Below are positions 1 through 64,000 of a DNA stretch of 64,000 nucleotides, one piece after another. Both the position numbers and the translations under genes were made by a program. Under the pieces are notes generated by a model. It saw nothing but the letters and a program-made list of their open reading frames with translations. It was not told where the DNA came from and searched no databases. The stretch lies in NCBI RefSeq assembly GCF_003073045.1, contig NC_037592.1:8286047-8350046 (forward strand), given 5' to 3'. Positions within the stretch are counted from its first letter, which is position 1; every line of letters begins with the position of its first letter. This stretch comes from Pomacea canaliculata. Taxonomy: Eukaryota > Mollusca > Gastropoda > Architaenioglossa > Ampullariidae.

Positions 1-211
1 GATGCTTACCTGACCCTAACCCTTGATTCTTGAAGACACTTTTGACTTCATTAATTTTATTATGTAGATGGCAAGCGAGAGGTGGTAGACTCTTCTAAGG
101 TGTTTTCACTATCTCACTGCTAATCTTTCATGTAGTTGCTAACTGTACTCTTGTAATCATCAAAGCATTCAACGAGTTTTAAAATGTGAGGATTGGTGCT
201 GTCGCCTGCAG

Positions 212-3200
212 GTGCGATACAGGAGTCAGCGCGGCACGTGCGGGGGTCAGTGGAGACGGGGGAGCAGTACCAGTTCCACATGGAGGCTCAGATCAGTCGA
301 TGCTCCCCCAACGACAACGGGGGGATGGACGTGCAGGCGACAACCCAGTACATCGACCAAACCGCCCAAACGGTCGCGGGCGTCCTCAATATTTCCCACA
401 GCAGGTGAGTAGTGTTCAGCTAGTTTTTCATTATTTTACAGTTTCAGTTTACTTACAGATCCTGCAAGGACCCTTCTTTTCTTGAATTGGTTGGTTGATT
501 CTTAAGGCCGTCCAGTCCAGTTTTTAAATCTTTGATATGGACATTAATGATATTCTTGTTTACACGACTAGATTTATCTGTCCATTTTATTTCAAAAAGT
601 TGGGAATTTGTAATAGTTGATGTCAACGTATTCTCTACATACCTGCACAATGTTTGGTTTTGTGGCTGTGAACAGTGTGAACGTGGAGGTGGTGAGACTG
701 GGAGGCGCGTTTGGAGCCAAGATCACACGGAACTTGCTGGTCACCGGAGCATGCGCACTGGCAGCTCACATCATGCAAAGGTCTGACTGCCACTACTGGT
801 GAAGTCAACTGGAATGTACTGTAGTGAAACTGAAACTGTTTTAGTAAACTGGAAACTACTGCAATTTCATAAATTATCTGACATCTGTCTCTATATATTT
901 GGGTGCTAATCGCTTGTGGACATTTTTTTTGTATAAATCAAGCCTTAAAATTTTCATCGAATTTACATTTTCATCAAATATTTCTCAAGATTTTTTTTCT
1001 TGAAGTTAATGTAACAGACTAAAAACAAATGAGCATGCTAGACTGTAACAGACGATTAGGGGGATATTCATGATGGGGATGTGCCACTTCTCACTGCAGG
1101 CCTGTGAGGATGGTGCTGGACCTGCATACAAACATGAGAGCTCTTGGGAGACGCGAACCCTGGCTAGCAAACTACGAGGTTTGTACTTATGTTTGTACTT
1201 ATGTTTTTACTTTTTCGCCTCTTCCCTCCGTGACATTTTGTGTATTGTGACCACACTCATTATCGTTTTGAAGGCAATAGGTAGGTTTTGTGTGTTATAT
1301 TTACAACAGCTTCATTGTTTCGAATATTGTAAATATGATAGAGTTTTCAATATGCAGAATGGATTTCATTTATTTGATTATAGTAAATTTATCAAAATAT
1401 AATTATCTAACGTAAATATTTTATTAGAAAAATAAAAAGTGCTGGTATCACATGCACCATGATATTCAAGGATATTTTATAAACCCATGTAAATAAATAA
1501 ATAAATATTGTTCCACTCAAACTGCCTGGCCGACACATAATGTTACAGTGACAACTTAAAATACTCTTTGTAGATGTTAATTTAGATAGAATTATCCTCC
1601 ACAGGTCGGCTTTACAGAGGAAGGAAAATTGAATGGAATTAAAGTCGACTTTTATGCAGATTCCGGCCACAGCAACAGTGACAACACACTTGGGGAGTAA
1701 CTAAGTTTTCGACAGCTGTAAGTCATAGCTCAGCACTTGAAACACTTTAAAAACTAAGCAGTAACAAAATACACCCACAGCTATGTCAGTAGCCATGTTA
1801 TTTGAAATGTTGTAAGTAGTAACAAAGTCTATCGGCAACTGTAAATCATATCCAGGTAGTTCATTAAGTGAAATTTATATAAAAAACGGTAAGTATTATG
1901 TTCTTTAAAAAATCGTTGAATAATCTGTTTATAAAAGATGTACCACACTTTTAATTTTACTTTTACGTACATTAAAAGCCAAACTTGTATAACATGTTTG
2001 GGGAGAGTAGAGTTCATGGTGCATAATTTCATTGAAAGCGACGGTCCTGAGAGACTTGCATTACTTGCAACAGAGAGTGGTTCACTGGTAAACTGTGTAA
2101 ATACTATCTTCATCAGGCTACTCGTGCAAGAACTGGAAGCTGACAAGGACCGCGGTTCGGACAAACAAGCCAACCATGTCGTACTGCAGGGCCCCAGGTA
2201 GGCAGGTGTAGCACGTAACAGCACGTACAACGTAGCACGTGACGTAGCAAGCAGTACACAGAACGTAGCATGTAGCGCAAAGCACGTATGTAGCAAATTG
2301 CTTCTCTGTCTAGTTTGCTGTCTTTCTCTCCCCTTCTCATTCATCTATAAACACAATCAGAAGCAAGAATAAATAAACAACGTAGGAAAACTCCAAACAA
2401 TAACTTTGCACGTGGAACGTTGTGTGCAGGATCCCTGCAGGCCCAGTTCATCATGAACACCATCTTGGAGCACGTGGCTAAAGAACTCAACAAGGACCCA
2501 ACGGAAGTCCGCAAAATCAACCTTACCAAAAAGGAGATGTAAGGGAACATTGCATGTGGTTTCTTTTTCTTGAGATTTTGTTTTGAATAATTTTTCATCG
2601 TCGTGTAGGATTGTTTGGCCTTGGTCTTGATATCATCCTGTCTTAGTGTGCAACACGAAAACTACTGTTTTTCAGTCTGTAAGTTTGTAGACAGACGTGG
2701 GATGCTAGTAGGAATTTAATGCTTAATAAACAAAGGTCACTAAATCAAAAAATTTTCAGCGAGCACTGAATGGAATGAGTTTGGACTACTGCAACATCCG
2801 GGAGATTGTGACTCAGCTGGAAGAATCTTCTGACCTTGGCCAACAGACAGAGACAGGTGGCTGAATTCAATCAGGTGACAACTTCTTGACATTTTCTTTT
2901 GGTAGTCTTAAGGAGGAAAAGAGAAGAGAAAACAGCATGAAAAAATATGCTGTTTGTATCATGTTTGCTGTTACTTGACTGCTTTATCTGACTCAGGCAA
3001 ACCGTTGGAAGAAGCGAGGATTGTCCCTTGTACCAACACGGTACGGACTGGGTGTGAGTCACCCATATGCCAATGTGTTTGTGGCCATACACCACAGAGA
3101 TGGGACAATCACCATCGAGCACGCGGGCATTGAAGTGGGACAAGGGGTCAATATTAAGGTAAGGCAGGGCTATGTCTTTGGTTTGTTTTATGTAGGCTCA

Positions 3201-6200
3201 TAATCTACTGATGATTTCTATGGACAACCCAATTGTATGTAGGCAGGTAGGTAGGCGGGACATTTGTCAGAGAGTGAATGAAGCCTATACGCTCTTGAAA
3301 AGATATATAAATACATTATTTGACTTACTGATATAGCCAATCCCATCAAAGATTTTAAAAGATATTTTGTCAGTTATTTCAACAAATGTTTTGTCCGTGT
3401 CCACTTGTAGACATGAAGGTGTGCCTCGCCGTAGACATTGCTTTCTCACGAGGAAATGTGTTAATTTTTTTTTTTAAATTGTCTTTTTGCAGACGATCCA
3501 GGTGTGCGCCTTTGAGTTAGGGGTACCCATGTCCCTGATACGCGTGGCAAAGACATCGTCTGTGACGAATGCAAACTCTAGAAACACCGGGGGATCGGCA
3601 ACAAGTGAAAATAACTGCTTGGTGAATAATGAATTCTACCATTAGGATGAGTTATGTTTTCTACATGCATGTCTTTAAGTGCGCAGCAGAGAGAGAGAGA
3701 GTGTAATAAATGTATTTATCTCTTTTTATACACACACACACTGTCATGAATGTATTTCTCTCTTTAGATATATGTATATACACACAGACACATGAATCCT
3801 TGCATGCCTACACACAAGAAAGAGGAAATAAAATAAAGAAAGAGAGAAAGCTGACATAACGATGATGTCAAAGCTATGTTTCTTTCTATATGGTGGGCTT
3901 GTATATTTAAATTCCCATTGCCGATTGTTAAGAAATTTTAGAGGTTTGATTGTGGTCAACAGGGCGTGCTCAAGTGCTGCCAGATGCTGAAGGCCCGGAT
4001 GGCGCCAGTGCGCATGACGATGACCGACCCGACCTGGCTACAGCTGTGCAACGGTGCTATGAGGACGGAGTCGACCTCACGGCTCACTACTAGTAGGATT
4101 GAAACATTCTCTGAAAACAAAATTAAAGGAATGATAAAGTTTTCTCAGGTTTGAGATGTCCCAGATGTTTCTGCTCCATCCAACCCCAGAATGCAATACA
4201 CAAGCATTCATTTTTAAAATTTTTTAAAATGAATAAAGCGTTATAAGAATCTCAAGTCTAAAGAGGGTACAAACAATGGGCTTCCATGTCCATCAATGCA
4301 TACCTTCATTGACGAAAAACTACACCAACCGAATTCAAGTGTAAGGTGTTGCTGACGTAGGTCTAACAACCAATAACAATTAAGGATTGGGGTTACGACC
4401 TCTAAAATCACGATTTCTTTGCGAGTGTCCAAAGCAAATACAATACTATCAACGGATTTACAATATTTTCTGCGACCTTTGCTTCAGTACAAACCCCTAC
4501 AGCGAGTACAGCGCCCGCTACAATGCCTACGGTGCAACGGTGGCGGAAGCAGAAGTCGACATCTTGACTGGACAGTCTCAGCTTCGACGCGTGGACCTCC
4601 TGTACGACTGTGGAGAAAGGTCAGTCTTTATTTTTTTAATTCTAATTTGCCTTTTCAAAATTAATCGTCACTTATGATGTCTCGTGGTATCGATCAGGTT
4701 CTCGTATAAGATGAATAAACATTAATAACATCAACTTTCTTTTCTTCTATCATCAAGATTATTTTCGCTGTTGGTTATTTTTGAGATTATAATAGTGATT
4801 CAAAATCTTTACAGGGACTACTCATTCTTTAAAATAGTTTCATAGGCTTTTTTCAAATCGGTTTCTTACATTTTTTTTTATGGAAAGATGCTTACTCCAG
4901 GTCTTCATAATTTCTGTTTATTAATTAAATTCCGCAGTTTAACAAACACCTCCTGTGTAATCAAGAAACCAAACCTTATGAAAACACAAGTTTGTGATTT
5001 AGGCACCAAAAGAGTAAAATAAAAGTTGTACATAAATTGAATCACAAGCACTCTCGTGCCTCAGCATGAACCCAGAGATCGACATCGGTCAGATAGAGGG
5101 AGCCTTTGTGATGGGGCTGGGCTTTCACCTCACCGAGAAGATCAGGTACAACGCCGACAATGGACAACTGATCACCGATGGAACTTGGGTTAGTGTATTC
5201 TCAATATGTTGATCATTGGTGTTATCAATGGAGAGCAAGGTCTGGCCTTCCTTTACATGTAGCAATCAAGTATAAGGTACTCGATGGAAAAATGTAGTAA
5301 TTTATTTTATAATTTAAATTATGTTTCATTTAAATATTAAACATTAAAGCTTCTTTCATTGCTAATGCACGTGTCCGTTTACCATGTTCATAGAATATTT
5401 AACATAAAACTATAAAGTTAATAATCGAATTTAGTAGATGAAAAGAAATATTTTTTAAAAAAATATTAACTTCTTATTTATAACATAGGGATACAAACCT
5501 CCGCTACCAAAGGACCTACCAATAGATTTTCGAGTGAGCTTTGCTGAAGAACGCACCTAACCCATTGGCAGTCCTGCGGTCTAAGGGTAAGACAGACCCT
5601 GACCATAGCAAGATTGACGACAACAGACATTTCATGGAACAATACTTTAATGTCGGAATATCTCATGTTTGCCATATGAAAATAATGTTGTCTCTCCAGT
5701 ATTATCCGAACATTCTTTTAGCTTCGTTTACCTTTACTGTATCATACCTGACGACATTCATCCCTTCAGGAGAGAGATCAGAAGGTGCTGTAAAAATAGT
5801 CAGAAATGGATAGCATGCTTCTGGAAGAAATGGATTGATTGCCTTAATGTTTCCAACTTTATCGTTCGTGGACAGGTTTTCTTTATGGTAGGGAGAAGAT
5901 AGTAACTTTCCATCAGGTCAGCTCCAGCTTTAACCTTTTCCGTACGTAGAAGAAAAGACTTCTTTTAAAGGTTAAAAAAGTTCAAATAAATATTTGTGAC
6001 TCTGTGTTGTTTATTTTATCAAAGCTGTCGGTGAGCCCCCGATGATGATGAGCAGCTTGCGGCCTCTTCGCCATCAAGCACGCGTGGAGGCTGCACGTGC
6101 AGAGATCGACCAAGACACCTACTTCACACTGAGTGAGTAGTTCACAGATATTAATGCATATTAAAGGTCTACAAGAGTTCAAAACCCTGTCACTCCTAAG

Positions 6201-6419
6201 TATCACAACCTTAGATACGAGCCAATTATCACAAATTTTGAGCTGAAACAAAGAACTTGAGGCAGAGGAAACACAGGACTGAAAAAAAGAAAGCTGTTAG
6301 ATATAATTCATTAAATTAATGTGGGTTTCATCTTATTCTCCGTAGATTCTCCATCGTTGGTGGAAGACATCGGAACATCATGCCTTGTTGACCCTGTTCA
6401 GTTTAACTTTCGGGACTGA
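212..6419 (+). CDS. Copy A: aldehyde oxidase/xanthine dehydrogenase-like gene, 3' part (exons 20-34)
   Basis: This is the C-terminal molybdopterin half of a molybdo-flavoenzyme; the 5' half lies before the window. Exons read by alignment to copies B-D: 212-404, 676-780, 1100-1178, 1605-1696, 2117-2197, 2430-2538, 2760-2874, 2997-3158, 3493-3621, 3963-4092, 4488-4619, 5065-5188, 5489-5586, 6025-6132, 6346-6419 (stop TGA). Motifs include [30 protein letters not shown] and AVGEPP, where the Glu of GEPP matches the catalytic Glu1261 of bovine XDH. The copy has several frame breaks relative to B-D: exon 23 is 23 bases shorter than in the others and off frame, exon 25 is -1, exon 26 +1, exon 29 -1, exon 32 +1, and exon 33 has a compensated +1/-1 pair. 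It is the most diverged copy. It is either a decaying pseudogene or a gene blurred by consensus errors; the exon 23 shortening looks real. Family assignment is firm, function is not. Confidence 0.86.
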
Positions 6420-6748
6420 GTGCAAAGGACTTCACTCTCCTGGCGATGGCATCTGAGAATCCCTCTGATGGCCAATGAGTGCAGACAAGAAGAGATCGAG
6501 TACAAGCTATTGTGAACTAACCTTACAGACCAAGCAGACAGCTTCTCGAAAGTTTATATGAACTATGAATTTCGCATGAAAGTGAAAATATTAAAATATT
6601 TTTTTAAAAACTCCCTGCATGAACTGAGTCCAACTGTTAGCTTCTTTGACCGAAGATATCTGACCTTAACAAAGGCTAAACTCTATTTGCATTTGAGTTG
6701 TAAGTCAAGTGTAGACTTTGTATTTTATGTACACTTTAAAACGACCAA

Positions 6749-6754
6749 AATAAA
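6749..6754 (+). terminator. Candidate poly(A) signal of copy A
   Basis: A canonical AATAAA lies about 330 bases after the copy A stop codon. It is a plausible 3' end signal, but such hexamers are common by chance in A+T-rich DNA. Confidence 0.3.
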
Positions 6755-8700
6755 GCACAACATACACAAAGAAATGAAGGCGTTTATGCTTATTGTTAAT
6801 ACAGATTCTTACTGCCAAAAGCCAGCTTTTCAGCTTGGTGGAGTAGTTCATATATTTGTTCATGTCTGTGAGTTCATGCTGTTAGACAAAAACCTCTTCT
6901 AACTTCTCTGTCTGCATATGTATATAGTTAGGGTTCTGACCTTACGTGTGACGTCACTTTACCCTACAACCCTTGGGAAATGTTTGCAAAGTTTTCACTA
7001 TTCTAACCCTCGTCTATCAAACCTCTTCTCAAAAAAAATTCTGTATAAAGATTTATCTCAGCACTTAGTGCACGACCTTTGTTACAAATCTCATCTGATG
7101 CTCTGTTTCTCAAACTTACTTTCTATTTGATGAAAGTGGCCGCAACAAAGGATTCCTTTTAATTAAAGTTTTTCTTGATAGTTACTAGCAACGAATTATA
7201 TTACAAGACAATAGTTCAAACGACTGTTTACCCAAGTTTTATCAAAGGGAGAAAGACAATGACCGAATCTTGAGATAACACACCAGGCAATAATAGAAAG
7301 TAGTAATAATAGCTCTGTGGAGCACGCCCGTCCCTCGTGTTTCCAGTCCGACAACAGAAAATGGGGGGAAAGGTGACCTAAAAGTACTGAGAATGACAAC
7401 TTGCCTTTTCTTAAATTATCTATAATAAAAAAATCTTCTTTTCTATTGACTGTGTAAAGCTCAGTGAAGATAATTTGGGTGAGTACCCTCTTTTTTCACG
7501 AGACACCCTTACAAACATTACTATACACAGGCAGAGGTCAACAACATATAAATCAGGATTGTAAATATATATATAATTATTTCAGTTTCAAGGCTACAGC
7601 CAATGGATTAACTGTCTATGTAATAACTAAGTGTATCTGTGGACAAATGAGAGGCCACAAGCTTGACTTCTTTCTGTTGATGGTGATGTTTGTATGTCTG
7701 TGTGCTTGTATGTGTGCCTGTCAAGAATGGAAAAATATTCTAACTTCTCATAAAGTAATCTGTCACAAATGTTGACTCAATTGCGTCTGGTGGAAGAAAG
7801 GTGAACGGAGTCATCACACTTAAACATTCAAATGATTTGGCTATGGGTTTAAAAAGGCGTGGAAAGAAATACAATTTTTTATTCTTGCTTTCATGTCAAA
7901 ATCTGGAATCTCTTATCACTCTAGCAAAGCACATGCTGGAAAGAAGACCACGATATGAAGTGGCAGTCTGTGTATGCCAACATCCAGAAGGTGCAGCTAT
8001 GCATCGTTCATAAAAGATCGAGACTCGATTTTTTAAAACTAGACTTATCCCACTAGTCCCTTCAAACAGTTCTGATTAATAGGTTTGAGTGCATTTTTCT
8101 GTAGTCTTAATTAAATACTGACAGTGCAACTAACATTAAAAATGAAAGCTTAATTTCTGATTTTACCATACAGCAGCTCGTAAGTATATAATATATGTAT
8201 ACATCGCCTGTCAGGTGGTTCCTTTATAACGAGCTGTGACGTAGGAGATACACAGGTCGCTCCCAGAGGTGGGTGAGTATGAACTCAATACATGTTAACA
8301 GATTAAAATTAAGGAATGACATTGAATTATTTATTACAGGACATATTTCACTGAGCAGTATATCTCACTCCTATTAACTAACTAAACGTTTACTTGCAAG
8401 CTTAGAAGACTGACAAGACATTTACTTTTTGACGATTTCTTCAAGCCAGAAGCATTGACATTGAAGAGACATTACACAAACTCTGAAGATAGCATTGTTT
8501 TAAAAGCCTGTACTAACAGTGTGATTTACTTCTCGTTCCAAGTCCCTCTAAAAAGAAAGGGTTAAATAAATGAAATCGAAAAGCTAGAATAAAATCGTAA
8601 ATAGTTCTGGTTGCAAAGTATGAAGAGATAACCAGTCAAGTGCACTGACACACAAACCAAATTTTGGAAACTATGATCACTTTGGGTCTCCATTTTCAAT

Positions 8701-8883
8701 GTTCCTTTTGCTTCTCTTTTTGTTTTAGTTTTTTCCTGTCTTTCTTCTGTTGCTACCTTTTCTTTGTCCTTTTCATTCTTTCCGATTCTCTTATTTTTTT
8801 TTTTTCTCTGTATCCTCCTCCTCTTACTTTACATGATTCTGTCTTTTTTAATTGTTTTTTTTCACTCATTCTTCTTTTTTTTG
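8701..8883. repeat. T-rich/pyrimidine-rich low-complexity tract
   Basis: About 180 bases dominated by T with some C, ending roughly 185 bases before the copy B start codon. It yields a Phe/Ser/Leu-rich frame that is not a real protein. Its place upstream of a gene could matter for transcription, but nothing in the sequence shows this. Confidence 0.6.
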
Positions 8884-9068
8884 GTAGCTAATGACACATC
8901 GATGACTGATGATTAATTGATGATTAATTTTGACGCAAACTTTAACTGTATTACAGAAATTTCTCAGAATTATGTGAGAGCGAATTTTATCGAACGTAGC
9001 ACTAAAAGTCCCTACAAATTTAAACTTCTCTTTCAGGAGGTGCTCGTAAAACGTTCTGAGGGAAAAAA

Positions 9069-12000
9069 ATGCCTACAGCTTCTGACCAGTCGATTGTGTG
9101 TCCTGCCTGCAGGACGAAGTGAGTAAAATCCCTCAGTTGAAATATGATTTGACTTTTGCTGAAATCTGAGAACCGTCTACCATAACATCAAGCAATAACA
9201 GTACTATAAAGTACAGAATACAGAATCAAATAGAAATGAAAAATATTCAGTATTATGATGATACAGCGCAGCCTCCTATATCAGGTTTTGTGTACACCTC
9301 CCTTACACTGCAATAACTGAGATATTTATAAAAACAACATTAAAATCATGGACGTCGATAGTAAAAATTGCTCACAGAATGAGAATATTGCTTGTACGTG
9401 TTACAGGCAAGATATAGGTCCAGGGTTACAGGTCAGGAGGAGTACCATGGGACCTGCATCAGCTGCGGCTTCTACATGAAACTACGACTACAGCAGGGAG
9501 CTAGCGACGGCGTCACCTTCACCGTCAACGGCACTCAGTGCACAGGTAGTCATCGCATCTACTCGCAAAATATAAAAAAAAATCATAGTTATTGTTGTTA
9601 CTAGACAAAAAGAAATGATGTATAGCAATAAGACAACGCGTAGTAAAATTATGTTTCTGTAACAGACAGGAGTGTTTTAACTTGTGTTATTCCTTTCCGG
9701 AAGTTTAAAACAAAACTTTAAACACAATAATTCCAGTAAACTGTGAAAATATATCCGCTGGGGTCTCTACCAGGCAAATAGAAGTGTACATAAGTATCTG
9801 GTGAACAGAAAGGCTATTCAGCCAGATTTTAAGACATAATACCTAGCACTGAGAAGTAAACTCAAAATTGTACCTGACGAGTCCTTTGAAAATTGGAAAA
9901 GTGGCCTATGATGCTGATTTCATCAAAATGTCGGCAGTGACAGATAAATTCAGCCCTACTTTGTCCCTCAACGAGTACCTGAGGAGGACAGGTGTGTCTC
10001 GGGGTACGAAGCAGATGTGCACTGAAGGAGGGTGTGGGGTGTGTCTGGTAGCCGTGAAACTCTTCGAACCGGTCAGCGCCACGAAACAAGTGTACGCCGT
10101 CAACTCGGTGAGTTGTTTGTTTGTTTGTTTGTGTGACACAGTTCCTGTGCTCTGATGTGTGAATGAACGATCACCAAACCTATAAGTTCTTGGCAAATAA
10201 TTTACACTAGCCAAAGATGTTTATCTCTTGCATGGGATATCAATTTCGTTCCTTACATTTCACATCATTCAGTGTCTAGTTCCACTGCACATGTGTGACG
10301 GTTGGGAGATAACGACGATTGAAGGACTGGGCAATCCCAGAACTGGTCTCCATGCCATTCAAGAACGCTTAGCAAAGTACAATGGTTCTCAGTGCGGCTT
10401 CTGTAGCCCATCCCAAATCATAAATATGTACAGGTGAGCAATCGCACACAGGAGCTTGTCTACCAAAATAAACGTCTTTTGTAGGCTGCAGATGATAATG
10501 ATGATGACAATGATTCTAATGATAAATCATAATATATATATATATATCACAAGTTAATTTAGAGATTTACTTTAGAAAAAAAATAAAAAATCCAAATAAT
10601 TTTGCTTAGAAATGGGAAAAAGCAATATGCGAATTTTAAAGCAGATTATTTATTTTAAATTATTTCAACTTTAGGAAAAGGTTCCAATTTCTTGGTCAAC
10701 TCGATAGAACCGGAAAAATCCTTCAATAATTTCTTCAGTTTGACATGTTATTTTTCTTTGCCTTTATTGTTTTAGTCTTCTGTTGCTTGTAAGTTAACTT
10801 GCTTGTTTTTTTTATAAATGATTAAAAATAAGAATTTGATGTAAGTTTGCTTCAGAGAAACCCAATGCCCACCATGAAACAGGTTGAGGACGTCTTTGAT
10901 ACTACTATCTGCCGCTGTACAGGTAAGTCATACTCTACCAGAAAAATAATAAAGGTTAAAATATCTGTAAGTTATACCTACGTGAGTCTCATCATGCTTG
11001 TCTCCCAAAAGGTGTTGTGTGTGGATGAATTTCCTAAAACTAAGTTCCAGCGGTTGAGATAAGAAAAGTCAACAATATGAAGTTATGTCATATAACAAAA
11101 ACGAAAGGTTGTATGTTTCATGCAAAATATTACAAAATATCTGTAACCTTTAGAGACACCTCGCTATACTATAAAACATCGAAGAAAAATATTTGCTCTG
11201 CCATGCAGGGTACAGAGCAATCATGGACGCCATGAGGTCTTTCGCTTCAGACGCACCATCCAACCTCCGAGGTGGAATGATTGACATCGAGGTATATAAA
11301 TAATTTCTTCGACTTTTGTAACTTTCAGCCTTGATATTTTTTAAGTACCTTACTTTGCAGACATGGCAAATACTCTTTAAAACTATACAGACATACCTAA
11401 ATTTTTAACATAAATTATAAGATTTTCGAGTTTGATAATGTTACAAGAAATGTGTGGATCCAGTTAATCTCAAGAGAAAAAAGAAAACATATCTTTTATA
11501 AAACTATCAGAAGGAAAAGTGTTGCTTCCAAGTGTAGCCATGACTGAAAAAGGGACGGTGGGTAAATTAGTTAAGTCCCTTTTCTCTCCTCATCATTTGC
11601 CAAAAGAGAATGATAGAAGAAGTGTAGAGGTAAGTATGATGTGAACACGTTTTACGTTGGGTCACATGAGACGGAAACACAAATTCTCTATTTCTGTAGG
11701 ATTTGAACCCCAAGATGTGCAAGAAGTCTGGCAAGAGGTGCGAGGGCAAGTGTAACAACAAGTCAGACAAAGAGCGATGCTCTAGGGATCGACACCAGAA
11801 TGACCTCCCCTTCACTAACGTGGGGACACGGTCCAGTGGCTCAAACCCACCACACTGCAAGAGCTGTACATCCTGCTCCATCAGCACCGCACGGACAAGT
11901 ACAGCCTGGTCTTTGGCAACACAGGCCGGGGTACCTTTGCTACTACGACTACTTAGAAAAATTACTGCTACTACTACCCTTAGCACTACCACGACGACGA

Positions 12001-15000
12001 CGACAACGACGACGACCACCGCCACCACCACCACTACCACTACTAAATCACGTTGATCAGAAAGTTTTACAATACAAGGACTGCAAAACTTTCAACTTCC
12101 ATTAGGACTGTGTAATGATGTATACACGCAATGTATATGAACTATTACATCTTATTTCGGAATATTTCGCAGGTAAACATCCTTGTACACACGCTCCTAA
12201 ACAGACATATAAACACGGGTGCAAGGGAGCGAAAAACATAGTGACTAAAGGACAAATTTTAATTTATACTGAGATTAACGGTTGCAGATGCACATAAAGT
12301 ATTTCATGTTTCTCGTCTAAGTCTTATTAAAATATTGTTTCGCTTTATATTTCGTCGTTTTTCCAGGTGTTTTCAGAGAGCTTGGACCATGGATGTTCAA
12401 CATTTTGATTGACATTAGAGGAATACAGGAGTTGTACAGGATTGAGGTATTGCTGTTACACTGTAACTCACCTTCTCTTTAAACTATGAATCGAGAGACT
12501 TTGAACAGTCCTGGGGTGGTGAAGAAAGAAAGAAAATAATTTTTATCACCAACAATTTACTAAACCTTCTGTGTTGCTTTTGTGTTTCTACTTTTCATTT
12601 TTGTATTTGCAGTGCATGCCTTCGAGCATTTTAAAACTAGTCTTCACAAAAATTCTGATGTCGGTTGATCTCAAACACTCGTGTTGAAAATCTTACGTGG
12701 CAGTTCACTCCCTCGCTGGTGTGGGGCGCTAACCTGACGCTGACCAACATCCACGACCTGTGCGACAAGGCGCGCAGCAACGCATCACTGCCGTACGCCG
12801 CCGTCTTCGCGGAGCACATCAAGAAAGTGGCCAACAATGGCGTCAGGAACGTACGTGTCACGTGTTTACTCCTTACAACTTGTCAGTTCCTAATAAAAGT
12901 CTGACCAGTGGCAAAAATAATCTTTTCTGAATATATATTTATATATAACGACATTCTTTGTTTAATTGTTAGGTGACAAACAAGTCTAGAGTCAAATAAC
13001 CTGTACGACTAAAAAAGCCCAAGTCGTTTGACAATGTTCTCTCCGTGTTGTGCGGTCTGAACATTTATCTCTTTGTCTCAGCTGGCATCATGGGCAGGCA
13101 ACCTGATGTTAAAACACAAGCATCCTGAGTTTCTCTCTGACCTCTATGTTATGCTGGACCTTGTTGGCGCAAGACTTCTGATTGGTCAGTATGATGTGGT
13201 CACGTGGTGCTCGTGAGAAATACACAATACGCAATAAGCTTTGCGAACACGTGAACAGTTGTAGCAGGCATATTGTCAACCAGGGATGGGAGGGGGAGAT
13301 ATATTGAACAACTTTAACTTACCCAAAACTTGACTTTGCTAACGGAACATTAGACATTCCACGAGAGAGTATGGCATCGGTACCACAAAATATTTCTGAA
13401 TCACCACTGAGTCTTTTCAAAAATTCATTCAGAAAAAAATATCCAATGTTTGAAAACAATCTGTGTGACAAAGGCAGCGGAAATACTATGATAAGTGTAT
13501 TTATTTGGTTATACATTACATTTCAGGCGACGATACCGGAAACAGAAGCCAGTGCACCTTGAAAGAATTTCTCAGCCTCGACATGCAGGGGAAGATCATC
13601 GAGGCAGCCTTCCTCCCAACCTACACCGACACCAACAACTACATCCGACTTTACCGTGTTTCACAGCGCAACCAGGCAATCCCTTTTAAAACTTATTTTC
13701 ATTTGATTTAACAATTAATAGGATAAATAACAGCTATTTTGATGGCAGAACAGTGTAACACTAGACTCTTCTCCGAGATACACTTGTTCTTATAGCTGGG
13801 TGCTAATGTTTATGCCCACGTGTGTCTTTTGTACACACAGGATGACCATGGTCACGTGGCCGCAGGTTTCAACATGAAGCTTGACAGGACCAACAACTGC
13901 ACGGTGCTACAGCGGCCAACTATCGTCTTCCAGGGCGTCAGCAACACGATGGTCAGTCTGAGGACCTCTCATGACCAGTATCATGTGATCTCTCTTCACA
14001 GTTCAACCTAGTTATTTCCCTACAAACAACCCCAGACCACGACTTGCTTAAACACACTCGCGAGGTTAAAAGATCGTGTTTTGATGGTCTTCTTGTATTC
14101 TGTAAATTAAGTTAGCATGTGATCATGATTTGTAGACATAAAGAGATGTATTTATTGTGAGAAAGTACTGAAGGTGACGAAAAAAAGTCACTTGCTTTTC
14201 ATGTCTCTAGAACCGTGCTGAGAATACAGAGGCTTTTCTGGAAGGAAAGCAGTTGGGTGATCCTCAGGTCTTGAAAGGTATCAATAAGGATTAGGCTTTC
14301 TTTTAATCACTACAAGTACTTATTTTGCAAACTCTTAATATTGGTCCTCGACTGGCCAAAACCCGAACCTTTAACCCCGGGGTTAGCTAATCCTGGCCAA
14401 TATGCGATCAAAACGTAAGGTTAATTCAATTCGGAAATAAAAGTTTGTCTTGTGTAAATGCTTAAATAAATGTTCATCGTGTATACTTGTTTACTATATG
14501 TAAGTGTTTATCACCAAATCCGTTTTTTTTTTCGATGCTTACCCTGCACATTCTGTAGCACTGCATTATATGAACACATTAAAAAAAAGGAACACGACAT
14601 CTACGGGGATAAAGACAATTATTGAGAAAATATTTGAATAATAACAACATGAAATTCCTTCTTGTCTTTGGTTGTGTTAATAAGCTGGGTTTACACCCTA
14701 TCGTCTGTACTTTTTCTAAATCATCAAAACATCTTTTATTGCAGACTGTTTGAACATGCTAAGTATGGAGATTTCTCCGGTCACCGACCCCACCTTGCAA
14801 TACCGGCGCAGTGTTGCGATGTCACTTTTCTACAAGGTATTTACTTCTGCAATTTCACTCCGGCACTAGATATTTGACGGAATAATTTCAAGCTTATACA
14901 ACACTTGTTACCCACAATAATGAACCGAAGTTTGGTCCACTTGATGTCGGTGCAAACCTTCTTGTTGTCCTCAGTACGTGCTGGACGTGTGTGGAGACAA

Positions 15001-18000
15001 GGTGGCTCAGAGGTACCGCAGTGGAGGCGCCATTTTCGAGCGCCCCGTGTCCTCAGGAACACAGTCTTACGACACCCGCAAGGAACAATGGCCTCTCAGT
15101 CAACCCATGACATCAATGGATGCAGACTACCTGGTAATTCACTTTTAATCCATTTTTTTTTTTTTTTTTTTTTTTGTTGTTGTTGTTGTTGTAGTTTACG
15201 CGATATTTCAACCAAAGACAAATGAAAAGTATCCGATTTTTTCTTAAAGGCATGTTGGTCTTGTTCGCAAATATTTCCTCAGCGATTGTTGGAGTCTTCT
15301 GATAAAATAGATACGATACAATAAACTCTGGTTTGGAAAGAAATGTGTGATATAAGGGATGTAACTGCGCAGGTTTCTGCAAAGTTCGATACCTGGATGA
15401 TCTCCCTTGGGACCCAGATGAGCTTCATGCTGCTTTGTAATAAGTACAGAAGGCAACGCTGAGATCGCCTCTGTAGATGCTCAAGCTGCGTTGGTAAGGA
15501 CTCAGATAGCATAAAACTAGCAACTTTCTTAGAATTTGCCATTTTTAGTTCTGTCTCGAAGGACTTGCCATGAGTATTCTTACCAAATTGTGTATTGTTT
15601 TAGCGTAAATATTGAGTTTTAAACATTGCTTTCACATAAACAAGGCATAAGACAGGAAAATAATGACAAATCTGTAAGCCTATATAACTATAGAATATGT
15701 TGTTTTCCGACAGTTAATAGACTGTGTAAGACACAGAATGTGGAGTATGAAAACAGTTTTGAAGAATACACTTTGTCTACACTCATTTTAATTCGTGTCT
15801 TTTCTAGTATACGGGCAGTCTAGCAATAATTAAAGCACGCACACCGGTCGACTTATACTTATTATACACTTATTAACAGTTTATTTTCTAGTCATTCGCT
15901 ATAATTATTATTCTATACTAATCTTCATTAGTTCTTGGAGACACCACACACAATATGATGCAGTATTGTGTGTTTGGCAGGCTATGCCCGGGGTGTACAA
16001 ATTCATTCAAGCTTCCGACATTCCTGCTGGAGGAATAAACAACTTTTCACCCCTTGCATCAACTCATGAAGAGGTAATAATAATGATAATTATTTCCAAA
16101 CCTATTTTCCAAAGTTTACAAAAATACTTTCATTGATACTAAATAAAATTGTTCCATGCACAAACGGCATACATATATATACCAGACACGTAACAACATT
16201 CTCATGAATCATAGCGGACAAGCACTACACATTATAATGATTACAGTGTAAATGATTACTCGTTTTATTGGTCTGCTGAAGAGAGAGAGTGAATCATGGT
16301 CAAGATGTATATGGTGTATTTAAAGTAGGCAAAGCCTGTAATTATTATGGAAAGTTTATATAAAATTTAAAATAAAGGTTTGCACATTTATATATAATAA
16401 TATTTTGTTTTCAGTTTCTCTCAAGCGGTCGAGTGGAGTATGCTGGCCAGCCCATTGGCATCATAGTTGCAGGTATCCTGCAGTCTTGCTTTTGGTAAAA
16501 GAAAAGTGCTGAAAACTAAAAAAATTAGTGTAAGCCTGATTGGCATTGAAACGCTAGTTGTTATTTCAAATATCATTAACGAAAAGAAACCAATCAATTG
16601 TTAAAAGTTCATTATTGTCTACATTCCAATAGATGACCCTCTAACAGCGCGTTCTGCAGCATCCAGAGTAAAGGTGACTTACACCAATGTCCAGCCACCA
16701 TTACTGGACACCAGGACGGCCATTAATCAAAAGTCTTTCTTTCCAAGTCAGCTGGACCCTGTCATCAGTGGTGATCCAGACAGTAAGGCTTCTTTTATTC
16801 TAAAGAAAGGGTAAATCTCATTGCAAGCTGATGTGCCACCCCCAAATCTCTATCCATTCTCAAAAATACACATCTACTAACATTGCTATGGAAGGCTGGG
16901 GACATACATTAGGCGTTCACTACAAGGGCCATAGTCTCATCGCATCGACATTTTCCTGATCGCTAAACTCCAACGGCCCGAGAGCTGGCCGGCCGCTAGG
17001 CGAGCGCCATGCGTGCGAAAAATGTCGCCCGTGTAACCGCACTTCAGCAATCGGGCCGTCGACACCCTGACCTTGAGGGAATACCTAGGGAACTCCACGT
17101 GTGCGCATGCGCGAACCAACGTTTACCGAGAATCGAGAACAATGGAAGAAAAACATGAAGCAGACAACATATCGCCATATAAGAAGCCGAGAAAGGCGAA
17201 CTGCATGACAAACAAGAAAATCTGGATCTTGTTAGAAGACTGAAGTAGTGTTCGTTATCTTCTCTTTTTTATATATCTTGACTGTGCTTTGTTGTTGTTG
17301 TTTGTTTCTTTTTGTTTTGTTTTGTTTTTTTGTCAGGTAAGGTTGGAAAAGGTGTGCTTAATGAGTTCGTTGACAAATGAAATAATAGAAAGAAGAGCGC
17401 AATATGGCAGCGAATTGCAAAATTGCCGCCTTTTGTGGCGTAGAACATCGCAGTCTTGTAAGTTGGTTCAAGACTTGATACAAAAAAAAAAAAAAGCGAC
17501 CGCACTCACTGACAATACGGAAGAGAATCTTCTTCTCCCCGCTCCCATCAAGTAAAAACACTCAGTCACACAACAACATTGAAATCACCACAGCTTTCTT
17601 TCCTTTGTTCTTCGAATAAAACAACCTATCGACACCAATTGCTTAAAAAAAAAAAAAAGACCGGCCGGCCATCCCAGCATTGTGCGGCACGCCTCAGACG
17701 TCCACACTGACAGCCCCATTAACTGGGATCTTTCACACCTCCCCCTTCCACCTAATTTTCCCAGGCCCTTTCCAGGCTAACAAAGCATTTAAAATAAAAA
17801 AATAGTACAGCACGTTGGTCAGCACACACATTTTGAAAGGTACCTGTCGCATAGAAACGAAGGGCAAGACATACTTGCAATGTCGGTGTGACACTGCGCC
17901 CTCGATTCGAAAATGTTAAAGCCTCCTGAATGTCGTCGACGATCTCCAGGATGTCAACTCTTCGAAATTTTAAGCGTTCGTATATCGTTATGTCATTCCA

Positions 18001-21000
18001 TGAATTGATGGGATTACTTTGATCCCGAAATATCCTGTTTCTGTGAAGATTTCGGTCCGTGTCATACAGCAAAAACACCACGGCGGCCATGTTTAACGAG
18101 CCCTTCGCGAGTTACAGGCGCCAGCGGCCGTCTCTACACTTACAGGCCGAATCACCCGCCAGCGCAGCCAAAAGACGCGACATGTTTCGGCCTCTAAACC
18201 ACTTAGAGGGTGGTCGGACCTTTGATGGCCTCTAAGTGGCTTAGCGACGCGATGAGACTATGGCCCCAGAACAAGTGAAACGCAGAAGAGTCGAAACCAG
18301 CCAATAGCTCCAAATAGTTCGCGATTCAAAAATAATAATTATTATAGACAATCCACCTGCAAAAGAGAAGAGGGGAGAAAATGCAGCAGAAGTATGTGTA
18401 AACACCAAGGTCCAACACTTTTATTATCTTACACTACTAGCCCTCTTTCTTCGTGCTTCAGCGGCCATTGCCCAGTCAGCTCGACGCTTGAGTGGCTCGG
18501 TGGAGGTAGGAGACCAGTACCACTTCTACATGGAGGCTCAGAGCAGCAGGTGCGCCCCCAACGACAATGGAGGGATGGATGTACAGTCGACAACCCAGTT
18601 TATAGATCGCACCACACAGGCTGTGGCAGGTCTCCTCAACATCCCAGTGAACAGGTGACTGTGGCTTCATTTTATATACATATATCACCTTCTCTCTAAA
18701 CATCCCAGGAAAGAAGTGACTGATTTTTATTAACTTTTGCTAGTTGATTAGTTTTATTCTCTAAATTGCAGCGTGAACCTGGAAGTCGAACGCCTAGGTG
18801 GCGCTTTTGGAGGAAAGATCACTCGCAATTCCCTCGTCGCTGGAGCCTGCGCATTGGCTGCGTTGATCATGCAGAGGTAAACAAACATCACGAAATGTAT
18901 CCCGATACAACATTAATGATCAGAAGTAAATCAAAACGTCACAAGAGATAAAAAAAAATTAACGGAATGTATCCTGATACACCGTAGGAAAGCTCGCACC
19001 ATGTCTCGTGGTGACAGATAAACCACCGGCGGCCATTACAAGCATGGCGAAGTACAAGAGGGCGTATTTATGGAAACCGTATGACATCATATCGTCTGCA
19101 TCTTCTATTCGATACCCTGATTCTTAGCATCACCACAAAGTTGTATTTTAAGTCATGTGACTGTACGATGTCTTAGCTGAATTACAACCGGAAAGATGGA
19201 ATGTTCCCAATCTAAAGTGACTGGATATTTTCAGTCACCTCGTCCATCATTATCACGCACACCTACAGTTAGTCTATACTGCTTTTATACCTCAGTTTTT
19301 TTTCCAATGTTAATGTTTTTCTTTTTGCCCCTAGACCTGTTCGCTTGGTCGTGGATATCCACACTAACATGAAGACGATGGGAAAGCGCCTTCCGGTGAT
19401 TGGAGACTACGAGGTGAGATGTGTTCAGTGAAGAACATCTCTTACACGCTTTTTTTTGGTAGCTCTTCATTTTTAATTTACATAGATTTTGTCTTTTACA
19501 AATGTGGTAGTAACAAGAACAATTTAACCTTACTTCTGTTCTCAGTGTTAAACAGATCTTCCAAAATGTTTCTACTTTTTTAATTATTAATAAGCACTTT
19601 AAATTCTGACTTTCTGCTTTTAACAACGGTTGATTGCCTATAACAGTAATGCTATTTCACTTTTTTCCCATAGAGACCTTGAAAGTTTTTTCAGCAAATC
19701 TTTACTTGTTTGGATGTTTTGGAAAGACCAGGCCATTCTAACAACTTATTTCTTGACAGGTGGGATTCACAGAAGAAGGAAAGCTGAATGGAATAAAGTT
19801 CGCATACTACGCTGACTGTGGTCATCATGACATTGATTCTGGAAATGTTTTTGTTTCGAAGTTCATAGACAACGGTAAATATTTTCCCCGAGCCCTTGCT
19901 CTGTTCCGTATGTAAATGTATATAAATGTATAGACTTTATACTTTAAATTGAATATTTGTTTTATTTTTTACTTCTGGTAACCTACAGCTTATTACTGTC
20001 CGAACTGGAACCTAAAGATCGTCACTGTGAAAACAAACAAAGCCACTAACACGGCCCTCAGGGCTCCTGGTGAGTAACAAACAATCCAAGTCTCTGTCTC
20101 CTTTTCTAATCAGGCGATGTATGCATGTAAGTGTGCATGTAGGTTCGCGATGGAAAACGATCAAAGCAAACTGTTCAAATTTTCTTCAATTGATTTTACG
20201 AATGTTTTCTACTGAAGATGTAACCAAAAACATCACATAATAAATCCAATTATAACAAAACTGATTTCAGTTTTCAATGCCCACCCCTGTAGAATATAAA
20301 AATGTTTTGTGTGGGAAAACATACCTGTGGTTTATTTGTTTAATAACATGTCAGAGGGCGGCTTTAAGGGAAGAGCTCAATCAGACAAGAGACTACACAA
20401 AGTTTTTGTCTCTCCTTCAAGTAACTACATAAGTACACTAATGGCTATTGTAATTCGTTTTTACATTTGTCTAATCCCCTCAAAAAGAGGCTGTTCCGTG
20501 TGTTTACATGATGGAGACGATAATGGAACACATTGCCAAAGTGCTTAACAAGGACCCCACGGAGATTAAAAAACTCAATCTCTACCAAAAAGGACAGGTA
20601 GTATAACACACTTTATATTTGTAGACACGAATTTTATTAATCTGTAGCGTTTCCAGAAAAGCAGACGGACGGCTTGTGCTTCAAGTCTTTTCAAACATAA
20701 CTAGATTCCCTTTATCTCACACCACGTATTTGACATAAAAAAAAGTGTCTCCACCTGTAACATCGTTCACGAATCCTTTGTCCATCCCAGTTTGCTCTGA
20801 ACGGTACAAAGCTGGACTACTGCAACCTCACAGAGATTGTTTCTCAGATAGAAACATCTTCTGACTTTGAAGCTCGCAAACGCCAAGTGGCCGAGTTCAA
20901 TCAGGTAAATTTAGAAAGTAGCAATTATAATTTCTCAATAATTAGGAGTAATAACGGTGATAGTCCATGGGTAGTGTCACGCTGGGTTCATAAATATGTA

Positions 21001-24000
21001 TTTGTCTCAGAATATTCTCTTTTTCACTCTATTATCCTTATCTTTACCTCTTGCAAACAACTGACATGGCAGATATAGGGTAGATATGGTACTATATAAC
21101 ATTAGAATACTGAGATGTTATTTTTTCAGGCAAATCGTTGGAGAAAGCGAGGCATCTCCTTGATCCCCTCAAGGTATGGTGTGGCATGGACCAACGGAAA
21201 TTACAGTGTGTTTGTGGCTGTGTACCACGCTGACGGGTCGGTCACCGTTGAACACGGGGGCATCGATCTAGGGCACGGAATCAACACAAAGGCAAAAAAT
21301 ATTTACTTATTATTCTATGTCTTAAGCAAGTAATTTAAAGAGGAGATTAAGTTGATCTTTATTTACGAAGAAGACATTATTCTAATGCGTGTTGACTTGT
21401 TCTCAGTTTTCATGCATTCTAAACCCACCATACTTGGCATAAGGTCTTGAAATCAATTGTTTACAAAGGACACTGTAGATGTACCTTAAAAAATCTACAT
21501 CAGAGCTTGAAAATTAAACAGCATGCGTGAAAGCATTTACTTTGAGTGTTCATTCAAGAAGAAGAAAAAGAAGAAAGAAGAAGCAAGTTCTATTTGAGTT
21601 ACAGTGTTATGTCCCCTGCATAAGTTTCCACACATTTCGGATGAATTACATATTTCGCTTCGATGTTTTTCCAGGTGGCCAGGTGTGCGCCTATGAGTTG
21701 GGTATTCCTCTCTCACTGGTTCGGGTCAAGAAGAGTTCTTCTAATGTAAACGCAAACTCCTTCCTTACCGCAGGATCCAAAACAACAGAGATGAACTGCC
21801 AGGTAGGTTTGTGCTGTCAGGAAAAACAAAAGCACATTTCCTAAAATCTTGTTAAAATAATGGTAAAAATCCAATCATCTTACCTGACTATTCTAGTAAT
21901 ACTTATGTTTTATCGGGTCTACAAGCGTTTACGGTTATTATTTTATTTTATTTCAGAAAAATGTCTAGTGCTTACTGTTCTTCTTCACCAACGAGTGTTA
22001 TCTAATGTTTGTTTTAATCTTATCTGACCTCTAGAAGTATTTGCTGTTTGTTTTTGTCCTACCTGACCACAGGGAGTCATCCAGTGCTGTCAGGAAATTA
22101 ATGCTCGCATGGCACCAGTCCGACAGAGAATGGCGACTGCCGCGTGGAAGGACATTGTCACCGAGTGCCATCGCCTGAGAATCGACCTTGTAGCCCACGC
22201 CTTGTAAATATTACCGATGACTTAAATATTATACTTAAATATTACCTCCAGTCCTCTGATAGAATTGTAGAAATGATACAAACTCACTATAGTACGGGCG
22301 ATATAAAAAGGACAATGGATCCGTATTGTAAACTATTCCCCAAACAGTATGAAATATCGTTGCCTTCTTGTTATGTACATATACTTTATTTTAAAACCAT
22401 ACCTGCTTTAAGACAGAAGAGTTGCGTTCATTAAACTTTAAGAATGGTAATTTATTTCAGATTGTAGCCAGAATACGATAAAAGTAATATTTGTCAGGTT
22501 CTCAAAGAATAAACATTCTCATTAGCTGTAGAAATATGTGTGCGTTGTGAAGAAAGGTCTTCTAGGAATAGAACACAATAAAAGAGAACAGGGTTTATCC
22601 TGCCCCACTGCCCTGTGTTTCTGTGTGACAGCACCGTGCCCCAGAGTGTGTATCCATGTCGCTATGACGTGTACATGGCGGCCGTGGCGGAGGCTGAGCT
22701 GGATGTACTCACTGGTCAGTTCCAGATCAACCGCGTGGACATCTTGTACGACTGCGGCGACAGGTTTGTTGTTTGATATCAATATCAATACTATTCCTTC
22801 AAATTACCTTTAGTCAGCTGGACATCCTTGCCGTCAGGCAGTTTAGTATAGGAGTGATCATTTGGCATCAACTGTCAGACCTCCCATAAAGATTTGGTTT
22901 TGCTGTTCAGCATGAATCCGGAAATAGACGTTGGACAGATTGAAGGAGGATTTGTGTTGGGTATGGGATGTCACCTGACAGAATACAGCAAGTTTGACCC
23001 CAAAACAGGAGTCCTGCTCACTGACGGAACTTGGGTGAGTTGGAAAAAGTTTTCTTCTGAGCGCCTGAAAGTACATTTCTTTATAAGTGTCAGATTCTAA
23101 AAAAGCCCAACACACAATCAGTTATGATTATGAAGCCTTCAACTCTCTATTTATAATTATATATATAATTAACATCATTGTGGAGATGATGCGGTAATAA
23201 CAGTTATAAGGGAGAACACACATACGTCGCTTGCACGACATACACAGATTGGGTTACTATCACAACATCGCGTTAAGGACGTGGCGTAGAGAAAGAAAAA
23301 TATTTAGAGATTATGCAATAGAATATTTGGAGGAAAAAATAAAGAAAAGGAATAATGTCCTCTGTTATCCACTGCAGCTGTACAAGCCGCCTCTACCCAA
23401 AGACCTGCCCATAGATTTCCGAGTGGCGCTGTTGAAGAACGCCCCCAATCCAATGGGAGTATTGCGCTCCAAAAGTAAGCACAAGCGATTTGTTTATATT
23501 TACACATAAGTAATCAAACGGTTCTCATCACAACACAACAGAACACTCGTGTTTTGAAAAAAAACCCGTTTAGTCCGCAAAGTTGTGCAACACTGCCATC
23601 AGTTTTAAAACAATAAATGTGATTAATATGTACCCGAAGTAGGTTTTTACTCGGAAAAAAAGCTACCTGAAAATGAAGAAAAACCGACGCTCATTAGTTT
23701 AAATTTCTAGGTGGAGGAGATTTATGAGTATTGATTATTCATCATTTAGCAATCCTCCTCCTGAAAACTTAATTTTTCTGAAACATTTCTGCCACTAAGC
23801 CTATGACTTCTCTCTGAACTGACTGCGTGGCGTTTGCTAGACTAGCACCAAGTTAGTTGTCTTAGTGTCTTCATTTGTGAATCCCATATCATCGTCTGTT
23901 TTGTAGCTGTCGGGGAGCCACCGGTGCCAATGAGCTGCTGCACCGTCTTCGCCATCAAGCACGCCGTGGAGGCTGCACGTGCCGAGATCGGCCACGACAC

Positions 24001-24335
24001 CTACTTCACCCTGAGTAGGTCATAGGTCACAGCTAAAACTCTGCTAACCTCTCCACTTGACTTTATATAACCGTGAAATCCCGTTGTCTCTTATAAACTA
24101 TCGTCGCTTCTTAAAAGATTCTGTGATTCTATTTACAAATTTCCTGATTTTTATTCGTTTGATGTTAAGAAATTGTTTTACAAGGTAAAGTAAGAAATTC
24201 TTTTATATAGATTATATTGATAGCGCATGGTGATAAATTTACACTTCTACCTGTTCTTCAGACTCACCTGCGCTGCTGCAACAGGTTCAGGCGGCCTGTC
24301 AGGTGGACCCTGCCCAGTTCACACTTGGAAACTAG
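9069..24335 (+). CDS. Copy B: complete aldehyde oxidase-like molybdo-flavoenzyme, 34 exons
   Basis: The predicted enzyme oxidises aldehydes or N-heterocycles using a Mo cofactor, two 2Fe-2S clusters and FAD. Exons: 9069-9118, 9418-9545, 9938-10107, 10273-10433, 10846-10922, 11209-11291, 11700-11930, 12367-12446, 12704-12850, 13082-13184, 13527-13675, 13841-13951, 14211-14277, 14745-14836, 14975-15133, 15373-15493, 15981-16073, 16415-16472, 16633-16782, 18462-18654, 18772-18876, 19335-19413, 19760-19874, 19989-20069, 20488-20597, 20791-20904, 21130-21291, 21675-21802, 22073-22203, 22632-22763, 22911-23034, 23378-23474, 23907-24014, 24262-24335. The ATG opens MPTASDQ and keeps the CPAC motif of C and D. 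Fe-S motifs CTEGGCGVC, QCGFCSPS and CRCTGYR are complete. Four single-base deletions (exon 7, exon 16 twice, exon 28) break the frame. Restoring one base at each makes the exon sum exactly 1,329 codons including stop. Exon 27 reads DLGHG where relatives have MGQG. GC splice donors follow exons 11 and 27. Exon 2 could instead begin at 9407, but would then be out of frame. Confidence 0.9.
11985..12045. repeat. ACC/ACG trinucleotide microsatellite in copy B intron 7
   Basis: A short run of ACC, ACG and GCC-type trinucleotides sits just after the exon 7 donor at 11931. Copies C and D lack it at the same place, so it arose in copy B. The poly-Thr and poly-Val frames it creates are artefacts. Confidence 0.8.
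15151..15192. repeat. Poly(T) and GTT run in copy B intron 15
   Basis: A run of more than 20 T followed by GTT repeats lies 18 bases after the exon 15 donor. In reverse complement it would be a poly(A) tail, so it could mark a minus-strand retroelement insertion, but no element body was recognised beside it. Confidence 0.5.
16926..18266 (-). mobile_element. Harbinger/PIF-type DNA transposon, internally reduced, in copy B intron 19
   Basis: The ends are inverted repeats: GGGCCATAGTCTCATCGC opens the left end and its reverse complement closes the right end, with 21 of 22 bases matching. The 1,341-bp element contains a minus-strand fragment of a HARBI1-like transposase, which sets the superfamily. 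The body is richer in G+C than the surrounding intron. Harbingers usually make 3-bp target duplications; the flanking triplets here are CAA and CAG, so no clean duplication is visible. Much of the transposase is missing, so the element is presumably non-autonomous. It explains why this intron (1.7 kb) is much longer in B than in C or D. Confidence 0.82.
17752..18090 (-). pseudogene. HARBI1-like Harbinger transposase, N-terminal fragment (112 residues)
   Basis: The frame resembles the N-terminal region of HARBI1/Harbinger nucleases: an FRDQSNP segment, then YERLKFRR, then TPTLQVCLALRFYATGTFQ, which matches the usual 'P..QVC.ALRF.ATG.FQ' pattern. A full HARBI1 nuclease is around 350 residues. 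The catalytic DDE part is absent here, so this is a remnant unless further exons were lost with the deleted interior. It lies near the right terminal repeat and reads inward. Confidence 0.8.
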
Positions 24336-24679
24336 TCGTCTGCTCGACTGGGCTAAGTGGCCGTGTGATGCTTTATGAGATGTTGACTACCTACAGACAT
24401 GTTTACTTTACCTTTTAGTGACATTCAGCTTTAAAGTGTTTTAGAGTTTAAAGAGCTTTTGTTTTCAGGTCCAAGATTAAGTCTTTTCATGGAGAAACGC
24501 TTAAATGTTTGAGAATCAATTAAACATAAGCGGACAAAGGTGTAATAAGTAACCAAAAGATAATTTGTTTATCGTATTACACGTTTGTCTGATTTTCTTG
24601 TACTTGGTTTCAAATGATGTAAATACTAGAAGATTATACTGATTACTGTATACAATTTTTATCACTTAACGTAAATTAC

Positions 24680-24685
24680 AATAAA
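24680..24685 (+). terminator. Candidate poly(A) signal of copy B
   Basis: AATAAA about 345 bases past the copy B stop codon, a reasonable 3' UTR length. No other support is available from sequence alone. Confidence 0.35.
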
Positions 24686-25247
24686 AGTTTTCTCTATTTC
24701 TTAAAGTGGCATCACGGTGTATTTGGTTTTACTAAAAATAAGGACACAATATCACTATTTAAACTGTTTGCATATAAGTGAAAGCACAGATTTGGGAGTG
24801 GGCCTCAGTCGTTATTGACAGAATATTTTTTTGTGGCTTATATTCTTCGTTTAAAACGAGAAACAAACTTTTTTTGATGCGGTGTGGTTTGGCATGAAAA
24901 TTTTGTCATTTGAATAGAGCCAAATTTGTCGCCCTCTTGAGTATACATTTTGTTTTGCTAATTTAGAAACGTGGTCAATGGAGACTTTTTTTCAAAAGCG
25001 TGTTTGCTTCCATTTTGATGTGATATATCTGGAGGATTTTTCCTTTGGTCAACAGTATCGTTAATGCAGAATCGTAATATACACGTAATCAGGAAAAGGC
25101 AATGAATTAAAAATCGCTTGAGTCGAGACCTTGATTGTTTATTTTCCTTGTGAATAGTTACTTTCAGTGCGTGTGTTTGTGTGGACCTAGTGTTATTATG
25201 CTTTCTTGCGCGTGCATGTGCGAAAGGAATGGATTGCACTCATGGTG

Positions 25248-25300
25248 AAATAAAGTAGTCCTTTATACGTCTTCTAGTTGTATAAAGGACTACTTTATTT
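25248..25300. repeat. Perfect 21-bp-arm inverted repeat (hairpin) with 11-base loop
   Basis: The left arm at 25248-25268 (it contains GTAGTCCTTTATAC) is the exact reverse complement of the right arm at 25280-25300. The loop is 25269-25279. Each arm begins with AAATAAA when read inward, so AATAAA poly(A) signals occur on both strands. It lies about 0.9 kb past the copy B stop. It could be a tiny foldback element, a bidirectional 3'-end site or a small hairpin RNA; the sequence does not decide between these. Confidence 0.85.
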
Positions 25301-27163
25301 TAATGTTTATATATATATTATAATATTTAATGTTTTTCTTCCACTAAAGCAGCAAATAAACGAGAAAATATCTTGTAATGAAATAAAAAGAGATATAACT
25401 ACATCAACTATTTTCAAAGCTGCATAACTATTTTTCTAAAAATTCACCTCACACCAACGCTGCACTACAGTTTTTGAAATCTGTCCTTTAAAACAAGATT
25501 TGTTTTCAAAATAATTTCCTGACTGCAGACTTCCCCTCCTCATTTCAACAGAAGGAATGACTTCAAGTATTTCTTTAGTTTGGAAAACAGGATGAAATCA
25601 TCACGATTCAGGTCCGGACTGTCCGGTAAATGCAGGCAACACTGAGAATTCCTGGCATTGAATTGCATTTGTTGTGTCCCAGTAGGACTTCATTTCTTAT
25701 TCTAATCCATGTGATTATACTTTATAATCCAGAGTCTAAATGTAACATTTAAAATTCTTTGTTATTCATCTTTAAAGAACAACAGAAATCCCCCAAAATT
25801 GTCAACATGACCTTCCCTTCCCAATCTTTGAACAGAACATCTGAACACTCTTCAACTTCATGTGTTTAAGGTCAGGTATGATAAAGGTAAGATACAGTGT
25901 TACAACACAAAACTGGTTTTATCCAGATATGTATCGTAACAGAAAATATTACAGTGAAGACAAAACTAATCATGCCGCCCTCGTAATATTAAACAATGGA
26001 CCTTCAAGCATAAACTAATGCAGGTACACAAGTACTCTTCCACCCACCCACCCTTTTCAATTTTGTGAGGTACAAAAAATTTACAATCCAGACACAATCA
26101 GTGTCTGTGAATGTCTTGTAGTAATCTAGGATGTGGTGTACTTCTCTTTTCTGCTGTGTCACAGGTCACACCCATGTGTAACTCGGCTGTGGACTGAGAT
26201 AAGAAATGTCATTCAAAGGACAATAATTGCTATCCGCGTTTTCTTTGAGGTTGAGCGATACGCCGATACAGTTGAGAGAAAGTAAGAGTTCAGTAACTTC
26301 TTAACCAAAATTTGACCAAATGACTTAAAAACCTAACTTTGTTGGCACAACTGCTAAATATGTGGTCTAAACTTAGTTAACAATCCTTATTTAAGGCAAA
26401 CTATCATGTGCACAACAAATATCGCACTTCAGTAAATAGATTGTTTATGTTTACGTAGTGCCAGCAACGAAACGCTGTAAATAAAGAGAAATGTTTGGCA
26501 AATTCTTAGTCAAACCAGCGAGTTAGTCGGACTGAGAACGCTAAGTTTGTTTGAAACATTTTTATGTCAAGATTTTGAAGGTCTGAACACACCCATTGCT
26601 GATTTTATCCTGTAATCTTAGTAGCAGTTTAGACCATATAAAACATGTGTCGTATTTCAAAATCTCTAATTTTGGATGACTATTCAGGACTACACCACCT
26701 GGCCTTATCATCCTATCCTTATCTTCGTCTATAACAGATGGTGAGGTATAGTCGACTGCTCGAAATCCTCTAAACTGAACCTCTGGCTATTCTTCAAAAA
26801 TTTTGGTGGGTAATTTCTTCCTAACAGTAGCCAGACTTTGTTTTCAAACTGTATTCTGTCTCATGAAATTTATTTGTGTTCAGTAGTAACAGTCAGTATT
26901 TTGTTCCTTCTAACCCGTGTTTCCTTTTTTTCCTTGTGATTAATGATAACACTGGTCAACGTTGAAATTATTACTGACTTAAAAACTTAATAACCTCTAG
27001 TACCTTGGTGTGTTGAACCCGAATATGACATGAAATGTTTTATTGGCCTCGTTTTAAAGATATTTTATATAGTTTATTTTCTATTTTACATTTATCCAGT
27101 AGGACTCCATTTTAGGAGGGGTTCTAGTGAACTCTGTGACAAGTCTTTACAGAGTTAACAAGG

Positions 27164-29167
27164 ATGCCTGTGTCTGTGGATGGACCTCTTCTGTGTCCAG
27201 CATGCGGCTCAAAGTAAGGAAATACATCCTGTGAAATATGCATTCTCTAGAAATAGAGTCTGAATTGCTCTGTGAGATACTCGTGGTAGATATAGTACTT
27301 GTGGTAGATGTAGTACTTGTGGTAGATGAAGGCAAACATTCACATCTTTTGAGTTAGTTTCAGTTTAGTCCTTGTTACTCTGGTGGCCAAAATAACTTTC
27401 TTGATGACTTTGCAACTATTTTAGGCAAGAGGTACCTCCAGGGTCAGCAGGTCAGGAGGAGTACGCGGGGACCTGCATCAGCTGCGGCTTCTACATGAAA
27501 CTACGACTACAACAGGGAGCTAGCGACGGCGTCACCTTCACAGTGAATGGCATTCAGTGCACAGGTACTTGTTAGTCTATATAATGTGTTCTACAATTAG
27601 TGAACAACACAGGTAAGTTTACTGATAGATAACACAAAAAAGGCTAATGATAAACAAGTGTGGCTGTAGGTAAACAACACATAATGTTATTGATAAACAA
27701 CACAGAAAAATATTAGTAAAAAGTAGTTACTTGTTGCCGTGCAGTTTCGTGTACCTTATGGTTTCTTGCTTATCAAATACTCTAGGGCTGACGTTTAGTA
27801 TAATTCTAGGATTTACTTCTAATCTCGTATTTGTACTGAAATGTCGGCAGTGGGAGATGAGTTTAACCCCGCCACATCCCTCAACGAGTACCTGAGGAGG
27901 ACAGGTGTGTCTCGGGGTACGAAGCAGCTGTGTATTGAAGGAGGGTGTGGGGTGTGTCTGGTGGCCGTGAAACTGTACGAGCCGGTCAGCGCCACGTCAC
28001 AGGTGTACGCAGTCAACTCGGTGAGTCTGTGTTTGTTTGTTTGTTTGTTTGTTTGTTTGTTTGGTTGGTTGGTTGGTTGTTTGTTTGCTTGTTTGTTTGT
28101 TTGTTTGGTTGTTTGTTTGTTTCTTTGTTTGTTTGTTTGTTTGTTTGTTTGGATGGTTGGTTGGTTGTTTGGTTGGTTGGTTGGTTGGTTGGTTGGTTGG
28201 TTGTTGGTTGGTTGTTGGTTGGTTGGTTGGTTGGTTGGTTGGTTGGTTGGTTGGTTGGTTGGTTGGTTGGTAGGTAGGTTGTTTGTTATGTGTGTTCCAT
28301 GGTTTAAATGAATGTTTTGGATTTTTTCTTTAAAATAGTGTCTAGTCCAACTGTACATGTGTGACGGGTGGGAGATAACGACCATCGAAGGACTGGGCAA
28401 TGTCCGAACTGGCCTCCATGCAATACAAAAGCGTCTGACTAAGTACAATGGAGCTCAGTGTGGCTTCTGTAGCCCCGCCCAAGTAATGAATATGTATGGG
28501 TGAGTAATCATGCTAAGACTGTGACAAATAACTGCACAATTATGTACGTAATTGAAAACAGAGAGTCAAATGTCATACTTTTTGTTGTATTGCTGCGTAC
28601 ACTGGCGACGATTTCTTTCTAAAATACGTCTATCTAAAGACTTGTGCTTTTTATGTTTTACTAAAGCAAAATTTACTGTTAGTTTGCTTCAGAGAAACCC
28701 CACACCCACCATGCAGCAGGTTGAGGACGCCTATGATGTCTCTATTTGTCGCTGCACAGGTAAACCTCATCAAAGTTTGGATTAAGTTTTACCTGCTGAC
28801 GTTAAAAGGGTATCCGTTGCCAAAAAATGTTTATATTTATAAAGCATTCTTTTATGATTTGCCTCAGAATACCCAAAACACACGGCATAAGGCGGAATAA
28901 CAAACTGTCCATTCAATGTTTTTATTTCTGTTTCCGTAGTTCATTTAAGTACAGGACTCTAGGCAAAGGACCTTACGTATTGAAATCGCTGTTTGAACTA
29001 ATGACTCGTTAAGGGAAGTATTGTTTGAAGGAAGACATTTAATTGAATACAAGCAGTCAAAGATTAAACTTCATTGATTTGCAGGCTACAGATCAATCTT
29101 GGACGCCATGAAGTCTTTTGCTACAGACGCTCCATCCAGCCTACAAGGAGGCATGATTGATATCGAG
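27164..29167 (+). other. Copy C exons 1-6: zinc-ribbon-like N-terminus and two 2Fe-2S domains
   Basis: Residues 1-227. Cys11/Cys14 (CPACG, exon 1) and Cys34/Cys37 (CISCG, exon 2) form a CxxC...CxxC pair typical of zinc ribbons; this is not a normal part of the family. The plant-type ferredoxin domain follows from about Phe55: ligands Cys91, Cys96, Cys99 (CIEGGCGVC) and Cys121 match cluster-binding cysteines of XDH. The second, all-helical cluster domain has Cys161/Cys164 (QCGFC) and Cys196/Cys198 (CRC). All eight family Fe-S cysteines are present in B, C and D. Confidence 0.88.
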
Positions 29168-32100
29168 GTATTCAAAATCTTGTAGCAGATGTTGCTTTTC
29201 ATCATATAACATTAGGATTTTGAACCACATATACATGAAAACGTTTAGTAGGTTAGTAATGAGGCTTTATTGCTATTATCATCACCAACAAGAATGTCAT
29301 TAGTATGATTAAATTTTGCTAAAAGTGTTTTTACAACAGAAGTAGTGAGAAAGAAAGGTAACAGTGCGGTGTAGATATTTCAAATGGCAAAGAAGTGAGT
29401 CAAACATGAAGTAGCTTCTTCAGGATTTGAACCCCAAGATGTGCAAGCAGACGGGAAAAAGATGCGAGGGCAAGTGTGACAAGAAGTCTGACAAGAAGAG
29501 TTGTTCCAGTGATCGACAGCAAGACAGCGGTTCCCTGGGTAACGTGGGCGCCAGGGCTGTGTGGTTCAAACCCACCACACTGCAAGAACTTTACTCTCTG
29601 CTCCATCAGCACCGCACGGACAACTACCGCCTGTTCTTTGGCAACACTGGCTATGGTAAAGAAGATTTAATCAATTCATATTATGTTTCTCAAACCTACA
29701 TAGAACATAACTTAATCAATGTTCATGGTCATATAAAAATCATCTAATAATGTTATTGAAATGATTTCCCTTTGTAATTAGACATTTTTCTTAAAATGGT
29801 AATTTGAATTTTTCACTTTGATATCTCAGGTGTGTACAAAGAGATCGGACCGTGGATGTATGACAAAATGATTGACATCAGAGGAATACGTGAGCTGTAC
29901 AGGATTGAGGTGATATATGGTAGCTAGTAACTAATTTAATTACACTATAGACTAACTGGACGTCCATCACAAGAATCTGGATAAGACAATATGAAGTACA
30001 GGTGTCTTACTGGATATAAAAATTCAGTGACAACGACAAGAACGACGATCTAAGAGAAGAACACGTTGTTAGAATAAAAAAAAATATAGGATATTTTTCG
30101 GGTCATGACTTATTCCAGACAGATGTTTTTGACGCTGGCTGCTTCCTCTTGTAAATTATTAACAGTGTCAGTTGACCTTTGTGGTGATGTTGTTCATGTG
30201 ACGTGGCAGTTCACTCCCTCGCTGGTGTGGGGCGCTAACCTGACGCTGACCAACATCCACGACCTGTGCGACAAGGCGCGCAGCAACGCATCACTGCCGT
30301 ACGCCGCCGTCTTCGCGGAGCACATCAAGAAAGTGGCCAACAATGGCGTCAGGAACGTACGTGTCACGTGTTAGCCAGAGCTTGTTTACTGAGCTACAAT
30401 ATCCGTAAATGTGTGAATGTCAGAATGTTATTACGCTTCGACAAGACATTTCATGGACTAACATTCAAGAAAAATAGACAGCCGCTCAAAAACAGGAAAA
30501 TTATTTATTTGGAGTAAGATTTTAGTTTGCGAAATAATTTATAAAAATGATAATCAGCATTGGATTAAAAAGAAGAAACATTGTAATAGCTTAAGACAGT
30601 GATGCCCAACTTTTTCGGCCTGGGGGCCATATACATTTCCGACATGCGAGTCACGGGCCGCTTCACCGCAAAAATACAAAAAAGAAAAAAAATAGAGCAG
30701 ATACCACTTTTTATTAGAAAAAAGTTGTACTTACCATTAATTATGTAGTAATTAGGGATATTTGAAGTTGTTTTCCCGAAACCAACTTCTGAATGTCTGG
30801 CTGCATCGTAGAGCATTTGGCAAGTCGGAGCACTGAATCGAAATGTTCGTCTATCGAAAAACAGATTGAGAGACGCCACTACGTAGGGATAAATACTTCT
30901 TCTTCCCTTTTTTCGGTTTATTTTTTGTTTTGTTTTGTTTTTTTTTCAGATTTTTCTTTTATTACTAACATGCCGATTTCCTGCACTGTGGGCAGAAGTT
31001 TCGCGGGCCGGATATGGCCCGCGGGCCGTAGGTTGGGCATCCCTGCCTTAAGAGAACAATCAAATAACTGTTTTATTATTTCTTATAAATATATCAGTGA
31101 CATTACAAAAACAATTATTGTCTCTTTCTATTAGCTGGCATCATGGGCAGGCAATCTGATGCTGAAACACAGACATCCAGAGTTCCTCTCTGACATCTAC
31201 ACCATGCTGGATGTTGTTGGTACCAGACTCCTGATTGGTACGTTTGTTATCTATCGAGTGGGGAAAAGATATTTCAATAGTTGAAATAGAGAACAAACAT
31301 CGTTTATTTTTACAGTTATATTATCTGTTATTGTCATTGAACCATGTCAGATGGCCAAATGATTTTAAACTACTTGCGATGTTGTCTTAATCAAACATAA
31401 AAAATTGCAAATAATTAGATAATCATTTTTTATCAGTAATGTAAACGACAATATTTTCCGTCATACATTCATGTTCCAGATCATTCTTTCATCAATTTGT
31501 CTGAAAGGCTAGGTAAAAATATTTTATGCAGTAAAACCTTGATGGTGAAAATATTATGTCAGCATATTTATCAGTGTTTTCAAAGTTCTGTTGTTATGTT
31601 CCAGGCGACGATTTGGGAAACAAAAGCCAGTGTACACTGAAAGAATTTCTCAGCCTGGACATGCAGGGCAAAGTCATCGAGGCAGCCTTACTCCCAACCT
31701 ACACCGACACCAACAACTACATCCGACTTTATCGTGTTTCACAGCGACTACAGGTAAACCTCGTCCTCTTTTATTTAAAATATATCTATGCATCTGATTT
31801 ATTTTCTGCGAATCGTGCTCTACAATATTCTGCTTATTTTTAGGAAAAAAAGCTAAGGACTAGTATTATTTCCATGGTTTATTTTTTTACTCCTTGTTTA
31901 CAGGCTGACCATGGTCACGTGATAGCAGGGTTCAACATGAAGATAGACAAGACCAACAACTGCACGGTGCTACAACGACCAACTATCGTGTTCCAGGGCA
32001 TCAGTGGCACTCTGGTCGGTTTGAAACTTTTAAAATTTAAAATTCTTTTAGAATTAAAAATGTTTTAACCAAGGTGAAGGTTTAGACAGTAAACTAATGA

Positions 32101-35100
32101 TTCTGTGAGTAGCTAGCTAGCTACACAAAATATTTCTTCTGGTTACATAAATTACACTTTTAATTGTTTCAAGATTTTCATCAGCGAGCATAAATGAATC
32201 ATCTTGCATTTTTTTTGTCGATAGAACCGTGCTGAAAATACAGAGACCTTTCTAGAAGGGAAGCAGTTGGGTGATCCTCAAGTTCTCAAAGGTAAGTGAG
32301 AGCAATAAAGAATTATTGTTTACCCAGTAACCAACCAAAGGGACCAGAATAAAGCAACACTATAGTCATAGCTCAAATGTTCAGTGGAGCAGGTAACGGT
32401 TAGACTTTCACAGCTCACAGTAAAATGTGTATTTACATTTCTGATGACGTCATGTTTGTATACAACAGAGTGAAGTTTAGAAAAAAAAAATGCAGCAGAA
32501 TATTGGACATACGAAGGAGTGTGTAGGTCAATTCTCACTATATTTTATGCCTCAAAGTGCTATGCATTCCAGTAACGACAACCATGCAATATTTCTGTCT
32601 GACGTCCCCGGAAGTGACGATAGTGCGACCTTTGACCTAGTTCGTACTTTCATGTACCAGCTCTTTTCGTCTCTTGCTCCTCGAAACAGAAACTGGTTTT
32701 GTCATGTTTCGCTTTAACGTTTAACTTTATTTTGTTTTAGCTTGACTCTAAAGGTATTTTTCTCTTGCAGACTGCTTTTCCATGCTGAGCATTGAGCTGA
32801 CCCCTGCCAGTGACCCTCTACTGGCCAGTGCTGAGTATCGCCGAAGTGCTGCGATGTCATTCTTCTACAAGGTATGTCGCCATCTAATAACTACAGCATA
32901 ACTTCTTTTGCAATTTTGAGCATTTATATGTATATTATATGAAACTTTCGGTCCCCAGTACGTGCTGGACGTGTGTGGAGACAAGGTGGCTCACAGGTAT
33001 CAGAGTGGCGGCGCCAGTCTGGTGCGCCCAGTGTCGTCAGCAAGTCACTCGTACGACACTCGCAGGGAGGAGTGGCCCCTCAACGAGCCCATGACATCCG
33101 TTGACGCAGACTACCTGGTAATCAATGGCTTAAAATATATTAGTATGTAAAACAGCTAAAAATCATACGAAGAATGCTTTTATTATTTTAAATTTACTGT
33201 AAATATTTTCGTACAGTTTTTGATTGAACATGTTCTGGACGTCAGTTGAATTCACAGTTGTCCATAAAGGTAAATTCAACCCTTTGCTGCCCCAATCTAA
33301 TCAGTCTCAATTCTGTGACATTTCAAGAACTAATTTAAATTCCTACCTCCTGTCCTCCTCATTAGTTTCTGAACATAACTGTTTCTATTCGCCATGTAAA
33401 TGCCGGCTTCTACAACACAAGTATCGCACCATCAAACAATGCTCGCAGGTTTCTGGAATGGTTCGATACCTTGATGACATCCCGCAGGAGAAAAACGAGC
33501 TGCACGCTGCCCTTGTTATCAGCAAAGAGGGAACGCTGACATCGCCTCCATTGACGCCCAGGTGGCGCTGGTAAGTTGATGTCGAGAGAATAACGATGCT
33601 TACAACTGATTAAAGTTTTTTGGTTATTTGCTGACATCGACATCGACATTCTATGCCTTGTTTACAAATTATGTCCCTGCTATGTGTAATAAATTAAAGC
33701 ATGTAATTTTATGTTTATTGAAAAAGAGGAATAACAGATTGTTATTAAAACTGTTGAACTATTGCCATCATTGGATCAATGGAGTTAAATAGAAATTTGC
33801 TGTTTAGTGTTTACGTGAACATGAAATTTATTTAAATACACGAACTTACTTTTGTACAGAAAGTAATCAAAGTGCAAAATATTTAGTTTCTTTTAGACTT
33901 AATTCTTCAAAAAAAAATTTGAAAAATTAAAACATCCACTTTATTGATGAGATGATGTGTTATGGTGCTTTACCGTATTTTTTCAGACTTTACCAGGGGT
34001 GTACAAGTTTATCCAAGCATCTGATTTTCCAGCCGGCGGAAAAAATAATTTCAACCTGTTTGGTCAAACGCCAGAGGAGGTATAAACACTAAACTCTTCT
34101 ATATCTCTAGATAAGAAAAAAGAAAAAAAAACTGTCAGTAAAAAACAAGAATATTATTATTAACCACAACTAAGATAGCAACAGAAACTAGATTAGCATT
34201 ATTAACGACAGAATTAGCAATAAATTATTCAAATAATATTCAAGTAGCCAGTAGCTTTTTCTGGATTTCTTTATTCTAAAACATTGTTTCTGAATTTATG
34301 TTATAAAAGCAGTGGGTTGCGAAGCTTGATATATAAATATAAACCCCTTTCTGTGTTAGATTCTCTCAAGTGGTCGCGTGGAGTATGCCGGCCAACCCAT
34401 TGGCATCATTGTTGCAGGTACCGGTAGATACAATAAAACTTTAGCAATCAACAAGAACATCTACTGCCAAGATTTATAGGTTCTAATATCTCATGCGCTA
34501 GCAATATACAACCTAAGTGCATCCATATGCATGGTCACTACAGTGAGTAAAGTTCTTACCATATATATATATCAACAGTAGGTACATTGGTATACTGCAT
34601 TAGGTCATCTCATACTAACACAGCATCACAGTAAGTAGAATTGAGCAAGTGAAACGATTGGCATTTATCTAAAGCATAAAACAAATATAAAGTGTATATG
34701 ACTCGTAAGTACTTAATTAGTAATCAGAAATTGCAATAAATTATATGGTCTATAAAGAACATGGACGTTTCAGTCTGTTTCTGCCAATAAATCGACTAAG
34801 ATGGGGTAGGAGACCATTACACTATCTATGCATAACTTTTAAGGGACATTTCACAAGCCTTACATCCACTTTCTGTAGACGATCCTCAGATGGCAAGTAC
34901 AGCTGCCTCCATGGTCAATGTGACCTACAAGAATGTCCAGCCTCCGTTGGTGAACCTCAGGACGGCCATCAGCCAGAAGTCGTTCTTTCCCCATCAGAGG
35001 GATCCTGTCATCAGAGGTGACCCAGACTGTAAGTCTTGAAACTCCTGCATTTTACACATTTATTTTCATAACCTTTGCGTTAGTTCACAAAATTGCTGCT

Positions 35101-38100
35101 AAGCAAATATGAAGTGACTAAACAGATAAATTCTCGAACAAATTTGCATAGCTAAGTTTTATTTATTGAATACTATTATATGACATCACTATATCGGCAA
35201 TCTGTGTTTCCCAGTGGCCATAGCCCAGTCCCCCCGTCGCCTGACTGGGTCTATAGAGGTAGGAGACCAGTACCACTTCTACCTGGAGTCACAGAGCAGC
35301 AGGTGTGTCCCCAACGACACGGGGGGCATGGACGTGCGGGCGACAACCCAGTGGGTGGACGGTACAGCAAAGGTTGTGGCAGAGGCCCTCAACATCCCAG
35401 TCAGCAGGTTAGGGATTATTTTTTTAAATATGCCATCTTTACTCATCGTTGTCAAGGTGCACAGGTGAATTCTCCTTTATAATATTTTAATAAGTAATAT
35501 TCTCCTCAAGGGAAGCAAGTGTTGATGGATCGAGAAACGGGGAAATTTCATCTCTGATTTTTGGAGAGTCTAGACACCTACTATTCGTAGGTTTCGATAA
35601 AATGATGTAAGGTATCTCAATAAGTAAAAGAGAAGAAAAAGTAGAGCTCTGAATTTCAAACAATTAAAAGTCATCACCCCTGTTTCAATTTTAGAGTAAA
35701 CATGGAAGTCGAACGCATAGGAGGCGCTTTCGGAGGGAGGATCACTCGCAATGGAATGGTCTCTGGAGCATGCGCCTTGGCTGCCTACATCATGCAAAGG
35801 TAAATAAGGAGATGACACTACTGATATAAAGACTAGCTTCAACAAAAAAATTAAAATCCTTATAGAGAGCATCATTTCGATGAGTATCCTTTTCTTATTG
35901 TGTTTAATCCTTACTTTACCGAGAAAACCCGTAGTTTAATTAAAATGCCAAAAGGACTAGTAGGGAGCAAAATCTTTTTTAATGATTAGGTAAAGCTTAG
36001 CATTGTCTTATTTTCGCAAGTCTGGGTAATACTCCTCTTATGATGATGACGAAAAGGAGAAAGAGGAGGAGGACATCGTCGTCGTCATTATCTTCGCATA
36101 GAAAGAGACCAACAAAATAAATGTCAGATAAGCGCATCGATAGCATAGGAAGATACGAGCCAATGAAAAAGCTGGAAACTTTTGTTAATTAGGCTTGATT
36201 TTAGTTTCTTTCTTTTTTTTCTTTTTAGTTTTAGTTTCTGGTGATTGAGTGTACGTTTTATGTAGTGTTTTTCATAGACTGGCTTCTTCTTTATTTGTTG
36301 CTATAGCAACATACTTAAGTCTTTCACACTTTTCACCCACGACCAACGCTTGTTTTAACAGTTTAGTGGTAATAATTTTTTTTTCTCTTTCTCCCAGGCC
36401 AGTGCGCTTGGTGATGGACCTGCACACAAATATGAAGTCGCTTGGAAAACGTCTCCCGTGTGTTGGCGAGTACGAGGTGAGGCGTGTTCACTGCAGCTTC
36501 CTGTGTTCTCTGCTTTCTCGTCTTTAGAACATTTTTACTTTAATTTCTGAACGTCGCTTAAACCACAATATCTACCCAATACATCATCTGTAGACAAAAA
36601 ATCATTCAAGAGAGTGTAAAACATGTTAATAAAAGGAATTTTTATTAAAAGAAATATTAAAATAGACAATTAAGGTCACACCGAAAATCTTGAACTTTGT
36701 TTAAGAATTCCATTGCTGGTTGGACGTTCATTTAAATGCATTTACGGGTCGACCATTAATTTTAAAGTCAGGCAGCAATTGCTAGACTAGTTTGACCACG
36801 TGACTCGACACGACACCTTGTCGAAGTCTGTCCTTCAAGGAAGACTGTCTTTGGAGGATTGTGGACGCCACGGTGGCCAGAACATGAAGAAGTGGACTGG
36901 TCGTCCTATACAGGACCTGTTTACTATTGTCCAGAATAGATATGAGTGGCGGCTCCCTCCCCACCCTCCACCCCGTACTCCCCAGTCAGACGACGACTGA
37001 CAAAATTGTGATATTGCCGCTAGAGTGTAATTATTTTATCATGCATTCATTTCATAATATTCATCATGAACAGCGCAGCTTTAATAATATGTACATCTAT
37101 ATTAGTGTTACTAATTTCCTAGTGGTGGCCAAAGGTGCTTTTATGGTGATGATAGTTGTGATGAGGATCATTTGCATCAGCATCTACTCACATCTTTGGA
37201 CTCTTATCTTCTTTTGCACCTGCCAGGTGGGATTTACCGAGGAAGGAAAGATGAACGGAATCAAATTCACTTACTACTTAGACTGCGGTCACAATGATGC
37301 TGAATCAGGAGCATTTTATGTTCCCACGTACATCGACAATGGTAATCTGATTTCCTCTGAGCACTTCAGTCAGGCAGACTGCAAACACTACTAACAAGAG
37401 TAGTTTAGGAGTGAATGGTTGTAAGAAGCGAAAGGTGTGTTCTCTACTTTAAGAGCTTTAAGTTCTTATACCTTTGCATGATATGTAAGATGTAACATAC
37501 TTCTTTCTTCACAAATAATCTGCATTATTTTACAGATCTTTCTTCTTTTTTTAGTGTACTATATTCCAAACTGGAATCTTACAACAGTCTCTGTGAAAAC
37601 AAATAAACCAACCAACACCGCCTGCCGTGCTCCAGGTAGGAATATTTAACTTTCTACACCTTCTAATTCTATTCAACTGTTAAATTTAATTTCAGTTCTG
37701 TTTTAATCAAAGCTTGGAAAACTATGTACTTATGTATTCAGGAAAATTATATTATGACAATGGGATTTTACGATAATTGACTCACACGACCGTGCAGTTC
37801 TTTGACTGGGAGAACAGTGAACCATTTTAAGTGTAGATAGATTGTAAGAGCTATAACCACTTCGCAGCTTAAAATAATATAAGAGTAATATAGGTTCAGC
37901 ATGAAATATTACTTAAATTAAAACGACATATTTATTTTTGGTATTGTTTTTGGTATGCTCGCGTTCCGAACCCTCCTGCCAACTAAGATGCCCTGCCGTC
38001 TGAGTTCATGATCGAGACTGTGATGGAGCATATTGCGAAATCCCTCAACAAGGACCCCACGGAAATTCGAAAACTTAATTTCTACCAAAAAGGGCAGGTA

Positions 38101-41100
38101 ATTGGATTCATCCTTCTATTGTTAAACCAAACAGCAGATCATGTGAGTCTATAGAAGAATGTATAAAAGCGCTACAGGCCGGAAAATATCTTGAGAATGG
38201 AAGAGCAAATAGTTTGCTTTAGCTGAGATTTTCTCAATCATTAATAAAAATCACCTCTTTGATTTTAATGTCCTACTCACCTAGATTCCCTCGCTTTAAT
38301 ACAAGAAAACGCATTTTTAACACTGCACAAAGCCTTATGCAAGTAGCAGACACATTGAGGCGTAGCCTGAAAAGCCCAAATATTTTCTCATTTCTTGTTA
38401 AATAATGATAGTTGATATAATTAAACTAATCCCATTCATCACATATAGCCGCAAATAAGTTCTCTCGAAAATTTTGAATGTCCCCAAGAATTAAAATATG
38501 CCTTTTAAAGAAAATGCTCACGAATCCTTTGTCCATACCAGTTTGCTCTGAACGGCACAAGGCTGGACTACTGCAACATCGGGGACATTGTTTCCCAGAT
38601 AGAAACATCTTCTGACTTTGAAGCCCGAAAACGTCACGTGGCCGAGTTTAATCAGGTAATAGGCAGAAAAATAAAACAACAATTTTTCTTACTATTTATA
38701 TTTAGGTATTATTTATTTATAGGATGATCGGTTGATGTAATTCGATCTAAGGTGTTGGAGGTCTGTGTGACAGTTCCTGTGGATTTTTACACACTCGGTT
38801 GAATACGTGTTTCAGGCAAACCGTTGGAGAAAGCGTGGCCTTTCCCTGGTCCCCACAAGGTATGGGATGGCCTGGACAATGGGAAAGTACAGCGTGTTTG
38901 TGGCCATCTTCCACTCAGATGGCTCCATCGCAATCGAACATGGCGGCATCGACATGGGACAGGGAATAAATACAAAGGCAAGTAAACCGTTTATCTTCTG
39001 TACAATATTTGATAGAGTGGCATCTCAACACGAAGACATTGACCTGCAAGAGGAAAAGTAAATAACAAACAGTCTTGTGACTTTCCTAATGATGGACCAA
39101 TCCAACATCAATGTTTGCTCAATAAAACAGTTTTTATTTTGTTTGTGACACAAGACTTGAGACTGGATTGTGCTTAGTTATTTAGAGGAGCTGCATATAT
39201 ACACACATATATGTATATACAGTAGATATTTACCCATAATTGCAATCCATGAAAAGGGATTGGGCTTCATAGAATTCGCTGAGATGATACCTACAGCACT
39301 GCATGTCCTGTATCATTTGCCGACTCGCTTTCTCTCCGGGGTCCGTGTGAGTAGTATAACTACAGAATGTAAGAAGCCATATTAGGACACCTTTTAGTAT
39401 TATTTCCTCATACTATAAGCCATTTCCATGGGGTTCTGACTTTTGTACATATTTGTCAATAGGTGGCGCAGGTGTGCGCCTACGAGCTGGGTGTACCCAT
39501 GTCGCTGATCCAGGTCAAAAACAATTCTTCTACCGTCAACGCCAACTCTGTCGTCACCGCAGGCTCCATGGGCAGTGAGCTGTGCAGCATGGTCAGTTCT
39601 TGTAGTCTGATTTGTCCTTTCTTTTGGACAGAAATATTGTTCTTCTATGGTTTATATTCAGAGAAAAATACAATTTATCAACTGTTTAAATTCCAAGTCG
39701 TGACTCAAAAAACAAACAGTTAAAGACCAACTCTCGGTTCATCATTACGTCAAACCATGAACGTAGATCCCCTGGACAGCTTGCAGACGATTTTTTTCAC
39801 TTAACTGCTAGAACGAGGCTCGGGACCTCAGAACTTCCGGTTAAGCCTACCATGGTTTAGCGAAGGACTTTAATGGCTATGTCAGCAAAGTCTGCTAGAG
39901 TAACATCAATAAAGAAACACACAAAAGGCGGTTGATACTGCTGCTGGTAGAATGTAACTGCAAGTATCAAATCGTTCGGTGTAAATTTTTTTCCGCTTCC
40001 GCGAGCAGGAATATCGACAGATCAAGACAAGTGGCGAGCGGCTCTCATTCATGCTACAGGCCGCTAGATCAGACACAAGTTTCAATCTATTGAGAGCCAA
40101 GATTTGTTCAAGGCACTTGGAAGAAGAATGCATTAAAAAAGGCACTGATCTTATTTACCTCTTGCTCTTCTTTATCCTGTTCATGTTATAGTTCGCGACT
40201 ACAAGGCGACAATTTTCACAGAGCCAAGGATTTGCCCATTAAAAAAAAAAATTTAGTTATTAAAAATCGCGTCATTCATTAAATTACTTGAAAGTGTATT
40301 GATTAAATATCTTCATATTGTTTTAAAAGCTCGCTGTAGATGAATAGGCGTAGAACAACGAAATACCCGATTTTATATAAAAGCGAGAGACCGAGGTAAA
40401 GCATATATATGCGAACACTTCATGATTGTAGATCTAGAAGTTTAAATACGATTCATATATTATTTATTATTTCATACGAAAGATTTCCGACTAGTGAAGC
40501 CAAATACTTTTGTGTTCTAAATAAGATAACAAGTTTGGTTAAAAGTGCAAACAAGCATATACATTACGGTAATTATATTGTTGATATCAAACGTCTCATT
40601 AAATTCATTTTCGCGCTGCTATTCCGGAAGTACGACCGGCCAGAGGCTCGCCGAGACTGACCGCGGATCACTTCGCAAGAGGCCGACAGTGAGTCTCGGC
40701 GTACAGACATCAGTCCACCTATCTACGTCCATGGTCAAACTAACAAACAAACATGAAGTCCACCCAGAAGTAAGCTAGCTCGTGTGTATGTATTTCACAA
40801 GGGCGGAGATTTGTAGCGGAAATATATACACCCAAAATGCTGAAGATTCTGTAAACATTCTGTAAAAGAACTTTCTAGAATAAAAAGCATGATCAAATCT
40901 TGCTTTTCGAGTACTACACAAGTAAAAATATGTTTGTTTTTCTAAGGAAACAAACCCTAAAGGCGTTGATGGTTTAATTTTATAAAGGGAATGAGTTAAC
41001 GTACGGCCACAGGGAGCATGCTATGTTAATGTAGTTCATAAATGTGAGTCTAGGGGGAAGGTTACTTGCAAAGTGTTGTTTAGCTTAGCTGATGAGTCTG

Positions 41101-44100
41101 CCGGAATCTCTACATAGTGTGAATAGACATCAACCTCGAAGCTTGGTGGCCGACTTGATTTTACCACCTGTGAACGAATGGGATATGAATGTGAATAAAA
41201 TGACGTTGAGAAACAGGTGGACGTGTGGACAGGTGTAAATGTGCTTAGGTCACCTTAGTGCATCTTTGTCTGACTGAAGCGTGACGTCACGTCTCTTCTC
41301 TCGTTCTTCAATGTTGGCTGAGGATCACTGAGAGTTGCAGAGTATTGCTGAGGATTTTTATTTGATAGCAACCAACAATCTATTTACCTTTGTTGATTTA
41401 TTTTGTTCACCATAATTATCCAGTAATTTTTGTTATTTATTTATTTTTTTTTTTTTTTTATTTTTTTATTTTTTTTTTTTTGATCACGTACAGTTATCCA
41501 CTTCTTGTTTCACCACAGGGAGTTATCCAGTGTTGTCAGAGACTGAAGGCGAACATGGCGCCAGTTCGGATGAGGATGCCGACAGCGCCATGGAAGGACA
41601 TTGTTAGCGAGTGTTACCGCAGCGGAATCGACCTTTCAGCCCACGCCTAGTAAATACAATAGACATATATAATTCGATATCACCAAGATTCGCTGACCTG
41701 AGCTACTACGTGGACACACAATAATTCTTATTAATCTTATTGCTTTTGAGATCAACGTTAATTATTAATAGGCTGTGTTTTTTCTTTATTTACTTTATTT
41801 ATTTAGTGTTTTTTGTAAGGCACTCTGAGCCTGCCTTTTATGGTGGTGTAAAGTGACCTGTATAAATCAACTTTATGTTTTTAATTACTGGCGGGCAACG
41901 GAACTCTCCAATATAGCAGAGTAATTTTCTTCTGCTTTCCTAGTGGTCGGTGAGAATGTCAATGTTTAAAAGACTTATATCTTGAAAATTAAGCATAACT
42001 ATGTACTCATATTTTCAGAATTATTTTTTTTAAACGAACTTGATTACAAAGAAAAACTGTTGCAATCGTGTTGTCCGATAGATTGCTGCGAGAATTATTA
42101 CCTGCGTAATGTGAGCTACGTAAACCAAACCACAATGCAAGTGTCTTGAATTATACTGTTAGGTGTGAAAAAAGGTATTTGGAAACTTTCCCGTCTTTCT
42201 GTGCTGCAGCACCAACCCCGTCAGCCAGTTCCCCAACCAGTACAGTGTGTACGGAGCTGCCGTGGCGGAGGCGGAGGTGGACATCCTCACCGGCCAGTCA
42301 CAGATCAACCGCGTGGACATCTTGTACGACTGCGGCGAAAGGTCAGAACCCTCTACTTACAATATTTTGTTTGTAATCTAAGAGCGCATTAGCATCATTA
42401 TTTAAAGCAGCACCATAGAAATGGAGATATTTAATTATCTAGAACATGTAGCTGAGAAAAATTGAACACAGATGTTAATTTTGCAGACATACTGCAGAGT
42501 GAGCTAACAAATGTTTAATGTGCTTTAATAGTTTGAATCCAGAAATAGACATCGGTCAAGTGGAGGGTGGATTTATGATGGGTCTGGGATGTCACCTGCT
42601 GGAGGACAGCAAATTTGATCCAGAACTGGAGTTCTTCTCACGGATGGAACTTGGGTGCGTGTTAAACAATTTTTTTTTAAAAGTTACATCTGGAAAATTG
42701 GAAATTATACTTAAAAATATTAAAAGCTAATTCTTAAGCTTAAAATTAATATATAAACATAAGGTCAAGAGCATAAAGCAATAACTGATTCACAACTTAA
42801 AGATTTGTTGCTGTTTTCAAGAGAGAGAAACAAGCAGGCAGGCAAGTACATGCAAAAATGTGCACACGCATACATAAAATTATCTAACATACACACTCTC
42901 CCACCTAATCATTTACACACATACATAGATATTCATATATGCCAGTGCACACAGCTTGTCACCTGTGTCTAGTCTTAGCAGCATCTTGATTCCTGATTCA
43001 TTTCCTAACCTTGCAACATGTGAAAAACAAAAATGCATCTGGTACAAATAATTCTAAGTATCGCAGATATAAAAGAAAGTGTAAAACGATCAGAAGTTAA
43101 CATGTTTTGATACTGAGTGTTACTAATGTGCTGATCGTTGCAGGAGTACAAGCCACCCTTACCTAAAGACCTGCCGATAGATTTCCGGGTGAACTTGTTG
43201 AGAAACGCACCCAATCCTGTCGGGGTACTTCGGTCCAAAGGTGGGCAATATAGCCTCTAGAGGATTCTTTCTGTCTGTCAGACAACAGATTTTAAGCATG
43301 AGAAAGAAAGTCAATCTCACGGAAAATGTAAATGTCATAAAGGAAAGATGAAATTTATTTATTTGGGATTTATCCGACATGATAGGCTCACCATGTCTGT
43401 GTAAGGAGTCCATTGTCTTTATACAACGTTACACATTTATTACTTGCTTTCCAATAAATGTTGCTGCTGGTCAGATTTTTATTTTGAAACAGCCTACATT
43501 CCTACCTAGCTCCTACCATTCTTACCAAACGATTCCCTTGCAGCCACCGGCGAGCCTCCGGTTGCCATGAGCAGCTCCGCCCTCTTCGCCATCAAGCACT
43601 GTGTGGAGGCTGCACGTGCAGAGATAGGTCACGACACGTACTTCCCACTGAGTAGGTCATAGGTCATAGGTCACAGCTAAAACTCTTTGCTAACCTCTCC
43701 ACTTGACTTTCTTTAACCTCTGTGATTAATATATGTGAAATAAGAAACAGTAACAAGTTAAGTATTAAACTGTAGACAAATATTCTCATGTAGTTTATTC
43801 TAGTGTTAACGTAGATTTGTAAAAATATTTTCAGATAGGGGTACTACAGTGAATTTAGGAAAATATCTCCCCGTAGCCTATATTATATGTTCTACTGTGA
43901 TTTGTGTTCTTATGAATACTACACTACAGGTACTACATTGTTTTGTAACAAAACTAACACCAAGCATGAAAAAAATGCTCCGTCTGTGAATTGAATTTTT
44001 TTTTTTACATTTTGACTCCAAACACTGTGACTAATGATATTTACTGACCTTTCAGATTCACCTGCACTGGTGCAGCATGTCCAGACAGCCTGCCAGGTGA

Positions 44101-44129
44101 ACCCTACTCAGTTCACTTTTGGAAACTGA
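27164..44129 (+). CDS. Copy C: complete aldehyde oxidase-like molybdo-flavoenzyme, 34 exons, best-preserved copy
   Basis: Exons: 27164-27213, 27425-27564, 27851-28020, 28339-28499, 28683-28759, 29085-29167, 29424-29655, 29830-29909, 30210-30356, 31135-31237, 31605-31753, 31904-32014, 32225-32291, 32771-32871, 32959-33117, 33449-33570, 33987-34079, 34360-34417, 34879-35028, 35215-35407, 35695-35799, 36398-36476, 37227-37341, 37555-37635, 37988-38097, 38542-38655, 38816-38977, 39463-39591, 41519-41649, 42210-42341, 42532-42654, 43144-43240, 43544-43651, 44056-44129. Every junction agrees in position and phase with copies B and D. The only frame defects are one missing A in exon 16 (near 33532) and one missing C in exon 31 (near 42620). 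With both restored the exon sum is 1,336 codons including stop (1,335 residues). Exon 27 uses a GC donor (AAG then GCAAGT). A hAT element lies in intron 9 and a LINE fragment in intron 22. The enzyme is expected to be a cytosolic homodimer, as in characterised relatives. Confidence 0.92.
28031..28287. repeat. (GTTT)n/(GGTT)n microsatellite in copy C intron 3
   Basis: About 250 bases of GTTT then GGTT tetranucleotides start 10 bases after the exon 3 donor. Copies B and D carry shorter GTTT runs at the same place, so the seed repeat predates the duplications and expanded in C. The long frames made of Val-Cys-Leu or Asn-Gln-Pro-Thr repeats over it are artefacts. Confidence 0.95.
29424..33570 (+). 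other. Copy C exons 7-16: Cys-rich linker, FAD domain and hinge
   Basis: Residues 228-651. The linker reads [18 protein letters not shown], the C-x-TGK-x-C-x-G-x-C pattern I associate with insect aldehyde oxidases. The FAD-binding part includes FGNTGYGVYKE (the family's GNTE-like loop) and [19 protein letters not shown]. The FFPGYR segment that binds NAD in xanthine dehydrogenases is replaced by an unrelated stretch starting [15 protein letters not shown]. This supports an oxidase that passes electrons to oxygen. The segment HDTLREEW-like hinge follows the FAD C-terminal helix bundle; exon 16 (VRYLDDIP) starts the Mo half. Confidence 0.82.
30589..31053. mobile_element. 449-bp non-autonomous hAT element in copy C intron 9, with target duplications
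   Basis: The element proper is 30597-31045. The ends are CAGTGATGCCCAAC and, inverted, CAGGGATGCCCAAC, the CAG-starting ends usual for hAT transposons. It is flanked by 8-base repeats GCTTAAGA (30589-30596) and CCTTAAGA (31046-31053), with 7 of 8 matching, the duplication length of hAT insertions. No transposase is encoded. A second copy of equal length is at 46317-46765. Confidence 0.88.
36800..37000 (+). mobile_element. LINE reverse-transcriptase C-terminal fragment in copy C intron 22
   Basis: The frame [20 protein letters not shown]...[20 protein letters not shown], ending in SDDD and a stop, matches the common C-terminal tail of non-LTR retrotransposon ORF2 proteins in invertebrates (a 'LSKTVLQGTLEGGRRRGRQ...WTGLPM.DLL' pattern ending near an Asp run). 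It is a 5'-truncated relic with no poly(A) tail recognised. The exact LINE clade cannot be called from 67 residues. Confidence 0.72.
41436..41482. repeat. Poly(T) tract before copy C exon 29
   Basis: A nearly pure T run of about 45 bases ends 36 bases before the exon 29 acceptor, so it may serve as an extended polypyrimidine tract or mark an old retroelement tail. The rest of intron 28 (39592-41518, 1.9 kb) shows no gene or element I recognise. Confidence 0.7.
41814..41876 (+). mobile_element. Possible SINE/LINE 3' tail in copy C intron 29
   Basis: The stretch beginning GTAAGGCACTCTGAGCCTGC and ending GTATAAATCAACTTTATG resembles the conserved hairpin-like 3' tails of some invertebrate SINEs and their LINE partners (a '..GCACTTTGAG...GCGCTATATAAAT' pattern). 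The 5' body is not recognisable. This is from remembered pattern only. Confidence 0.35.
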
Positions 44130-44678
44130 TCGTCTGTCCACGAACTGTGTTATACCAAAGGAACTGATGAAGAGTGAATACAACTGCTGATTAGCCAAGA
44201 CTGTGCCAAGATTGCTGCCAAAATTGTTTCTAAACTTTACTAAAAATAGTTTCAATGATTTTATCAAGATTCTTTTAAAAGGTGTATGGTGTACTTGTTT
44301 TCTTAGGGCTTCATAACCCATTTTTTTAATCAAGCACAATATAAATATATGTTCATAACCCATTTTATTACAGTACCATGCTAAGCGCGATATATTCGCC
44401 ATGAACATTTTACTAACACATCAGCACAAAGCCAGTCTGCAAGTCTGGAAACTCCATGGCTTCGAATATCACCGATGAAAGCACAGACAACAAACATCAC
44501 GTTTTATAACTTCTGGTGAACAGGCAACATTAACTTGATTGTGTATCTTCAACTCCATTAAAACAAAAAGTGTTTACATGAAACAACTCTGACTTTAACA
44601 TTGATATCGATGTAAATACATTCGTAGGAGGATTTATTTTCTTGGAATTCGCGTGGAAGTGGGAAAATGCGCTCAATA

Positions 44679-44716
44679 GATGATGATGATGATGACGATG
44701 ATTTTTCTTCTTCTTC

Positions 44717-44782
<66 letters not shown>
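44679..44782. repeat. GAT/TTC/ATT triplet microsatellites in copy C 3' flank
   Basis: Adjacent runs of GAT, TTC and then about 25 TTA units. Copy D has GAT/GGT runs at the homologous place (60849-60885), following a shared stretch containing TTGGAATTC. The acidic/poly-Leu frame over the repeat is not a gene. Confidence 0.92.
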
Positions 44783-46308
44783 GATTAAATCTTACTACGT
44801 GAAAATAGTTGTAAAACGCATGAAGCTGCTGTTACGATGCGCATTTTATTTTCTTGTTTGTTATTTCTAACAATTTTGTTTTGTCACATAAAGGCTTATA
44901 AGCAGAAAGCAAGTCTTTGCTTGAATACTGTATCTTGTTATGGACATATATAGCACAAAGAAATCCAAAGCAATGCCAATGAATTAAAAATCCCCAAATA
45001 ATATCGTTAAGGACTTACAGGCAAATATTCTCTTTCCCATAATGTTATTCTAAGCACAGAAATACAGAATGTGGAAACGTCTTAACAAATATGGGTTGCA
45101 GACTATAGCAGCTATGGTGTTCACAGAAAGTTAGCTGACGGGATTAATTATCACTGTAAATATATAAGTATATATTTCGGTGATATTTTATGGCGAAGAT
45201 GCACGCAAAATATTTCAGTAAGGTTTTTTTAATCACACAAGGATTTGTCAAGAAAACAGGAATTGACGAAAGGGTAGAATATACAAATATACCGTCGGTT
45301 GTATGAGATGAATCCAAAGACAAAAAAATCCTCGAATAAGGAAATGCAATGCTGGAAATTAATAATTTCTCAAATGAAAAAAATAGCAGGAGTCTCTCGT
45401 AGACAAACGCTCATTTGAGATGTGTTTATATTTCATTAATAAAAATGCACACGAAAAAAAGTAAACTACATGCGCTCACTAAGTAACAGAGAACCAATAA
45501 TAGTACAACGTAGACTGCAATGACCCTATGTACTCATATCTGGGGAATTATTTTAAAATGAACCCAACCCGATCATAAAGAAAACGAATGTTGCACTCAA
45601 GCTTTATGGGTCAAGTGGGTACACATTTCATCAGTGAGTAAAACTCTTATCAAGACATTATTTCATCAACTCTGGATTAAGTCCCCTGTTCAATGTTAGA
45701 GACAGACAGCTCTAAACATCACCATGCACAAAATAGATCGACATGGTCAGGTTACTTTTGTACATAGATACATTTAATTAACATACGATCCCCGCTGTAC
45801 TCTTTAGAAAATAAGAGAAAGTCCGGGGTCTGGCTGACATAAACATATCCATGTACAATCATGACGTCAGTGATGTTGACCTCGGTCTGTTCATGGCGAT
45901 ATTTGTAGGCGTGTATCTCAAAAACTGAATAAGAGTAGTCATCCCGATTTGGTGAAATAGTATCTGACAGTGAGCATTGTACAGTTATTTATAAATAAAT
46001 GTGCACCTCACTGTCTATGTCAGACATTTCGTGCCCTGAACATACTTTGTCCTCGTTATTGTTAGTACATCTCTTGCTTAATACTGTGCCACAGACCATG
46101 GTCCTAAAGATGACGTTTGTCAGAAGGGAAGATAAGAAACGAAATGTAGGGGCAGTTCACTTTGAGGTTATTGTATAATCGAAAGAAAATCACATGGAAC
46201 TCACATCGAAATCATTTCATGGAGAGTCTCACCTCAAAGGATGTCATGACAATGTGGACAATCCCCGCCTCTTCTATCACGATAAAATTAAAATTTCCAA
46301 ACATATTA

Positions 46309-46773
46309 CCCTAAACCAGTGATGCCCAACCTTTTTCGGCCTGCGGGCCATATCCATTTCGGACAGCCGTGTCGCGGGCCACTTCACCGCAAAAATACAA
46401 AAAAGAAAAAAAAAATAGAGCAGATACCATTTTTATTAGAAACAAGTTGTACTTACCATTAATTATATATTAATTAGTCGGATATTTGAAGTTGTTTTCC
46501 CGAAACCAACTTCTGAATGTCAGGCCTCATCGTAGAGACACCAAGTCGGAGCACTGAATAGAAATGTTCGTCCATCGAAAAAAAGATTGGGAGACGCCCC
46601 TAAGTAGGGATAAATACTTCTTCTTCCCTTTTTTCGGTTTTTTTTTTTTTTTTGTCATATTACTAACATGCCGATTTCCTGCACTGTGGGCAGAAGTTTC
46701 GCGGGCCGGATGGCACCGCGTCGCGGGCCGGATATGGCCCGCGGGCCTTAGGTTGGGCATCCCTGCCCTAAGC
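46309..46773. mobile_element. 449-bp non-autonomous hAT element between copies C and D, with target duplications
   Basis: The element proper is 46317-46765. It has the same CAGTGATGCCCAACCT start, interior and GGTTGGGCATCCCTG end as the copy at 30597, and exactly the same length although internal small indels differ. The flanking 8-base repeats are CCCTAAAC (46309-46316) and CCCTAAGC (46766-46773), 7 of 8 matching. Both insertions are at sites containing CTTAA/CCTAA, which may hint at a target preference. Confidence 0.88.
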
Positions 46774-47507
46774 AATATAAATTAGTTGAAGATTGAATAA
46801 AATAGTAAATCTAACTAACCACATAATACTAAATGGATTTCATTAATTTTTTTTTTTATTTTAAGCAGATATAACCTGTGCTATGTACGCAGCGCATGAG
46901 CAGTAAGTGTCGCACTACAAATAAATGGAAATTAGCACAAAACGAGCAAAATCTTTAAAATTTTAGTCTAACATCTCGATTGCATTAGGACTAAAAATGC
47001 TACATTTATTTCAACAGTTCGAATCAAGGACATAAGTATCTAATTTACAAAGAAAACATCAGGTACGTATTTCCAATCAGATGACAAGAAAACAACAACA
47101 AAAAATAGAAAAAAAAACAATAAAAGACAATTGAGGTTAACAAAACTCGGGCCCAACAACTCGAAAGAAAAGAATGTATATTTACATCTGCTCCACTTTT
47201 CTTGCTCTTTAAAAACGATAACACCCTTGTTCTAGATACCCTTCACTTGACTGGGCTATCTCTATAGGCTATCTCTAGAGAAGTAAGTACATGAAACCCT
47301 TTCTCATTTGAAAAGGTCCAGGTAATTCATTCCTCGTTAGCTAGGTATGTGTTTATACCTGTTGATCTTTTCTGTTCTTTTTTTGTGTGTAAGAGTTGAA
47401 ACCTTTAAAACAAATCTACACTTCGATTGTATTTCGAGAGGACCATGCAGTGTCTACAGCTTTTGTGATTTTATTGGTTTGTGAAGGAGCGCAGGAAGTG
47501 AAGGAGG

Positions 47508-50500
47508 ATGCCTGCGTCTGCTGTTCACAGTGTTCAGTGTCCTGCGTGTGGCACAAAGTGAGTAAAGTTCACTGATTGGGCAATGCTCACTCAGAAATCA
47601 TCTCATTCGTGTGGATGATTGTTTGTGGCCGGAGACCCTACACCTCCATCTTTACCCAAAGAATCTCTCACATTGTCCTTGTTTGTCAACACACGCAGTC
47701 GAGTGAGCATCCACATACATCTGGAGCAGTTTGTACAATCGTGACGTCACAGTCAGGGTCATGGTCGTGCGCTTTTCTAGCGAATTCATTCACGTCTCCT
47801 TAACACAAATTCTGTAAGTTCCTGTGTCACGTGGACATTTTCACAGATAGAAGCGGCTGTCTATTGTCCGCTCTCCACCACTCCTATAATAATAACAATC
47901 ATAACAACAAGACTAATTCGTCTGTAACTATATCAGGCAGGACAAAGCTCCAGGACTTTCATGTCAGGAGGACTACACGGGGACCTGCATCAGCTGCGGC
48001 TTCTACATGAAACTTCGACTACAACAGGGAGCTAGCGACGGCGTCACCTTCACCGTCAACGGCACTCAGTGCACAGGTAAGGTAGTTAGTCAACAGCTTA
48101 GGTGCAAAGAGATATAGTAAATAATGTAGTTTAATAAATGTAGTGTACGGATAAAGGGATATATTCTAAAAATAGTCGGATCGTGTTGTAAAAACTTGGT
48201 CTCTGTAGACTCAGTTCATCCTGTCCATAGAAGCTTGAAATGTTTACCGTGATTTGAACATTTTTCTAACCTTTGTTCTTTCTGGACCACGCATATTAAT
48301 AATCTAATAACTTAATATTTATTATAAACGTAATAGTGTATGTTCCAGATGTAACATTATACTTTTGAGTGTATTTAATACTTTGATGTACATCTTGAAT
48401 GACTACACGAGAATTTAATCAAGTGTTGTATCCTATATTATACTTACAAAGTAGTAATTTACAAAAACCTCGGCAGTAAGAGATGAGTTTAACCCCGCCA
48501 CATCCCTCAACGAGTACCTGAGGAGGACAGGTGTGTCCCGGGGTACGAAGCAGCTGTGTATTGAAGGAGGGTGTGGGGTGTGTCTGGTGGCCGTGAAACT
48601 GTACGAGCCGGTCAGCGCCACGTCACAGGTGTACGCCGTCAACTCGGTGAGTCTGTGTTTGTTTGTTTGTTTGTTTGTTTGTTTGTTTGTTTGTTTGTGC
48701 GTGCGTGCGTGCGTGCGTGCGTCACAGTATAGAGAGATAGAGAGAGCAGAGAGAAGGCCAAAGCTAACAACAAAACAACTTATCTTCTATTTGTCACTAA
48801 TCCGGGCTGTGAGTGGCAAAAAATTAAATTTGACTTTCATACACATTCTTCTTTGTAACTTTTCTTTACACAGTGTTTAGTCCAACTGTACATGTGTGAC
48901 GGGTGGGAGATAACGACCATCGAAGGACTGGGCAATGTCCGAACTGGCCTCCATGCGATACAAAAGCGTCTGACTAAGTACAATGGAGCTCAGTGTGGCT
49001 TCTGTAGCCCCGCCCAGTCATGAATATGTATGGGTGAGTAATGATGCAAAAACTGTTAGAAATGAACGTCTTTGCTGAAAAAATCTTCTAAGATTATCGT
49101 ATAAAATATTTTGAAATAAGCCCCTTCAAAATCAAGCTGGAAATACTTTGGTTACTAATTACCATTTCTCCTGCCCCTTGATTTTAATACAACGGGCATT
49201 GACTGTTAGTTTGCTTCAGAGAAACCCCACACCCACCATGCAGCAGGTCGAGGACGCCTATGATGTCTCTATTTGCCGCTGCACAGGTAGGACCTTTGGC
49301 AGTTCTTAAATAATAAGTTATACACCTGTCTTATTGCAAAGTGTTAACTACTGAGGCTGCACTGACAGTGTAGATATCGTCACACAGTTCAGTGTAAAAT
49401 ACTGTCTCAGCTAAATTCCAGAAGAATCCAGTCGGTTAATAATTGCAAATGGTGTTGTCTTCGGCTGTAAGATGGTTGAGGTGGATCCGCTTGCTTGTTT
49501 GCGATGGGACCTGGAGTTAAAATGTTCTTGAATCAACCAATTTCTCACAGACCTATTCTTTAACAACGACTAATGTAGTGAAAAAAGAGCAGTTATAGGT
49601 ATTGTTGTATTTAAAACATTTCAGACACATTGTAGATTTTCTAAATTACATTTCTAAATAAAACTGCATAGTGTCTAAGGATTGTGTGCTAACCTACAGG
49701 GTACAGACCAATCCTGGACGCCATGAAGTCATTCGCTTCAGACGCCCCACCCAACCTCAAAGGCGGCATGATTGATATTGAGGTATGAACTAAAATACAA
49801 GAGATGTAAACCTTTCACCTTTACTTTTTTCAATTTTTATATATTTTCAGCAGGTGTAGAAATAAATTTCATTGTCTCTGCTTAAGTAGTACTGGTATCA
49901 GTAACAAGGGCTCGTTTGCGGGTTTGATATATTGTGTTCGTGTAAACGCGTGCATGTATGAATATGTTTAAGACGGAAAAAAGGTAAATGGAAAGCTACT
50001 TTTTAACAGGATTTGAACCCCAAGATGTGCAAAAAGACCGGTACGAAATGCGAGGGCAAGTGTGACAACAAGAGAGACAAGAAAGCGCTGTTCCAGTGAT
50101 CGACAAGAAGACAGTGGTTCAATCCTAACGTGGGCGCCAGGGCTGTGTGGTTCAAACCCACCACACTGCAAGAGCTGTACACCCTGCTCCATCAGCACCG
50201 CGCGGACAACTACCGCCTGGTCTTCGGCAACTCTGGCTTTGGTAAATACAATTTAATGAAATAATGTTGACACTTTCTTCAAACCAACTAGACGTGACAC
50301 GGTAATTTTAAAAGCTGTATCAAATATTGTATCGTTTTTCATAAATTTAAACAAATTTCCTACTAATATTTTCAATTTTGTTCTATTTGTTTCATTGCTA
50401 ATTAAGGTGTGTACAAAGAGATTGGACCTTGGATGTACGACATTTTAATTGACATCAGAGGAATACAGGAGTTATACAGGATAGAGGTGAGTTTTTGTTA

Positions 50501-53500
50501 TCAAACTAAAAACAGTAATTTTGCAGAAACAAGGGTTAGTCAGTAAAACTGTTTTGTCATAGAAAATGATTTTTCGGAAATTACAGAGTAAGCAAGAAGA
50601 TAATGTAAGCATCAAGTGCTATCAGTTCACAAGTAATTGTATTAGACAACACAATTTCACAACACACTGGGGAAGAGAGGGGTACCTCACTTTTGTCAAG
50701 ACGTATATTTATTTTCGGTAAGTTCAGTCATTGATGGACACCCCCACGGCTTACTTGTGACTTTAAATATCACTCAGTTGCTTGACCTAAGCGGGTTGCG
50801 TTCCTTATCTGAAGTGGCAGTTCACTCCCTCGCTGGTGTGGGGCGCTAACCTGACGCTGACCAACATCCACGACCTGTGCGACAAGGCGCGCAGCAACGC
50901 ATCACTGCCGTACGCCGCCGTCTTCGCGGAGCACATCAAGAAAGTGGCCAACAATGGCGTCAGGAACGTACGTGTCATGTAGAGCTTGACTAGTGAGTTA
51001 CGATGTCTTACATGTTTCAATATCAGGGTGTTACTCTTGGATACGCAAAGCACGTTTTAGTAACATAATTATCTCCAATTGTTGACCAGACCATCAGCAA
51101 ATTACACAAACGATTTTCTTGTGCGTTGTATCTTACTTTCATGTTTAAATGCTGAGCAATAGTTTAATAACTCAAAGTGTACAACAGATTTTTTCCTAAC
51201 AGTATCAGGTAACATTACAATGACACGTGCATTTTTCTCTTTATCGTAGTTAGCATCATGGGCAGGCAACCTCATGCTCAAACACAGACACCCAGAGTTC
51301 CTTTCCGACATCTTCACCATGCTGGAGGTCGTTGGAACCAGACTTCTGATTGGTGCGTTTTAGACTCAATTTAACAACATCTGAGAGGTTTTTTGATACA
51401 GTATTTTCTACAATCAAAGCTTGAGAATGAAGTGAAATGACCATTTCAGAAATGTTTTTATTGTACCAGGCGATGAAACCGGAAACAGAAGCCAGTGCAC
51501 CTTGAAAGAGTTTCTCAGCCTGGACATGCAGGGCAAAGTCATCGAGGCAGCCTTACTCCCAACCTACACCGACACCAACTACTACATCCGACTTTACCGT
51601 GTTTCACAGAGACTACAGGTAAACTTCATTTTTTCTTTATTTTCAAAGCTGTTTAAGCACCTGCTTTTTGTTTGCAAACCATGCTCTACAACGTTTTGAT
51701 TTTTTAAAAAAGAAAAGCTAGTATCATTTACATGTTTTTCCCCCTGTGCACAGGCTGACCATGGTCACGTGATAGCAGGGTTCAACATGAAGATAGACAA
51801 GACCAACAACTGCACGGTGCTACAACGCCCAACTATAGTGTTCCAGGGCATCAGTGGCACGCTGGTCCGTTACTACAGTTTCATTATTTCTGTATTGTCA
51901 GTAGTGTCTCTTGTACCATGATTTTAAGTGAAATGAATTACTTAACTTTAGATACACGAGTGAAACTAAATGTACTTTGAATTAAAATCAGCAATTAACG
52001 GGTCCTAGACTGGAAAAAAATTTGTTTTACCCTCGCGACAGTAAGCTGACGAATAATTTACCTGCAATGGATTTTTAGTAGCTTACTATTGGTTAGCCAC
52101 ACAAGTAAATTCACTTCCAGTGAAAACAGTAGCATGAGTCCTAAAGTTAATATTATTTGTGGACAGAACCGAGCTGAAAATACTGAGGCCTTTCTGGAAG
52201 GAAAGCAGCTGGGCGATCCTCAAGTTCTCAGAGGTGAGAATCAGTAATAAATAATTTTTGCCTGGCAGTGAGCAATGAGAGGAACCACAATAAAGAAATG
52301 TGCTCACAATTTAGACGCGAGAAAAATAAACAATAATGTGACAGTTGAGAAGATCGGGTAAAGATTAAAGTCGACTGTCTCATAGAAAAAAAAAATATAT
52401 TTACCTTTATGAGACCTCATTTTTGGCTACATCAAAGTGGATTTGGGGTAAAAATGAAGGAACAGATGTGACATGATAAACAGTATTTTGAGACTTTCTG
52501 TCACTTCCTGAATTTGTCCCGTTTGCCTTCAAAGTTTAGTTTTTTTTCTTCGCTTGACTCTAAAGGTATTTCTTTTTTCAGACTCCTTTTCCATGCTGAA
52601 CATTGAGCTGACCCCTGCCAGTGACCCTCTAGCGGCCAGTCCTGAGTATCGCCGAAGTGTTGCAACCTCTTTCTTTTACAAGGTATCTTGGAAACATTTT
52701 CATCTCGTTCTCCAAACACAATGAAAAGATTTCACAATGTTATAAATTTGTCTTCACAATGTGTGTTAGGTGTCAAGATCAATCTGATTATACATGTTTG
52801 TCTTCTGATTGTGAGCATTTATATTATTTATATTATATGAAAAGTTTCTGGTCCTCAGTACGTGCTGGAAGTGTGTGGAGACAAGGTGGCTCAGAGGTAC
52901 CGCAGTGGCGGCGCCAGTCTGGTGCGCCCAGTGTCGTCAGCAAATCACTCGTACGACACTCGCAGGGAGGAGTGGCCCCTCAACGAGCCCATGACATCCA
53001 TCGACGCAGATTATCTGGTAGTTCTTATGTTATAATGGTTTTTGTTTCGTACACAGCCAACAGAAGTATTTCAAAAATTTGCTTCCGTAATTCGTCTTAA
53101 AAAAAATCGAATTTTAGAGCTGATTTCAAACCCCAAACCTCCCGTCCTCATCTGGCAGCATTCGTTTTCCAAGACATCCATTCACTATGCCAGATATACC
53201 ACTATCACACGATGCACGCAGGTTTCTGGGACGGTTCGATACCTTGATGACATCCCTCTGGAACCGAACGAGCTGCACGCTGCCTTAGTTATCAGCAAAG
53301 AGGGAAACGCTGAGATCGCATCCATCGACTCCCAGGTGGCGCTGGTACGTTGGCATCAATGACTGCTTGAAACTGATGTCCAATTTTCTGTTATTTAAAT
53401 CTACTAACGTCGACATTCTCATTTGTTGTTATTTTAAATTATGTGTGATTGAGATGTAGTTAATTAAATGATCTGATTTTGTGTTTATTTACAAAATGTC

Positions 53501-56500
53501 CTTACAGTCTTGAACTTCAGCCAGCCAATAAAATCTCTATTTTTCGGACTATTGTAGTCCTTATTTTCCTTGGATTACTAATGTTCCTTGAAAGTAAATA
53601 CCAGAATACTTTATTTGTTTTCTGGAGACGTGAAATTTACTTAAAATCACGAGCAGCGAAGAACTTGTATTAAAATAATTAAGCTGCAGAATATTTAGTA
53701 AGATGTTATCACTAAATTATTTAAAACCTGTTAAAAAGAGTACTTTTGTTTTTAATGTCCATTACCGTATTTTCTCAGTCTTTACCAGGGGTGTACAGGT
53801 TTATCCAAGCGTCCGACTTTCCAACAGGCGGAAAAAATGATTTAAATCTTCTTGGTCAAACCCCAGAAGAGGTATATATTGAGTATATATTTAGGTAAAA
53901 TTAATAATTTAAAACTGAAGTACACGTTGTTAGCAAGATTCAATACTTTCTTTTGTCTTTTTGTGTGGAGTTGTGATAAAATTTAGAAATACGAAAAACG
54001 AAACTGATAGCTGGGGGGCATAACTCTGGGAATAACAGTAGTAGCAAGTGAAGCGCTGATAAATTCTAATAGTAATCGAGTAGCCAGTAGCTTTTTATAG
54101 AATTTTTATCCGCAGAATAATTTTATTTCTGAAGTAGCCTTATCAAATCAGTGGATGGTTCAGCTAAGCCACTTTCTGTGTTAGATTCTCTCCAGCGGTC
54201 GAGTGGAGTATGCTGGTCAGCCCATTGGCATCATCGTTGCAGGTGCTGTTAATAAATGTCATTTATCTAACAGATATGTAACACAAAAAACTAATATTAA
54301 AACCATGTGGTAGACTTGTAAGACTTGACCGTAATTCGTGATTATAAATTACAAAAGTTGGAAAAACGGAAAGTCTCCACATTTGTCTTATTGATTGATA
54401 ACGGGGCATGATGAGGCCCTTTGTAGTGTTTTACATAATTTGTGAGTGAAATGTTATGAACCTTTTCTGCTGCAGACGACCCTCAAATGGCAAGTACAGC
54501 TGCCTCCATGGTCAATGTGACATACAAGAATGTCCAACCCCCGTTGGTGGACATCAGGACGGCCATCAGCCAGAAATCGTTCTTTCCCTGATCAGAATGA
54601 TCCTGTCATTAGAGGTGACCCAGACTGTAAGTCTTAAAGCTTCTAAATTTTTATTTTTATAACATCCACATCTATTTAATACAAACTTACATATCAGCTT
54701 GATTTCTTAAAATACAATGTTTATCGGAATTTTCTCAGCATTGGCTTCTGTATACTGTATATGTACTCAATAGTTATGATGATATTATTACTTCTCTTCA
54801 GTAGTAATAAAATAATTATTTTCCTGACAAAGTCTCAATAAAATCAAATCAATTTTATCTCAGATGCACACTTGTTATGAAGTTCACAAAACTGCTACAA
54901 TACAGGTATTAATTGAGTAAAAAGATAAATTCTTTTAAAAATGTATCCAGCCAGTATGAAACGTTATATCTACATTCTGTCTCCCAGCGGCCATAGCCCA
55001 GTCCCCTCGCCGCCTGACTGGGTCTGTAGAAGTAGGAGACCAGTACCACTTCTACCTGGAGTCACAGAGCAGCAGGTGTGCCCCCAACGACACGGGGGGC
55101 CTGGACGTGCGGGCGACAACCCAGTGGGTGGACGGGACAGCAAAGTTGTGGCGGAGGCCCTCAACATCCCAGTGAGCAGGTGACAGGACATTTATTTTTC
55201 AAACGCTATCTTTACTCGTTGCTTCACTTCCCAGTTCCTTTTTTACTTTTAAATATATCATAAGTAAAGCAAAAGTTCATCAACCGATAAACGGACAAAC
55301 TTTCTCTTTTTTTTTTCTGGACACATATATACTTTTTTGTTTTAACTTCACGAGTGAAGGTCCATTAATGCCTTCAGTAAACATATAAGGAGACAAAAAA
55401 AAGTTAAGTTCTTAAAGTCTTCCTTTATTGGATTCTAGCGTGAACCTGGAGGTCGAACGCCTAGGTGGCGCTTTTGGAAAAATTACTCGCAATGGAATGG
55501 TCTCTGGAGCATGCGCCTTGGCTGCTTATTTAATGCAAAGGTAAATAACAAAAAGAAGTACGCTACTGATATAATGACAAGCATCAACAGAGAAACTAAC
55601 ATCATTTCAATCAGTAAGCAAACATATTTCACATTATTTGTTATCCTTACATCACCAAGGAAAGAAAATCAGAGTTTTCTAATTTATCTCATACTTTCAT
55701 GTTTTCTCCACGACCTTTGTGTGTTTTATTTTACTGTTTTCTGTTGTCTTCTCTCCCCAGACCTGTGCGCTTGGTGATGGACCTGCACACAAACATGAAG
55801 TCGTTGGGAAAACGTCTTCCGTGTGTTGGCGAGTACGAGGTGAGGCGTGTTCACTGCAGTATTCGTGTGTTTCTGTTGTCTCCCTGTTTTCCTGTTGTCT
55901 CCTATTTAACGCTTTTATATTTGACTAGCTGAGCTTCACTTACTCTACAGTACTTAGTCGATGACCATGATCTTCAGACACACATTAACACGGGTCAACC
56001 TGGAGAGTGTAATCTAGGTCACTAAAAGTAAATTTTTATGAAAAGTAATATTGAAATAGATAGGCAAGGTGACACCTCAGCTCTTGAATGTCTTTGATTT
56101 ATTTTTTATTTCTGTGCGTCAGGTGGGGTTCACCGAGGAAGGGAAGCTCAATGGAATCAAACTCACTTACTATTCTGACTGCGGTTGCAATGATTCTGAA
56201 TCAGGATCATTTTACGCTCCTTTCTACATCGACAATGGTGAATATTTTTCTGTGCTTTTCAGCCGGGTAGCATGAAAACACATTTCTGAAAAAAAACCCA
56301 CCATGTTTGGAAAAAATGTCTAAATGAACCGAAAATTATAGTTCTGAGGCCGAGAGCTTTAAGCTCTTATTTCATTGCATGCTGTGTGATGTCAATCTTT
56401 TAAAATAAATAAACTGCATTATGTTATCAATCATTTATCTTTCTACCTGTTCCTAGTGTACTTTTGTCCAAACTGGAATCTTACAACAGTCTCCGTAAAA

Positions 56501-59500
56501 ACAAACAAACCAACCAACACTGCCTGTCGTGCGCCAGGTAGGAAGATGCAGAATATAACGAATTTCTATTCTGTCTAGTTCCATTCTGTTAGTGCTATTA
56601 CTAAAGTAACATTTTATTCTGTTTTATTCAAAACGTCAAATCTATGTATTTATGAACTTAGAAATGGAAATTGTGATAATGCGACTTTTACGACCTACAT
56701 GGAAGGGCATGATACAAAGTGATTTGTAGCATCTTACTTCATCCGATCGTGCAATGTTTTGACTTCAAGCACTGAGAACCATTTAAAATTTAGACTGATA
56801 GTAATCGTTATTCTCATTTCACAGTTAAAGACATAATTTACACTAAAGGTTAACTTGATTTAAAAAACATATTTTGTATGATATTTAATATTCTTTGCGT
56901 TTGAACCCTTCTGCGCACAAAGATGCCCTGTCATCTGAATTCATGATCGAGGCTGTGATGGAGCATATTGCGAAAGCCCTCAACAAAGACCCCACGGAAA
57001 TCCGAAAAATTAATTTCTACCAGAAAGGACAGGTAATGTGATGCCTCATTCTGTTACTCAGCAAGTCAATTGCAGAAAACGAAAAGAAGCAAAACGGGAA
57101 AATAGTATGTTTCAGTAGATACGTGCCTTGGGTGCCCATGCAAAGTACGGAAACTTGTCTTTGAGACGTTAATGTTAGTGAATTAATAGTCTGGGCTTAA
57201 AAAGCTTTAGTATTCTTTTAAATTTTTACTAAACAACTAACATAATTAATTTAACTTAAAGGAATTTACGTATAGCTGCCAATAAAATCAGTCTAGCACT
57301 CTAAGAATTGAAATATCCATTTGCAAGAACACGACACTAACACTGAAAATGTTTGTGAATCCTTTGTCCATCCCAGTTTTCTCTAAAAGGCACAAGACTG
57401 GACTACTGCAACATCGGGGAGATTGTTTCGCAGTTAGAAACATCTTCTGACTATGAAACCCGGAAACGTCAAGTGGCAGAGTTCAATCAGGTAACAGGCA
57501 AAAATAAACAAATAAATTACTACGTCTCCTAACTTTTAGGTGCTATATATAAATTTGTATATTGATTGATATAATTTGATTTGATGTATAGGAGGTCTGT
57601 GTGCCAGTGTATTTTGAAATACTCAGCTGAATACCTGTTTCAGGCAAATCGCTGGAAAAAACGTGGAATTTCTCTGGTTCCTGCAAGATACGGGATGGGC
57701 TGGTCGGGTGGCCATTACAGTGTGTTTGTGGCCATCTACAACTCTGATGGCTCTATCGCAATCGAACATGGTGGCATCGACATGGGACAGGGAATCAACA
57801 CAAAGGTAAGAATCTTGTGTTTCACCTTCTGTGCAATATATGACTGAGTTCATCTCGACACGAGGACATTGATCTGCAAGATGAAAAGCAAGCAGTCTTG
57901 TAACTTGCAAAATGATAGACCATTCCACTATCGCAGTTGCTCAATTACTTATTGTAATCGGTGTCTATAGGTGGCGCAGGTGTGCGCCTATGAGCTGGGT
58001 GTACCAATGTCGCTGATTACGAGTCAAAAAGAACTCTTCGACTGTCAACGCCAACTCACTGGTGACTGGAGGATCCATAGGAAGCGAACTGTGTTGCATG
58101 GTCAGTTTCTGTACTGTGATAATTTGTTCTCTCTGTTGGACACAAATCATTTTACTTTAAGATTTCATATTTAGGGGAATTAGAAGTTTAATCAGTTGAA
58201 TTTCAAGAACGGGAGTTCGTAACAAGTAGTCAAATGCACGGATCTTCGTTGGTTTATTTCCTCACCATACGTTCTCCAGTCAGCTTTATTGCCTTATTGA
58301 AAACAATATATCATCTACTGAGTGTTATTGTTTCGTCTGACCATATACAGTTATCCAATTCTTGTTACTGCATTGTCTCACCACAGGGAGTCATCCAGTG
58401 TTGTCAGCGACTCAAGGCGAACATGGCGCCAGTTCGGATGAGGATGCCGAACAGCGCCATGGAAGGACATTGTTAGCGAGTGTTACCGCAGTGGAATCGA
58501 CCTTTCAGCCCACGCCTAGTAAATACTCATATATATATAATGATAATGATAACCTCTTCTAATACAGGTCAATAATAGATGAACAATTCAAAATACAGTA
58601 TGCATAGAAGGTAGTCGTTTCTGGACCCAAACCAGACATTTTCACTAACCTTTCTGTTCTACAGCACGAACCCGTACAGCCAGTTCCCCGACCGTTACAA
58701 CGTGTACGCAGCTGCCGTGGCGGAGGCTGAGGTGGACATCCTCACCGGCCAGTCACAGCTCAACCGCGTGGACATCTTGTACGACTGCGGGGAAAGGTCA
58801 GAGTCCTGTTCGTAACAGAAGGGAATCGTAGCATCATTGTTTAGAGAAGCAGTATGGAAACGGGGATATTTATTCTTCAGAACGTCTAGTTCAGGAAAGT
58901 TGAAAGGGGTGTGTTCTTTTTGCATAACAATTTGCAGAGTGAACAAAATTTATGTATTTATGATACTTTCCGTTCAGATTTATTATTTTTCAATTTTTAC
59001 TGAGCAATATTATGATAAAAAACGGGAAATTTGATGCTTTAAAACGTCTAGTTGGGGAAAATAGAAGAGAGGTGTATGACACCTGTTGCAGAGTGACCTA
59101 ACAAATATTTGAATGTTCCGTTTAGTTTGAGTCCAGAATTAGACATTGGTCAGGTGGAGGGCGGATTCATGATGGGTCTGGGATGTCATCTGCTGGAGGA
59201 CAGCAAGTTCGACCCCAGAACTGGAGTCCTTCTCACGGACGGAACTTGGGTCAGTCATAAGCAACTTTTAAAAAAAAGTAAAATCCTGAAAATTGGAAGT
59301 CATATTTGAAAGTATTTATGACTTGTTTTAAACCACATAAAGTTATTAATAAAGCATTAGTATCAAAGTAATAATAAGACATCTACGGAAAAATAGTTTC
59401 TTCAGAAGAAGTCTGAGAGATATAAGCAAAAATAGAAAGAAAGAAGACGTTAAAAGTTTGATACTGAGTATATCTCAAATACTGATATCTTGCAGGAGTA

Positions 59501-60386
59501 CAAGCCACCCTTACCTAAAGACCTGCCCATAGATTTCCGGGTGAACTTGTTGAGAAACGCACCCAATCCTTTAGGGGTACTTCGATCCAAAGGTGGGCAT
59601 TCTGGAGTCTTCAGAATGTTTTGTGTCTTTTGGCCTGAGTGCTTTAAATGTGTACAGACTCACCCGATTTTTCCATTTTCTAATTTGATCTTCCTTGCAG
59701 CCACCGGTGAGCCTCCAGTGGTACTGAGCAGCTCCGCCCTCTTCGCCATCAAGCGCTGTGTGGAGGCTGCACGTGCCGAGATGGGTCACGACACGTACTT
59801 CCCACTGAGTAGGTCATAGGTCACAGGTCACAGCTAAACTATTTGCTAACCTCTCCACTTGAGTTGATATACCTCCGTGAAAGATTCGTTTAACAGTGAA
59901 AAAGTGAAGTATCAGCATCAAACGGTGCAAAAGATTCTTATGTAGTGGTATTGCAGATTTGTAGTCTCTACTAGTGATACTACTACTATTTAAAAAAAAT
60001 TTCTTTATGCAGTCTGTATTAAAGGTTGCTTCGGTTTTCTGTAGAAATACATTACCGTTTACTCTATATTAGATTACTACGGTGATTTGTAGAAAAGTAT
60101 TATTTTGTTGTCTACACCAAAGGTACTATAGCGATTTGTTGATGAATATTAATTTTTATGGTGTCTTTATTAGAGGTAATACAATGAGTTGTAAAAAATT
60201 AACGTCGAGCTATCAAATATACGCAGCCTTCAAATTGATTAAAACAAGATTTTTAAAAACTTTTTTTTAACCCGGAATATTGTCAGTAATCCATGTTTTA
60301 CTGGCCTCTTAGATTCGCCAGCGTTGGTGCAGCATGTCCAGACAGCCTGCCAGGTGGACACTGCTCAGTTCACCTTTGGAAACTGA
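47508..60386 (+). CDS. Copy D: complete aldehyde oxidase-like molybdo-flavoenzyme, 34 exons, several frame breaks
   Basis: Exons: 47508-47557, 47937-48076, 48477-48646, 48874-49033, 49210-49286, 49700-49782, 50010-50241, 50407-50486, 50821-50967, 51250-51352, 51470-51618, 51754-51864, 52167-52233, 52582-52682, 52859-53017, 53222-53344, 53779-53871, 54185-54242, 54476-54626, 54988-55179, 55439-55540, 55761-55839, 56123-56237, 56457-56537, 56923-57032, 57377-57490, 57644-57805, 57971-58100, 58387-58518, 58665-58796, 59126-59249, 59496-59592, 59701-59808, 60313-60386. Domains are as in copy C, its closest relative, including CPACG/CISCG and all Fe-S cysteines. Single-base defects: exon 4 (-1), exon 7 (+1 then -1, with a TGA between), exon 19 (+1), exon 20 (-1), exon 28 (+1), exon 29 (+1). 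Exon 21 also lost one codon in frame, so GGAFGGKITR became GGAFGKITR in the active-site loop. Corrected length is about 1,334 residues. It is a pseudogene if the breaks are real. Confidence 0.9.
48657..48722. repeat. (GTTT)n(GTGC)n microsatellite in copy D intron 3
   Basis: GTTT repeats pass into GTGC repeats 10 bases after the exon 3 donor, at the same position as the longer repeat of copy C and a short GTTT run in copy B (about 10112-10132). Confidence 0.92.
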
Positions 60387-60848
60387 TTATCTGTCCGTGA
60401 ACTGTTACATCAAAGTAACGTATTAAGAGAGGAATCAGCTGCCAATTAGACAAGATTAGATTGTGAAAAGACTGATGCCAAAGTGGTTCATAAAATTTGC
60501 CAAAATTTGATTCCGAGATGTAGAAAAAAATTGCTTCTACGATTTTATCAATATTTTTCTACAAGGTGTATGGTGTACCTTTTCCACATCATTCCATAAA
60601 ACATTTCATGGCAATGTCATATTCCGTTTGCACGATCTTCCTTTTGATTTTTGATGAGCTTCCTCCGGCCTGCTTCGTGTGCGGGATTTTTTTCTCTTGT
60701 TGTTTATGCTTGTTGATGTATCTTTGTCCGTTTGTTTGCTGACATAGTTTGGTCTGTGTTTATATTGATGTTATTTAACTGTTGTGTCTTTTTTTCTTTA
60801 ATGTCATTCTCTTGGAATTCACGTTGAAATGGGAATAAGTATTCTGTA

Positions 60849-60881
<33 letters not shown>

Positions 60882-61019
60882 GGTGCCGTTCCCGCGCTCA
60901 GTGCTATACTCATCCTCCAGCTCTCGGCAGTTACCCAGTACCTGTCACAGGCCCTTGTCTGAAAGGTTTCCCCCGAAGTGACCCACGTCATCATGGTCTG
61001 ACGTCATCGACTAATCGGA

Positions 61020-61085
61020 ACAATAATAATAATAAGTCGATTTGTAATGCGCAGGTATCCTTTCCGAAGAATGCTCATTGCGCAG
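61020..61085 (-). mobile_element. Possible minus-strand SINE/LINE tail ending in (ATT)n
   Basis: Read on the minus strand the segment has ATGAGCATTCTTCGGAAAGG, then CTGCGCATTACAAATCGACT, then TTATTATTATT. A GCGC-type stem followed by ACAAAT and an ATT repeat is typical of 3' ends of invertebrate SINEs and their partner LINEs. The element body was not identified. Confidence 0.35.
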
Positions 61086-61272
61086 AAAAAAAGAAGAAAA
61101 AATAAAGTGTACAAATATATAAAACACCAAGAAAGTAAAAAATATAGACAGAGTGTTTCTTGGTAATTTAAGACTGGTTTGAAAGAAACAGATGGGTTTT
61201 CAGTTTTTTTCGGCTTCTTTGTTGCTCTTGCTGAAATGTGTTGGTCTTTGGTATTGTCTATTTTAAGCACCG

Positions 61273-61437
61273 GTTATTATTTAAAATAAATTTAAATAAT
61301 TTATAAACTAAATTAAAAATAATTTTAAATGGAATTATTTATAAATTAAATTTAAATTAATAAAAACATAAATTTAAATTAAGTTATTTATAAATTAATT
61401 TAGTGAATTAAATAATTTATAATTTATTTTTTTTATC
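61273..61437. repeat. Extremely A+T-rich, self-complementary tract
   Basis: About 165 bases almost free of G and C, built from overlapping variants of AATTTAAATAATTTATAAATT in both orientations, so it can fold on itself. It lies just before the KDZ-type gene and could be an element terminus, a matrix-attachment-like segment or simple sequence. Confidence 0.75.
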
Positions 61438-61568
61438 TAATGAACGTTTGCAAGCTCTCATTATTATTATTAGTTGTGAAGCAAAGTTTGCTGCGACACT
61501 ACACTGGCAGATTTCCGGCCTGCAGATTGTCTTCCGTTTGCGAAAGCGGAATTTACGTAGGATTTAAA

Positions 61569-64000
61569 ATGCCAAAATTAAATTGTCGACGCAATGAACG
61601 GACCGTTAATGAACGGACTGTAAAGCACTTTAAATTAATCCTAGAACTGGCAAATTACAAACGGTGAAAGTTCCCGCAGTCGACGAAGCTGTTGTAATGA
61701 CTTTGATCCTGTGACTCGAAAATTGAAAAAGGTCAAACTTTCGGCCGACTCAAATGTGCAGCCAGTTCTATGCCCTGATCCAGTTGATAATGAACTGCCT
61801 GTAAAGCACTTTAATCCTACAACTGGAAAATCACAAACGGTGAAAGTTCCTGCAGTCACAGATGTGCAGCCAGTTCTATGCCCTGATCAAGACGTGTTAG
61901 TTTCTAATAACACCCAAGACAACTGTGGTATGTAACGATAATAGTCTGTCCATCATACTGTCAGACTTTCTCTCAGTACTGTCACTTTAATTTCTTCTTC
62001 AATGACTTATTGTCCGTCTTTAAATTAGGGTTTGTATTTAAATGATTGTTACTCTTACTCTCATTACAGATTAATGAAATTGAATGTTCACAGTGAATAA
62101 TTGCATCCAAGGAGGAATGTTGTTTTATGTTTGTAGAAATAAAAAGGGCAGAAGAGAAAACGTACTGGGAATCTCGGCAACATCGTCAGACTTGCTGGGA
62201 TAAAATTCATGAGGAACTCCTGAATATAAACACACTTGTATGTGCAAGTATGTGCTCCATTTTCATCTAATATGTAGGTTTTCTTTTAACAGGGCCATTA
62301 CTTTGTACCCTACACGCCAGCAATGCCAACATTGGTCCGAGAGGACCACATGCAGTCTAACTGCTGCAAAAGCACAAGAGCAGTGACTGTTATAGGAATG
62401 CAAGGTTGTTGATTGAGTAATATGACTTTATTATATTATTGGCCACTTGTAAATAATTTAAACTTTGCAAGCATGTAGCACAAAGAAACTGAGTTATAAA
62501 TGTTGCTGAGCTTTGTGTACCATACCACCCCCACCACCACCACCCATATAAAATCATTATTTCGTACACTTAATAATTACGGAGGCATTTTTTTTTTTTT
62601 TTTTTGCTGTATAGGTCGGCTACAGACATTTACATTTCAATTTTGTGCCTGTGAGGGACAAGCAGTGACACTCCTTCATCATCGTCTGTGGGGGGCATCC
62701 CAAGCCAAGCCTTCAGTAGCATTTACACTGGACTTGATGACCTGGCTTCGAGCCCTGGTACTGGAGTGCCAGGTGCCAGTGAAGGGATTTGTGAGGCGCT
62801 TGCCTCCAAAATGGACAAAGTCAATTGTTTGAACATAAGCCAGGTTAGCTTGTAGATGTTGTTTTAAATATTGTGTCCAGAAGTATATATAGGAGATCCT
62901 CGTATTATGCCAGTCCCGAGTTACAATGTTTCATACCACATCTCCGTTTACTGGATAAAGCCTTGTTTCGACGTAAGTGGTTTTGCGTTGTAAATGTCGT
63001 AACGCAAACTTCGTGTTTGGTGTGCTCGGCGGAACAATACACAGTTACGCAGCTTGAGACCCGAAGGACGGCGTCACCTCAGTCGTGTTGTACACCATTT
63101 TAAATAGCATAACATTATTTACGTACATTATGTATGTATGTCCCAACTTACAGCAAAATCTGTTGGCTCTTTACGATGTGAGGTAGGAACAAAACGTCAT
63201 AAGTCGAGGACACCCTGTATAGTATTATATTAGTGCTATATGTTACATTAACATTAATACATGACAATCTGTGGGTGTTTTCTAAAATGCTTATTGCAAA
63301 GAATCTTCCCTATTTTGTTTCAGGTGCATAATTTATATCGCTCACTAATCACAGACTCATTTAATATGTTCATGAGGCACCACTATGAAATGAGCCATCT
63401 GCACATTCAGCAAAGAGCTGGATAATGGAACAGAATGCCCAGCCTGTGATGTAAAAATCATTTTTATTTTTGAAAAACCTTTGAGTAATTTGAAATTTTA
63501 TTGCATTTTTTTGGTTTCTTTTATTTGTTAGGATTGATATGTGAAATCTGTACATGATTTAAGTGGAAAAAGTATTTTCAGTGAAACATTTTTATTTGCA
63601 GTCCGCTCAGATTCTTTCCTTTGATGCAAATTTTGGCTTGGTGAGGAAAAAGTCTAGGAGAACCATTTCAGTGGATAATTTCCTAGCCACACAGAAATGC
63701 TCCACAAAGAAAGGAGAAGGGGTAAGATCAATCAAAATTGTCAGGAGTGTGTAGTTTATGATACAAGCACTTTACAATTAAGTGGATTCTACTAGCAAAG
63801 TGAACACTTGTATCCTAATTATATCCAGATTGTTTTAACTTTGCGTTTGTGTGGCTGCTTTGCAGGAATGCAGCAACTTCCAAGCTGGAAGTAATATAAG
63901 ATCGAAATCACGTACCCTCAAGCTGGATGAAACAGCAGTTTTTGGCTGTGCATGCCGACACGAGTTTCCTCGTCTTTTTTTCAATCTGAAGCATGATGAA
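61569..64000 (+). CDS. KDZ-type transposase gene (CxC domain), 5' part, running off the window
   Basis: Exons: about 61569 or 61711 to 61927, 62137-62237, 62293-62404, 62615-62843, 63324-63450, 63602-63721, 63866 to beyond 64000. Recognition rests on the order of KDZ (Kyakuja-Dileera-Zisupton) hallmarks: a CxC segment (RLQTFTFQFCACEGQAV, then a PSVAFTLDLMTWLRALVLEC stretch), a CPAC motif, a D-x-N-F motif (FDANFGLVRK, where the D is expected to be catalytic), and DETAVFGCACRHEFPRLFF, which matches the family's 'D.TG.FG..CRH' block. The 5' exon encodes imperfect repeats around KHFNPTTGK and VQPVLCPD. Junction phases agree, but one-base breaks occur near 62785 (-1), near 63400 (+1) and before 61711. 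It is either an old transposon copy or a host gene with assembly errors. The first ATG is uncertain. Confidence 0.8.
61620..61895 (+). repeat. Imperfect tandem repeats in the first KDZ-gene exon
   Basis: Three partial units of roughly 75-110 bases. Units 1 and 3 share TAAAGCACTTTAA and ACAAACGGTGAAAGTTCC; units 2 and 3 share GTGCAGCCAGTTCTATGCCC. In protein they give KHF-x-P-x-T-x-K and VQPVLCPD. The first unit is out of frame with the rest. Their role is unknown. Confidence 0.7.

Follow-up and report, generated by a model that had tools for sequence, protein, structure and literature searches.

The aldehyde oxidases and xanthine dehydrogenases of animals are known from the textbooks as enzymes whose domain order is fixed. 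In the snail Pomacea canaliculata, a group of tandem genes of this family raises the question of whether this order has been extended at the N-terminus by a small metal-binding module. We approached it in a window (that is, the whole stretch of DNA analysed) of 64,000 nucleotides, which holds three aldehyde-oxidase-family genes near full length (B, C and D) and the end of a fourth (A), all in tandem. The features concerned are as follows, with positions counted within the window.

224–6400, forward strand: paralogue A, the fourth tandem gene, 3′ part; to judge from their position, the exons of its module are found about 7 kb ahead of the window (L016/L021)
9069–24342, forward strand: gene B, tandem paralogue
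9069–9118, forward strand: gene B exon 1 (MPTASDQSIVCPACRTK)
9418–9545, forward strand: gene B exon 2, in-frame reading from a shifted acceptor; the homologous acceptor at 9407 gives a one-base frame break
27164–44130, forward strand: gene C, a member of the aldehyde-oxidase family with about 34 conserved exons; a span without a mapped stop codon and with a one-base break in exon 31
27164–27213, forward strand: gene C exon 1, with the start codon, the first CxxC knuckle and a phase-2 donor; the ATG has A at −3 and is the first one in frame
27425–27564, forward strand: gene C exon 2, with the linker, the second knuckle (CISCGF), KLRLQQ and the first strand of the [2Fe-2S] domain
27851–28020, forward strand: gene C exon 3, plant-type [2Fe-2S] ferredoxin domain
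47508–60393, forward strand: gene D, tandem paralogue that differs from C by several one-base gaps
47508–47557, forward strand: gene D exon 1
47937–48076, forward strand: gene D exon 2

A 469-base repeat with 83% identity is also present in the window, at 30584–31052 (an intron of C) and 46304–46772 (between C and D). It looks like a dispersed element.

In genes B, C and D, the first two exons encode CPAC...CISCGF directly upstream of the first [2Fe-2S] domain, in B by way of the shifted acceptor. The first-pass annotation had placed CPAC in exon 1 and CISC in exon 2 of gene C, right before the ferredoxin domain. This is borne out by the reading frame, as the two exons join in phase 2 and the frame continues into the ferredoxin domain of exon 3. 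The same annotation had stated that B and D keep the module. For D this holds, and its two exons are in frame across the module. For B the result is ambiguous: read from the homologous acceptor, exon 2 is one base short and out of frame, while the reading from 9418 stays in frame and retains all four cysteines. Either the splice site has been altered or a single base has been deleted, as an assembly error or in a pseudogene.

The enzyme behind the module was examined with the gene C protein (spliced, hand-trimmed, 1,209 residues, 3′ end left off). Its best match among those listed in the PDB search was 7px0, 'Aldehyde oxidase 1', which aligned over residues 55–1204 of 1209 (E 2.8e-214) and which we take to be an insect aldehyde oxidase. 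The aligned span takes in the FAD as well as the molybdenum domains of this one chain, and both N-terminal FeS domains score above their Pfam cut-offs (Fer2 with 22.1 bits against 21, Fer2_2 with 91.5 bits against 30.3). A six-frame search with the molybdenum-domain model PF01315 returned nine matches, eight of them on contig C8 above the cut-off and a single one on contig C3 below it. The C3 genes, among which are the tandem copies described here, are thus poorly seen by this model when searched exon by exon.

The alignment also bears on the statement that usual members of the family lack the extension. In 37 of 37 matched PDB sequences, the match sets in no earlier than residue 50 of the query, which leaves about 50 extra N-terminal residues here, and none of the 60 matches listed (of 62) for the gene C protein reaches residues 1–49. 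In 7px0 the ferredoxin strand starts from residue 5, without a CxxC...CxxC extension. Xanthine dehydrogenase/oxidase 1fo4 (presumably the bovine enzyme) and four xanthine-dehydrogenase-like genes on contig C8 have the same domain order and [2Fe-2S] motifs as the module genes, but they start a few residues before F.VNG and carry no module. The first exons of the C8 genes, assigned by the F.VNG motif, begin with MSYISRLIFYVNG, MATFDVADLVLFVNG, MSYISRLIFYVNG and MASTKYNELIFFVNG. The earlier statement therefore stands for both the solved structures and the xanthine-dehydrogenase-like genes of the snail itself.

To see how far the module extends, we turned to the genome, which has been described as a 440.1 Mb long-read assembly with 14 chromosomes, the longest of 45.4 Mb (PMC6129957). 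The search for family members covered 440,159,624 bases in 24 contigs. One of these, 15,707 bases long, is mitochondrial; judged by eye, its protein genes lie on a single strand in the order cox1, cox2, atp6, nad1, nad6, cob, nad4L, nad4, nad5, cox3, nad3, nad2, which is a caenogastropod order. With Fer2_2, 18 exon matches were obtained, corresponding to at least 16 genes when grouped by position: 11 on C3, one on C1 and four on C8. The search with exon 2 gave 11 matches, all on C3 (ten within 8.21–8.42 Mb and one at 15.04 Mb), and nothing on C8. Each of the 11 genes having exon 2 also has an exon 1 with CPxC. The array at C3:8212566-8418457 (G000) consists of ten module-bearing aldehyde-oxidase-family genes, nine in the same direction and one reversed. 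The copy at C3:15.04 Mb is dispersed and lies outside this array.

Comparison of the 11 copies allowed us to ask whether the cysteines are maintained. The two CxxC pairs are present in all of them, B again only by its shifted splice site and with a shorter linker. In the alignment of the first 52 residues, only M1, C11, P12, C14, C34, C37, G38 and F39 are invariant. Two of the 11 copies, D and L012, encode one and the same module protein. The ratio pN/pS, taken from pairwise sums in which pairs overlap and saturation is uncorrected, stands at 0.91 in the eight codons that precede CPxC and drops to 0.03 for CPxC. It rises to 0.80 in the linker (nine codons before the second pair, in ten copies with B left out). 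The 12 codons that begin with the second pair give 0.32, and the ferredoxin strand gives 0.30. By parsimony, the four cysteine codons experienced 8 synonymous and 0 nonsynonymous changes, against 26 synonymous and 56 nonsynonymous ones in the seven preceding codons (Fisher p 2.3e-4, with changes treated as independent). The topology for this count was typed by hand and is close to but not identical with the ferredoxin-region tree described below, ties were resolved as synonymous, and nine linker codons were left out because B lacks part of them.

Judged from these sequences, the pattern exceeds chance, with both pairs in every copy and the cysteine codons under purifying selection. The earlier description of constant cysteines in a variable background is thereby upheld. 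Chance occurrence of the cysteines was rejected, given that 11 of 11 copies keep them.

Could the extension nevertheless be absent from the mature protein? Translation might begin further downstream, at Met41 for instance, or the transcript might use another first exon, so that CPAC...CISC would be a chance string or part of the 5′ UTR. The splicing of exon 1 to exon 2 is predicted from sequence, which leaves room for such a reading, and residue 41, just after CxxCGF, is indeed Met in 7 of 11 copies, in a position like that of the usual xanthine dehydrogenase start. In the other four copies, however, this residue is Phe, and a downstream start at Met41 was discarded for that reason. The synonymous-only history of the cysteine codons also speaks against the absence of the extension, as does the start context: a purine occupies −3 of the ATG in 11 of 11 copies (10 A, 1 G), with no earlier in-frame ATG after the last stop. 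We regard this alternative as very unlikely. A phase-2 GT donor follows exon 1 in all 11 copies, and the homologous acceptor of exon 2 is in frame in ten of them.

More care is needed with the possibility that tandem copies in decay retain the module as a relict, its conservation reflecting recent duplication and gene conversion and not function. One-base frame breaks were found in B (exon 2 at about 9429 and exon 7 at about 11825), C (exon 31, at about 42619), D (exon 4 at about 49016 and exon 7 within 50010–50243), L020 (exon 7), L021 (exon 3) and L023 (exon 5). Between C and D, net gaps of one or two bases occur in exons 16, 19, 20, 22, 28 and 29; some of them may arise from the way the exon edges were aligned. 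Misassembly of the tandem copies could account for the breaks, or they could mark pseudogenes, above all in D, which looks worst. In favour of a relict, some exons are also 97–99% identical between copies. Against this, the flanks of the cysteines in exon 1 diverge freely while CPxC does not (0.91 and 0.03, see above), all cysteines are kept in four divergent copies, and scattered one-base breaks also fit residual long-read errors in an array of repeats. On balance a relict seems unlikely to us. The number of frame breaks, together with the PF01315 result, nonetheless slightly lowers our confidence in the main reading.

Exon 9 (12682–12866, 30188–30372 and 50807–50980) is 97–98% identical between B and C or D, with neighbouring exons at about 78–87%. 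This similarity suggests gene conversion, as far as sequence comparison can tell. In a comparison of C with D, strong divergence is seen where exon 1 starts and in the linker (27164–27450 against 47508–47970), and exons 3–4 are about 98% identical. The N-terminal flanks of these two genes may thus change at an unusual rate or be spared from homogenisation. C and D also resemble each other closely in the 3′ half of exon 2, where the second pair is less informative. The second cysteine pair therefore lies in a highly similar stretch, maybe levelled by gene conversion, and we let the argument rest mainly on exon 1 and the four divergent copies.

To place the 11 module genes among their relatives, we used a tree built from 152 columns of the ferredoxin region. 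In it they were separated from all others with support of 0.989 and stood next to the C1 gene and 7px0 (0.808), with the xanthine dehydrogenase group apart (1.000). This grouping points to aldehyde oxidases rather than xanthine dehydrogenases. The aldehyde-oxidase-like gene on C1 has a short and different exon (YGHDSNVTFYLNGQHHTG) before its ferredoxin exon. Neither CPxC nor CxxCG[FYWLH] occurs in the 9.5 kb upstream of it, searched in three forward frames. Such a distribution fits one gain of the module on the stem of the 11-gene clade, although it may also have been lost elsewhere.

The intron after VNG was at one point considered an old first intron shared by the whole family. This idea was dropped, as in this genome the xanthine dehydrogenase genes are split at VNGKK and the aldehyde oxidase genes at VNGxQxT(G). 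In the C1 gene the intron takes the aldehyde oxidase position.

We also looked for a source of the module. When the genome was searched with the 48-residue module of gene D, the 10 matches obtained fell on 8 of the 11 known loci and nowhere else, although the search missed three known loci and a diverged donor copy could escape likewise. Scans of viral contigs and genome contigs revealed no relatives. Among the papers listed on aldehyde oxidase and xanthine dehydrogenase, outside the subscription journals, none deals with such a module to judge by titles and abstract beginnings, or, in the top-ranked part of broader searches, by titles; passages on a fungal nicotinate hydroxylase describe no N-terminal module either.

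What kind of module this is can be narrowed down by its matches. The hallmark of zinc ribbons, two CxxC knuckles about 20 residues apart, is found in 11 of 11 copies (B by its shifted acceptor). A PDB profile search with ten copies gave weak matches only, 39 of them up to E 10. The top one was 50S ribosomal protein L24 (E 0.005; presumably the Thermus protein), with its CPACG...CAKCG aligned to all four cysteines. Pfam DUF2387 (PF09526) matched 9 of 11 copies, with a best E of 0.0007 and below the cut-off wherever one was given. In NCBIfam the module matched 22 scattered families, many of them zinc-binding and some not. Taken together, the weak matches in Pfam and NCBIfam are mostly to zinc-binding families. 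No zinc-ribbon model exceeded its curated cut-off, either with three proteins or, in the Pfam and NCBIfam profile searches, with the first member; for the other members, best E-values alone were given.

The likeness to zinc ribbons (L24, DUF2387, Elf1 and CPXCG, PF14255) thus consists of the two CxxC knuckles they have in common with the module and, in L24, of the same register of four cysteines. The matches themselves are weak and lie below the curated cut-off wherever given. We know of no case in which one of the matched zinc-ribbon families is fused to a molybdoenzyme. As the matches are sub-cut-off and the families scattered, we term the module zinc-ribbon-like and assign it to no named family; it would appear to stand outside every one of them.

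The identity of the metal calls for a further alternative. Rubredoxins use knuckles of the same kind, CPxCG and CxxCGF, and the four cysteines might bind iron in a rubredoxin-like manner, forming an extra one-electron redox centre beside the [2Fe-2S] clusters. Rubredoxin and rubrerythrin-like models do occur among the weak matches, but there was no clear match to a rubredoxin model in the Pfam, NCBIfam or PDB profile searches, and the best of the weak matches are zinc-binding proteins. In addition, the enzyme that follows the module is complete and needs no further centre. We therefore hold an iron site to be improbable, even though the sequence itself gives no distinction between zinc and iron.

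Alternatively, the cysteines might serve redox sensing or disulfide switching instead of constitutive metal binding, since CxxC pairs are able to act as thiol switches. A further conserved set of cysteines in the linker between the FeS and FAD domains would be in keeping with such a role. Two pairs about 19 residues apart, with CGF after the second, fit a ribbon better, and a thiol switch strikes us as extremely unlikely.

The linker between the FeS and FAD domains deserves a comment of its own. In gene C it is encoded by exon 7 (29424–29655), and here and in the other copies it contains cysteines of the CKxTGxxCxGxC type. The first two are found in 11 of 11 copies and the third in 10, the exception being L020, which has a frame break at the third. 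The C1 gene has only the first two, and the xanthine dehydrogenase copies are unmatched in that part. A Cys-rich linker is common to gene C and 7px0 (in the latter, CPKTGQTCSGSC). These cysteines may form a further metal or redox site.

The explanation that we consider probable is a structural Zn(Cys)4 ribbon fused to the N-terminus of an ordinary aldehyde oxidase, with a role in stability or docking. The earlier interpretation as a metal-binding module is thus supported in part: the CxxC...CxxC extension of aldehyde-oxidase-family proteins is there, and selection, start context and splice sites favour its translation as a metal-binding module, while zinc is the likely metal, and the contacts with a partner or for cofactor loading suggested by that annotation would be a possible role. 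According to this explanation, an ancestor of the molluscan aldehyde oxidase clade would have carried a short 5′ extension, today's exon 1 and the front of exon 2. The extension would form a four-cysteine zinc ribbon, with CPxC as the first knuckle, a linker of about 19 residues, CxxCGF as the second knuckle and then the KLRL stretch, leading directly into beta-strand 1 of the N-terminal [2Fe-2S] domain. It would most likely bind one structural zinc ion. Since its end coincides with the beginning of the ferredoxin sheet, the module should be located at the enzyme's FeS end, where the ribbon may be packed onto the ferredoxin domain or next to it, making the N-terminus stiffer and providing a surface for protein docking. 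The enzyme downstream would be an ordinary aldehyde oxidase with Mo, FAD and two [2Fe-2S] clusters.

A working analogue may be found in the archaeal zinc-containing ferredoxins of Sulfolobus, in which the zinc in an N-terminal extension contributes partly to stability (PMC2946596). There, as proposed here, a zinc-bearing extension is set on a ferredoxin core. The same source also indicates the differences: these ferredoxins are of the bacterial 3Fe/4Fe type, and their zinc is held by three His and one Asp as opposed to four Cys (PMC2946596). No homology is claimed.

A bolder version, which we think unlikely, is that this molluscan lineage of aldehyde oxidases gained a further Cys4 metal centre by its FeS chain, possibly with iron, as a docking port for partner-specific transfer of electrons or cofactor. 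If that were true, these oxidases would pass electrons to, or be loaded by, a dedicated partner, and would not be free O2-reducing enzymes.

On the sequence evidence, the module appears to be an add-on to an aldehyde oxidase that is absent from its relatives with solved structures. Were it widespread and merely structural, it would amount to a modest note on domain fusion. A conserved metal-binding cap at the iron-sulfur end, present in 11 paralogues, would alter the fixed architecture of these enzymes. Its four cysteines offer a concrete handle on partners, on a stability device or on an extra centre, and the module singles out one clade of snail oxidases in which to study detoxification or the breakdown of odorants.
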